A stretch of DNA of 46,171 bases from IMG/VR virus record IMGVR_UViG_3300033064_004238, positions 1 to 46,171 of that record, one strand, 5' to 3'. Made by a program: the position numbers and the translations under genes. Source of the stretch: a virus. The notes under the pieces are model-generated. The model did not search any database. It was not told where the DNA came from and saw nothing but the letters and a program-made list of their open reading frames with translations. Below, one piece after another: positions 1-46,171 of this stretch (positions within the stretch are counted from its first letter, which is position 1; each line of letters opens with the position of its first letter).

Positions 1-117
1 ATGTCCGATATAAGCATCAAGAAGTTTCCCTTTAGGGCAACATACGACACATTATTAAACTGCATGAATTTTGACGAAATCTTCATGCACCACCTAAAGT
101 GTAAACCAATAGGTTGA
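1..117 (+). CDS. hypothetical small protein (38 aa)
   Basis: An ATG is the first codon of the window and the frame stays open for 38 residues to a TGA. I recognise no family. The residues are mixed basic and aromatic, with no membrane segment and no cysteine motif (two isolated Cys). It is followed after 35 nt by another tiny ORF in the same direction, so this may be the start of a string of very small early genes. The only support is the open frame and its position. It could also be a chance ORF or the tail of a frame that starts before the window. Confidence 0.3.
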   Translation: MSDISIKKFPFRATYDTLLNCMNFDEIFMHHLKCKPIG

Positions 118-152
118 CACCATCACCCAGATAATAAACCCATAGATTGACA

Positions 153-254
153 ATGAAAACAGAGACAACAGATACCACAGACCCATGCCCAGTATGCCTG
201 CGCACAATGCAACAGATTAATGAAGGGGCAGGAGACTGCTACTGCACACATTAA
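153..254 (+). CDS. 33-aa Cys-rich microprotein (zinc-knuckle-like)
   Basis: ATG-to-TAA frame of 33 residues with a CPVC pair at residues 12-15 and a CYC pair near the C-terminus (residues 29-31). Four cysteines in two close pairs could bind one zinc ion, as in small phage zinc-ribbon proteins. The Thr-rich start and the Cys spacing look protein-like rather than random, but I recognise no family. It lies between two other tiny same-strand ORFs. The function is unknown, and zinc binding is inferred only from the cysteine pattern. Confidence 0.35.
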   Translation: MKTETTDTTDPCPVCLRTMQQINEGAGDCYCTH

Positions 255-287
255 AATGTCCAGTTTATTTATTAAAAAACAAGACAA

Positions 288-449
288 ATGAAAGATACAT
301 CACAATACTGGGTTGCTATTGATGATAATAATCAAGTACATCAATATTCAAGTTTTAAAGAAGCATTAAAGCATACAGGAAAAAGTGTAAGCATAATGAC
401 AAAACAATACTATACCGCAATTTATTTGGAGATAATAAAGAAATTTTAG
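288..449 (+). CDS. hypothetical protein (53 aa)
   Basis: ATG-to-TAG frame of 53 residues, beginning M-K-D-T-S-Q-Y-W-V-A-I. The pattern of an aromatic N-terminus, then a SSFKEALKHTGKSVS segment and a Y-rich C-terminus, reads as a small folded protein. No family is recognised. A possible 11-residue ORF starts at 256 and overlaps this start by 4 nt, which is too short to call. The gene precedes the larger hypothetical gene at 482 by 32 nt and is probably co-transcribed with it. Confidence 0.45.
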   Translation: MKDTSQYWVAIDDNNQVHQYSSFKEALKHTGKSVSIMTKQYYTAIYLEIIKKF

Positions 450-481
450 CAACCACACCTTAATTTAAAATTCACACCAAC

Positions 482-859
482 ATGAAATATAATCTTAATA
501 AAACCCAAGTATTTTATTATAAACGAGCAATAATTGGTTTACGGATTTATACTCCTGACCAACTTTACATGATTACTAGCGATAAAAAGAATCGTATTAA
601 ACGAGTTCATAAAAAAGCAAAATCAGTAATTCAACTTTTAAGGTATCAGCATCTTGTTAAAAAATCTAATAGTATTTTGACTATGTATTTTAATCAGGGT
701 AATGTATACAACGAACTAATGCAAGAAACAATTACCTTTACTTCTCCAGATCTAGATGTTACTTTAAATGATATAACTCTTGATATTACAAAAGATGATA
801 TTATTAAATATCTTTTAGAATCTGGTGTGTTAGGTCCAAACTTTTTAAATTTAAAGTAA
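482..859 (+). CDS. hypothetical protein (125 aa)
   Basis: The N-terminal 60 residues are strongly basic and aromatic, followed by a beta-rich, acidic C-terminal half with repeated D/T positions (DLDVTLNDITLDITKDD) that ends in KYLLESGVLGPNFLNLK. There is no membrane segment and no catalytic motif that I recognise. The stop codon is directly followed by the ATG of the next gene with zero spacing, so the two are probably translated together. The start at 482 is preceded by an A/T-rich leader without a Shine-Dalgarno sequence. Confidence 0.7.
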   Translation: MKYNLNKTQVFYYKRAIIGLRIYTPDQLYMITSDKKNRIKRVHKKAKSVIQLLRYQHLVKKSNSILTMYFNQGNVYNELMQETITFTSPDLDVTLNDITLDITKDDIIKYLLESGVLGPNFLNLK

Positions 860-1243
860 ATGTCAGAATATAGCGGATTATCAAATGAGCAACTAGTATT
901 TATATACCTTAGACTTGCTAAATATGCACAATACGTTGACGAATTAATGCTTGATGCATATTCTACACGAAAATTAACTATAGGTTTTGGGCATGTACAA
1001 ACACAAACTGATGTTACTGATGATGATTTAGAAATCATTATGAATATACCAGTTGTTCAAATGTATATGAGTATTGAAAAATCATTATCACCTATTGTCA
1101 ATATTATAAAAGATGCTGATCCAGCACTATATGATAAGATTAAAGAAATGTTATTAGAAGCGGAGTCTGCCAGTGAGTTTCAAATTAAGAGCTTTGAAGA
1201 CGAAGAGGATGACAATGATGAATTTAATCCAGATGATAACTAA
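860..1243 (+). CDS. hypothetical protein with acidic tail (127 aa)
   Basis: Mostly helical-looking protein whose last ~18 residues are a run of Asp and Glu (positions ~110-127). Acidic tails of this kind occur in phage DNA-binding or DNA-mimic proteins and in SSBs, where they recruit partners. Here that is only a compositional hint. No family is recognised. The ATG abuts the previous stop. The 3' end overlaps the next gene by 11 nt, because the ATG of the HNH protein lies within the codons for the acidic tail. Confidence 0.7.
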   Translation: MSEYSGLSNEQLVFIYLRLAKYAQYVDELMLDAYSTRKLTIGFGHVQTQTDVTDDDLEIIMNIPVVQMYMSIEKSLSPIVNIIKDADPALYDKIKEMLLEAESASEFQIKSFEDEEDDNDEFNPDDN

Positions 1244-1613
1244 AAAGAAAATATGTTCAGGTTGTAAACTTGAGCAATACATATGGAAGACGATTGGTAG
1301 AGAACGTTATTGTAAGAGTTGTCCTGGACGCATCACACCAACAAAAGCCATCTCTAACAAATCTTCTAAAAGGGGTGGAGAGGATCAAGTATATTCTAAA
1401 CTAAGAAAGGATTACTTGACTCTTTATCCTGTTTGTAAAGCAAAAATACCAGGATGTACGTCAGTGTCTACAGATGTACATCATAAAGCTGGTAGAAGTA
1501 AGTATTACTTAATTACAACTACTTGGATTTCTGTTTGTAGATCCTGTCATAACTGGATAGAGAGTCATCCAGAAGAAGCTAAAGAACTTGGATTTTCAGA
1601 AAACCGATCATAA
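1233..1613 (+). CDS. NinG-like HNH endonuclease with N-terminal zinc ribbon
   Basis: 126 residues from the ATG at 1233. That start is preferred over a possible one at 1173 because it gives a short 11-nt overlap and removes a non-family leader. C8/C11 and C27/C30 form a zinc ribbon. The C-terminal half is an HNH (beta-beta-alpha metal) core: C68, C75, H83-H84, W98, C102 and C105-H106-N107-W108. A zinc ribbon followed by an HNH core is the architecture of lambda NinG (Rap), a recombination nuclease, but other phage HNH proteins share it. The SNF2 helicase and NinB-like genes downstream support a recombination or repair role. HNH assignment is confident; the NinG link is tentative. Confidence 0.75.
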   Translation: MITKKKICSGCKLEQYIWKTIGRERYCKSCPGRITPTKAISNKSSKRGGEDQVYSKLRKDYLTLYPVCKAKIPGCTSVSTDVHHKAGRSKYYLITTTWISVCRSCHNWIESHPEEAKELGFSENRS

Positions 1614-1622
1614 AATTAAAAT

Positions 1623-2714
1623 ATGTCAAGAGATAAAGTTCAATCAGAAGCTATTGTTGAAGCAAATAAACATTTCAGGTGTGGACTAGGTATTTCAATG
1701 GGTGTAGGAAAAACTTTAATAGGTTTAGCTCACATGGCTTCACACTATAATAAAAATTCTAAGTTTTTAGTTGTTGCACCTAAAATATCCATTTTTCAAT
1801 CTTGGAAAGATGATGCTGTAAAATTTAAAATGCAATATTTATTAGACAGAATTGAGTTTAGTACTTATTTGTCTTTACAAAAAAAAGATCCAAACAAATA
1901 TTCAGTTGTATATCTTGATGAGTGCCACAGCTTGTTATATACTCACAAGAAGTTTCTTGATATATACAAACATAAAATTCTAGGTTTAACTGGAACTCCA
2001 CCTGTTAGAGACTTTACAGAAAAAGCTCAAATGGTAAAGCAATATTGTCCTATAGTTTATAAATATAGAATTGATGAAGCAGTTAATGCTCACATTTTAA
2101 ATGATTATAAAATATACGTACATCTACTATCATTATCTTTTAATAAAAATCACAGAATAAGTTTAAAAAACGGTAAGTCTTTTATGACTTCCGAAGCAGA
2201 TAGATATGCATATACTAATAGTGTAATATCTAACGCATTACAAGGTAGCCAACAATATCAGTTTGCTATTATTAGTCGTATGACAGCTTTAAAACAGTTT
2301 GGAACTAAAGAAATATATGCTAAAAATCTTTTGAGCAAATTAAAATCTAAGACTATAATTTTTTGCAATACACAGATTCAAGCTAATAACATGTGTGAAC
2401 ATAGTTACCACAGTAAAAATAATAAATCTGAGGAAAATCTTGAGTTATTTAAAAACGGAGAAATACTAAATCTTAGTTGTGTTGATCAACTTAATGAAGG
2501 TGTTACTATTCCAAATTTAGATACTGGGATAATTATGCATGCATATGGTAATGAACGTAAGACAAGTCAAAGGATTGGTAGATTACTACGTTTAAACCCT
2601 GAAATGACCTCTAACGTACACATATTATGCTACAGAGATACTATTGACCTCAAATGGGTCAATGAAGCTCTTAAATCAATAGATATAAATAAAGTTATTT
2701 ACTTAGAAAGATGA
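1623..2714 (+). CDS. SF2/SNF2-type DNA helicase
   Basis: 363 residues with the superfamily 2 motifs in order: Walker A GISMGVGKT (23-31), motif II D-E-C-H (99-102, the DEAH box variant), motif III T-G-T (123-125) and motif VI SQRIGRLLR (315-323). The protein is compact, with both RecA-like lobes and no accessory domain. Helicases of this kind are common in crAss-like phages, where they are called SNF2-like and are thought to remodel DNA during replication or recombination. The gene overlaps the next one by 4 nt (ATGA), indicating translational coupling. The family call is solid; the substrate is unknown. Confidence 0.9.
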   Translation: MSRDKVQSEAIVEANKHFRCGLGISMGVGKTLIGLAHMASHYNKNSKFLVVAPKISIFQSWKDDAVKFKMQYLLDRIEFSTYLSLQKKDPNKYSVVYLDECHSLLYTHKKFLDIYKHKILGLTGTPPVRDFTEKAQMVKQYCPIVYKYRIDEAVNAHILNDYKIYVHLLSLSFNKNHRISLKNGKSFMTSEADRYAYTNSVISNALQGSQQYQFAIISRMTALKQFGTKEIYAKNLLSKLKSKTIIFCNTQIQANNMCEHSYHSKNNKSEENLELFKNGEILNLSCVDQLNEGVTIPNLDTGIIMHAYGNERKTSQRIGRLLRLNPEMTSNVHILCYRDTIDLKWVNEALKSIDINKVIYLER

Positions 2715-3085
2715 GTTTTACTCTTAAAATGAAAAAAGGGAACACCGGACTTGTTCCTATTTCTCTTGCATACAAATCTTTGTATAAAGAATTTATAAAT
2801 AATTTAGAAAAAGATGTTGTTGTAGAAGTCACTTTGATTCCTATAACATCTGAAGGAACGAGACCACAGGTAAATAAACTTCACGCCATAATTAGAGAAA
2901 TTTCTAATTATACCGGCCATGATTTTGATGATGTAAAACTTTACACTAAAGAAAAAGCTGGTTTTATTACAGTTTCATCTGAAGGTAATGAAGTAAAATC
3001 TTTTGGTAATATGAATAAAGAAGAACTGTCTGCTTGCATTCAAGCAGCAGTTAATCTTGCCGATAGTTTAGGGATTAATGTTTAA
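2711..3085 (+). CDS. NinB-like recombination protein (tentative)
   Basis: 124 residues. The central stretch QVNKLHAIIREIS and the later KSFGNMNKEELSACIQAA resemble by eye two conserved blocks of lambda NinB (Orf), a recombination mediator that binds single-stranded DNA and SSB: an N-x-K-L-x-A helix and an S-x-x-M-x-x-x-E helix. Length is close to NinB (about 146 aa). It is coupled by a 4-nt overlap to the helicase upstream, in a group that also has a NinG-like HNH protein. The similarity is weak; a profile search could place it elsewhere. Confidence 0.5.
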   Translation: MSFTLKMKKGNTGLVPISLAYKSLYKEFINNLEKDVVVEVTLIPITSEGTRPQVNKLHAIIREISNYTGHDFDDVKLYTKEKAGFITVSSEGNEVKSFGNMNKEELSACIQAAVNLADSLGINV

Positions 3086-3358
3086 TTAATTTTTACTATC
3101 AATTTCTGATTCTTCAATCATTCCTTGAGTATCAGCTTGACGCTCTATTTCGTTCATCAGAACAACTAAAGTTTCAGTATGAGCTGCTAAAGCTTCATCA
3201 ATCTTTCCGTCCTTGATTTTATCAAAAATTTCTTGGACTTTTTGAGGTTCTAAACCCTCTAGTAAAAAAATCAATAAATGTTGAACTCGTGCATAAAAAG
3301 AACCGTTAACTTGTATAGAAATAATACTATCTTCTTTAATTATAGGAATTGTTGCCAT
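3086..3358 (-). CDS. conserved-looking hypothetical protein on the opposite strand (90 aa)
   Basis: A complete frame that fills the whole gap between two + strand genes. Its stop codon abuts the stop of the NinB-like gene, and its ATG shares the CATG with the start of the UDG gene. The protein has a short strand-rich N-terminus (MATIPIIKEDSIISI), an amphipathic ARVQHLLIFLLEGL helix, and an acidic helical C-terminus. Without this gene there would be an unusual 270-nt hole in a tightly packed operon, so I take it as real. No family is named with confidence. The strand matches the virion and lysis genes, suggesting a late role. Confidence 0.75.
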   Translation of the reverse strand: MATIPIIKEDSIISIQVNGSFYARVQHLLIFLLEGLEPQKVQEIFDKIKDGKIDEALAAHTETLVVLMNEIERQADTQGMIEESEIDSKN

Positions 3359-4076
3359 GACAGAAATAAAAATTAATACTTTAGAAATTGCTCAAAAAGT
3401 TTATGATAAACTAAAAGACACTGGTTGGGATAGTGCACTACGTACATATTTACTTGGTGATAGCTTTCAAACTCTTCTTAATGAGTTAGTAAAGTTACGC
3501 AATGATAGTAAACGTATTACACCGCCGTTAAAAAATGTTTTTAAAGCCTTTGAAGAGTGTCCTGTAAAGAATGTTAAAGTTGTTATGATAGGACAAGACC
3601 CCTATCCTCAATTTAACGTTGCTGATGGAATAGCATTCTCGTGTGGAAATACAAACTATCCAGAAGCATCTTTAAGATATATACTAAAAGAAATTAATGC
3701 AGATGTTGCTGAAGATCAAAGAGATCCTGGGCAATCACCTGACCTAAAAAGATGGTCTAATCAAGGAGTACTGCTTATAAACTGTGCACTAACTACCAAC
3801 ATTGGCGAAGTGGGTAAACACTATGATCTATGGTCAGACTTTATTTCCTTTGTATTAGATTACTTAGCTTGGCATAATCCTGGAATAGTATACGTAATGC
3901 TTGGTAAGAAAGCACAAGAATGGGATGATTTCATTTATGATAATAATTTTAAAATACATGTAAGTCACCCTGCTAGTGCTGCATACAACAAACAATCAAG
4001 ATGGACCAGCAACAATTTATTCAATCAGATAAATCAAAATTTACTTTCAACCAATCAGACATCAATTATCTGGTAG
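3357..4076 (+). CDS. ung: uracil-DNA glycosylase (family 1-like)
   Basis: 239 residues with the water-activating motif GQDPY (79-83, catalytic D81) followed by NVADGIAFS. The second motif, SHPAS (203-207, H204), corresponds to the HPSP loop of family 1 enzymes. The length fits Ung. The enzyme removes uracil from DNA, starting base-excision repair of deaminated cytosine or misincorporated dUMP. UDG is a frequent member of crAss-like replication modules. Its ATG at 3357 overlaps head-to-head with the - strand gene at 3358. The 3' end overlaps the following gene by 76 nt. Confidence 0.93.
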   Translation: MTEIKINTLEIAQKVYDKLKDTGWDSALRTYLLGDSFQTLLNELVKLRNDSKRITPPLKNVFKAFEECPVKNVKVVMIGQDPYPQFNVADGIAFSCGNTNYPEASLRYILKEINADVAEDQRDPGQSPDLKRWSNQGVLLINCALTTNIGEVGKHYDLWSDFISFVLDYLAWHNPGIVYVMLGKKAQEWDDFIYDNNFKIHVSHPASAAYNKQSRWTSNNLFNQINQNLLSTNQTSIIW

Positions 4077-4582
4077 GTACCTATTCACCAAGTGTTATAG
4101 GAGCTTATTTAGAAAAAGTATTATATTATACTTATAATGCAGAAAATGATGGTTCAAGACACACAACACCACTTTTAATTCGTAGTGCAATTGCTAATGG
4201 TTTAAAGTTTAATACAGCTTTTACTTTAAACAGTATTGGTAAAGCCGTTAAAAAGAATCATGCTACTATAATACATTATAATAATAATCACAATCTTTAT
4301 TTAACTACTTTTCCAGAATATTTTGTATTCTTTTCACACTGTGAATTTATTGTAAAAGAAGTATCAAAACTCTATGTACAATCTAAAAATGAATACATTG
4401 AAAATAGTTCAGATAATTTAGAGTATATGGAAAAACTAATCAGAGAAGATAAAACCAGGCAAAGAAGTATAGATAAACTTCAAGGAATTATAAACTCTAT
4501 AAATATTACTTTAAAGAAAGTGATACCACATAGTGAAAAAATAAAACTAATTGAAAAAACATTGCATAAAAAAAGGGATTAA
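4001..4582 (+). CDS. DnaA domain IV-like DNA-binding protein
   Basis: 193 residues. Residues 76-98 (TLNSIGKAVKKNHATIIHYNN) match the DnaA signature helix, in which a Ser/Asn-x-x-x-IG turn precedes R/K-x-H-x-T-[IV]-x-H. The usual Asp-His is Asn-His here. This is the origin-binding helix-turn-helix of DnaA without its AAA+ domain; the last ~70 residues look coiled-coil. crAss-like phages carry such proteins, and they may recognise a phage origin. The ATG at 4001 lies inside the UDG gene and no later ATG precedes the HTH, so the 76-nt overlap appears real. The stop codon lies at the edge of the terminator hairpin. Confidence 0.8.
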   Translation: MDQQQFIQSDKSKFTFNQSDINYLVGTYSPSVIGAYLEKVLYYTYNAENDGSRHTTPLLIRSAIANGLKFNTAFTLNSIGKAVKKNHATIIHYNNNHNLYLTTFPEYFVFFSHCEFIVKEVSKLYVQSKNEYIENSSDNLEYMEKLIREDKTRQRSIDKLQGIINSINITLKKVIPHSEKIKLIEKTLHKKRD

Positions 4583-4597
4583 TTAAATCCCTTTTTT
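4569..4597. terminator. bidirectional intrinsic terminator
   Basis: A 12-nt arm (4569-4580) and its exact complement (4586-4597) enclose the 5-nt loop AATTA. The stem reads A6-GGG-ATT and returns AAT-CCC-T6, so a U tract follows the stem on either strand. It sits between the convergent DnaA-like (+) and spanin-like (-) genes, and can end transcription from both sides. The + strand stop codon TAA occupies 4580-4582, at the stem/loop boundary. Confidence 0.88.
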
Positions 4598-4631
4598 AAG
4601 CAGTACTATATCGTGCATCAGCATGCCTCAC

Positions 4632-5042
4632 CTATAAGAGAAGAATTGTTAAAGCTCCAATACCAATACCTGTTAGTGTACCGGTAATAAAAGACTTTTT
4701 AACTTTTTTTTGAATTATGGTTTTTTCTTGATTACAAACAGAAACAACTTTATCTTTTTCAATAATAATTAATTCTAAATTTTGATTTTTTAAATCTTTA
4801 GTTTCAATAATTTGATTTTGAATAAAAAGTTGTGATTTAAACTTATATATCATATTAGATAAAATTAAACGTTCTTGCTTTATAAGATCTCCTTCTTCTA
4901 AATCAGCAACAATAAGTTTAACCATTCTAATGGGAATGGATATAGCAGTATCTCTAGTTGTCGTTATAACGGTTTGAGAGATACTCGGTAAGCTCATTAC
5001 TAGAAAGCTTACTAATATAATCAATTCTCTTTTTATAATCAT
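4632..5042 (-). CDS. spanin-like envelope protein (signal sequence, coiled coil, C-terminal TM)
   Basis: 136 residues from the ATG at 5042; a TTG at 5126 would extend the frame but adds a non-signal leader. Order: signal sequence (MIIKRELIILVSFLVMSLPSISQ), a helical, probably coiled-coil middle, and a C-terminal hydrophobic Gly-rich segment (FITGTLTGIGIGALTILLL). This pattern is common among small unassigned Bacteroidota phage proteins. There is no lipobox cysteine, so it is not a classical Rz1 lipoprotein. It overlaps the upstream TM/coiled-coil gene by 89 nt in another frame, like Rz/Rz1 pairs. A role in outer-envelope disruption is inferred from architecture and overlap only. Confidence 0.65.
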   Translation of the reverse strand: MIIKRELIILVSFLVMSLPSISQTVITTTRDTAISIPIRMVKLIVADLEEGDLIKQERLILSNMIYKFKSQLFIQNQIIETKDLKNQNLELIIIEKDKVVSVCNQEKTIIQKKVKKSFITGTLTGIGIGALTILLL

Positions 5043-5286
5043 TTTTAATGTTTTCAAGTTGTTTTTCGTCTTTATTGATTTCTTCACCAATAGAATCAAG
5101 TTGTATGAAGAGATAGTTTGTAACAATATTTAGTGAGTCATTAGAAAATCTAAGACTATCTACACGTTGTTCAGCTTGTTCTTTAAGAGTTTGTAACTTA
5201 TTCATAGTTTTAGCACTACTACGAAGTAAGTAAATTTGAACTAAAATAATTAAAACAACTGAAAAAACTATAATTTTTTTAAGCAT
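4954..5286 (-). CDS. i-spanin (Rz)-like protein: N-terminal TM plus coiled coil
   Basis: 110 residues: a single N-terminal membrane segment (KIIVFSVVLIILVQIYLL) followed by ~85 polar helical residues with heptad-like spacing. This is the topology of Rz-type inner-membrane spanins (N-in, periplasmic coiled coil). It overlaps the gene before it by 8 nt and the gene after it by 89 nt, forming a three-gene cassette. No sequence family is recognised. Other single-TM coiled-coil proteins share this plan, so the spanin call rests on topology, overlap and small size. Confidence 0.6.
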   Translation of the reverse strand: MLKKIIVFSVVLIILVQIYLLRSSAKTMNKLQTLKEQAEQRVDSLRFSNDSLNIVTNYLFIQLDSIGEEINKDEKQLENIKNDYKKRIDYISKLSSNELTEYLSNRYNDN

Positions 5287-5575
5287 TTTTAATTGGTTTT
5301 AAATCGTTATCTTCTTCTTTAAAAAGTAATATACTTGATGATAAGGAAATAGGTTCTCTTAATTTTTTATTGTAAAGATTATCCTCAACTCTTAAAAATC
5401 TATTTTCCAAGTTGTCAATTCTTACTTCGTTTTGCGCATTTTGATTAAGTAGTGTTTTAATATCGCTCTTCATTTCTTGCATATCTTGATAAAGCATCAT
5501 TGATACAAAAGAAAGTAGGGCGGGAGTAATCCAACTTTTAACTTCTCTTAAAATGTTAGAACTATTCTGTTCCAT
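5279..5575 (-). CDS. small membrane protein with coiled coil (XhlA- or holin-like)
   Basis: 98 residues: a polar start, a hydrophobic segment at about 15-30 (WITPALLSFVSMMLYQDM), then a heptad-rich helix (MKSDIKTLLNQNAQNEVRIDNLENR) and a polar tail. One TM beside a short coiled coil resembles XhlA-type haemolysin or holin accessory proteins, although XhlA has its TM at the other end. It is first in the - strand cassette with the spanin-like genes, transcribed from the divergent region at 5576-5680. A lysis role is inferred from context. Confidence 0.6.
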   Translation of the reverse strand: MEQNSSNILREVKSWITPALLSFVSMMLYQDMQEMKSDIKTLLNQNAQNEVRIDNLENRFLRVEDNLYNKKLREPISLSSSILLFKEEDNDLKPIKNA

Positions 5576-5587
5576 AATTTTTAAAAC

Positions 5588-5599
5588 ACAGGACCCTGT
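5588..5599. repeat. dyad ACAGG-AC-CCTGT in divergent intergenic region
   Basis: A perfect 5-bp inverted repeat with a 2-nt spacer lies 13 nt upstream of the - strand cassette, in the 105-nt region between divergent genes (5576-5680). CAGGACCC (5589-5596) also recurs inverted as GGGTCCTG at 5695-5702, just inside the downstream + strand gene. The stretch is more GC-rich than its surroundings. It could be an operator controlling the divergent early/late switch; no regulator is identified. Confidence 0.35.
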
Positions 5600-5680
5600 C
5601 GCTTTTTAAAAAAGTTGCTGATGCCCTTACTATTAATAGATTATTATACAACACGACTACCATCACGTATTTAATTCACG

Positions 5681-6397
5681 ATGGCTGCAAGGTGGGGTCC
5701 TGGCTGGCTCGCAAACCAATCATTTCGTATCTTGCAATACTTTGAGGATAATACCCTCACCTATAAAATAACACATAATTCTGATATTTCAATGGAAGGG
5801 CTTTATAAAATGTGTATTAAGAATAACGTCACACCTAATGAGTTAATTGTTTTGTATACTATCTCTATTAATCATGTTGCACCTGCAAAAATTAAAAGAG
5901 ATATAAATATAAGAGATATGATTACAAATGAACTTGTGGTAGTTATAGATAAAAAACCCGTTATAACTAACAAAGGAAAAGCTATACTAGATCAAGCTAT
6001 TAACTTATTCTTAAAAAATCATATAAAACGTGATTTGACAAAAGATCCAACATTCTTAGAGAATGTTGAGATATACCAAAGTCTTTGGCCAAAAATGAAT
6101 CGTATTATTAACGGAAGAAAATATCCTCTTAGAGACCCCTCTAAGGAAGTAATTCAAGCGTTTAATAAGTTCTTTACAGATTATCCAAATCAAGATTGGG
6201 CAGTTATCTTAGATATTACTCAAAAATATATTAATAGTCATAAAGAAAATATGGATTACATGTTAGGTTCAAAAACATTTGTATATAAAACTGAAGCAGG
6301 TATGTCTAGATCTAAACTTGCCGCCGAGATAGAATCAAAAGATATTCAATCTGATGATGACTTCATACCAGACTTTCTAAGACCTAAATCAGTATAA
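5681..6397 (+). CDS. hypothetical replication-module protein (238 aa)
   Basis: No family recognised. Residues 1-15 (MAARWGPGWLANQSF) are Gly/Trp-rich and encoded by unusually GC-rich DNA. The rest is helical, with an acidic C-terminus (SDDDFIPDFLRPKSV). The ATG at 5681 could be replaced by a later one at residue 38, if the GC-rich start is actually a regulatory leader. Its TAA overlaps the ATG of the DnaB-like helicase by 1 nt (TAATG), so the two are coupled. A helicase-associated role, such as loader, is possible from position alone. Confidence 0.7.
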   Translation: MAARWGPGWLANQSFRILQYFEDNTLTYKITHNSDISMEGLYKMCIKNNVTPNELIVLYTISINHVAPAKIKRDINIRDMITNELVVVIDKKPVITNKGKAILDQAINLFLKNHIKRDLTKDPTFLENVEIYQSLWPKMNRIINGRKYPLRDPSKEVIQAFNKFFTDYPNQDWAVILDITQKYINSHKENMDYMLGSKTFVYKTEAGMSRSKLAAEIESKDIQSDDDFIPDFLRPKSV

Positions 6398-7362
6398 TGG
6401 AAAATTTTGTTACATCTGCAGTACACCAATCAGAACATTATAAAGAAGCACTTAAACACATTAAAGATAGAAAAGACGGTTTAATAACTTCGTTTAGAAC
6501 CCCTTGGGGTAAACTTAATGAAGAAACACTTGATGGTTTAGAGTGGAAAACAATGGTAACCTTAGCAGCAAGATCAAGTATCGGTAAAACCGCTATTAAA
6601 GATCAAATTATAAGGTTTGCACACAACTTAAATCCAAATACACCATTTGAAATTATTGAGTTTCAGTTTGAATTACCACCTACCAGTCATGTAATCCGGC
6701 AATTAGCAGGATATACAGGAATGGCCTATGATAAAATTCTTTCTAAGAAAGTCATATCTGATGAAGACTTTAATAAAATTCACAGAAACGCAAAGAATAT
6801 AGTTAATACTTTACAGTTACCATACATTATTAGTAGACCTATGAATGTAGAAGGACTTAGAAGAGAGATTGAATATCACTCAGGAATTAAGTTTGCGGGT
6901 AAAAAAATAATATATACTTTAGATCATGCAGGTCTTGTTTTAAAATCTGGTAGGGCTGATGAGAGAACAACTCTCATTGAACTAGCGGCTATGATTACAG
7001 AAATGAAGAATAAGTATGATCTTATATTTATTCTTTTAACGCAGATGAATCGTAATATAGAAAAACCTGAACGTAGCATAGATGGCTCTACAGCCAACTT
7101 TATTACATCATCAGATATTATGGGGTCAGACGCGGTTATGCAACACTCTGATATTTTAATTGGTGTTAATAGACCGGGTATGTTTAATATCAGGTACTAT
7201 GGTCCTGTTAGATATCAAATACAAACAAGATATGATACTGTCTTTCACATGATTAAAAATCGTAACGGTGAAGCAGGTCAGCTCTTATGGTTTAAATTTA
7301 ACGGAGGTACTATGACCTTAGATGAGATGGATACACCACCATCAAAAGAAAATTTATTTTAA
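6397..7362 (+). CDS. DnaB-like replicative helicase (RecA core only)
   Basis: 321 residues, much shorter than bacterial DnaB (about 450-470) because the N-terminal primase-binding domain is missing. The RecA-type core is complete: Walker A-like AARSSIGKTA (57-66), Walker B ending at D176 (IIYTLDHAG), motif H3 LLTQMNR (213-219), the SDIMGSDAVMQHSD segment (239-252) and the C-terminal KNRNGEAG (287-294). It unwinds the replication fork as a hexamer. It starts within the stop of the preceding gene. Loss of the N-terminal domain means that contact with the primase must differ from the bacterial system. Confidence 0.9.
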   Translation: MENFVTSAVHQSEHYKEALKHIKDRKDGLITSFRTPWGKLNEETLDGLEWKTMVTLAARSSIGKTAIKDQIIRFAHNLNPNTPFEIIEFQFELPPTSHVIRQLAGYTGMAYDKILSKKVISDEDFNKIHRNAKNIVNTLQLPYIISRPMNVEGLRREIEYHSGIKFAGKKIIYTLDHAGLVLKSGRADERTTLIELAAMITEMKNKYDLIFILLTQMNRNIEKPERSIDGSTANFITSSDIMGSDAVMQHSDILIGVNRPGMFNIRYYGPVRYQIQTRYDTVFHMIKNRNGEAGQLLWFKFNGGTMTLDEMDTPPSKENLF

Positions 7363-7378
7363 AAATATATACTAACTA

Positions 7379-7897
7379 ATGACACACGTAGAATTTAAAA
7401 AGAGTGCTCTGTATTTTCATGCACAAACACTTAAAAATTTAGGAGAAGATCCTAGTAATTGCTTTTTTAAACCTGTACTTGAAGGCAATAAGCCACAAGT
7501 AGGAAATAAACGATATATCTTTTTGTTTAAAGCAGAATTAGATCAGATGAGCAAATTTGATACTTCTTATTTTGAGTTTGCTAAAAGATATGATGACGGT
7601 TTATGGGGACCAAAAAGTCCAAAACGTGAATTATACAAACTTATACATAACGGTTTTCCTCATGAGTATGCTGTTGCAACTAATAGTGATTTAGATAGCT
7701 TTGTCATCCCTACTGAAGAGTTAATTCTAGTAATGGATTACACACCTTCAACTGTAGACTTAGATGCTCCTTTAACTTTAGAGCTAAACTTTGAGACACC
7801 AGAAATTAAAGTACCAGAAACAAGTCGTATCTTTGATAAACTCCTGACAGAAGCAACTTTAGGAGATCTTTTATATGTACTTAAATCTTTAAAATAA
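7379..7897 (+). CDS. hypothetical protein (172 aa)
   Basis: No family recognised. Residues 1-100 contain clustered aromatics (FFKP, YIFLFK, YFEFAKRYDDGLWGP), and the C-terminal third is acidic with Thr/Pro-rich spacers ending in helical RIFDKLLTEATLGDLLYVLKSLK. Its last base is the first base of the next ATG (TAATG), coupling it to the ATPase. The position between the helicase and the Sak4-like/SSB pair points to DNA replication or recombination, but nothing in the sequence gives a reaction. Confidence 0.65.
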   Translation: MTHVEFKKSALYFHAQTLKNLGEDPSNCFFKPVLEGNKPQVGNKRYIFLFKAELDQMSKFDTSYFEFAKRYDDGLWGPKSPKRELYKLIHNGFPHEYAVATNSDLDSFVIPTEELILVMDYTPSTVDLDAPLTLELNFETPEIKVPETSRIFDKLLTEATLGDLLYVLKSLK

Positions 7898-8586
7898 TGG
7901 CACATTCTGTTCTAATAATTGGTGAATCAGGTAGCGGTAAGTCTACAGGTATTCGTACTTTAAATTCTGAAGAAACAGTTATTTTTAACACAGCAAATAA
8001 ACCTTTACCGTTCAGAGGATGGAAAAATAAATATTCTGCTGAAAATAAAAATCTTTTATCTCTTAACGATATTGTTGGAGATGATGGACGTGTAAATTTT
8101 GCCAAATTTGGTAAAATATTTACACGTGTAAATGAACGCAAAGAGATAAAGAATTTTGTCATTGATGATTTTCAATATCTTTTTGCGTTTGAGTATTTTG
8201 CTCGCGCTAATGAAAAGGGTTATGACAAATTCACTCAATTGGCTAAGTCAATGAGTGATGCTGCTATTGCACCTATTACATTACGAGATGACCTTATGGT
8301 CTATTTTTTAACACATGCTGAAGAAGCATACGATACGGACGGCAACCGTAAAGTGAAAGCAAAAACAATCGGTAAAATGATTGATAACGTGCTAACACTT
8401 GAAGGTCTCTTTGCTATTGTACTTTTTGCAAAAGCAAAAAAGACAAAAGAAGGAATTGACTATTTGTTTGAGACTGCAACTAATGGTGAAAATACCTGTA
8501 AGTCTCCAATGGATATGTTTAAAACCAGAGAGATCGCCAATGATTTACAACTTGTAAGACAAACAATTATTAACTACGAAAACTAA
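7897..8586 (+). CDS. Sak4-like RecA-core ATPase (AAA_24 type)
   Basis: 229 residues starting almost directly with the P-loop GESGSGKS (9-16). Walker B is NFVIDDFQYL (86-95, D90-D91). The short, single-domain RecA-like fold with an N-terminal P-loop is characteristic of Sak4-type phage annealing proteins and related nucleotide-binding proteins. It is followed after 2 nt by an SSB-like gene. Sak4 proteins depend on a partner SSB for strand annealing, so the pairing supports the call. The exact subfamily needs a profile comparison. Confidence 0.8.
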   Translation: MAHSVLIIGESGSGKSTGIRTLNSEETVIFNTANKPLPFRGWKNKYSAENKNLLSLNDIVGDDGRVNFAKFGKIFTRVNERKEIKNFVIDDFQYLFAFEYFARANEKGYDKFTQLAKSMSDAAIAPITLRDDLMVYFLTHAEEAYDTDGNRKVKAKTIGKMIDNVLTLEGLFAIVLFAKAKKTKEGIDYLFETATNGENTCKSPMDMFKTREIANDLQLVRQTIINYEN

Positions 8587-8588
8587 TT

Positions 8589-9275
8589 ATGTCATTTTCA
8601 ACTAAAGGTATTGATACCACTCCTAAAAAAGAATTAGGTCCAGATAAAAGCCTTGGATTGGGCAATCATACAGTTCGCATCTTTGGTATTGAACTTCGTT
8701 CTATGCCTTACGATCAAGAACAAAAAGAATTAATCCTTACTCTTGTGGGTAAAAGTAGTGAGCCAAATTTTGAAGGGTGGGCTATTGATTTAGAGAATCC
8801 ATCAAAGGGTACTTTTCCAGGACCAATGTCACGTGTTACCACAAGTCCTTTCAAATTTGAGAATAAAACTCTTGCTGATAATAAGGTGATCAATCGTGAT
8901 GTAGAAATTATGAAGACTATTGCACGTATTGCTGACGAATTAAGAATTCGTGAAGAACTAGATGCAGTAGACGTAGAGACTCTTGAAGAATATGTTCAAG
9001 CAGTATCACACCTGTTTCGTGCTTGCAGTAATAAACTTAATGTTCTTATTGGTGGATCACAATATCTAAACAAAGAAGGAAAACTTAGAACAAACTATAC
9101 TTTTCCTTATTTAAAGAAGGGTCGTGCTTTTCAAAGTGCTGAAGCCGAAGATAATATTGTACCAGTATATGATGAACAACAGCATCTTTTTATACCCGAA
9201 AAGGTTAAGAATGCAGTAGTTCAAGACAATGGATCACAGCAAACTTCTGAGAAGTTTGACGATCTTGATTGGTAA
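8589..9275 (+). CDS. SSB-like protein with acidic aromatic C-terminus
   Basis: 228 residues. The N-terminal ~170 residues are beta-rich with no clear OB-fold signature that I can assign by eye. The C-terminus is polar and ends SEKFDDLDW, an acidic tail capped by an aromatic residue, as in bacterial SSB (DDDIPF) and T7 gp2.5. Such tails recruit polymerase, helicase and recombinases. It is directly downstream of the Sak4-like ATPase and followed by a terminator, so it is last in its transcription unit. Function is inferred from the tail and the neighbours. Confidence 0.65.
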   Translation: MSFSTKGIDTTPKKELGPDKSLGLGNHTVRIFGIELRSMPYDQEQKELILTLVGKSSEPNFEGWAIDLENPSKGTFPGPMSRVTTSPFKFENKTLADNKVINRDVEIMKTIARIADELRIREELDAVDVETLEEYVQAVSHLFRACSNKLNVLIGGSQYLNKEGKLRTNYTFPYLKKGRAFQSAEAEDNIVPVYDEQQHLFIPEKVKNAVVQDNGSQQTSEKFDDLDW

Positions 9276-9298
9276 AATTTAAAATAATATAAATTGAG

Positions 9299-9329
9299 AA
9301 GAGGAGTTAAGCTCCTCTTTTCTTTTTTT
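9299..9329 (+). terminator. intrinsic terminator after SSB-like gene
   Basis: Perfect 8-bp stem AAGAGGAG (9299-9306) / CTCCTCTT (9312-9319) with a 5-nt loop, followed by TTCTTTTTTT. It lies between the SSB-like stop (9275) and the primase start (9338), separating two units of the replication block. Confidence 0.9.
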
Positions 9330-9337
9330 ATTTCATT

Positions 9338-10303
9338 ATGTTAAGTACAAGATATATCGTAACAGATGTTAAACAAATTCCAACTACTTGGATATTTGAG
9401 CATTATCTGAATTTATCAGAAAAACTGCACGGTCAACAACTAAAAATACTATCTATATTTAAAAATGAAAGAACACCTAGTATGACACTATGGTATGATC
9501 AAGTAAAACAAGAATATAGGTTTAAAGATTTTTCTAGTGGTGAAGGTGGAAGTGCATATGATCTTGTAAAGAAGATTTATGACATAAGCTTTAGAGATGC
9601 TATAATAAAAATTATGAATGACTACGCCGTGGCAAAAGTTTCCGGTGTAGATACTCATGTAAGTATAGTTCCTCAAAAGTCGTACGTAGTGGAATCATAT
9701 GAAATCCGTAACTGGGTTGAGAATGATGCTAAGTTCTGGTCACAATATAAAATATCACGTACACATCTTGAGCTTTACTGTGTAAAACCTCTAAAGACAT
9801 ATAAAATGAATAACGGTGAGAAAACTTTAGACTTTTCTCCTAGTATCATTACATATGGATATTTTAGTATCAGCGGAATATTATACAAAATATATAGTCC
9901 AAAGAATCCTAAGAGAAAGTTTTACAAAGTAGCCGATCATATTCAAGGTATAGAACAACTAAAATATGAATCTGATATTCTAGTTATATGTTCTTCATTA
10001 AAGGATGCTATGTGTCTTAACGCTATGGGTTTCAAGTTAGAGGTTATTGCCCCTGACAGTGAAAACACCACAATCAAACCAATGTATATTGATATATTTC
10101 GTAAGAAGTATAAAAAGATAATAACGTTATTTGATAATGATGAAGCTGGCATTAATGCAATTGAAAGATATAAAACTGAATTGGGAATTAACGGTTGTTT
10201 CTATCCAACATCAAAAGATATATCTGATGCAGTAGCAAAAGATGGACAGGATAGTGTTAAAAACACTCTTGAACGTATCTTAAGTGCAACTATTAACATG
10301 TAA
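9338..10303 (+). CDS. DnaG-type primase with TOPRIM domain
   Basis: 321 residues. The N-terminal part (FKNERTPSMTLWYD, then YRFKDFSSGEGGSAYDLV, 41-77) matches the primase segment that follows the zinc ribbon, but no zinc-binding cysteines are present. The TOPRIM fold follows: CSSLKDA (218-224) and FDNDEAG (265-271, Asp pair D266/D268). The catalytic Glu of the first TOPRIM motif (normally E-G-x-x-D) appears to be Ser here; S-L-K-D versions are seen in some phage primases. The enzyme makes RNA primers at the fork. It starts 9 nt after the terminator's T tract. Confidence 0.85.
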   Translation: MLSTRYIVTDVKQIPTTWIFEHYLNLSEKLHGQQLKILSIFKNERTPSMTLWYDQVKQEYRFKDFSSGEGGSAYDLVKKIYDISFRDAIIKIMNDYAVAKVSGVDTHVSIVPQKSYVVESYEIRNWVENDAKFWSQYKISRTHLELYCVKPLKTYKMNNGEKTLDFSPSIITYGYFSISGILYKIYSPKNPKRKFYKVADHIQGIEQLKYESDILVICSSLKDAMCLNAMGFKLEVIAPDSENTTIKPMYIDIFRKKYKKIITLFDNDEAGINAIERYKTELGINGCFYPTSKDISDAVAKDGQDSVKNTLERILSATINM

Positions 10304-10313
10304 AATTAAAATA

Positions 10314-10682
10314 ATGGAATCAATTTTTATACCCGGTAATGTTCCAAGTTCTAAAAATGGAAGAGTGTGGACTGGTAAATATTTTATTGCTAGTAAGTCT
10401 GTGCAGAAGTGGCGTAAAGAAAGTGAACCATTTTGGATTTTACATAAGTCTGATTTTTTACTTATGATCAAAGGTTTAGATACACCTTATAAAGTATCAT
10501 TGGAATTTGTAAGAGGAAGCAAGCATGCTTTTGATTATTTAAATCCTGCACAAACAATTCAAGATGAAATGGTTAAACACGGGTGGTTAGAAGACGATAA
10601 TGCTTCTATAGTAATACCTGTGTTTAAACCATTCTCTTATAACAAATTAAAACCTGGAGTTTATGTCAATATCGTCAGATGA
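10314..10682 (+). CDS. RusA-like Holliday-junction resolvase
   Basis: 122 residues from the ATG at 10314; a GTG at 10284 would overlap the primase and adds nothing family-like. The N-terminus FIPGNVPSSKNGR is the RusA start, and FDYLNPAQTIQDEMVKHGWLEDD (73-95) is the active-site region, with D74, D84 and D94/D95. In E. coli RusA the motif is D-x-D-N-x-x-K; here the lysine position is Gln80. RusA cuts four-way junctions, helping process replicated concatemers. It overlaps the next gene by 20 nt. Confidence 0.8.
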   Translation: MESIFIPGNVPSSKNGRVWTGKYFIASKSVQKWRKESEPFWILHKSDFLLMIKGLDTPYKVSLEFVRGSKHAFDYLNPAQTIQDEMVKHGWLEDDNASIVIPVFKPFSYNKLKPGVYVNIVR

Positions 10683-11001
10683 ATTTAGAGGAATTTTAGC
10701 AAGTTATCACCTTCAAGGTTATAACGAATTAATAATTAGATATGATGGTGCTGGGGACAGCGGTTCTATTGATGAAATTGAATTAATAGGTAACAATAGC
10801 CGTAATTTAAAGGGAGATGAATCCAATATAATAGAAGAAGCTTTTAATGCTTTTTTTATGGGTTTAACTAGTGACTGGTATAATAACGATGGAGGTTATG
10901 GAGAAGTATCTATTAATCTTGAAAATGGTCAATTTGAAATAGAAACTAATATTAGATCAACTTATAGAGAAAGTGTGTCTGGATCTATTGATGAACTTTA
11001 A
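10663..11001 (+). CDS. DUF6878-like small protein
   Basis: 112 residues. Two motifs stand out: RYDGAGDSGSIDEIEL (26-41) and DWYNNDGGYGEVSINL (71-86). A YDGxGDSG motif followed by a DW…GGxG motif is typical of a widespread phage and plasmid family I know as DUF6878, whose function is not established. It is probably a soluble alpha/beta protein. It starts inside the RusA-like gene (20-nt overlap) and ends 3 nt before the next ATG. The family name is from memory and should be confirmed. Confidence 0.7.
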   Translation: MSISSDEFRGILASYHLQGYNELIIRYDGAGDSGSIDEIELIGNNSRNLKGDESNIIEEAFNAFFMGLTSDWYNNDGGYGEVSINLENGQFEIETNIRSTYRESVSGSIDEL

Positions 11002-11004
11002 TCT

Positions 11005-11352
11005 ATGGCCCATCCTAATGAACACAGTAAAAGTTCTGTAAAAAAATGGGGAGGTGAACCAGAAGATTATAGACATATACACGAATGGTTTGATGCAACA
11101 AAAGCATGGATAGCTCATTCAAAACATCGTATGTTTAGACATCACAGTGAGGGTATATTTGAATGTGAAAAGATATTTGGTATTTCATTTGTCAATTCTA
11201 ATGGAAAAATAGTATATACCCGTTATGTTGGAGAACAACATGTTAAAGAAGATTGCAATAATTATATTCCAACTGCAAAAGAATGGCTTAAGATGATTGA
11301 ATCTGGAAAACCTGAGTTATGGGCTATAAAAACCATGAAAATAGAAGATTAA
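11005..11352 (+). CDS. DUF6915-like protein (His-rich, 115 aa)
   Basis: 115 residues with the pattern MAHPNEHSKSSVKKWGG, then a EDYRHIHEWFDATKA helix, MFRHHSEGIFECEKIFG and RYVGEQHVKED. The conserved His residues (H3, H7, H24, H26, HH at 46-47, H75 in GEQHV) resemble a metal-binding site. This matches a family of phage and bacterial proteins I know as DUF6915, function unknown. Metal binding is inferred from the His pattern. The last codons (MKIED) lie in a stretch that recurs at the start of the gene at 11554. Confidence 0.7.
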   Translation: MAHPNEHSKSSVKKWGGEPEDYRHIHEWFDATKAWIAHSKHRMFRHHSEGIFECEKIFGISFVNSNGKIVYTRYVGEQHVKEDCNNYIPTAKEWLKMIESGKPELWAIKTMKIED

Positions 11353-11512
11353 TTGTTTTGTAGAAAAAGAAGTATCAGGATATGATGATGATTACTTTCA
11401 TACAAGTGTTACACCTAATATGAAATGTAAAAATTGTGGAGAAACTACCTTATCTAAAGGTGGTGATGTTCAACAAGTACAGACAAAATATCCAGAAGGA
11501 TTTCAAGTCTAA
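11345..11512 (+). pseudogene. gene remnant lacking a start codon, with a CxxC motif
   Basis: Reading from 11345 (just after an in-frame TAG) gives 55 codons of protein-like sequence, including FVEKEVSGYDDDYFHTS and MKCKNCGETTLSKGGD, ending TAA at 11510-11512. There is no ATG before codon 26 (11420). It overlaps the end of the DUF6915-like gene in another frame. It looks like the 3' part of a small zinc-binding protein whose 5' end was lost; alternatively it is translated from ATT at 11348 or as a 30-residue peptide from 11420. The 41 nt from 11513 to 11553 hold nothing recognisable. Confidence 0.5.
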
Positions 11513-11553
11513 AAAAATATAGAACGGATTAATAACCTTAATACGCCGACAGA

Positions 11554-11967
11554 ATGGATGTTAAAAACATTAAAAATAGAAGATTAAAAATTACTGAAGA
11601 ATATTATAATTCAATTTTAAAAATGATAGATTCTCCTAATAAAGAGGATCTAGTTTTATCATTTCAGCTAATTGAAAATATGAATTATGAGGATAATTTT
11701 ATTTATATTTTATTTTTATATAGAGCTTGTAGTGAAAATCAAAGAAAACTATGGGGTGAAATTTCACCTAAAAGTGGAAAGTACTGTGAAGACTTAAAAG
11801 CTAAACATACTTTAAATGTAATTGGATTACATAAAACACTTATTGGGAAAGTAACTAAAGAACAAGAAGAATTTGTCAATAAAGAATTTGGTAAAACACT
11901 TCAAAGTACTATGTATAACTATGGATATCATTTTATAGAAGAAATAAATTTAAAAATCAAATGGTAA
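11554..11967 (+). CDS. hypothetical protein (137 aa)
   Basis: Helical, charged protein, no family recognised. Notable stretches are a Phe/Tyr-rich centre (FIYILFLYRAC, ~49-59) and KSGKYCEDLKAKHTLNVIGLHKTLIGK. Its first codons (VKNIKNRRLKI) are encoded by DNA that resembles the end of the DUF6915-like gene 220 nt upstream (23 of 27 positions match), so the start may have been shaped by a duplication. It overlaps the metallopeptidase/VWA gene by 7 nt and could belong to that module. Confidence 0.65.
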   Translation: MDVKNIKNRRLKITEEYYNSILKMIDSPNKEDLVLSFQLIENMNYEDNFIYILFLYRACSENQRKLWGEISPKSGKYCEDLKAKHTLNVIGLHKTLIGKVTKEQEEFVNKEFGKTLQSTMYNYGYHFIEEINLKIKW

Positions 11968-13109
11968 CATACGGAGAAAGTTTAGCTAAAATATCAAAAA
12001 CATTATTATTAGAACAGCCCTTTTACGGGCTTTTTCTTATTTCTTTAAATAAGACGTGGAGAGAAGATTTACCTACTGCAGGAGTTAGTATTAACGGTAT
12101 TAACCAGCAGTTAGCAATTAATCCAGAGTTCTGGAATTCTATTAATGATGATGTAAAGAAAGGAGTATTAATTCATGAGCTTATGCACATCGCATTTAAT
12201 CATTTAATTACTCGTAGTAATTATGAAGATAAAAAGCTTTTTAATATTGCAGCAGATCTAGAAATTAATCAATACATAGATAGAGACTGGCTACCTGCTG
12301 AAGGTATATTTTTGGATACATTTCCTACATTATCACTTCCTATAAGAGCAGGTACAAACGCTTATTATAAATTATTACAACAGGCTTATGAAGATGGTAC
12401 ATCTCCAGAACTTGATAATTTAATGGAACAAGGTGATTCACACTTTACATGGGGTGAAGGTGGAGAAGAATTATCAGAATCTGAAAAAAAGCTTATACAA
12501 AAACAAATAGAGCATCAGTTGAAGAGTATTGCGGAAACTTGTAAAGCACAAGGTAATATTCCTGGACATTTCTCTGAACTTATTGATAGCTTGTTTAATG
12601 TTGAAGCTCCTAAATTTGATTGGAAAGGTTATCTAAGAAGATTTGCTGGTAATAGTAATAAAATCTACACTAAGAAGACCCGCCGCAAACCAAATAAACG
12701 GTATGACGGTAATCCTGCATTAAAAATTAAAACAAAAAATCATGTATTATTGGCTATTGATACTTCCGGATCTGTTAAAACATCCGAACTAAAAGAATTT
12801 ATTGCTGAGATGCATCATATTTATAAAACAGGATCTGAAATTACAGTAATTCAATGTGATACAGTAGTTTATGATCCAGAACCTTTTAATCCAAAAAAAG
12901 AATTTAAAATACAAGGTAGAGGCGGTACGTCATTCCAACCTGTTATTGATCATTTTAATAGTACTCGTAATAGATATACATCTATTATATATTTCACTGA
13001 TGGTGAAGCTTATCCTCCGGACAATGTTCGTTGTAAAATTTTATGGGTTCATTCTTCCGACTCAAATATAAATGAAGATCTACCGGGTCTTAAAATTAAA
13101 CTTAACTAA
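11961..13109 (+). CDS. DUF2201-like protein: putative zincin metallopeptidase domain + VWA domain
   Basis: 382 residues. The N-terminal domain has a zinc-protease-like helix, HELMH (72-76) with H81, preceded by LEQPFYGLFL and AINPEFW, as in DUF2201 predicted metallopeptidases. The C-terminal domain is von Willebrand A-like: MIDAS DTSGS (267-271), then the GRGGTSF loop (319-325) and a late TDGEA segment. This architecture pairs with MoxR AAA+ ATPases in bacteria, and the next gene is exactly that, overlapping by 1 nt. MoxR/VWA pairs act in chaperone-like assembly or metal insertion. The phage target is unknown. A terminator-like hairpin lies inside its 5' end. Confidence 0.85.
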   Translation: MVTYGESLAKISKTLLLEQPFYGLFLISLNKTWREDLPTAGVSINGINQQLAINPEFWNSINDDVKKGVLIHELMHIAFNHLITRSNYEDKKLFNIAADLEINQYIDRDWLPAEGIFLDTFPTLSLPIRAGTNAYYKLLQQAYEDGTSPELDNLMEQGDSHFTWGEGGEELSESEKKLIQKQIEHQLKSIAETCKAQGNIPGHFSELIDSLFNVEAPKFDWKGYLRRFAGNSNKIYTKKTRRKPNKRYDGNPALKIKTKNHVLLAIDTSGSVKTSELKEFIAEMHHIYKTGSEITVIQCDTVVYDPEPFNPKKEFKIQGRGGTSFQPVIDHFNSTRNRYTSIIYFTDGEAYPPDNVRCKILWVHSSDSNINEDLPGLKIKLN

Positions 13110-14311
13110 TGTCACAAGTAAATTTAAACATAACCGAGGTAAAAGACTTTTTACGTCATATTATTACTAATAATCAAAGCATTCAAATACAAGGTAAAAA
13201 TCCTGTTGCTGTTGAGATTGTTGGTGATTCAGGTATTGGTAAGACATCAACCGTCATGCAACTTGCTGAAGAATTAAACTTAAGCGTTGTAAAATTAAAC
13301 CTTTCACAAATTGAAGAAATTGGTGATTTGGTTGGTTTTCCAGTTGTTCAGTATGAGATACAAGAAAAAATGACAACATCGGATCCAAATGAAGTACGTA
13401 CACCGCGTAAAGCATGGGTAAATGAAGCTGCGTTTCAAGAATATCTAAAATCTGGTTTTAAAGATACGGGCAAAACTCGGATGTCTTATGCAGCACCCGA
13501 ATGGATTGCTGGTAAAGATGAAGGTGGTATCCTTCTTCTTGACGACTGGAACCGTGCCGATAGTCGTTTTATTCAAGCAACTATGGAACTTGTAGATCGT
13601 CAGACCTATATTTCATGGAAACTTCCAAAAAACTGGCATATTCTACTAACTAGTAATCCTGACAACGGTGATTATATAGTTAATAGTATTGACAGTGCAC
13701 AACGCACCCGTTTTATTACAGCTAATCTTAAGTTTGATATTGATATCTGGGCTAAATGGGCAGAACACGATCAAATTGATGGTCGCTGTATTAACTTCCT
13801 TCTTATGCATCCTGAATTAGTTACGCAGGTGACTAATGCTCGTAGCATCACTACTTTCTTTAATTCTATTTCTAGCATTGAGAACTTTGAAGATCAGTTA
13901 CCTCTTATTCAAATGATTGGTGAAGGATCTGTTGGTGGTGAATTTGCAACTATGTTTACTATGTTTATTAATAATAAACTAGATAAAATTATTACTCCTG
14001 AAAAAGTAATGTCACTAGAAGATTGGGGCTCCGTTAAAGGTCAATTAACTAGTGTTATTGGTGCAGATCATAATTATAGGGCTGATATTGCTTCTGTAAT
14101 TACACGGCGTTTAATTAACTATAATTTGAACAATGCTATTAAAAAGCCAATAAACGAAAAGATAATTTTAAGATTATCAGACTTAATGACTGACGACATG
14201 TTTACTAATGATTTAAAATATACAATGGTAAGAGAAATTATCAACGGTAATCGTTTAAAGTTTCAAAAGCTTTTAATGAATCCGGAAATTGTTAAAATGA
14301 CTATCAGCTAA
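13109..14311 (+). CDS. MoxR-family AAA+ ATPase
   Basis: 400 residues. Walker A GDSGIGKT (39-46), Walker B ILLLDD (141-146) with the MoxR-type continuation WNRADSRFIQATMELVDRQTY, sensor 1 TSNP (181-184), and arginine-finger candidates in AQRTRF (197-202). The Walker B acidic pair is D-D instead of the usual D-E. MoxR ATPases use ATP to remodel partners presented by VWA proteins; the VWA partner is directly upstream with a 1-nt overlap, and a third coupled gene follows. Target unknown. The beginning (NITEVKDFLRHIITNNQSIQIQG) is a helical lead-in. Confidence 0.88.
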   Translation: MSQVNLNITEVKDFLRHIITNNQSIQIQGKNPVAVEIVGDSGIGKTSTVMQLAEELNLSVVKLNLSQIEEIGDLVGFPVVQYEIQEKMTTSDPNEVRTPRKAWVNEAAFQEYLKSGFKDTGKTRMSYAAPEWIAGKDEGGILLLDDWNRADSRFIQATMELVDRQTYISWKLPKNWHILLTSNPDNGDYIVNSIDSAQRTRFITANLKFDIDIWAKWAEHDQIDGRCINFLLMHPELVTQVTNARSITTFFNSISSIENFEDQLPLIQMIGEGSVGGEFATMFTMFINNKLDKIITPEKVMSLEDWGSVKGQLTSVIGADHNYRADIASVITRRLINYNLNNAIKKPINEKIILRLSDLMTDDMFTNDLKYTMVREIINGNRLKFQKLLMNPEIVKMTIS

Positions 14312-15483
14312 TGGCTAATTATGATATATTTGCAAAGGTTGATCCTAAAGTACTTAGTACTTTGGGTGACCTTGTGCAGCCGGTTACCTTTTGCTATGTG
14401 ATTATCAACACTAATGTAATAACATATTCAACAATATATAAAGTTGATGTTAATTTTGTAAAAGCAATTTTAAAAAAAGTTTATAATAGTACAGATAATA
14501 TTGTTGCAAAGGATAGAGTTTTCTTTACACCAAAACAAGAATGTTCAGCTTATAAATTAAAAGATATTACTAATAAAATTAATGCAAAAGTAGCTAAGAG
14601 TTATGATAAAGCAACAGTTGTTATGATTCCAAATTCTGTATTAGGTTATAATGTAGAAGGTGATGTAAATACTAGGTATAGGAACACTTTTTTAAAACAA
14701 AAACTAATAGAGAAAACAGAAGACTTAAGAGTTATTGACTATCAATATCTGCAAAATTTACCTGTTGAAATTACAAATAGTCGAAATAAATATATTTATT
14801 TTGATGCACATGCTTGTTCTAAATTTTGTAGAAGAATAATAAATAATGATGATTATAATTCTAACTTACCTACTACAAACGCTTATCAATTAGATGATTA
14901 TTTATTTCCAAGCGAAGAATCTCAAAGTTTTGTTATGTCTGGATATTTCTTAAATTTATTATTATACATTAAACAAAATAACGTAAAAATAATATCGGAA
15001 GAAAACTTCTTTAATAAGTATTCTATACCTAGTATGATTTTAAACGAGGATGTAGTAACTACTATTAAACAAATGTGTAAAAGTAATACTAGAGCTGATG
15101 TTTTAGTCGGTTTATCACTTCTTTCAAATTCTGATTATAAAAATAAACTTTATTATACTTGGAAACTTGCTAATGATGCTCATGTTTTTTCACAAGTTTA
15201 TTCAAACAGAAATTTAAAAGATGTAAGACATTTTTTAGATAATTCTGAGTTTCAACAATTGCAGGACATGAGACCTTTTAGTTTTTGGATGCATATTATT
15301 GATAATTCTTTAAATGCTCTCAATGAATTTAAAAATGATGAAGTTGCTATGCGGGAAGTAAAAGCTTCTATGCAAAAACAATTTCATGATTCTTTACCAT
15401 ATGGTTTACAAAGAGCAATGAAAGAAAAATTAGCTTCTTGTAATTTTACAATTGAATTAACCCCATTAAAAGGGGTAGAGTAA
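14311..15483 (+). CDS. unknown third member of the VWA-MoxR operon (390 aa)
   Basis: I do not recognise a family. The protein is rich in Asn, Lys and Tyr, with mixed strands and helices and no membrane segment. Landmarks are KYIYFDAHACSKFCRR (~165-180), a helical MCKSNTRADVLVGLSLL region (~268-284) and a helical C-terminus. The ATG overlaps the MoxR stop by 1 nt (TAATG), and the gene ends in an intrinsic terminator, so it is the last gene of the unit. Tight coupling suggests it is the substrate, adaptor or regulator of the MoxR/VWA pair; this is inference from position only. Confidence 0.7.
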   Translation: MANYDIFAKVDPKVLSTLGDLVQPVTFCYVIINTNVITYSTIYKVDVNFVKAILKKVYNSTDNIVAKDRVFFTPKQECSAYKLKDITNKINAKVAKSYDKATVVMIPNSVLGYNVEGDVNTRYRNTFLKQKLIEKTEDLRVIDYQYLQNLPVEITNSRNKYIYFDAHACSKFCRRIINNDDYNSNLPTTNAYQLDDYLFPSEESQSFVMSGYFLNLLLYIKQNNVKIISEENFFNKYSIPSMILNEDVVTTIKQMCKSNTRADVLVGLSLLSNSDYKNKLYYTWKLANDAHVFSQVYSNRNLKDVRHFLDNSEFQQLQDMRPFSFWMHIIDNSLNALNEFKNDEVAMREVKASMQKQFHDSLPYGLQRAMKEKLASCNFTIELTPLKGVE

Positions 15484-15499
15484 TCTACCCCTTTTTTTT
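15468..15499 (+). terminator. intrinsic terminator with stop codon in loop
   Basis: Perfect 12-bp stem: arm 15468-15479 (A4-GGGG-TAGA) and arm 15484-15495 (TCTA-CCCC-T4), loop GTAA, then further T residues to 15499. The stop codon of the upstream gene (TAA, 15481-15483) is in the loop, so the terminator is built from the last codons. It ends the VWA-MoxR unit 13 nt before the PD-(D/E)XK nuclease gene. Confidence 0.93.
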
Positions 15500-15511
15500 A
15501 ATATTATACAA

Positions 15512-16471
15512 ATGAACATAACTTTAAGTTATTCAGGTCTAAATAAACTATTATTTAGTCCAAAATTATATTACAAACATTATATTCTAGGTGAACGTGA
15601 GGAATCTATTGATAGTTGGGCTGTTGAAGGTAGTATCGTAGATGCTTATTTAACTGATCAAAAAATAGAAGACAAGTTTGCTATTGTACCAGGGACATTA
15701 CCTACAGAAAGTACAAAGAAATTAGTGTATAAGATTTATAAGGAAAAAGAATCTGAATATATTAGTAATAATCTACCTGATTATCACGAAGATATTTTAA
15801 AGAGTCTGCAAGATATAAACTTACATCAGGCTCTTAAAACAGATACCCAAAGACTTGAAAAAATCTTAAGTGATGATGCTAAAAATTATTTTAAATTTTT
15901 ATGTGACTCTGAAGGAAAGATAGTAATTGACACGGAGACACTTGAAAAAGGTAAAGCTAAAGCTGATTGTGTAAAACAAGATGCACTGGCTTCATCTAGA
16001 TTACATCTCAATGGTTCTGATTTTAATAATGAAGTTATAACACAAAAAACGTTAAGTCTTCAGCTTAAGAAATATCCCGGAATAACATTAAGAGGTATTC
16101 CAGATAGAATAATTATTGATAATAAAAAAAGGATTATCACCGTCATAGATATTAAAACTACAAGTAAAGGTTTAAATAACTTTTATCCGGATACTTATGA
16201 GTTTTATAATTATGGATTACAAAGTGCAATCTATGTTGTACTAGCTCATGGAGATAAATCTATGGAGGAATATAAAAATTACTCTGTAAACTTTGAATTT
16301 TTTGTTATTGATAAATATGATAATTTTTGTTTCTTTCCGGTAAGTACAGCTTTGATGTCTCATAATCACAGTGAATTAGACGCCGCTTTAAATAAAGCAA
16401 TGTATCATTTCAATAATTCTGATTTTAATCGTCCATATGAATACAGAAGTGGTATTTTTGTCTTATCATGA
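15512..16471 (+). CDS. PD-(D/E)XK nuclease (RecB/Cas4-like fold)
   Basis: 319 residues. The nuclease signature is LRGIPDRIII…ITVIDIKTTSK: D198, D213 and K215 are the metal-binding and catalytic residues, followed by the YNYGLQSAIY helix (Q237), which corresponds to the RecB QxxxY motif. The early AVEGSIVDAYL segment (37-47) matches the first RecB-family motif, with Asp at the usual His position. This is a conserved component of crAss-like replication modules, probably an exonuclease acting with the Sak4/SSB pair. It overlaps the next gene by 4 nt. Confidence 0.88.
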   Translation: MNITLSYSGLNKLLFSPKLYYKHYILGEREESIDSWAVEGSIVDAYLTDQKIEDKFAIVPGTLPTESTKKLVYKIYKEKESEYISNNLPDYHEDILKSLQDINLHQALKTDTQRLEKILSDDAKNYFKFLCDSEGKIVIDTETLEKGKAKADCVKQDALASSRLHLNGSDFNNEVITQKTLSLQLKKYPGITLRGIPDRIIIDNKKRIITVIDIKTTSKGLNNFYPDTYEFYNYGLQSAIYVVLAHGDKSMEEYKNYSVNFEFFVIDKYDNFCFFPVSTALMSHNHSELDAALNKAMYHFNNSDFNRPYEYRSGIFVLS

Positions 16472-17025
16472 TAAAAAGTCTCAGGAAAGAATATTTTCAA
16501 AAATCACAAGTATTCTTATATCCATTTCTTAAAATACCTAAAGGAAATAAATATGTTCCTGTTAATACATATACAGCTTGGGTTGAAGGAATAGGTTTAT
16601 CTGATAAAAAGTTTTTATGCGTATATGCTTTACAATCAACAGAAGAGTTTTATAAGTTTGAAAATACACATCTTTTAACAAATCCGTTGTTTGAGACTTT
16701 TTATTTATTAGAAAATAATCATGGAGTATTTATATTTGACTATAAACAGTTTAGTATAGACTATGAGAAATTAATACTAAGCAGATATTCAAAAATGACA
16801 GATGAATTTAAACAAGTGATTATAAAGTTTTTTAAAACTAATGATATTAATAATGTAGCCTTTCATCACGTGAACAGCTATTTATATCCAGATCTCTACT
16901 TCAGTCGTTATGCTGATTTATTAAATGTTGATAAAGAAGTACTAATAAAGGTTGGGGAATTATGCCCACCTTTTAACTTAGAGAAGGAGACACTTCAGAG
17001 TAATAAACTAATAGTTGATTTATGA
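16468..17025 (+). CDS. hypothetical protein between nuclease and DNA polymerase (185 aa)
   Basis: Aromatic-rich protein with many Tyr and Phe and no recognised family: e.g. VFLYPFLKIPKGNKYVPVNTYTAWV (~15-39) and NNHGVFIFDYKQFSIDYEKLILSRYSKM. It looks soluble and globular. It is locked between the nuclease (4-nt overlap) and the DNA polymerase (4-nt overlap), so it is almost certainly co-translated with them and may serve the replisome. Nothing shows an enzymatic site. Confidence 0.75.
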   Translation: MIKSLRKEYFQKSQVFLYPFLKIPKGNKYVPVNTYTAWVEGIGLSDKKFLCVYALQSTEEFYKFENTHLLTNPLFETFYLLENNHGVFIFDYKQFSIDYEKLILSRYSKMTDEFKQVIIKFFKTNDINNVAFHHVNSYLYPDLYFSRYADLLNVDKEVLIKVGELCPPFNLEKETLQSNKLIVDL

Positions 17026-19019
17026 AAAAGAAATTATGGGTTTATGACATTGAAGTATTTGAAAATTTCTTCTGTATTGTATTAGAAGAATTAGAAAATG
17101 ATGATTCTATAACCTTTATGATTCATTCTGAATTTAGGAATGAATACGATGAAATGATTAAGTTTCTAAAACTAGAGGGTAAAAACGGTAGTATATTCTT
17201 TGGATATAATAATTTATCGTATGACTCACAAGTAATAGAACATACAATACAAAACTATTCTAAATTTTGCATGCTTTCAAACATGGAGCTGTGTCGTGAG
17301 ATATGGATGTTCTCTAATAGTTTGATACATGGTCAAGATACACCGGGTTATAGAATTCCATATCCTGAATACAAGCAAACAGTAAAACAGATTGATGTTT
17401 TTAAATTAAACCATTGGGACAATCCTGCTAAGAGATCTTCTCTTAAGTGGATACAGTATACAATGGACTGGCATAACATAAAAGAATCCAGTATTTCTTT
17501 TAATGCTTTAATAAATACTAAAGACCAAATTGTTGAAACTATTAGCTACTGTATAAATGATGTAAAGTCTACAAAGCAGATTGTTATTTTGAGTAAAGAC
17601 TTAATTAAGCTTCGTATGGATCTAACAAAGTCTTACAGAGTAAATTTATTAAGTGCGTCAGAACCAAAAATCAGTAAAGATTTATTTGCTTATTTTTTGG
17701 GAATAAAACTTAAGATGTCTGCCAAGGATATTAAAAACATTCCAACTATCAAACGAGCTCTAATCAGAGTTAATGATATTATTTTACCGTACGTTAAGTT
17801 TGATACGCCGATATTTAAATCAGTGCTAACAAAATTTAAAACGGTTATTATTGATCCAGAAAACACCAAGGGTGGTTTTAGACATAGTATTATAAATAAT
17901 GGTGTTAAAACAGACTATGGGCTCGGTGGCATACACGGTTGTCGTGCTAGTGGGGTGTATGAATCTACTGATGATGTAATTATTATGACTTCAGATGTTA
18001 CATCTTTCTATCCTAATCTTGCTATTCGTAACAAATGGGCTCCTGGTCACTTAGATCAAGAAGCTTTTAGTGAACAATACGAATGGTTTTTTGAAGAAAG
18101 AAAGAAGATACCAAAGAAAGATCCTCTTAATTATGTTTATAAGCTTATTCTAAACTCTACTTATGGTTTGAGTAATGATAAGCACTCTTTTCTATATGAT
18201 CCAGAATTGACAATGAGAATTACAATCAACGGCCAGCTTAGTCTCACTATGCTGTACGAAATGATTTCAATTGCCATCCCTGAGTCTATTCCTTTGATGC
18301 AAAACACAGATGGTTTAGAAACAATAATTCCAAGAAATAAAATAGATATCTATATGTCAGTTTGTAAAGAATGGGAATTAATAACCAATCTAGAACTTGA
18401 ACATGATAAATATCAAAAGCTAATACTAGCAGACGTAAATAATTACATTGCTGTATCAGATTGGAAATTTATAGAATATGAAGAATGGAAAGAAATGCAA
18501 ATAACTTTACCTGAATATATGTATAAGGTTATGCCCAAAGGTTTTGGATATGCCGCAACTAAATGTAAAGGTAGATTTGAGTTTTCTAATCTTGCACTTC
18601 ATAAGAATAAATCACATCTCGTGATATCAAAAGCTGTGTACAATTATTTTGTACATGATATACTTCCAGAAGATTATATAATGACTAATAAAAACATTTA
18701 TGATTTTTGTGGAGGTGTAAAAGCAAATGGTGAGTATGAAATAAGACTTATTTGCTTTGAGAACGGTGTTGAATTTGAGCAGAAAATGCACAAAATCACT
18801 CGTTATTATATATCTAATAAGGGTTCTAAAATGCATAAAGCAAATAAGAACACCGGTAAAATAATAAATATTGACGCCGGGTCCTGGGTTGTTACCGTAT
18901 TGAATCAATACGTCGACAAACCATTTACTGATTATGATATTAATTATAAATATTATTTACAGAGAATAACACGAGAAATAGAAAGTGCTCGTGGTTCTCA
19001 ATTAACTCTTTTATTTTAA
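17022..19019 (+). CDS. family B DNA polymerase with 3'-5' exonuclease
   Basis: 665 residues. Exonuclease: D9/E11 (VYDIEVF), NNLSYD (63-68), YCIND (176-180, D180). Polymerase: motif A SDVTSFYP (324-331, D325), motif B YKLILNSTYG (373-382, K374, N378), motif C QNTDG (427-431, D430). Motif C is shortened relative to the usual YxDTD. A GLGGIHG segment (300-306), shared by many phage polymerases of this type, precedes motif A. It replicates the phage genome. The protein is uninterrupted: no intein or intron. It overlaps the upstream gene by 4 nt. crAss-like phages carry family A or B polymerases; this is the B type. Confidence 0.92.
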   Translation: MKKKLWVYDIEVFENFFCIVLEELENDDSITFMIHSEFRNEYDEMIKFLKLEGKNGSIFFGYNNLSYDSQVIEHTIQNYSKFCMLSNMELCREIWMFSNSLIHGQDTPGYRIPYPEYKQTVKQIDVFKLNHWDNPAKRSSLKWIQYTMDWHNIKESSISFNALINTKDQIVETISYCINDVKSTKQIVILSKDLIKLRMDLTKSYRVNLLSASEPKISKDLFAYFLGIKLKMSAKDIKNIPTIKRALIRVNDIILPYVKFDTPIFKSVLTKFKTVIIDPENTKGGFRHSIINNGVKTDYGLGGIHGCRASGVYESTDDVIIMTSDVTSFYPNLAIRNKWAPGHLDQEAFSEQYEWFFEERKKIPKKDPLNYVYKLILNSTYGLSNDKHSFLYDPELTMRITINGQLSLTMLYEMISIAIPESIPLMQNTDGLETIIPRNKIDIYMSVCKEWELITNLELEHDKYQKLILADVNNYIAVSDWKFIEYEEWKEMQITLPEYMYKVMPKGFGYAATKCKGRFEFSNLALHKNKSHLVISKAVYNYFVHDILPEDYIMTNKNIYDFCGGVKANGEYEIRLICFENGVEFEQKMHKITRYYISNKGSKMHKANKNTGKIINIDAGSWVVTVLNQYVDKPFTDYDINYKYYLQRITREIESARGSQLTLLF

Positions 19020-19020
19020 A

Positions 19021-20037
19021 ATGAAAACAATTGATCAAGTATCCGAACAGCAATTAACATCTATTGCAACCCCTAATCATGGTAAGCGTTATGCAGTAAT
19101 TACCTATGATAATATTATTAATGAAGTAAAACGTAATGCTTTAAAGCATGGTATAGAAATTAATAATACAATTTACCGACAAACCTTAAATGGTGCCATT
19201 GTCACAGCTCAATACTTTTTGACATATGGAAATGACCCAGACATCAAACTAATGTTTGCTTGGACAAATAGTTATAATAAAATGCGTAAGTTTTCTTGCG
19301 GCGTTGGAACTTATGTAACTGTGTGCTTAAATGGAATGCTAACAGCAGACTATAGTACTTTTTCAAGAAAACATATTGGAAGTGCTACAAAAACACATAC
19401 CGCTTTTCAGGAAATGGTTGAGCAAATTGAAGAGCAATTTAATCTTGCAGATACCGTATTTAATAAAATGGTAACTGATAAGAATAAAATGATTAACAAA
19501 AAGCTTAGGGAAGAAGAAATCAATGAGCTTTTAGGTAAGTTATTTATGGAAGACGTTGTAGGTACTATTCAAATGAATATTATTAAAAAGCAATTAAAGT
19601 CTCCATCATTTACTTATTCAGGTGATGTGAACTCACTTTGGCACTTTTATAACCACGTTACACTGGCATTAAAAGAAGAACACCCAATAAGTTTTGATAT
19701 GACTCATCATAAGTTCCATAAGACTATTCAGAATAGCTTTTTAAACGCTTCTACTGCATTAGTAATCAATACTGATGTCGAAATAGCTGAACCTTCTATT
19801 TCGGTCTTAGAATTATATAGTTCTGAATATAAGGTAGAAGTAACAAATTCAAATTATGCTAGTTCTGAGGAGTTAATTGAAGATTCTTCATTAGATACTC
19901 TAGAGTACTCAGAAGAACAAACAAGTATAGATGATTCTTACGAGATTGCTATTGAAGAACCTGCTGAGGAAGTTACCAAAGAGGTTAAAGAAGAGACCAA
20001 GCCTGAAGAAGATATTCTAGATTGGTTAAATTTGTAA
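19021..20037 (+). CDS. DUF932-like protein with acidic C-terminal extension
   Basis: 338 residues. The first ~240 contain a segment FSCGVGTYVTVCLNGMLTADYSTFSRKH (~90-117), which resembles the core of DUF932 plasmid/phage proteins, where a cysteine/asparagine-rich strand precedes a long helix. From ~250 onward the chain is Glu/Asp/Ser-rich and probably disordered (end EEDILDWLNL). DUF932 proteins are common next to replication genes; their activity is not settled. It follows the polymerase by 1 nt. The family call is by eye and could be wrong. Confidence 0.6.
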   Translation: MKTIDQVSEQQLTSIATPNHGKRYAVITYDNIINEVKRNALKHGIEINNTIYRQTLNGAIVTAQYFLTYGNDPDIKLMFAWTNSYNKMRKFSCGVGTYVTVCLNGMLTADYSTFSRKHIGSATKTHTAFQEMVEQIEEQFNLADTVFNKMVTDKNKMINKKLREEEINELLGKLFMEDVVGTIQMNIIKKQLKSPSFTYSGDVNSLWHFYNHVTLALKEEHPISFDMTHHKFHKTIQNSFLNASTALVINTDVEIAEPSISVLELYSSEYKVEVTNSNYASSEELIEDSSLDTLEYSEEQTSIDDSYEIAIEEPAEEVTKEVKEETKPEEDILDWLNL

Positions 20038-20047
20038 TATTAATGTG

Positions 20048-20083
20048 TTGAATACCGGTTCCATCTCGGAGCCGGTTATTCAA
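20048..20083 (+). promoter_or_regulatory. strong intergenic hairpin without U tract
   Basis: Between the DUF932-like stop and the ATG at 20099: arms TTGAATACCGGTTCC (20048-20062) and GGAGCCGGTTATTCAA (20068-20083) pair over about 15 bp, with one G-U pair and one bulged A, around a 5-nt loop. It is followed by TCTTATG rather than a run of T, so it is a weak terminator at best. It could instead stabilise the upstream mRNA, block an RNase or act as a translation switch for the next gene. A GTG at 20045 would start an extended ORF through this hairpin; I prefer ATG 20099. Confidence 0.55.
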
Positions 20084-20098
20084 TCTTATGTAAAAATT

Positions 20099-20437
20099 AT
20101 GAATAGAAAAGAATTCTATAGTTATCTTAAATTTGTAAAAGAACGTACAACAGATACTTTGTTTTCAAAAGGAGATGAATACAACTACAACGAAGGAGCT
20201 TTTGAAAACTTTGAAGAAGGTGTTGCAATTGGCTTATCTAACACCAGGGAAGCTGTTGCTTGGGGTTATGTTACAAAACATATCCAATCAGTAAGAGCTA
20301 TAATAAGAGAGGTTGAGAATGGTCAAACCGATCATCTTACTGATAAAAATATCGACGAAAAGTTCGGAGATATAATTAATTACATGATTCTTCTTGAAGC
20401 TATGCTTAAAGAGAGGGTCAACAAACAACAAATCTAA
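20099..20437 (+). CDS. MazG/DUF1599-like nucleotide-metabolism protein (112 aa)
   Basis: 112 residues from ATG 20099. The pattern K24-x-x-E-Y, F35-x-N-F, W55-x-x-x-x-KH (60-61), EKFGDIINYMILLEAML (87-103) is that of the all-alpha DUF1599/MazG-type family, with metal-binding acidic residues E87 and D91. Members are thought to hydrolyse or bind nucleotides, and one group is linked to phage base modification. The family call is by pattern only. It follows a strong hairpin and precedes a tiny membrane protein gene by 3 nt. Confidence 0.6.
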   Translation: MNRKEFYSYLKFVKERTTDTLFSKGDEYNYNEGAFENFEEGVAIGLSNTREAVAWGYVTKHIQSVRAIIREVENGQTDHLTDKNIDEKFGDIINYMILLEAMLKERVNKQQI

Positions 20438-20440
20438 ATA

Positions 20441-20608
20441 ATGGAAATCGTATTAAATATTTGCTTAATCACAATCTCTGCTGTATATCTTGTTATTCTT
20501 TTAAAGCTTATGAAAGACTCTAAGAATCTACGTATAGAACTAGAGGATTTAAAACTAAAACAAAAGAGGCAGTTCTATTACAGTAAAACTAAGAAGAATA
20601 CTGTATAA
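20441..20608 (+). CDS. small membrane protein (55 aa)
   Basis: ATG to TAA, 55 residues: an N-terminal membrane segment (LNICLITISAVYLVILL, about 5-21) followed by a basic, probably coiled-coil tail (RIELEDLKLKQKRQ). Single-pass topology with a charged cytoplasmic tail; family not recognised. It is the last + strand gene before the strand switch. Its stop is 5 nt from the stop of PhoH on the other strand, with no terminator between. Confidence 0.6.
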   Translation: MEIVLNICLITISAVYLVILLKLMKDSKNLRIELEDLKLKQKRQFYYSKTKKNTV

Positions 20609-20613
20609 CTATA

Positions 20614-21297
20614 TCAATCTCTGAAAGTTTGATATACTTTTAAGATGGGTTCAACTATGGGGTGTCTGTGATTTTGTTTTAAAGAAACTACACGGAAACC
20701 CTGAACCTGTTCTTCTATTCGACTTAAGAAACTAAAACCTGTTTCTTTTTTGTCTTTAAGATCAACTTGGGCTAAATCTCCACAAATTGCCATAAAACTA
20801 TTTTTACCTAATCTGCCTAGAACCATCTCCATTTGAGTATGAGTTACGTTCTGGGCTTCATCTACAATAACAAAAGCATTTAAGAAAGTTCTACCGCGCA
20901 TAAAAGCAAACGGTAGAATCTCTATTGTTCCATCTTCTACTTCTTTATCAATTTTTTCTTTTGAGTATAAAAGGTAGAGATTATGATAGATTGGGGCAAG
21001 CCACGGGTCCATTTTTTCTTTGATGTCACCTGGGAGGAAACCAATTTCTTCTTTAGCCACTGTTGGTCTTGTGATGATAATCTTTTCAATCTGTTTACTG
21101 AATAAAAGGTCCAACGCAGTTTGAACAGCAACCAAAGTTTTACCGCTTCCTGCCATACCTCTGATAACAGTAACAGAATTTGAGAGTATAACTTCTTTGG
21201 CATGTTTTTGCTCCTCATTTAGGTGTAGATTAAACTTAATAGGGTTCTTAGGGCGTCTCTTAACTTGAAACACCTCGTCGTTATAATCTCTTTGCAT
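20614..21297 (-). CDS. phoH: PhoH-like ATPase
   Basis: 227 residues. Walker A GMAGSGKT (47-54), the ITRPTV motif (75-80) followed by the conserved EEIGFLPGD, Walker B AFVIVDEAQN (141-150), and GDLAQVDL. This is a compact PhoH ATPase, the form common in phages, with SF1-helicase-like motifs; its biological role in phages (RNA metabolism or nutrient stress) is unsettled. It is the 3' gene of a - strand set: the ATG overlaps the stop of a 39-aa gene by 1 nt. Confidence 0.92.
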   Translation of the reverse strand: MQRDYNDEVFQVKRRPKNPIKFNLHLNEEQKHAKEVILSNSVTVIRGMAGSGKTLVAVQTALDLLFSKQIEKIIITRPTVAKEEIGFLPGDIKEKMDPWLAPIYHNLYLLYSKEKIDKEVEDGTIEILPFAFMRGRTFLNAFVIVDEAQNVTHTQMEMVLGRLGKNSFMAICGDLAQVDLKDKKETGFSFLSRIEEQVQGFRVVSLKQNHRHPIVEPILKVYQTFRD

Positions 21298-21416
21298 TAA
21301 TAATTTTTTTGTTTGAGTCTATTCAGGACCTCTAAGTTAGACTGAATTCTTTTGTTTCGTTTCAAAACAGTCTTACGATTGGTTGGTTTAAAAACTCTTT
21401 TAGTTGACTTTGCCAT
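21297..21416 (-). CDS. small basic protein (39 aa)
   Basis: 39 residues, about one third Lys/Arg: MAKSTKRVFKPTNRKT then VLKRNKRIQSNLEVLNRLK. The stop overlaps the ATG of PhoH and the ATG overlaps the stop of the 47-aa gene, both as TAATG. This tandem coupling supports translation. Highly basic and without hydrophobic core, it probably binds nucleic acid or is packaged. No family is known to me. Confidence 0.65.
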   Translation of the reverse strand: MAKSTKRVFKPTNRKTVLKRNKRIQSNLEVLNRLKQKNY

Positions 21417-21559
21417 TATCTACCTTGACCGCGTGAGAGTTTTTTATAATTTTTAGAACTTTTTAGTTCTGACGTTTTTGTTTTAGAGTGTACACCAGGA
21501 CGTGTAATAGCGCTCTTAGCTTTAAACGTAATTGTTGATTGTGACTTTGCTTTAGCCAT
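21416..21559 (-). CDS. small basic conserved-looking protein (47 aa)
   Basis: 47 residues, MAKAKSQSTI… then ITRPGVHSKTKTSELKSSKNY and a C-terminal RGQGR. The RPGVHxKTKTS…SKNYKK…RGQG pattern recurs, as far as I remember, in small proteins of Bacteroidota phages, so I believe it is conserved. It is basic and disordered-looking, perhaps a DNA-packaging or virion component. It is coupled to the 39-aa gene. The 80 nt between it and the endolysin (21560-21639) contain an imperfect hairpin but no gene. Confidence 0.7.
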   Translation of the reverse strand: MAKAKSQSTITFKAKSAITRPGVHSKTKTSELKSSKNYKKLSRGQGR

Positions 21560-21639
21560 AAATTAGTTTTATTAAAAGTTAATGAAAAGAGAAGAACCCC
21601 AACCCAGATCAGCGGATAAGAGTCCTCTCAAAAAATATT

Positions 21640-22254
21640 TCATTTTAGCCACCCATAGTATTTATTAGTCTTCTCTTTACGATCTTCTAATCCATGAGTT
21701 CCGCCGTTAATTCTTTTAGTAAGAGCTAGAATAGTTTCATCACTAACACCTTTATCACAAATATCCCAAAGTTTGTTACGATCAAAGAAGAACATAGCAG
21801 ATTCAAATGCATATTCAGTTGCTACAAGATCCGGAGTAGTCATAATCTCTGGCTTTTTTAGATACTCTGCAAAAGCTTCATAATTAGCTTTACCTGTTAG
21901 TTGTAAAGCACCACGTCCACGAAATTTATATCCATCACCTAAAGCTTCACTACCATTACCCATACGTAATGCATAAACACGGTTTGCAATCTTTTCTGGT
22001 TTACGCTCATATGCTTTTGCAAGAGCCACTGTGGTAAAGTACTTTTTGAAAATACCTAATAGACCACTTGCACTATAGTTCAGATTCTCAGAGAAAGCTT
22101 TAAACCCTCCGGTCTCGTGAGCTGTTTGTGCAAAGAAATGTGCAGCACGTTCAGGTGTAAGCTTATAGTAAGCCATTCCGGCTTTTAGAGTGCCCGGACC
22201 AAAAGCCCCGTCGGCAGTTACACCCGCCTTAGTTTGCAAACTCTTTAAACTCAT
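21640..22254 (-). CDS. endolysin, GH19 (chitinase-like) glycosidase
   Basis: 204 residues from ATG 22254; an upstream TTG would extend it into the holin gene and was rejected. A short peptidoglycan-binding-like repeat (LQTKAGVTADGAFGPGTLKA, 6-25) precedes the GH19 domain: AQTAHETGGF (42-51, catalytic E47), SENLNYS (55-61, E56) and YKFRGRGALQLTGKANY (109-125). GH19 endolysins cut the peptidoglycan glycan chain. There is no signal sequence, so release depends on the holin, whose gene ends 1 nt upstream. Confidence 0.9.
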   Translation of the reverse strand: MSLKSLQTKAGVTADGAFGPGTLKAGMAYYKLTPERAAHFFAQTAHETGGFKAFSENLNYSASGLLGIFKKYFTTVALAKAYERKPEKIANRVYALRMGNGSEALGDGYKFRGRGALQLTGKANYEAFAEYLKKPEIMTTPDLVATEYAFESAMFFFDRNKLWDICDKGVSDETILALTKRINGGTHGLEDRKEKTNKYYGWLK

Positions 22255-22255
22255 A

Positions 22256-22495
22256 TTATTCTTCGTCTTTAGTTTTCTTATTAAAAATTTTGCCTGCTTC
22301 AGCAATTCCAAACGCACCAAGAGTAATTATTACAAATGAATTGAAAATAGTATCAGAAATTATAAGCTGTTTGCCCAAAATACCCATTATCACATCAACC
22401 ATTGCAGTAATACTCATTACCATAAATGATAAAAAACCAACGATTGTTTTTTCGTTTAGGTCATTTTTATCTTTAAACATATCAAAAAACCCCAT
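22256..22495 (-). CDS. holin (two-TM)
   Basis: 79 residues: a charged N-terminus (MGFFDMFKDKNDLNEK), two hydrophobic segments (TIVGFLSFMVMSITAMVDVIMGIL and TIFNSFVIITLGAFGIAEAG) separated by a short polar link, and a basic tail. This is the size and topology of class II phage holins, and it lies directly upstream of the endolysin. It would form membrane lesions that release the endolysin. A promoter-like motif lies about 50 nt upstream. Confidence 0.82.
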   Translation of the reverse strand: MGFFDMFKDKNDLNEKTIVGFLSFMVMSITAMVDVIMGILGKQLIISDTIFNSFVIITLGAFGIAEAGKIFNKKTKDEE

Positions 22496-22546
22496 AAATT
22501 CTTATTTAAATTATTAAACATTAGATGTTGGTTTTAATTGTTGGTC

Positions 22547-22564
22547 CTATATAAAATATACGAA
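22547..22564 (-). promoter_or_regulatory. putative promoter motif (copy 1) upstream of holin
   Basis: On the + strand this reads CTATATAAAATATACGAA; a close match, CATATATAATATACGAA, is found at 22691-22707. Each lies on the - strand about 50 nt before an ATG (holin 22495; 25-aa peptide 22644). The shared 10-mer is AATATACGAA with an AT-rich flank. The constant distance suggests a promoter or activator site. It does not match the Bacteroidota consensus (TTTG near -33, TAnnTTTG near -7). The rest of 22496-22752 shows no larger gene. Confidence 0.4.
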
Positions 22565-22566
22565 AT

Positions 22567-22644
22567 TTAGTTGAGAGCACCATTTTGAGCTAACGCGGTC
22601 AAAGAAATAAAAGAAGTCACCAGACTCCACCAAAATTTTTTCAT
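22567..22644 (-). CDS. 25-residue secreted-peptide ORF
   Basis: ATG to TAA, 25 residues, essentially all signal peptide: KK, then a hydrophobic core (FWWSLVTSFISLTALA) ending in ALA-Q, a signal peptidase I-type site, leaving only QNGALN after cleavage. It might be a lysis-associated peptide, a leader, or a chance ORF. Support comes from the perfect signal-peptide layout, the promoter-like motif 47 nt upstream and the lysis-gene neighbours. No homologue is known to me. Confidence 0.35.
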   Translation of the reverse strand: MKKFWWSLVTSFISLTALAQNGALN

Positions 22645-22690
22645 GCAGGTTAAATATTATATATTTCATAAAAAATAATTGGTTTTATCT

Positions 22691-22707
22691 CATATATAAT
22701 ATACGAA
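22691..22707 (-). promoter_or_regulatory. putative promoter motif (copy 2)
   Basis: Second copy of the AATATACGAA-type motif, 47 nt upstream of the 25-residue peptide ORF. Together with copy 1 it marks both gene starts in this stretch. The flanking DNA (22645-22752) is very AT-rich and contains no ORF. Confidence 0.4.
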
Positions 22708-22752
22708 GTATCCTATAATTGTTTAACTTTAATTATTAATCAATCATTAAAT

Positions 22753-22935
22753 ATGTTTTCAATAAGTTTTAAATATTTCTCCTCATCGGAGATTTTACTA
22801 GGTGTAAGACTAGTCAAAAATCGTACAATGGATCAAGAAGGAACTCCTGGCCCTAATCACTATCAGTTTCAAATTGGTATATTATTTAGCAGTTTGCACA
22901 TTGAATTTGCAAGGTTTACAAATAATCATCTATAA
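22753..22935 (+). CDS. possible small protein on the opposite strand (60 aa)
   Basis: 60 residues: a hydrophobic/aromatic start, then LGVRLVKNRTMDQEGTPGPN and YQFQIGILFSSLHIEFAR. The GTPGPNHYQFQIG segment, followed by alternating hydrophobic residues, reads like a real beta-rich protein. It is + strand among - strand genes, and its 3' end overlaps the end of the 1802-aa gene by 10 nt. It is preceded by an AT-rich, promoter-like stretch. No family is assigned. It could be an early or moron-type gene at the strand junction. Confidence 0.45.
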   Translation: MFSISFKYFSSSEILLGVRLVKNRTMDQEGTPGPNHYQFQIGILFSSLHIEFARFTNNHL

Positions 22936-25900
22936 ACTCCAAATTCGTCAACGGTATCATAAGCAGTCCAACGATTAAAGGTATACCATAAGGGTACAGC
23001 ATCACCAATTTGTTTTTGTAGCTTATACTCTCCTTTTCTAGAACCTCTTTGATATACAACATCTTTTTCAGGAACTAGACCCATACCAAATCCAGCTAAC
23101 TGAATCGTACCCTCAATAACTTCTCCATATTCTTTTAAAGATCTTGAAGATGCTACAGGACTAGTTAACAAACGAACATATTCCCTAGGGTTAATGAACG
23201 TAGTTAATTCAGCTTGTTGTTTACTTGCTTGATACTTCATAGCATTTAAAAATCTTTTAGTCAAGATATCGTCATCATCTAAATCCTTAACCATAGCATC
23301 GATAATTGAGTACATTGCTAATGAAGCCATATAGAATCCAAATTCTGCAAGTATTTTATACATGTTTGCTATCTGTGCTTCAGAATAGGTTTCCTTAGCT
23401 TCATTAAAAGCTCTTACAATATTACCTTTTTCCTTAGCAACATGGCCCAAAAAAGACCATAATGTTCTATATCTACCTTCAATAAACCCAAGAGTTTCAC
23501 TTTCATACCCTGCACGAAATCTAGCTTGAAATGCCGGAACAACCCATTTGTGAAACTGCATTACAAGTTTACCGTACCAATACTGCTGAAAAACAGTACG
23601 TTCATTATAACTATAGTTACCATGAATGTAGCGGTTAATATCATAGATTCTAAGAATTATAAATGACTTCTCATCTTCTGTAAGATTAAAGCCGTCCTTT
23701 ATTGAAAGTTTTCCTGTTTGTTCATTAAAGTCCATAGCATCATAAAGACTCATCTCTTCACCTTTATCATTCTTAACCATAGTACTCATAAGAACTGAAA
23801 TACCCGTTTTAGATTGGACCATGTATTCACCACCTTCTTGTAGTAAATATGCCCAATCATAAATACTTGAATCTGGTCTACCCTCACCAGACTGAAATCT
23901 TCTTACCATTCTAAACTCATTTACTAAAGCTTCATACTTACTTCTAGGCCTCTTATCGCTATAATGCTTACCATCTTTAGAACCTATCCCTTCTAAAAAT
24001 CCTGTAATAGCTCCAGCAAATTCTTTATTTGCTCTAAGACTTGCTTTTCTACCATAAAACTGAGCACCCGCTGTTTCAATAGCGTTGTTAATAGTACCCA
24101 TGATAGCGTTGTTAATGTTACCAAAAATGTTAAAACCTACATAGGTAAGAGATGTTGCCTTAAGAATCTTATCTGTAGCTTTATCCATAACAGATTTTTC
24201 ATGACCTTTATCATCATAAAAAATCATTTCCATCCATTTACTAAGTCTTTTCTCAGTAAAGCTTTGTCCTTTTTCCGTCCAGTTTACAGATTCAGAACCT
24301 TTTAAAATTCTTGATACTTCACTACCTGAAGGAATATACTTTCTATCAGCAATTACACGACCAATAGCATTAATTGTATCCTCTACGGCTTCCATTTGAT
24401 AGTAGTTTTCTACCATATCTGTAAAAAGCGATAGGTTTTTTACAAGATCAAATTCTAGTTTATCAGCAGTAAGTCTTGATTGTTCAGCTTTAAGAATAGA
24501 ACTAAACTTCCCTTTTTCTCTGTTATAAGTAGCAAGAGAAATCTTTTTATCAGCAAAGTTTTGCGCAAGCTCTTTAAGCTTTTCTTCTAAACTTTCAATC
24601 TTTTTTTGGTTCTGCAAATCAGAAATAAAGAAAATAGGAGGACTGCTGATTAACTGTCCAGCTTCATTTTCTACAGCAGTCTTAGCATAAACCTCTCCTT
24701 CGAGATTTGCGCGATTTTTAAGTCCCCGCATCATCATAGTGCTAATCTCACCTGGACGTTTCATTGCATCTTTAATAAGATTTCTTTCCATTCTACCAAT
24801 CTTACCCATCATTTTTAGATAAGTATCTGTTGGAAGTTTAGATAAGAGTTTATTCTCCATTTGATCTACATAAAAGTCATAGAAGCGTTTACGGGCAAGG
24901 CCAATATTAGAAGTATCAGAAATAAGTTGTTCATACTTGTTATTACGCATATTCTCACCTTTTTCACTAATCTCTCTAATCTCTACGTATTGACGATTAA
25001 TAAAATCTCCAGTAGATTTATAAGTCTCACCAGTAAATATGCCGTTTTTAAATACCTTTTTAGTATAAGGAACATTTAAATCGTAGTATTTAGACTTGTA
25101 GATAGCATATTCAGCATCCGAAAAACCTGGTTTTTTAACCCAAGAATATCCATCCCATACTTCATACTTATTACGCTCAGCTTTAAAAGCATCGGTGTAT
25201 TTAAAGTATTCACCATCAACCGGTGTTCGACCTACAGTCCTTTCTGGTTTTTTAAAGTCATCAAAAGATTGTCTTTTTTTATAGATCTCAATATTTTCTT
25301 TAGCTAACTCTGGAGAAAGATTACTATTTGCAACTTGATGATATTTTAAAAGCTCACCATCTGTACCACTAGCATTTTTCTTTACTTCATAATACAGCTT
25401 AAAAAACTGAGGACCAATATTTCTAACATATCTACCGTTATACTTACCATCCTCATCAATATCAAGCATAAACCCGTAAAGCTGTTCAGCGGTTGTAATA
25501 TCAACACCCGCAGCCTTTGATGCCTCCACAAGAATATTACCCTCTTCCCTGATGGCTTCTTGTACAGCGGTAACTATATTATTTCTTTTTTCTAATTGCT
25601 CAAAGTATAAAATCTTTATAAGGGGTAGCAATCTATCTTGTATAAGCTCTACTTCCTCAACTCCTTTAGAAGTTTCTACTTTTACCGTCATTCCCGGTTT
25701 TACAGAAGCAGCAGTACTACCAATATCATCAAGAAAATAAGCACCTTGGCCAATATCTTTAACAACTGTAAGCATTGACTCAATAGCTTTATCAAGCTCA
25801 GTTTCATCTGCATACAAATTTGCCATTTTAGTTTTAGTCTTAACAAGATTTTTTACATAATCTCTTGCTCTAATCTGAGCTATTTCACCTGCAGAATTAA

Positions 25901-28334
25901 GAAGACTAATAATGTCAGCATGAAAGTTTCTTAACTCTTTATTCTCAATACGCAAAAGATCCGCAGCATCTTTAAAACCCTCATATGTTTTAAAACTAGC
26001 ATTGTAAAAATTTAAAAAAGTAGGAAAGCTGTAAGAATTTAAATTCTTAGGGTTATTTGCAAAGTCTATAAAGTATTCAATGTCCTCTCTAGTAAACTTT
26101 AGAATTTCATAAAACGCTCTATTAAGTTCTCCTTTACTAAGATTATTGTCAACAGTAACTAGAAGTCCTGTTAATTTGTGAAGAAGTACCTTTCTTGTGC
26201 CAGAAGTTTTTGCTGAACTTACAAGCTGTCGTAGTGTCTCAGATCTAGTCTGGAGCTTACCACGTATAGACATAACAAACTCAAAAATTCTATCTTTCTC
26301 TTGTTCTGTAAATGTTTCTCCCTGTGTAGCTTTTTTATCTTCTACATTTTCAGGATTTGCAACTCCTTTTAAAAACTCTGCATCTCTTACAGGATTAGTT
26401 TTTTCTTCAACAGTTTTACCTGTATATGTTTCGGCGCCAAGAAGTTTATTAATGTCAGTCTTGTTATCAGATGCAAAGTGTAAAATTGTATCAAAGTTGG
26501 GCTTACCGTCCTTTTTTACAATACCAATTACAGATGTTTGGTCTTGGTTGTATTCAACTTGAAGAGCAAGTACACCAAGATTTCTTACAGTAACACCCAT
26601 TTCTTCAGCCATTCTAGCATATGCTGCAATCTGAATACTGTGTTGTCTACGAGTAGACATTTTTTCTCCAAAAAATACAGAATCTTCTGACTTTATAGGA
26701 TAGGCAAAATCATAAAAACTAGTTAAAAAATCATTCTTACTAGTTTTTAAGTCAAGAATACTAATGGACCCGTCAGTGTGAATGACCACAATGTCTGCAG
26801 AACCTGCACGACCTGATGCAGGATGAGAGAAAATAACTTGTGGCAAAAGAATACTACCATCACCCCTTAAATTATCTACTTGCTCTTTAAAAATATCATA
26901 AGCTTCACGAGCGACCTCAAGATTTAAACCCTCAAGATTACCCTGAATTTCATCAAATGATTTATTAAAAGCAATACTTTCAAGAATAAAATCAAACTTA
27001 TTACCAAAGAATAAAAATGCAGCTTTTTGTTCAGCTATCTCTGCAGGCATTATACCCTTAATTCCTTCTGTAACGCTTAAGTATTCTTCTCCAGTATTAA
27101 CATCAACATAAATATGATTCTTTGTCTTACTATCAATTAGTTGTACATCTCTTGAGTCTTTAAAAGCAATCATATCTGCAACCATTCGCTGAGCCTCTGT
27201 TGCAGATTTGAATAATCTAGAAGCCTCTTCTTTTCGGTCTTCAGAAAGTGAATATCTAATTTTTTCACTAATGTTAGGATCAAAGGAAATGGTTACATCA
27301 CTAAGCCCTAAAATTTTAGCAATACTACTAAGATTATTAGCTTGAGTTAATTCGGCAGGTGTAATATCTATAGTGTCTCCACCTTGCTTCATAAGATTAT
27401 AGATCTTTCTAAACAGGTCTGCAATCCACTCTTTTAATTCTTCAAACGAATCTTTAAAACTTCTACTAACACCACCCTGCAGTTCAAATTGATTTGCCAT
27501 ATGTTTAGACAAAGATTGTGTAACCAATTCTGTGTCTACATCTTCTTTAGGGTATGCCGATATGATTCTTTGTTTAAGACCTGGAAAGTTTTTAGTAGCT
27601 TCTGCAAGAAGTTTTGTATACAAACCCTCGTTGTCTTTTTTAAGCGCATCAATAAAAGGGTGTAATACCTCTTCAATTGCAATATCGTTATTAACTCTAC
27701 CGGCAATTAGATACGCAGTACCCTTGTAGTAAAAACTTCTAATTTTTTCAAAGTTTGGCTTTACTGTAGGATCTTCCTTAATGTTATCAATAATATCCTT
27801 AGCTTGCTGCTCACTTACCACTTCAATTTTTACAGATGGAATAACACTATTAAGCTGAGCTATAATGTTCATTAGGTTTGTAGAACCCGGCTTAGATTGA
27901 AGCTCTGTAGGTAAATTGGCTGTATTAACAATCATTCTATATTTACTTCCTACAAAACTTACAGCATTTGATAAACCGTTGAGAGCAAGAAAATGATTTG
28001 CTCTTTTAAGATTTTGACTAATAAGTGTTTCATCAGCTACTCTTTGATCAGCTGCAGTACGCTTAATATAGTATTGTTCTTTTACAGGTCCAGCAATTAC
28101 ACCAAGCTTTTTAAGATTACCAATAACTATATCTTTAATATCTTCTTTAGCGGCTTTTGCTTTTACTCTAGAATCTTTAGCAATTATAGACGCTTCAATT
28201 AAAGTAGGATAGGAGCTATCACTTTTTACCCTTTTTTGGTGTAGGTTAATAATATGTGTAACAAAGACCGGGTCGTTGTATACACCTAATAACTGCTTGT
28301 ATGCAGGAAGACTTTTATTAATGCAGGATGCCAT
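22926..28334 (-). CDS. giant virion protein with degenerate zincin and PD-(D/E)XK nuclease domain (1802 aa)
   Basis: 1802 residues. Near 221-225 is EEVLH, a zincin-like helix in which the first His of HExxH is Glu, followed by helices laid out like those after the HEAFH site of the neighbouring 4722-aa protein. At 480-600 is a RecB-like nuclease: GRAGSADIVV (D514), ILDLKTSK (D528, K530) and HSIQIAAYARM (QxxxY-type). The long remainder is helical and lysine-rich; near the C-terminus are hydrophobic stretches (YVGFNIFGNINNAIMG; ASLAMYSIIDAM). In crAss-like phages, large proteins beside the virion RNA polymerase are packaged and ejected. A role in early takeover or DNA processing is inferred. 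Confidence 0.8.
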   Translation of the reverse strand: MASCINKSLPAYKQLLGVYNDPVFVTHIINLHQKRVKSDSSYPTLIEASIIAKDSRVKAKAAKEDIKDIVIGNLKKLGVIAGPVKEQYYIKRTAADQRVADETLISQNLKRANHFLALNGLSNAVSFVGSKYRMIVNTANLPTELQSKPGSTNLMNIIAQLNSVIPSVKIEVVSEQQAKDIIDNIKEDPTVKPNFEKIRSFYYKGTAYLIAGRVNNDIAIEEVLHPFIDALKKDNEGLYTKLLAEATKNFPGLKQRIISAYPKEDVDTELVTQSLSKHMANQFELQGGVSRSFKDSFEELKEWIADLFRKIYNLMKQGGDTIDITPAELTQANNLSSIAKILGLSDVTISFDPNISEKIRYSLSEDRKEEASRLFKSATEAQRMVADMIAFKDSRDVQLIDSKTKNHIYVDVNTGEEYLSVTEGIKGIMPAEIAEQKAAFLFFGNKFDFILESIAFNKSFDEIQGNLEGLNLEVAREAYDIFKEQVDNLRGDGSILLPQVIFSHPASGRAGSADIVVIHTDGSISILDLKTSKNDFLTSFYDFAYPIKSEDSVFFGEKMSTRRQHSIQIAAYARMAEEMGVTVRNLGVLALQVEYNQDQTSVIGIVKKDGKPNFDTILHFASDNKTDINKLLGAETYTGKTVEEKTNPVRDAEFLKGVANPENVEDKKATQGETFTEQEKDRIFEFVMSIRGKLQTRSETLRQLVSSAKTSGTRKVLLHKLTGLLVTVDNNLSKGELNRAFYEILKFTREDIEYFIDFANNPKNLNSYSFPTFLNFYNASFKTYEGFKDAADLLRIENKELRNFHADIISLLNSAGEIAQIRARDYVKNLVKTKTKMANLYADETELDKAIESMLTVVKDIGQGAYFLDDIGSTAASVKPGMTVKVETSKGVEEVELIQDRLLPLIKILYFEQLEKRNNIVTAVQEAIREEGNILVEASKAAGVDITTAEQLYGFMLDIDEDGKYNGRYVRNIGPQFFKLYYEVKKNASGTDGELLKYHQVANSNLSPELAKENIEIYKKRQSFDDFKKPERTVGRTPVDGEYFKYTDAFKAERNKYEVWDGYSWVKKPGFSDAEYAIYKSKYYDLNVPYTKKVFKNGIFTGETYKSTGDFINRQYVEIREISEKGENMRNNKYEQLISDTSNIGLARKRFYDFYVDQMENKLLSKLPTDTYLKMMGKIGRMERNLIKDAMKRPGEISTMMMRGLKNRANLEGEVYAKTAVENEAGQLISSPPIFFISDLQNQKKIESLEEKLKELAQNFADKKISLATYNREKGKFSSILKAEQSRLTADKLEFDLVKNLSLFTDMVENYYQMEAVEDTINAIGRVIADRKYIPSGSEVSRILKGSESVNWTEKGQSFTEKRLSKWMEMIFYDDKGHEKSVMDKATDKILKATSLTYVGFNIFGNINNAIMGTINNAIETAGAQFYGRKASLRANKEFAGAITGFLEGIGSKDGKHYSDKRPRSKYEALVNEFRMVRRFQSGEGRPDSSIYDWAYLLQEGGEYMVQSKTGISVLMSTMVKNDKGEEMSLYDAMDFNEQTGKLSIKDGFNLTEDEKSFIILRIYDINRYIHGNYSYNERTVFQQYWYGKLVMQFHKWVVPAFQARFRAGYESETLGFIEGRYRTLWSFLGHVAKEKGNIVRAFNEAKETYSEAQIANMYKILAEFGFYMASLAMYSIIDAMVKDLDDDDILTKRFLNAMKYQASKQQAELTTFINPREYVRLLTSPVASSRSLKEYGEVIEGTIQLAGFGMGLVPEKDVVYQRGSRKGEYKLQKQIGDAVPLWYTFNRWTAYDTVDEFGVYR

Positions 28335-28354
28335 ACTATAAGTTACGAATTATT

Positions 28355-31300
28355 TTAGCAAATGTTTCTATCTTGAGCCTCAATAAACTGCTCCACTGTA
28401 ATACCACTAGACTTTGCAGCATATTGATAGTCTTGAATTAAAAATTCTAATCCCGTAAAGTTATTATCTTGTACTTCTTTAGATAAAGAGTTAAACCATT
28501 TAGCAAGCTTTTCAACAGGTCCGGCAGTAATTGCAAGCTTAGAGTTTGCCAGCTCTACCACCGGTGTTTCCGATGACATCTGAGCTAAGGTAGAACCTTT
28601 TGTACTCGGTAGCTCTTCTACTGAATCCTGAGATAATTCTTTAGGTTGCATACCAAGAACTTCTACCGGACGTAGACCATCATATTTAGTAAGTCCTTCG
28701 CCAGTTTCTATATCTGTGTATACAAACTTTTTAAGAGCTTTGTCAAATTTTGATTCAATTCCATAATTGTCAAGAAGAAGATCATTTGGTTGACCAAGCT
28801 TTTTAGGCATATCAGATGTAATTTGAATAGCACTAGCTTGAACAGCAGGTGCACTTTCAGAGTACTGCGGGTTTGTAACCTCTGCTTTTCTAAAAGGGTT
28901 TACTTCAGGCTTAATTGGAACTGGACCAAACAATGACCAACCTCCAGCAAACTGTGCTTTAGATCCTAAAAATTCAATTTTTTGGTATTCAAAATAATTT
29001 GCAAATACTTTATTAGGAAGATTACCATTCTTATCTACACTAAAAGGTTTAGTGCTTTTATTACCAAAACGTTTAACTGAAATAAGTTTGTACAATGTAT
29101 CACCTACTTTGACAACAGGATAACCAATAGCCACTTTTTTAGTACCAGAAAAAAGAGTTGTTGCCTCTTTTAATTTTTGCAGTTTCTCTTGAATATTATC
29201 CATTTTTACTTCTGAAGACGTTTCAGTCTTAAAAACTTCACCTTCATCAGTATAAAAAGGATTACCTTTTTCATCATAAAGAAGTTCTCCACCAATTGTA
29301 AGCATGACATTGTCTTTTGGCCAAATGTCTACAATAAGTTTAGTGGGTGTAACCTTTACAAAATCAAGCTTTGTAAACGGTGAACTTTCAGGAGATTTAG
29401 GAATATAAAAAGAATTTTTTGCTGAAGTAAGATAGTTAAAGGTAAAATCAGAAAGTAGAGTTTCAACATTTTCCCCGAAGAATTCTTCTAGTGAAGACTT
29501 TAATTCAGTCTTAGTAGCTTTAGTAAGAGCCTTTGCAGACTCAAAGTATGAACCAATAAGAATCGGAGGAACAATATTTAAAAAGCTACCAGACTTAAAC
29601 TGTAGACCATCCTTAACAATCAAGTATGCAAGAAGCTTATCAAAGTGTTTTCTTGCTTTCATATCAGAAGCAAGTTCAAGAATAGAGTACTGAAGCTTAA
29701 GCTTTTGATCTTCGTTTATTTTAGTCCAGCTGTTAGACTCAATCAAATCAAGAAGAGTTCTATTCTTTTCACCGTCATAAGGTGAAGCAATTAGGTAATT
29801 ATTAATAAAATAGTTTTTCGGATATCTCTCTCTTAACGTTACAAGAGAATGAATAGCAGACTCTGCTGAGTTTCCATCAGCATAAATAGTTGAATTACTA
29901 AGAGCTGCACGAAGTGTTGGGCTCATTTTACCATGCTTAAGAAAACCTTTGATGGTAAGATAACTAAGAATAGACTTTTCAAGCTCCTCCTTAAAGATAT
30001 TTCTACGTTGAGTATTTTGAATATTAACAGAATTCATAACCATGTTAGACATTAAGATAAACACGGGAGACTTACTAATAAGAACACTTGGCAAAAGATT
30101 CCGAATATCCTTATAAATATTAAGAACTGCTGTATACATCTCAGAAGACTTTACATACGCGTCAAAGTCATAAGGGCTATTTTCAGAAGTTAAAAGATCA
30201 ATGCTATATTGAATATCATTAAAAGACGCCATGTCTGGTGCAAATCCTTTAACAAGCTTTACAACTTTAGCAATTGCACCAAAGTATCTAGTCATTTCAA
30301 GCTGATCAGCAAGTGCTTCCAAAACGGCAATGTTCAAACTAGGACTTTGCCCACTATTTGCAATAGCTTCTTCAAGATCTTTAGTTGTAAACTCCTTAAC
30401 AACTTGTTCACCCTCAGCCAGTTTCGTAGACTCTCGGGCTATAAGATTTTGAAGAATAACTTTTGGTGGCTTAGAGGTTCCGCTAAATAAATTTTTATTA
30501 TTAGCAATTTCCTTATAGTACTCTTTAACTTTAGGCTGGTTGACAAATAGAATAGAATCTTTAAGAGGTACACCAAGTGCTACCAGATGACTAACAACAC
30601 CTAACGCTTCAATGCTAAGACCAAGTCTTTCGGCCATTCTTTCTTTAGCATTATCCACCATTGCCGTAATAAGAGTAGAAAGAACAAAGCCCTTACGCAC
30701 ATTATCGGTATTAAAGCGATCAACATAAGAGTAATAACTTTTTCCGTTAATCATAAAACCCTTAAACTTTTCTGTAAAATAATTCTGACCACCTTTTGCA
30801 AGGAATGACCATTGAAGAAGTGCGTTTACGGTAGGACCGATACCTACAGAACCCTCTTTGTTACCTTTACGAGCTTTAAACTTACCAAGAGCACCAGATG
30901 TATTATAGTTCTTTTCATCAAAGAGTAGCTCTGCAACTTCAGGACTGAACGCAGCAACTGAATTTCTAAGATCTTTAAGAACATCTTGAAGAGGTAAAAT
31001 ATCTGCAGGTTGATATGCAGGAGGTAAATCACCACTAGTTGTCTCTGGGTTATAAAGAAGATGTGACTTAGCATCAAGAATCATGTTGTTAAGAGCACCT
31101 TCGTATTGAGGTACACCCTCAGCATTTTCTTTTTCTAAATAAGCTTCTGCTGTTATAGGAAGATTCATTTTTTTAAGAATAGCTTTAACATCTGCACTTA
31201 AGATACCTGTAGCATTAAATGTTTCTATTTCAACAGACAGCGCTTCTTTAGAAGGATTAAGTGTAGAGTAAACAGATTTAAAGCTGCTATTTTCTCTAAG

Positions 31301-34300
31301 AGTAAAGTTTATAAAATCTTTAAACTTACCCTTAGATGTTTCTGCTTTACCATACTCTCTAACTTCAATTTTACCTGTAAACGTTTTATCAATATACCAC
31401 TGCTTAATGGAAGCATACAATTTGTCAATATCAAAGTCAGCACTGGAAATTTCAATAAGTTCTCTAGGAGAAACAATTACAGATCCAAATTCTGCAGGTA
31501 AAAAATCTACAACCTTAATAAACATTGCAGAGTGCTTATCCTGAGTAGGAATACGTATACCAAGCATTTCAGCAATAGCTGCTGGAATTTCACCATCTTC
31601 AAAAAGACCAGCGATCTCTCTAAAGTGTGCTGGAAGTAAAACCTCTGCATACTTTCTACCAGTAGGCTTACCATCTTTTCCGTACTCTGTTACATTAAAA
31701 CGAAGTCTATCACGTACAAGATCACCTTCTTTTGAACCCTTTACAGAATTAATGTTGTAGTCTTCCTCAGAAACATTTCTTGCAGATAGAGCAAGCTCAT
31801 TAAGATTAGCATTTTTCTTAAGTCTAGATCTTCTTACAACTCTACCAGTACCTCCAATTACTTCTCTTACTACCCCAATATTCCAATCCGATAGAAGTGT
31901 CAAGGTATGACCGGGAACCTTTTCTTGAAGAACACCCTTGCTCAAGTATGAAAGCATCATCTCAACAAATACATCTTGAACAATAGGATTGTTATGATCG
32001 TATTTAGGATTGTTATTTTCATCTAGTTCAAAGTACTCTGCTTGTGATCCACGACCACTAGCTATAAGGGTTTCTTGAGCATACTTGTACAGTTCTGAAA
32101 GAGTTACGTTTACAGTTTTAGAAGAACTATTTCCGTATTGATCAGGCTTACCTGTATCAAAAATCTTATTACGTTTCTCTGTGTACTTTAAACCATATCT
32201 TTTACCAGACAAGGCTTCATACATATCAGAAATTTCACCAAGAGATGTGGATTTACCGTTAAGTACAACTTTAACGCTTCTATCAATGTCAAGATTAATA
32301 ATTTGCTTGTTTTGAGAAGGATCCGTAATTCTCATTTTGTTTGAAGGATTCTTCTGTTGCAAGAACATAAGACGCATATCAAGCTTAGATGCTACTGCTG
32401 TCTTTTCAGCAATTGCTTCTACAAGAGATGCCGCATCATTATAGGTATTCTGCTTTGAAAGTTTAGATGCAGATTCTGGAATAAGTGCGGATAATGTTTC
32501 AGTATTGTCCTGCTCATATTTTTCAAGAGCTTCTCTAATATTATGAAGTTCTTCATAACCTGCAAGAGGTGCCCAGTTACCAGAAGAATTTTTTACAGAA
32601 GTAAGTTCTTTAGTGAGTACAAAAGCAGAAGTCTTTACATATTTACCGTCACCGATAGGTTTGTAATAAACAACTTTAATTGAATTAAGCATTGTCCCTC
32701 TTTGAATCATACCCTTACTACCAAAGATCTCATCTTGAGTCAAGGGAACACCCTGGTCAATTTTATCTAAAACTTTAGCAAAGTTTGTATCAAGCTCACC
32801 AAAACCGAACTTCAAGTGACGAAAAGACTTAGGTGTAATCCACATCTGAGCATCTGCTTGCTCCTTAGTCTGTGGAGTTCCTTTAAGTGCTGACATGTAC
32901 TTAGCTACAAACAACGGATCTTTAATAGTAAACAAAGACATTTCTTTAGTTGCGTGGTTAATACCAAGTTTTGGATCAGTAGCTTCTGTATAAGCCGAGT
33001 AACCACCAGCACCCTCACCTTTGTTTCTTTTTACTTCGTCAATAGCATCTTTAACGTTTCTTACTGAATCACCTTTAGTAAGTTGATTCCAGGCAAACGA
33101 ATTCATAAGATCGTTGATATAAAACTGATAAATGTTTTGTTTAAGACTCTTAGCTACAAAACCGCTGTATACACCGTCAGCACCATGACCTTCTCTAAAT
33201 ACAACAGGTAAAAAACTTCCTTGGGGAATGCTTATCCTGGTTGCACCCTGACTAATGGTAGACTTTAATCCACCCTCTTCTACAAGAACCTTGATAAACT
33301 CATCCGCTTCTTTTTTAAGAAGTTCAAATGCTTTCTGAGTAATATTTTTTGCACCCTCAAAACTTGTCAAAGCTTCCTCAAAAGTTATTGTTGAGTTCTT
33401 AGCTTGTTCTTGTAAGTGCTCAATAAAAGCTTCTTCCATGTATGGAGCCATCTTAGAAAACTTAAAACCTCTTTCTTTTCCTATGTGATAATCTTTAATA
33501 AGATTCACACCACGTTCTGCTTCAACATGAGCTCTTTGAATAGAATCAAACTCTCTTTCAATTTCATTACGAATAGCTTGAGCGCCTTTTTTTGTAAGCT
33601 TTCCTTCTGCACCAAAATATTTAGTGATAGGAAGATTTACAATGTTAGATGTACTTGATGCTTCAAGAATAGAGGGAATATGGGTAGATGTTGCAAAAGT
33701 TTCTAAAACACCTGCAACTTCATTAAAGTAAGTCTTCTTATTCAGAGTAGAACCAAGAGCCATCATGGAAGCCAAAAACTCTACAGAGTCCATATCACCA
33801 AATGTTTTACCTCCTTCTTTGTTTACTTCAAGATATTTGTTTTCAAATAACTCTCCCTCTTTACCTACAAGAAATCTCTTAGCAATGCCGTCAATTCTTT
33901 CCAAGCTAAGACCTGAAAGAATAGACATAAACTGAGGATTAGCCAGAAGAAGATTGTTTTCATAGAAAGGATTAGCTGTAAGTTCACCGTTAAGAACAGC
34001 ATTCTTAAGATTCTCTACGGCAATAAGTGCATACGTACTATACTGGTGATTCCAAACAGTTTCACCTTCAGCATTCTTCCAGCTTGTAGAAGAAATAGTT
34101 TCATCAAAGAATACATTTGATGAAGCAATATTCTTTAAACGAGTAAATGAACCCTCTTGAGTTTCATTCTCATCTGTCTTATCTATTACCTGTACAAACA
34201 AATCTACCCCGTCTGTAAGGTTACGCTGAATTTCTGTAAGATCCCTAGCACTAATTGGCTGAATTTCACTAAAACTATTTACAAAAAAAATGTCTTCCGG

Positions 34301-37300
34301 TGTAGCATTATCCGTAGTAACTCTTGCAGAGGCTAAAGAGTAATTAACCAAAGATGGATGTAAGTGAATACCTGTATGGTTTGCAATTGATCTAATCAAA
34401 AAAGAAACTTCGGCAGGACTAAGATCTTTACCTTCTTGAATAGTTGTTGCCAACTTTTCTATAAATGATGCACCAGCTTTTCTAGATGTCAAACTTCTTG
34501 TAGTATAAGCTTGCTGCCAAAGAGTAAGTTGTACTTTAGAACGGTCTTTACGATTTGCATCATAAATAAGAACATTACCATCATTATTATTAACAGCAAT
34601 AAACTTGTAGTTAACTGAAAACTGTTCAAACCCCTTCATGATCTTTTGGTATAGATCAATATTTTTAGTAGGTCCCTCAACTATACCGTCTTCAATAGTA
34701 ATACCAGTATCAGAAAAGAATGTATTAACTACAGCTTCTGTATCGGGATTACCCTGAGCATATTTAAACAGTCTCATTAAAGCTTTTTTCTGATCTGTTT
34801 GACCAGCAAGAGCATTAAGAAGACCATTGTAAACATGACTTACCTCTACAGATTGTACCATAGGAGTACCATCTGAAAATACAGTGTTACCAAACTGATC
34901 AGAAGTATTTCTAGTAATACTACCAAGATATGTTCTTACAAATACTGATAGTCCAGCAAACCCACCTCTTTCAGAAATTTTATTTTCAGCTACACCATCA
35001 CCTTCAGCATCTGCTATATCCTCATTTACATCTTCATAGAATCTTTCTTGGTATCCAGCAGCAGACATAAAAGAAAGGATAGACTCCTTAAGGTCAGCAG
35101 TCTTTTCACTAACTATGTAGTAAAGATCGTCAATCTGATTTCTTACAGAATCAAAGTCTTCACCAAATCTTTCGGCGTATGTTTCATAGTTTTCTGGAAT
35201 CTCTAAGTTGTAAAGAAGCTTGTACTCTTCAATAATACCATCAAGAATTTCTTCTGTAGACTTTTGCTCACTAGTAGACTTAATATTTACTACTGCTGCA
35301 ATATCTAAAGTAAGTTTAATAGCTGCGGGCCCACTAAAAAATCTAGTGTACTTTTTTGCTACGGGCTTACCATCAGCACCCGGCTCTTCAATAATTAAAG
35401 GTCTAGCAAGAATTTGTTTAAATGCAGGAAGCATAACTCCAGCATTTGTAAAGTCTCTTGTAAATCTATTTGTAGCTACGGCTGACTTAGCAAACTTACC
35501 CGAATCAAAGTCTTGGAAAAGATTAACAATATCATTACGACTAGAAAGACCAAGCAGTGCTCTAATCCACTCAACAATTCTTGCAAATAAATTTTTATGT
35601 GCTACATCTGTAGGAAACTTCTTGTCTTTCTTCCAAGACTCAAAAGCATCAGCAAGATATTCTTCATAAACAAGATATTCCATCTGAACAGCATTAAATT
35701 TGCTGTAAAACTCAGGGTTAGTAGCTCTAAGTTCAGCAATAGCTGTCTCTAAAGTTTTACCTTCTCTTCTAAGAATCTGAAGTTTTTCTCTTTTAGCACT
35801 AGCAAGAAGCTTGTTAATCTGTTGATCATTAAGAATAAGTCTGAATAGACCGTGAAAAGCTTCGTGGTATTTAGCTGGAGAAATTGGTGATACTTGAATA
35901 ACACCATTTACTTTAATACCACCTGCAAGTGCCTGAACGCTTGCATAGAACCTACCAAGAGTAATTTGACCAGTTTTAAAATTCTTCTCAAGAGTTTCAA
36001 GCTGTTCTACAGCAAAATAATCTGGTAGATTGTTTGTAACAAACTCAAGGAAGTCTTTCATAGATTTAGCATCTTCAGGAGTAAATCCAGGAGCTTGCTT
36101 AAATGAAGATAAAGATTCAGCACCATCTTCAATATCCTTAATGTTTTGCAAAATAGCTTTTACTTTAGGATTGGCATCTGCCGTTTTAGAAGCCTCTGCT
36201 TTTGTTTGACCAGACTCTATAGCCGCCATGTAAGCTTCTTTCCAAGCAACCTTTTTTTCATTATTAAGAGCAGTAAAACCTAATACTTTTTGTTCTGATA
36301 CTCCTCCTTTAACACTAGTAGATGGTTGAGTAGTTCTAAGTTCTTCTACTATTTCTGCAAGAGTATCAGCATGAGAATGATAACCACCTTTTACAATAGT
36401 TCCATCATTATTTGTAACCTCCATAGGTTTATAATACAATAATGTTTTACCATCTAGTTTACCTTCATTAATTTGTTTAAGTATCCACTCTCTTCTTAAA
36501 GGTTTAATATTTTGGTGTTTAGTACCCATTAACCAATCTCTATAAGCTTGGTCAGCTTCATTAATAGTATTAAATACAGTAATATTATCAACTTTAGATT
36601 CTATAAGATTACCTTGTTTATCTCTGCGTTTTGATCCTATAAAAGGATTTCCAAACTGTTCTTCAGTATTACCAACTCTTGTTACAACAATTCCTTTATC
36701 TGTATAAGGTGTTGTAGCATCTTTTATATCAGCCCATCTGCTAAGATCTTTAACAATAGGTTTAACACTAGTAGATGATTGAGTAGTTTTAAAATCTTCT
36801 GATAACCCAGACAAAGTAGCTAATACTTGACTCTTAGTATGTTGTTCTACCACATCTTCAGAAGAAGCTTGTCTGGCAGGCTTATCTTTAAGATCAGCAA
36901 ACGCCGTAAGCCTAGTTGCTCCAACAACTTCAGGTGCAACATTGGTAACAAAGTTTCCTTCTACAATATCTCTAGCTGTAATGGTTTGTCCCAAAGCAGC
37001 TTGAAGAGAATCTTCAGTAACAGTAACCTTTGTTTTAGTTTTGTTATTAGTCCTAGCTTCAGGCGACGTTCCGCTTGCTCTTTCTAAAGCAGCTAGTTCT
37101 GCATTAGCTTTTGCTAGTTTTTCTTTTGCAAGAGTTTTGTATTTATTATACTGCGCATTTACAAATTCTTCAGCTTGCTCATAAGAATCAAAAATAGTAA
37201 CTTCTACTTCAGCTCTTTTAGTAAGTTTTCCATCTGCATCAAGTTCTGCAGGCTTCCAAATTTTTGTAATTACTTCAACGCCTTCTTGTGTAGTGTCTTT

Positions 37301-40300
37301 ACGCTCGTCTTTAAAGTCTCTTACATCATAGATATTTCCAATATCGTGTTTTTGTCCAACATTAAATAGTGGATGATTAGCATTTGGATTCATTCCAGAC
37401 TCTACACCATCTAATTGTCTTTGAGATTTTTCTATATTAGCTTTTTGCTGCTCTAGAACTTGGGAAGTTACTTCTGCCTGAGGCTCTTGAACATCTCTAC
37501 CTGCTTCTTGCGTAGTATCATAACCTTGAGATATAGTTTTGTTATTAGTCCTAGCTTCATCAAGAGCTTGATTCATTACAGAAACAAGATCTGCCGCAGA
37601 ATTAAGACCAGTAACATCTACAGTTTTTTGAAATACTGTGGTAATACCCTTAGCATCTTTTGCAAGAGTAAGTACGAGATCTCCGCTAGAGTTTAATGAT
37701 GGTATAATGTAAAGGTTGCTTGTAGGCAATGCCACAAACATTTTATCCAAAATCCCCGTATTGAAGCCATCATTGTTTTCTGTCTGATCTTCTACAAAAG
37801 CTTCTGAATTTGCTTTAACATATTCAGAACGCTTTTTAAGACTATCTAATACTCCTGTAACCTGACCTTCTGTAAGTCTTGGAAGCTTAAGCTCAATAAA
37901 TACAATGTTTCCGTTTGGCTGTCTAGCAGCTAAAACATATCTACCAAGAGAAGAAAATCTCTCTTTGTTTACCTCAACCTCTTCTTCAAGACGTGCTCTT
38001 TGCTCAGGTGTGTACTCACCACTAGTAATATAACGAGTGCTCGAAGTAATAGTACCTCTAACTTTTTGTTTACGTTGTTCAATAATAAAGTATCCACCGT
38101 CTAACTGGTTAAATGCTAACTCATTAATTGTAGCACTTCCATAAGCATAAGAAGATCTACCCACATTAAATATTCCTAGCTCTTCTTGAATTTGGTTTCC
38201 TGTAAGAACAATCTGTTCACCATTATTTTCATTAAGAAGCTTTTCGGCATTTTTCCAAAGAGCAAAGCCGTTGTAAAGGTTTTTTTTAAAACTTCTAAAA
38301 TTATCAAAAGGATTACCTTTAATATTTGAAAACTCTTGAAATAATTCAAAGCTTATATCCGCAGCCTTAATAGTTTTACCATTAACATCAAGGAAGTCTA
38401 CATCCTGAAGTGTATCAAGCCAACCAATAGTTTTACCATTAAATTGTAACTCAATATAAATTTTAGGAGATTTTTCTATAATGTAAGGGTTTGCTGCTTT
38501 ATCTCCAATCTTAAGATAACCTTTTTTAGACTTATCATAGTTAGGATTAGGTCTGATTACAACAGTAAGACCTGCAGCTAATTCGTTCTTTGGGGTATTA
38601 GCTAAAATAATACTTAGTCTACGTTGAGAATCTTCTCTGGTTTCATTACCCTCTCTGTTAGCATGTACAGAGTTATACTTATCTACACTAAGCAAGTAAC
38701 TTCTATTAGAGTCTTTACCGTCTACTCTGTTTCCGGGAAGTAATGATCTAGACTTTGCAAAGATTTTTTCCTGACCGGTTTCAACGTTTACAGCCTTAAG
38801 TCTAACATTAGGTGCAGACATCTCGGAAGGCTTACTAACAATTCTGTAATCGTTAATACCATCGTTCCAAATTTGACCTGTAGTAAATACAGTACCATCA
38901 AATACAAACGTATCTACAGTTTCTTTGTTAGTTTCAGCATAATTAACCTGAGCATCTACAGCATCTTGAAGAGTTTCAAAAATTGCATCTTGCTCATTTG
39001 TAGACAAAAGATTTCTGTTTTCAAAATTTACTACTTCATAAGTACTAACATCTCCTTTACTTGTAGAAACCACAAAGACTCCAGAAATAGGAGTAACTCC
39101 AGATACCAGCTTTTGATCAGCTTTAAGTTTAGAATTATCAAATACTCCACGATCCTGGTACTTAGACATCATATACTTAGTGTCTAGACCAACAGAAGAA
39201 AGATTATCAATTACAAAAACTGAGTCTTTATTTTTAGATAGCCAATTAAGAAAATCATTAAACTCATACTCTTCATTAAGACCTGGATTATCCGTTAAGA
39301 ATCTTTCTTGTAAAGAGAGAAAAGCATCGTGAATGTTTTTACCCTGTTTGCTACTTAACCAGCTGACAAAACTTGGCATCGGATTACCCGAAGCCTTTCT
39401 TCTAGCAGCTTCATCAGTATATACCTTATTAATAATATCTGTAAGATATTTACCTAGCGGTGTAATAAACTGAAACTCTCCAGTTTCTTCATTTTTTTGA
39501 ACCAAAAACTCTTCTGTAACTTCAAAGTCTTTCTCAGTTACATCTGTAATATTACCAGCCTCGTCTGTTATAGGTACTAAAGGATCAACATTCTTAATAG
39601 AGTTCTTATTATACTGATCAATTAAAGTTTGAATTTTATTGTATATCTCTGTGTTAGGAAGAACAAAACCATCTTCTGTAACAAAATTTTGAGGTATTGT
39701 ACCATTAAACATAAACTCAAAATACTCTGTACCGTCAGAAATCTGTACACCAATCTCAGCTAGCTCATTCACAAGCTGATTTCTTTCGGATTCATTTACA
39801 AAAGCTTTTGCACCCTTTTCAAAATGTTTTTTACGATCAGCAAAGGTCTGTTTCCAAATCTCCGCACCTCTTTCTGTACGAGCAATCATCTCTGCAGGAT
39901 TGATCAAAGTATTAATTGTATCAGCAATAGCTGCTGATTCATCAGAAAGCAAGTAATAATCTACAAGACTTTCAAACGAATCTTTAATAGATTGTTCACT
40001 AGTAGCACCTAAAGTTTTTACATATTTTTCATACTGCTTATATAGCTGCTGATATTCTTTCTTATTTAGCTTTCCCTTTTTAGAACCCTGCTTATTAAGT
40101 GCACTATACTTTAATGCTTCCAGATTAGACTGGAAAACATCAAGAGCATTGTATCTAGCTTTCTTTTCTTTAAGTAAAACTTTTTGTTCTTCTGACAAAG
40201 TATCAGAACCTTCAAGAAGATCTATTTCCTGTTTAAGAAGTTGAATATCTACTTTTCTGCTCTGCTCTGAAAACATTACAGAAAAGTCTGAATATGCAGC

Positions 40301-42523
40301 ATTTGCAATATCAGACTTAAGAGAAAACTCATTAGTAATTCTTTGCATACGTTGAGCATTCTCAACAACCATGTCCTTTGCAAACACCACTTCTTTTTTT
40401 GCTTCTTCCCAAGCAAAATAATTTACTAGCTCTTGATTGTATTGAGCCGGCTCTTTATCTTTATTAAACTTGTTTGGGTTATAAGGCTTGCCAAATCTTG
40501 ATTCAGTATCCTTATAATTCTCCTCAAGCTTATTCATTACTCCAAGAAGCTCATCAATCTTTTCAGCACCTTTTTCTGTAGTACTACTAAATAGTTTATT
40601 AAGCTCTTCAGGTGTAAGACCTTTCATATCTTCAAGAAACGACTTGTAATATTTATAGTTACCAGAAACAAACAAACGATAAGCATTAGTTCTTACAGCC
40701 TGTCTTTTTGTATCAAGAAAAATCTTTTGATCACCTTGAGCTTGAGCCACATTCATTTCAAAAAAAGCTTCTTTCTGAGTTACAAGATTTTCTTTGTTAA
40801 GAAAGTCAATGTAATCATTAGTGCTAAGAGCAGAATTATTAATACTTTCTGCAAACTCTTTAAGAATTTCGGCTTTTTGTGCTGCTTCTTTTCGGTTAAT
40901 AGTCTTATCAAAAATTGCAGTTGTAGCTTTTCTGCCACCAGAAATAACCCCACCAGTTAGAAAGCCTTGAAGAAAGGTGTCAAAACCTTGTCCACTAAAA
41001 ACATTTTCAGAAGCAGACTTTTTTACAGATTGTCCTAAAATGTTATTTGCTGCAATAAGTTGATCACCATAAATAGTACCGTAGTATTCTCTAAGCTTTT
41101 TATCCTTATAAATAGAAGTATAGTAATCAACTGTAGAACCTTGTATAAACTCTTGACTAAGCTCTTGAATACCTTCAGACATATTTGCTTTAGTATATTT
41201 AAAAGCAAGATTAGCCCACTTTCTTGGATTCTTAATATCTTTTAAGAAAGAAACATCCTCTACCCGTGCTACAGATTTTAAAGCATCGTCAGCACCCTTA
41301 GCTAGCTGTTCAGAAATTTCCTCTGCAGATTTTACTACAAGTCTTTTACCACCGGCACTTGCAATGTCATCAGCTTTAGATAAATATTTACCAAAACCTC
41401 TAAACGCATTATCAAAAGTCATTTTATTTGTTATATAAATAAGAGGAACGTTTACAAGACGGTTTGTAAGTCCTGCTTTGCTTGCAAACACTTCAATTTC
41501 TTGAAGTTCATCAGGGGTAAGATCCCGTCCTACCTCATTTCTTTTTATTGCTATTGCTTGATCTCTTGTATCATTATATCCAAAACCACCTTCCATGTTT
41601 GATTCATCAAGGGTCAGGTTAACAGTTCGTACATCTCTATAAAAATTTCCAAAACCTGTAGCAATTGTTGCATAGTCTTTAAGATTATCTGCAGATTTAA
41701 TACCTTTTGCCCAAGTAACAGTATTAGGTACTAAAGACATACCTATAGCAGAACCAGCACCTTTAGCGGCTTTATAAAAATCTCTTGCTGCATCTACAGT
41801 ACCAAAAGCTTTCCATGCAGATCTTAATTGTTTTCCGGCTTGACCTAATCTTAAAGCAGCAACCCCCCAGGAAGCTCCACCAGTAGGAGCGCCAGCATAA
41901 AATAAAAGTGCCTCTTCAATTGCAAGCTCTCCTAGTATACCAACAGTATATGCGGCATTAAGACCAAAATTATTTATCCAAGAACCAAGACCTTTACGGC
42001 TAGATTGACCAATAGCAACAGCATTACCAAATTCATCGGCAAGCTGTGTATCATCAAAACTAGGATTACCTGAAAGAAGGTTACCCATAGAACGTACACC
42101 AGCAGTAAGACCTAATCCGGTAAGCCTTAGAATTTGTGGTGTTGCCCTTGATACGTCATCCCAAAGAGTACTATTCTTATTATAGTAATTTTCGTTATCA
42201 GCATATGGGTAAAACCCAAGCTCTTTAAACTTAGGATGATTTACATATCTATCATAGTTTACTTCTGCAGGTTTAAATGTCTGAGGAGATGCTTCATATA
42301 ATGAACGTGATGGATTATTACTTAAAGCGTATTTATCAAAAGCTTTAATCCATTCAGGTCTAGTTTGTGAATCAGCTGATGCAGCAAGTTTTCTTGTAGG
42401 TTGTCCTGTTATTGGATTAACAAGATTCATTCCTTGTGTAGGAGGGGTAAAAATTCTTTCTGGAAAATTTGCACCAACCTGAATAGGTGTATTGTCAACC
42501 AAAGGGTTTTGAGCTTCTGCCAT
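28355..42523 (-). CDS. giant virion protein: cargo, zincin metallopeptidase and virion RNA polymerase (4722 aa)
   Basis: 4722 residues in one uninterrupted frame. N-terminus (1-260): hydrophobic, Gly-rich helices; ~550-900: long helices; 1656-1829 and 1913-2072: two repeat-flanked modules, the second with a DUF4326-like domain (GNPF … YRDWL … GYHSHADTL). Zincin HEAFH (2220-2224) with EEYLADAFE ~65 residues later. RNA polymerase region: FREGHGADGVYSG (~3110), VVYYKPIGDGKY (~3288) and catalytic-type DFDID (3696-3700), the crAss-like counterpart of NADFDGD. In phi14:2 such a polymerase (2180 aa) is packaged and transcribes early genes; here it seems fused to a protease and cargo domains. Self-cleavage by the zincin is possible but unproven. 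Confidence 0.88.
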   Translation of the reverse strand: MAEAQNPLVDNTPIQVGANFPERIFTPPTQGMNLVNPITGQPTRKLAASADSQTRPEWIKAFDKYALSNNPSRSLYEASPQTFKPAEVNYDRYVNHPKFKELGFYPYADNENYYNKNSTLWDDVSRATPQILRLTGLGLTAGVRSMGNLLSGNPSFDDTQLADEFGNAVAIGQSSRKGLGSWINNFGLNAAYTVGILGELAIEEALLFYAGAPTGGASWGVAALRLGQAGKQLRSAWKAFGTVDAARDFYKAAKGAGSAIGMSLVPNTVTWAKGIKSADNLKDYATIATGFGNFYRDVRTVNLTLDESNMEGGFGYNDTRDQAIAIKRNEVGRDLTPDELQEIEVFASKAGLTNRLVNVPLIYITNKMTFDNAFRGFGKYLSKADDIASAGGKRLVVKSAEEISEQLAKGADDALKSVARVEDVSFLKDIKNPRKWANLAFKYTKANMSEGIQELSQEFIQGSTVDYYTSIYKDKKLREYYGTIYGDQLIAANNILGQSVKKSASENVFSGQGFDTFLQGFLTGGVISGGRKATTAIFDKTINRKEAAQKAEILKEFAESINNSALSTNDYIDFLNKENLVTQKEAFFEMNVAQAQGDQKIFLDTKRQAVRTNAYRLFVSGNYKYYKSFLEDMKGLTPEELNKLFSSTTEKGAEKIDELLGVMNKLEENYKDTESRFGKPYNPNKFNKDKEPAQYNQELVNYFAWEEAKKEVVFAKDMVVENAQRMQRITNEFSLKSDIANAAYSDFSVMFSEQSRKVDIQLLKQEIDLLEGSDTLSEEQKVLLKEKKARYNALDVFQSNLEALKYSALNKQGSKKGKLNKKEYQQLYKQYEKYVKTLGATSEQSIKDSFESLVDYYLLSDESAAIADTINTLINPAEMIARTERGAEIWKQTFADRKKHFEKGAKAFVNESERNQLVNELAEIGVQISDGTEYFEFMFNGTIPQNFVTEDGFVLPNTEIYNKIQTLIDQYNKNSIKNVDPLVPITDEAGNITDVTEKDFEVTEEFLVQKNEETGEFQFITPLGKYLTDIINKVYTDEAARRKASGNPMPSFVSWLSSKQGKNIHDAFLSLQERFLTDNPGLNEEYEFNDFLNWLSKNKDSVFVIDNLSSVGLDTKYMMSKYQDRGVFDNSKLKADQKLVSGVTPISGVFVVSTSKGDVSTYEVVNFENRNLLSTNEQDAIFETLQDAVDAQVNYAETNKETVDTFVFDGTVFTTGQIWNDGINDYRIVSKPSEMSAPNVRLKAVNVETGQEKIFAKSRSLLPGNRVDGKDSNRSYLLSVDKYNSVHANREGNETREDSQRRLSIILANTPKNELAAGLTVVIRPNPNYDKSKKGYLKIGDKAANPYIIEKSPKIYIELQFNGKTIGWLDTLQDVDFLDVNGKTIKAADISFELFQEFSNIKGNPFDNFRSFKKNLYNGFALWKNAEKLLNENNGEQIVLTGNQIQEELGIFNVGRSSYAYGSATINELAFNQLDGGYFIIEQRKQKVRGTITSSTRYITSGEYTPEQRARLEEEVEVNKERFSSLGRYVLAARQPNGNIVFIELKLPRLTEGQVTGVLDSLKKRSEYVKANSEAFVEDQTENNDGFNTGILDKMFVALPTSNLYIIPSLNSSGDLVLTLAKDAKGITTVFQKTVDVTGLNSAADLVSVMNQALDEARTNNKTISQGYDTTQEAGRDVQEPQAEVTSQVLEQQKANIEKSQRQLDGVESGMNPNANHPLFNVGQKHDIGNIYDVRDFKDERKDTTQEGVEVITKIWKPAELDADGKLTKRAEVEVTIFDSYEQAEEFVNAQYNKYKTLAKEKLAKANAELAALERASGTSPEARTNNKTKTKVTVTEDSLQAALGQTITARDIVEGNFVTNVAPEVVGATRLTAFADLKDKPARQASSEDVVEQHTKSQVLATLSGLSEDFKTTQSSTSVKPIVKDLSRWADIKDATTPYTDKGIVVTRVGNTEEQFGNPFIGSKRRDKQGNLIESKVDNITVFNTINEADQAYRDWLMGTKHQNIKPLRREWILKQINEGKLDGKTLLYYKPMEVTNNDGTIVKGGYHSHADTLAEIVEELRTTQPSTSVKGGVSEQKVLGFTALNNEKKVAWKEAYMAAIESGQTKAEASKTADANPKVKAILQNIKDIEDGAESLSSFKQAPGFTPEDAKSMKDFLEFVTNNLPDYFAVEQLETLEKNFKTGQITLGRFYASVQALAGGIKVNGVIQVSPISPAKYHEAFHGLFRLILNDQQINKLLASAKREKLQILRREGKTLETAIAELRATNPEFYSKFNAVQMEYLVYEEYLADAFESWKKDKKFPTDVAHKNLFARIVEWIRALLGLSSRNDIVNLFQDFDSGKFAKSAVATNRFTRDFTNAGVMLPAFKQILARPLIIEEPGADGKPVAKKYTRFFSGPAAIKLTLDIAAVVNIKSTSEQKSTEEILDGIIEEYKLLYNLEIPENYETYAERFGEDFDSVRNQIDDLYYIVSEKTADLKESILSFMSAAGYQERFYEDVNEDIADAEGDGVAENKISERGGFAGLSVFVRTYLGSITRNTSDQFGNTVFSDGTPMVQSVEVSHVYNGLLNALAGQTDQKKALMRLFKYAQGNPDTEAVVNTFFSDTGITIEDGIVEGPTKNIDLYQKIMKGFEQFSVNYKFIAVNNNDGNVLIYDANRKDRSKVQLTLWQQAYTTRSLTSRKAGASFIEKLATTIQEGKDLSPAEVSFLIRSIANHTGIHLHPSLVNYSLASARVTTDNATPEDIFFVNSFSEIQPISARDLTEIQRNLTDGVDLFVQVIDKTDENETQEGSFTRLKNIASSNVFFDETISSTSWKNAEGETVWNHQYSTYALIAVENLKNAVLNGELTANPFYENNLLLANPQFMSILSGLSLERIDGIAKRFLVGKEGELFENKYLEVNKEGGKTFGDMDSVEFLASMMALGSTLNKKTYFNEVAGVLETFATSTHIPSILEASSTSNIVNLPITKYFGAEGKLTKKGAQAIRNEIEREFDSIQRAHVEAERGVNLIKDYHIGKERGFKFSKMAPYMEEAFIEHLQEQAKNSTITFEEALTSFEGAKNITQKAFELLKKEADEFIKVLVEEGGLKSTISQGATRISIPQGSFLPVVFREGHGADGVYSGFVAKSLKQNIYQFYINDLMNSFAWNQLTKGDSVRNVKDAIDEVKRNKGEGAGGYSAYTEATDPKLGINHATKEMSLFTIKDPLFVAKYMSALKGTPQTKEQADAQMWITPKSFRHLKFGFGELDTNFAKVLDKIDQGVPLTQDEIFGSKGMIQRGTMLNSIKVVYYKPIGDGKYVKTSAFVLTKELTSVKNSSGNWAPLAGYEELHNIREALEKYEQDNTETLSALIPESASKLSKQNTYNDAASLVEAIAEKTAVASKLDMRLMFLQQKNPSNKMRITDPSQNKQIINLDIDRSVKVVLNGKSTSLGEISDMYEALSGKRYGLKYTEKRNKIFDTGKPDQYGNSSSKTVNVTLSELYKYAQETLIASGRGSQAEYFELDENNNPKYDHNNPIVQDVFVEMMLSYLSKGVLQEKVPGHTLTLLSDWNIGVVREVIGGTGRVVRRSRLKKNANLNELALSARNVSEEDYNINSVKGSKEGDLVRDRLRFNVTEYGKDGKPTGRKYAEVLLPAHFREIAGLFEDGEIPAAIAEMLGIRIPTQDKHSAMFIKVVDFLPAEFGSVIVSPRELIEISSADFDIDKLYASIKQWYIDKTFTGKIEVREYGKAETSKGKFKDFINFTLRENSSFKSVYSTLNPSKEALSVEIETFNATGILSADVKAILKKMNLPITAEAYLEKENAEGVPQYEGALNNMILDAKSHLLYNPETTSGDLPPAYQPADILPLQDVLKDLRNSVAAFSPEVAELLFDEKNYNTSGALGKFKARKGNKEGSVGIGPTVNALLQWSFLAKGGQNYFTEKFKGFMINGKSYYSYVDRFNTDNVRKGFVLSTLITAMVDNAKERMAERLGLSIEALGVVSHLVALGVPLKDSILFVNQPKVKEYYKEIANNKNLFSGTSKPPKVILQNLIARESTKLAEGEQVVKEFTTKDLEEAIANSGQSPSLNIAVLEALADQLEMTRYFGAIAKVVKLVKGFAPDMASFNDIQYSIDLLTSENSPYDFDAYVKSSEMYTAVLNIYKDIRNLLPSVLISKSPVFILMSNMVMNSVNIQNTQRRNIFKEELEKSILSYLTIKGFLKHGKMSPTLRAALSNSTIYADGNSAESAIHSLVTLRERYPKNYFINNYLIASPYDGEKNRTLLDLIESNSWTKINEDQKLKLQYSILELASDMKARKHFDKLLAYLIVKDGLQFKSGSFLNIVPPILIGSYFESAKALTKATKTELKSSLEEFFGENVETLLSDFTFNYLTSAKNSFYIPKSPESSPFTKLDFVKVTPTKLIVDIWPKDNVMLTIGGELLYDEKGNPFYTDEGEVFKTETSSEVKMDNIQEKLQKLKEATTLFSGTKKVAIGYPVVKVGDTLYKLISVKRFGNKSTKPFSVDKNGNLPNKVFANYFEYQKIEFLGSKAQFAGGWSLFGPVPIKPEVNPFRKAEVTNPQYSESAPAVQASAIQITSDMPKKLGQPNDLLLDNYGIESKFDKALKKFVYTDIETGEGLTKYDGLRPVEVLGMQPKELSQDSVEELPSTKGSTLAQMSSETPVVELANSKLAITAGPVEKLAKWFNSLSKEVQDNNFTGLEFLIQDYQYAAKSSGITVEQFIEAQDRNIC
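36308..36335. repeat. direct repeat B, copy 2 (28 nt)
   Basis: Starts TTTAACACTAGTAGATG and ends TTGAGTAGTT. Matches 36761-36788 at 27 of 28 positions (a single G/A difference). Encodes TTQPSTSVK on the - strand. The distance between copies is 453 nt (151 codons), so the frame is kept. Confidence 0.9.
36761..36788. repeat. direct repeat B, copy 1 (28 nt)
   Basis: Partner of 36308-36335, encoding TTQSSTSVK. Together they bracket the segment for the DUF4326-like domain of the 4722-aa protein. Similarity fades just outside (a CTTCT follows in both), suggesting an originally longer duplicate. Confidence 0.9.
37036..37060. repeat. direct repeat A, copy 2 (25 nt)
   Basis: TAGTTTTGTTATTAGTCC followed by TAGCTTC, identical over 25 nt to 37534-37558. 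Encodes EARTNNKT on the - strand. The spacing is 498 nt (166 codons), in frame. Confidence 0.9.
37534..37558. repeat. direct repeat A, copy 1 (25 nt)
   Basis: Perfect partner of 37036-37060 (residues from E1656 and E1822 of the 4722-aa protein). The enclosed ~166-codon segment encodes a Gln/Glu-rich helix, a small domain (NHPLFNVGQKHDIGNIYDV…) and a Lys/Ala-rich helix. Confidence 0.9.
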
Positions 42524-42543
42524 CTGATTAGATTATTATCTAT

Positions 42544-45141
42544 TTACTTTTGAGCGTTTAGTCTCTGCTGTTTTTTTTGTTCGTATCCTTGATTTCTCCA
42601 AAGTCTATAAATATCATCCATAACACCCATAGGGTACTCTTCAGTAACACTATTACCATTTTGACTAAAAGATATAATTACAGTATTAGGGCTATTACTT
42701 TTTTGAGCTACTTTAAAGTATCCGTAGCCTGAAATATTTTCATTAATAGTATTACCGTTAGCTCTAAATACAGTAGTAAGGGCAGTCTCTTTTCTAGACA
42801 AAGCTGCAGGTCTATTAACCATGTCTTTATCTTGCATAACAACAGTAAAACCGTCAATAATCATTTTCTGAAATTCAGCTTTTCCAGCATCATCTAAATC
42901 TGTAGTTAAAATAAACTCTTTCAGCTTAGTTGGATCTACAAACTTTATAGTGTACGCCGCATTATCTGCTTTACCAAATGCAGCATCCTGAAAACTAATC
43001 TCATATTGTATTCTATTTTCAGTATTAGATGATATGTGTTCAGTTAACAGTTTTCTAAGAGCACCCTTAATTAAACTCATTCCAACCTCACTCTGTGCAA
43101 CTTCATCTCCAGTATTATTACCAATAGAAATACTAGCAGGAGCATTATTTAAATTTTCATACATGTTTACGGCAAGCTCTCTTGCTGATGAGTTTGGTAT
43201 TTTTTGATCATAAAAATACTGAACTCTAGGATAATTATATCCTTCACCTTGAAGACCCTCTATCTGTGCAGATATAGAAGTTATGGGAGAACCTGATTTT
43301 CTAACTGTAGTATTATATTTTTCTGTAAACTTTTTAATTAATTTTTCATAAACTGTTGGCTCCTTAATAGTTCTTGTCCATGTAGGCTCATCATCTAAAT
43401 ATAAATTTACAGGAGCACCAACACCAGATGAAACTAAAGGAGCCACCATTTCTTTTGGAGTTTCTTCTTTTACACCTAAAGCATCATAAAACTCTTCCTT
43501 ATTTAGAATTCTACCATTTTTGGCTAAAAGATATTTTGCTAAGGGATCTGATTTAGAAAGCTCTTGAACTATAACTTTATTATTATTTCTTTTTTGATTA
43601 AGATATCCGTTATAAGAAGCAAAAGAAGTATTAATTTTATCTCTATCACTAAGATATAAAAGGGCCCCCTCTGAAGATTTTGCATTTTCAGAATCTTCAA
43701 AGGCGTCATCAATCTTGTTATAAAGATCCCTTACCTTTTCTGGAGAAAGACTCTCAATGTCAACATTATTAACAAGTGCTGAAATTTCAGGAACATCCAT
43801 TAAGGATGCAGTTTTAATAGCATCTCTTTTAATTTCAGTAATTCCATTACTACGTTCTACTAGAGCGTTAGCATCAGCAATAGCCCAATCGACTTCTTCT
43901 TTAACTGATGCACCAGGGGCACCGCTATCAATGCTATCGGCATAGTCAAGATTCAAATCCTTACCGGCACCCTTACTTGCAGCTTTTGCAAGATCATCAA
44001 CTTTAATTTTAAACTCAGCATCCTTAAGAGCAAAAGATCCAGCTTGTGCTGCAAACTCTTCACCAAGATAAGTATTAAGCATAATATTTTTAGCTCTTTC
44101 AATTTTATTGTCAGAAGAAGACGGTCCTACAAGATTTAAGTAATTCTCAGCAGCCTGCTTAGCTATTTCTAGTTTTTTAACTTTAACTTTCAAATTCTGA
44201 TAATCAACATCTTCCGGAGATCCAGGGGTATATGGTTTTTCGGCCATTTTCTTTTCATGCTCATTTAAAGCAGTATCAGCATCAACATATGAACGAATAT
44301 TATTGAGTTGCTCTTCAGTAAAAATTTGAGTTACTAAATTATCTAAATAACTATTAGCAACTTGCAATTGTGCTTCTTGTCTAGATAATCCTGTAGCAAT
44401 ACTAGCCTCAACATTATTTCTAAATTGGGCTTCTACTCTTGTACTAGCATAATCACTTACTGCAGGATCCTTCATAAGTTCTCTGGTAATTGCTGACATC
44501 ATTGCTGATTCTACTATTTTACCATTCTTATAAGTATAAATATAACCATCACCCTCTTCATCAAACTCTACATTCATACCATAGTCATCTAACACTTTTT
44601 TAGAAAGTGTTCTAAAATTAACACCTGGAACATATTTAGGTATTGTCATTTTTAAAGCTTCATCAGGAGAGGCTTTTTGATAATCCATTTTAGCATACTT
44701 TAAAAGTTGCTCACTATATGGATTATACAACATTCTATCATTAGAATCGGGAGAATTAGCAAATGATTGTGCTCTTTGTATACCGTCGTTTATAGCTCGT
44801 GTATTAACAATATCACGAATGTACATTTTATTATCTACTAGTGGAGTAAACACAGCACCGGCTGCTTTTACATTTCTAGGATCGGTTAGATCAGCACCAG
44901 ATACCTGTTTAACAAACTCATTTGCTTGAACTTTATAAGTATCTCTAAGCTCAATATTATCCTGCCTTGTTAAATCCCCATCAATTATAGAATTGTATCG
45001 TTGAGCAAAATCTGCAAAGTTTCTTTTTTGAGTGGCTGATAAAATTTGCTGTCCTTGATTTAAAAAATTCCAATCAGGAGTATAGGCCTGCACATCTTGA
45101 GTGCGAGCATTTATAAAAATATTGTCAATATATGAAGCCAT
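42544..45141 (-). CDS. large virion (cargo-type) protein (865 aa)
   Basis: 865 residues, largely helical and charged, with an N-terminus MASYIDNIFINARTQDV. No catalytic motif or membrane segment is seen; from ~600 the sequence becomes more strand-like (e.g. YEISFQDAAFGKADNAAYTIKF). It is immediately upstream of the 4722-aa gene in the same direction (20-nt gap), where crAss-like phages carry cargo proteins that fill the lower capsid/portal or tail and leave with the DNA. The assignment is by position and composition. Confidence 0.72.
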   Translation of the reverse strand: MASYIDNIFINARTQDVQAYTPDWNFLNQGQQILSATQKRNFADFAQRYNSIIDGDLTRQDNIELRDTYKVQANEFVKQVSGADLTDPRNVKAAGAVFTPLVDNKMYIRDIVNTRAINDGIQRAQSFANSPDSNDRMLYNPYSEQLLKYAKMDYQKASPDEALKMTIPKYVPGVNFRTLSKKVLDDYGMNVEFDEEGDGYIYTYKNGKIVESAMMSAITRELMKDPAVSDYASTRVEAQFRNNVEASIATGLSRQEAQLQVANSYLDNLVTQIFTEEQLNNIRSYVDADTALNEHEKKMAEKPYTPGSPEDVDYQNLKVKVKKLEIAKQAAENYLNLVGPSSSDNKIERAKNIMLNTYLGEEFAAQAGSFALKDAEFKIKVDDLAKAASKGAGKDLNLDYADSIDSGAPGASVKEEVDWAIADANALVERSNGITEIKRDAIKTASLMDVPEISALVNNVDIESLSPEKVRDLYNKIDDAFEDSENAKSSEGALLYLSDRDKINTSFASYNGYLNQKRNNNKVIVQELSKSDPLAKYLLAKNGRILNKEEFYDALGVKEETPKEMVAPLVSSGVGAPVNLYLDDEPTWTRTIKEPTVYEKLIKKFTEKYNTTVRKSGSPITSISAQIEGLQGEGYNYPRVQYFYDQKIPNSSARELAVNMYENLNNAPASISIGNNTGDEVAQSEVGMSLIKGALRKLLTEHISSNTENRIQYEISFQDAAFGKADNAAYTIKFVDPTKLKEFILTTDLDDAGKAEFQKMIIDGFTVVMQDKDMVNRPAALSRKETALTTVFRANGNTINENISGYGYFKVAQKSNSPNTVIISFSQNGNSVTEEYPMGVMDDIYRLWRNQGYEQKKQQRLNAQK

Positions 45142-45227
45142 ATTTGTTTTGGATCTACATTAAAAGATACTAAAAATCTTGTAGGTTTTTAAACTTTGAA
45201 GGTTTAATCCTTATATCTTTTATTATT

Positions 45228-46171
45228 TTATGGAAAATAAATAATACCACCATATGAAAAACCGCTATCAGTCTGCTCATTTTTATTTTGTCTTTGACTT
45301 GGTGGTTGGTATATATCGTAAAAAGGTGGTAATCCTTGTTTCTTAGATGAATTTTCTAATAAGCTTAAAAAATATTTATTTCTTGTCTCAAGATTTTGAT
45401 CCTTACCATCTTTATCTAGGCTTGGAGCAAACGCATCAAACGCTCTATTTTTAGCGTTTTGAACACGTTTTTTTTCATTCTCATCCATTTCTGCATAATC
45501 ACCTACATCCTGCATTGATTTTAAAACTTCTGGATTAGCTGTAACCTCACCATACATTCCAGGCATAGTGTTAATTTGAAAATCAGGATATAACTGGTTA
45601 AAAAGTTTTGCTCTAGCCAAATTAGTTTCCATTGTATTCTCAAGTTCTGTACCTTTTGTACGGTAAGATCTCATTTTTTCATCATAAGTATCTTGAACCC
45701 TTACAGTATCATCATAAAGACCTTTTGCTAATGCAGCATTTGTTGTGTCTCTTTGATTTTTCATTTGAGCGTTAAACTGATTAGCCCAGTTACTAATTCC
45801 TACATTCTGATTACCTGTCATAGCTGCAGAATTTAAAGATTGTTCTCCTGCTTGACCCGCCATAAGAGAGGCCGTAGAAGATTGTCTACCTGGTCCTGTA
45901 AATGCACCAAGAGCATCTAAAGCACCTTTATTACGTCCAGCAATTTGCTGTTGTTGACGAGTATCATCTAAGTAAGTAGGATCAAACGGTGTTTGACTAA
46001 GCCTAGGTGCAAATGGAAAATACTTTCTTTCACTTAATTGATTACGAGTATTAGTGTTTAAATTATTTATATCCTGTTGAAATCTATAAGTTTTATTTTT
46101 AGGGTTAAGTGTAAATGTAGGTGTGGGGGTTGGTGTTGGTGTAGGTGTGGAGGTTGGGGTAGGTTCTGGTG
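45228..46171 (-). CDS. virion protein with Pro-Thr linker, truncated by window end
   Basis: The frame is open from the window edge (first full codon at 46169) to the stop at 45228: 313 residues, with no stop or ATG before 45863. The ATG at 45863 (MAGQAGEQS) is internal: the sequence before it (QQQQIAGRNKGALDALGAF…GRQSSTASL) is clearly coding. The most upstream part is a Pro-Thr alternation (TPTPTPTPTPT) like interdomain linkers. The remainder is helical, Asn/Gln-rich, with a short C-terminal tail (YGGIIYFP). It lies 86 nt upstream of the 865-aa gene; that gap holds no feature I can support. Probably a virion cargo or structural protein. 5' end missing. Confidence 0.72.
   Translation of the reverse strand, partial: PEPTPTSTPTPTPTPTPTFTLNPKNKTYRFQQDINNLNTNTRNQLSERKYFPFAPRLSQTPFDPTYLDDTRQQQQIAGRNKGALDALGAFTGPGRQSSTASLMAGQAGEQSLNSAAMTGNQNVGISNWANQFNAQMKNQRDTTNAALAKGLYDDTVRVQDTYDEKMRSYRTKGTELENTMETNLARAKLFNQLYPDFQINTMPGMYGEVTANPEVLKSMQDVGDYAEMDENEKKRVQNAKNRAFDAFAPSLDKDGKDQNLETRNKYFLSLLENSSKKQGLPPFYDIYQPPSQRQNKNEQTDSGFSYGGIIYFP

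Follow-up and report, generated by a model that had tools for sequence, protein, structure and literature searches.

The DUF4326-like segment bracketed by two 28-nt direct repeats in the giant gene of this crAss-like phage is very probably an exchangeable single-domain cassette, and the repeats standardized intragenic linkers by which such cassettes are reshuffled through homologous recombination. Judging from the sequence comparisons, environmental crAss-like phages share a pool of these cassettes in their giant virion RNA polymerase (RNAP) gene. The window, i.e. the whole stretch of DNA analyzed here, is a 46-kb IMG/VR record (46,171 nucleotides) to which named phages are only distantly related.

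The gene that carries the cassette (28355..42523, minus strand) encodes a virion RNAP/zincin protein of 4722 residues, as identified by tblastn to Crassvirales RNAP genes. Its RNAP core, with the DFDxD motif, resembles that of crAss-like phages both in a tblastn comparison to 63 crAss-like records and in the alignment; the catalytic motif reads DFDID in the window (residues 3696-3700; 31424..31438, minus strand). C-terminal of the cassette region, the HEAFH zincin motif (35852..35866, minus strand; YHEAFH, residues 2219-2224, of the HExxH type) aligns weakly with crAss-like homologues (best E 0.001) and is found in most environmental relatives. By analogy with the virion RNAP described for crAss-like phages (PMC12386605), the giant protein is presumably carried inside the virion and injected. 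With a profile built on the RNAP core, 80 environmental crAss-like loci were retrieved; single-protein scans yielded no close relatives of the window, and neither the cassette nor its region matched anything in annotated phages. Elsewhere in the window, a gene for a DUF2201 metallopeptidase/VWA protein adjoins one for an AAA_5 ATPase (11961-14311), the two resembling a MoxR/VWA pair, and a gene of the uracil-DNA glycosylase superfamily (3357-4076) lies in the replication region.

The two repeats reported in the initial annotation were confirmed. They occupy 36761..36788 and 36308..36335 on the minus strand, are identical at 27 of 28 positions and start 453 nt (151 codons) apart, in frame within the gene. 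In gene sense, copy 1 on the 5' side of the cassette encodes TTQSSTSVK (residues 1913-1921), and its core (36764-36784, minus strand) differs at one position from the 21-mer described below; copy 2 on the 3' side encodes TTQPSTSVK (residues 2064-2072), with the exact 21-mer as its core (36311-36331, minus strand). Between them lies the DUF4326-like cassette (36336..36760, minus strand; residues 1922-2062). When synonymous codons were shuffled 60 times with the protein kept, repeats in which one mismatch was allowed reached 24 nt at the most, against 28 nt observed. A second pair just upstream, to which the initial annotation did not refer, consists of exact 26-nt in-frame repeats encoding EARTNNKT, 498 nt apart (37534..37559 and 37036..37061, minus strand). 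This repeat had no match in any other IMG/VR viral contig, the segment between its copies had no relatives among the fetched loci, and Pfam searches with this segment and with the whole giant protein gave just weak, chance-level matches. Relatives that align to residues 1000-2700 number up to 46 before position ~1660 and up to 72 after position ~2125, with few between, and the gap between these blocks is 64-281 residues in 25 relatives versus 359-498 in the window. The window therefore has extra sequence where both repeat pairs sit.

Comparison of the relatives shows, at the level of sequence, that matched sites hold a cassette in some phages and a different one, or none, in others. Both kinds of allele that the initial annotation said to look for, one with a single repeat and no domain and one with a different domain between the same repeats, were found at a different site of the same gene; these alleles come from other phages and other sites than the window's exact site. 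Upstream of one such site, at which a 438-nt DUF7831 cassette is present in L040 only, L039 and L040 share 99.1% identity; the filled allele has the direct repeat and the empty allele a single linker. The same site is also empty in L041 and L048 and holds another cassette in L042, L044 and L047. A second site, preceding the sequence SGMTALR, is empty in L029, L031, L154 and L158 and filled in L032, in L087 (NADAR) and in L020 (tandem cassettes).

Distant phages also carry near-identical cassettes, and at differing sites. Over 470 nt, the window cassette shares 96.2% DNA identity with one in L112, which is located C-terminal to the RNAP core at the end of the giant protein, in a phage whose RNAP parts share 22% amino acid identity with those of the window; this copy in another phage and at another site supports the mobility by short-repeat recombination that had been proposed for the domain. 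With L223 the identity is 90% over 496 nt. Here the homology extends 16 nt beyond the second linker into a cassette of the KEGVSELFES type and then ends, leaving in the window the remnant GGVSE (36292..36307, minus strand), so the right junction of the window is not purely linker-to-linker. The corresponding cassette in L224 is 89% identical and is followed by a NADAR domain.

That DNA similarity between phages breaks at the linkers is also apparent from their overall comparison. The 104 non-redundant linker contexts yielded 44 pairs that were alike on one side of the linker only (≥85% on one side, ≤55% on the other) and one pair alike on both sides (121 versus 7 with redundancy kept). In loci picked by their RNAP, not by the motif, DNA similarity ended internally at 290 points, 24 of which (8.3%) fell within 25 nt of a linker, compared to 0.18% of random positions. 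Since related contigs are not fully independent, these junction statistics are effect sizes rather than exact probabilities; all phages compared are metagenomic contigs, some of which may represent one sample reassembled in IMG/VR.

The linkers belong to two families. The core of linker A, ACTCAACCATCTACTAGTGTT / ACWCAACCATCTACTAGTGTT (TQPSTSV), occurs in frame within long ORFs in 42 IMG/VR contigs and not once in 257 Gb of prokaryotic genomes; a scan with a large set of TQPSTSV encodings found 103 stretches. In 30 whole records, its copies lie on a single strand within a few kb, and a reversed control pattern gave no occurrence. Linker B, ACACAACAAACTAGTGAGGTT / ACWCAACAAACTAGTGARGTT (PTQQTSEVE), occurs in 29 contigs and flanks its own cassettes (L132-L160); in L126, an A and a B linker are adjacent. 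In-frame direct repeats elsewhere in the giant gene of relatives proved to be the same words, PTQPSTSVK or PTQQTSEVE. Homology to the giant RNAP was detected in 70 of 94 linker-bearing ORFs, partly through the cassettes themselves, many of these ORFs being cut by locus ends, and two neighboring giant genes showed homology to none of the 94. Thirty distinct cassettes of 71-271 residues have strong linkers at both ends, and their flanks are homotypic: 17 are A/A, 12 B/B and one mixed.

A nearly invariant, sharply bounded DNA block, together with the palindrome ACTAGT common to both linker families and the precision of the insertions, could also mark the recognition site of a site-specific recombinase, an integron-like integrase or a homing endonuclease. 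We consider this unlikely, as a scan of 20 cassettes revealed no recognizable integrase or transposase and as two distinct linkers act alike and homotypically, which is what homology rather than one enzyme predicts.

If the repeats were a mere flexible peptide linker, conserved by selection on the protein, the domains would have been fused by slow, ordinary evolution. TQPSTSV is indeed short, polar and probably disordered, like linkers between domains, and all copies share one frame. The initial annotation had, however, taken the identity of the repeats to lie at the DNA level beyond that of the protein, and the codon test bears this out: of 45 distinct contexts, all in AT-rich ORFs no shorter than 250 residues, 39 encode the peptide by the identical 21-mer, which codon usage would lead one to expect in 1.9% each. 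For comparison, the conserved peptide YHEAFH, likewise from this gene, is encoded in 29 ways across 62 contexts, and the RNAP peptide DFDID, which has few codon choices, in 8 ways across 59. The linkers are also far more similar than the cassettes they flank; in L096, L125, L227 and L104, they are identical at 22-29 of 30 and 25-26 of 27 positions, with DNA identity in the cassette interiors down to 56-60%. In addition, recent transfers at 96-98% identity stop at the linkers. The comparison shows near-invariant linker DNA between unrelated domains, always in one frame, and on the codon test we rejected purely protein-level conservation as very improbable.

Insertion in the manner of a transposon with target-site duplication would likewise leave a segment flanked by direct repeats and one copy in the empty allele, but target-site duplications copy the local target, whereas here one repeat sequence, at 18-28 nt long for such a duplication, recurs at unrelated sites and in unrelated phages, and the cassettes scanned held no recognizable transposase; given this common linker, we dismissed the explanation as scarcely credible. 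Assembly chimeras at short repeats, which are conceivable because all data are metagenomic and repeats can mislead assemblers, were rejected as equally far-fetched, since reading frames stay open across thousands of codons, arrangements recur across datasets (L042/L044/L047, L095/L107, L105/L108, L116/L121) and the larger k-mers of assemblers usually exceed repeats of 21-28 nt.

Pfam and NCBIfam provide names for some of the cassettes: ART-PolyVal, NADAR, DUF7831, 2OG-Fe(II) oxygenase (AlkB-like) and the A1S_2505 family, as well as AAA_18 (P-loop) by a weak match. Others we labeled SLOG-like or ASCH-like on our own reading, and many remain without a family name. The order of domains varies, with combinations such as DUF4326-NADAR, DUF4326-ART, SLOG-like-DUF4326 and DUF4326-A1S_2505, and relatives carry several effector domains per giant protein; the window itself has one such cassette. 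A module recurring in L049, L095, L107, L226, L228 and L229, EISSNAKGLAAALTNPTELAKSKGN, appears NADAR-like by eye and had no confident Pfam or NCBIfam match. In L194 and L197, a cassette of the FIGFG type contains an extra insertion of about 100 residues inside the domain compared to L019, possibly a nested module.

The assignment of the window cassette to DUF4326 held in part. Against the Pfam model (PF14216) the cassette scored 13.9 bits, below the gathering cut-off of 25, and this single model had no match in the whole records. A profile comparison with hhalign, in which the cassette family, aligned from 23 members, was matched to a six-member alignment of the annotated DUF4326 protein of phage MinS1 and five actinophage proteins, gave a probability of 95% (E 3.7e-8). 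Foldseek searches of viral models (BFVD) with a structure model of pLDDT 74.7, an earlier one of pLDDT 60 having been too poor, matched several DUF4326 proteins, with a best probability among them of 0.92 and none at E ≤ 0.001. The same model found no match in the PDB, and a sequence search of the PDB returned nothing useful. The profile comparison favors a DUF4326-like domain, and the matches among viral models may point the same way; against it, besides the sub-threshold Pfam score, stand the canonical cysteines (CWC...CH), which are invariant in the MinS1-type alignment and absent from the cassette family, where the histidine is kept. Iyer and co-workers assigned DUF4326 to the rhodanese-phosphatase superfamily, proposed phosphates of ADP-ribose derivatives as its target and reported fusions to SLOG, Macro and NADAR (PMC9503650), with which the neighborhood of the cassettes in our sequences agrees. 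The cassette domain, lacking the cysteines, may have another chemistry or may be limited to binding. The initial view that such a domain has no obvious place in a virion protein did not hold up: NAD/ADP-ribose domains are known from giant virion polyvalent proteins (PMC5512222, PMC9503650), so a DUF4326-like domain is plausibly placed here.

As a mechanism, we propose that the linkers of co-infecting phage genomes pair and recombine by single-strand annealing or crossover, which would insert, delete, stack or swap domains, the common codon phase avoiding frameshifts. We infer this from the single codon phase and from the length of the linkers, whose shared identity of ~21-28 nt is close to the minimal segment for pairing by a phage annealing protein, 23-27 bp for Red-beta compared to 31-34 for RecA (PMC3945230), a figure that is Red-beta's and not Sak4's. 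In the window, gene content suggests that a Sak4-like single-strand annealing protein (7897..8586, plus strand; phrog_2872, E 1.1e-61; PF13479) probably mediates linker recombination, with an Exonuclease VIII-like nuclease (15512..16471, plus strand; phrog_412, E 6.6e-11) as its candidate partner. The cassette domains, many of them NAD+/ADP-ribose-related, would be delivered alongside the virion polymerase and act as effectors against the defenses of the host, and selection would act on the variation among them.

Polyvalent proteins, phage mosaicism and the set of domains encountered here are already known. In the exchange of phage tail fibers, collagen-like or other repeated segments within the gene serve as crossover points; here the gene is a virion RNA polymerase, and the cargo consists of effector domains instead of receptor-binding tips. 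The polyvalent proteins that phages and conjugative elements encode (PMC5512222) are likewise giant, multidomain and virion-associated, with ADP-ribosyltransferase and other effector domains, and for one kinase locus Iyer et al. (2017) suggested that cassettes might recombine (PMC5512222); when that text was searched for the terms, neither crAss phages nor linkers nor shuffling came up, and our analysis adds direct evidence from alleles as well as a DNA linker that is conserved. Polymorphic toxin cassettes, a parallel named in the same study (PMC5512222), also recombine variable domains into a main locus, but here the exchange appears to take place between homologous giant genes and at several internal sites, beyond the C-terminus. 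Viral NAD+/ADP-ribose conflict systems combine an overlapping set of domains (DUF4326, NADAR, SLOG, Macro), and the Macro, NADAR, SLOG and Nudix domains of phages are typically standalone (PMC9503650), whereas in the giant gene such domains form modules within a virion RNAP protein, with interchangeable linkers at their boundaries. In mosaicism by relaxed homologous recombination, annealing proteins similarly recombine short identities into mosaics (PMC2327257, PMC3945230), yet in our case the identity is intragenic, lies between domains, preserves the frame and is nearly invariant across distant phages. In the open-licence papers searched, we found no account of crAss-like phages shuffling domains, nor any of domain-cassette exchange via nearly invariant intragenic DNA linkers in a virion RNAP gene.

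Phage mosaicism is usually described between genes, where its joints are hard to see; in the giant RNAP gene, the joints are explicit and intragenic. Each joint can be recognized by one of two short words of DNA, so any contig bearing such a word can be read as a record of exchange. This would allow a direct test of the trade of phages in counter-defense domains, open a route to listing new effector domains among the unnamed cassettes and provide a natural example of frame-safe domain assembly. Tentatively, and with slightly less than even confidence, we suggest that crAss-like phages draw on a shared pool of interchangeable anti-defense domains, that the linker sequence may be maintained as a recombination adapter, selected for exchange (evolvability) and not for flexibility alone, and that the virion polymerase would in this way be a re-programmable effector-delivery protein.
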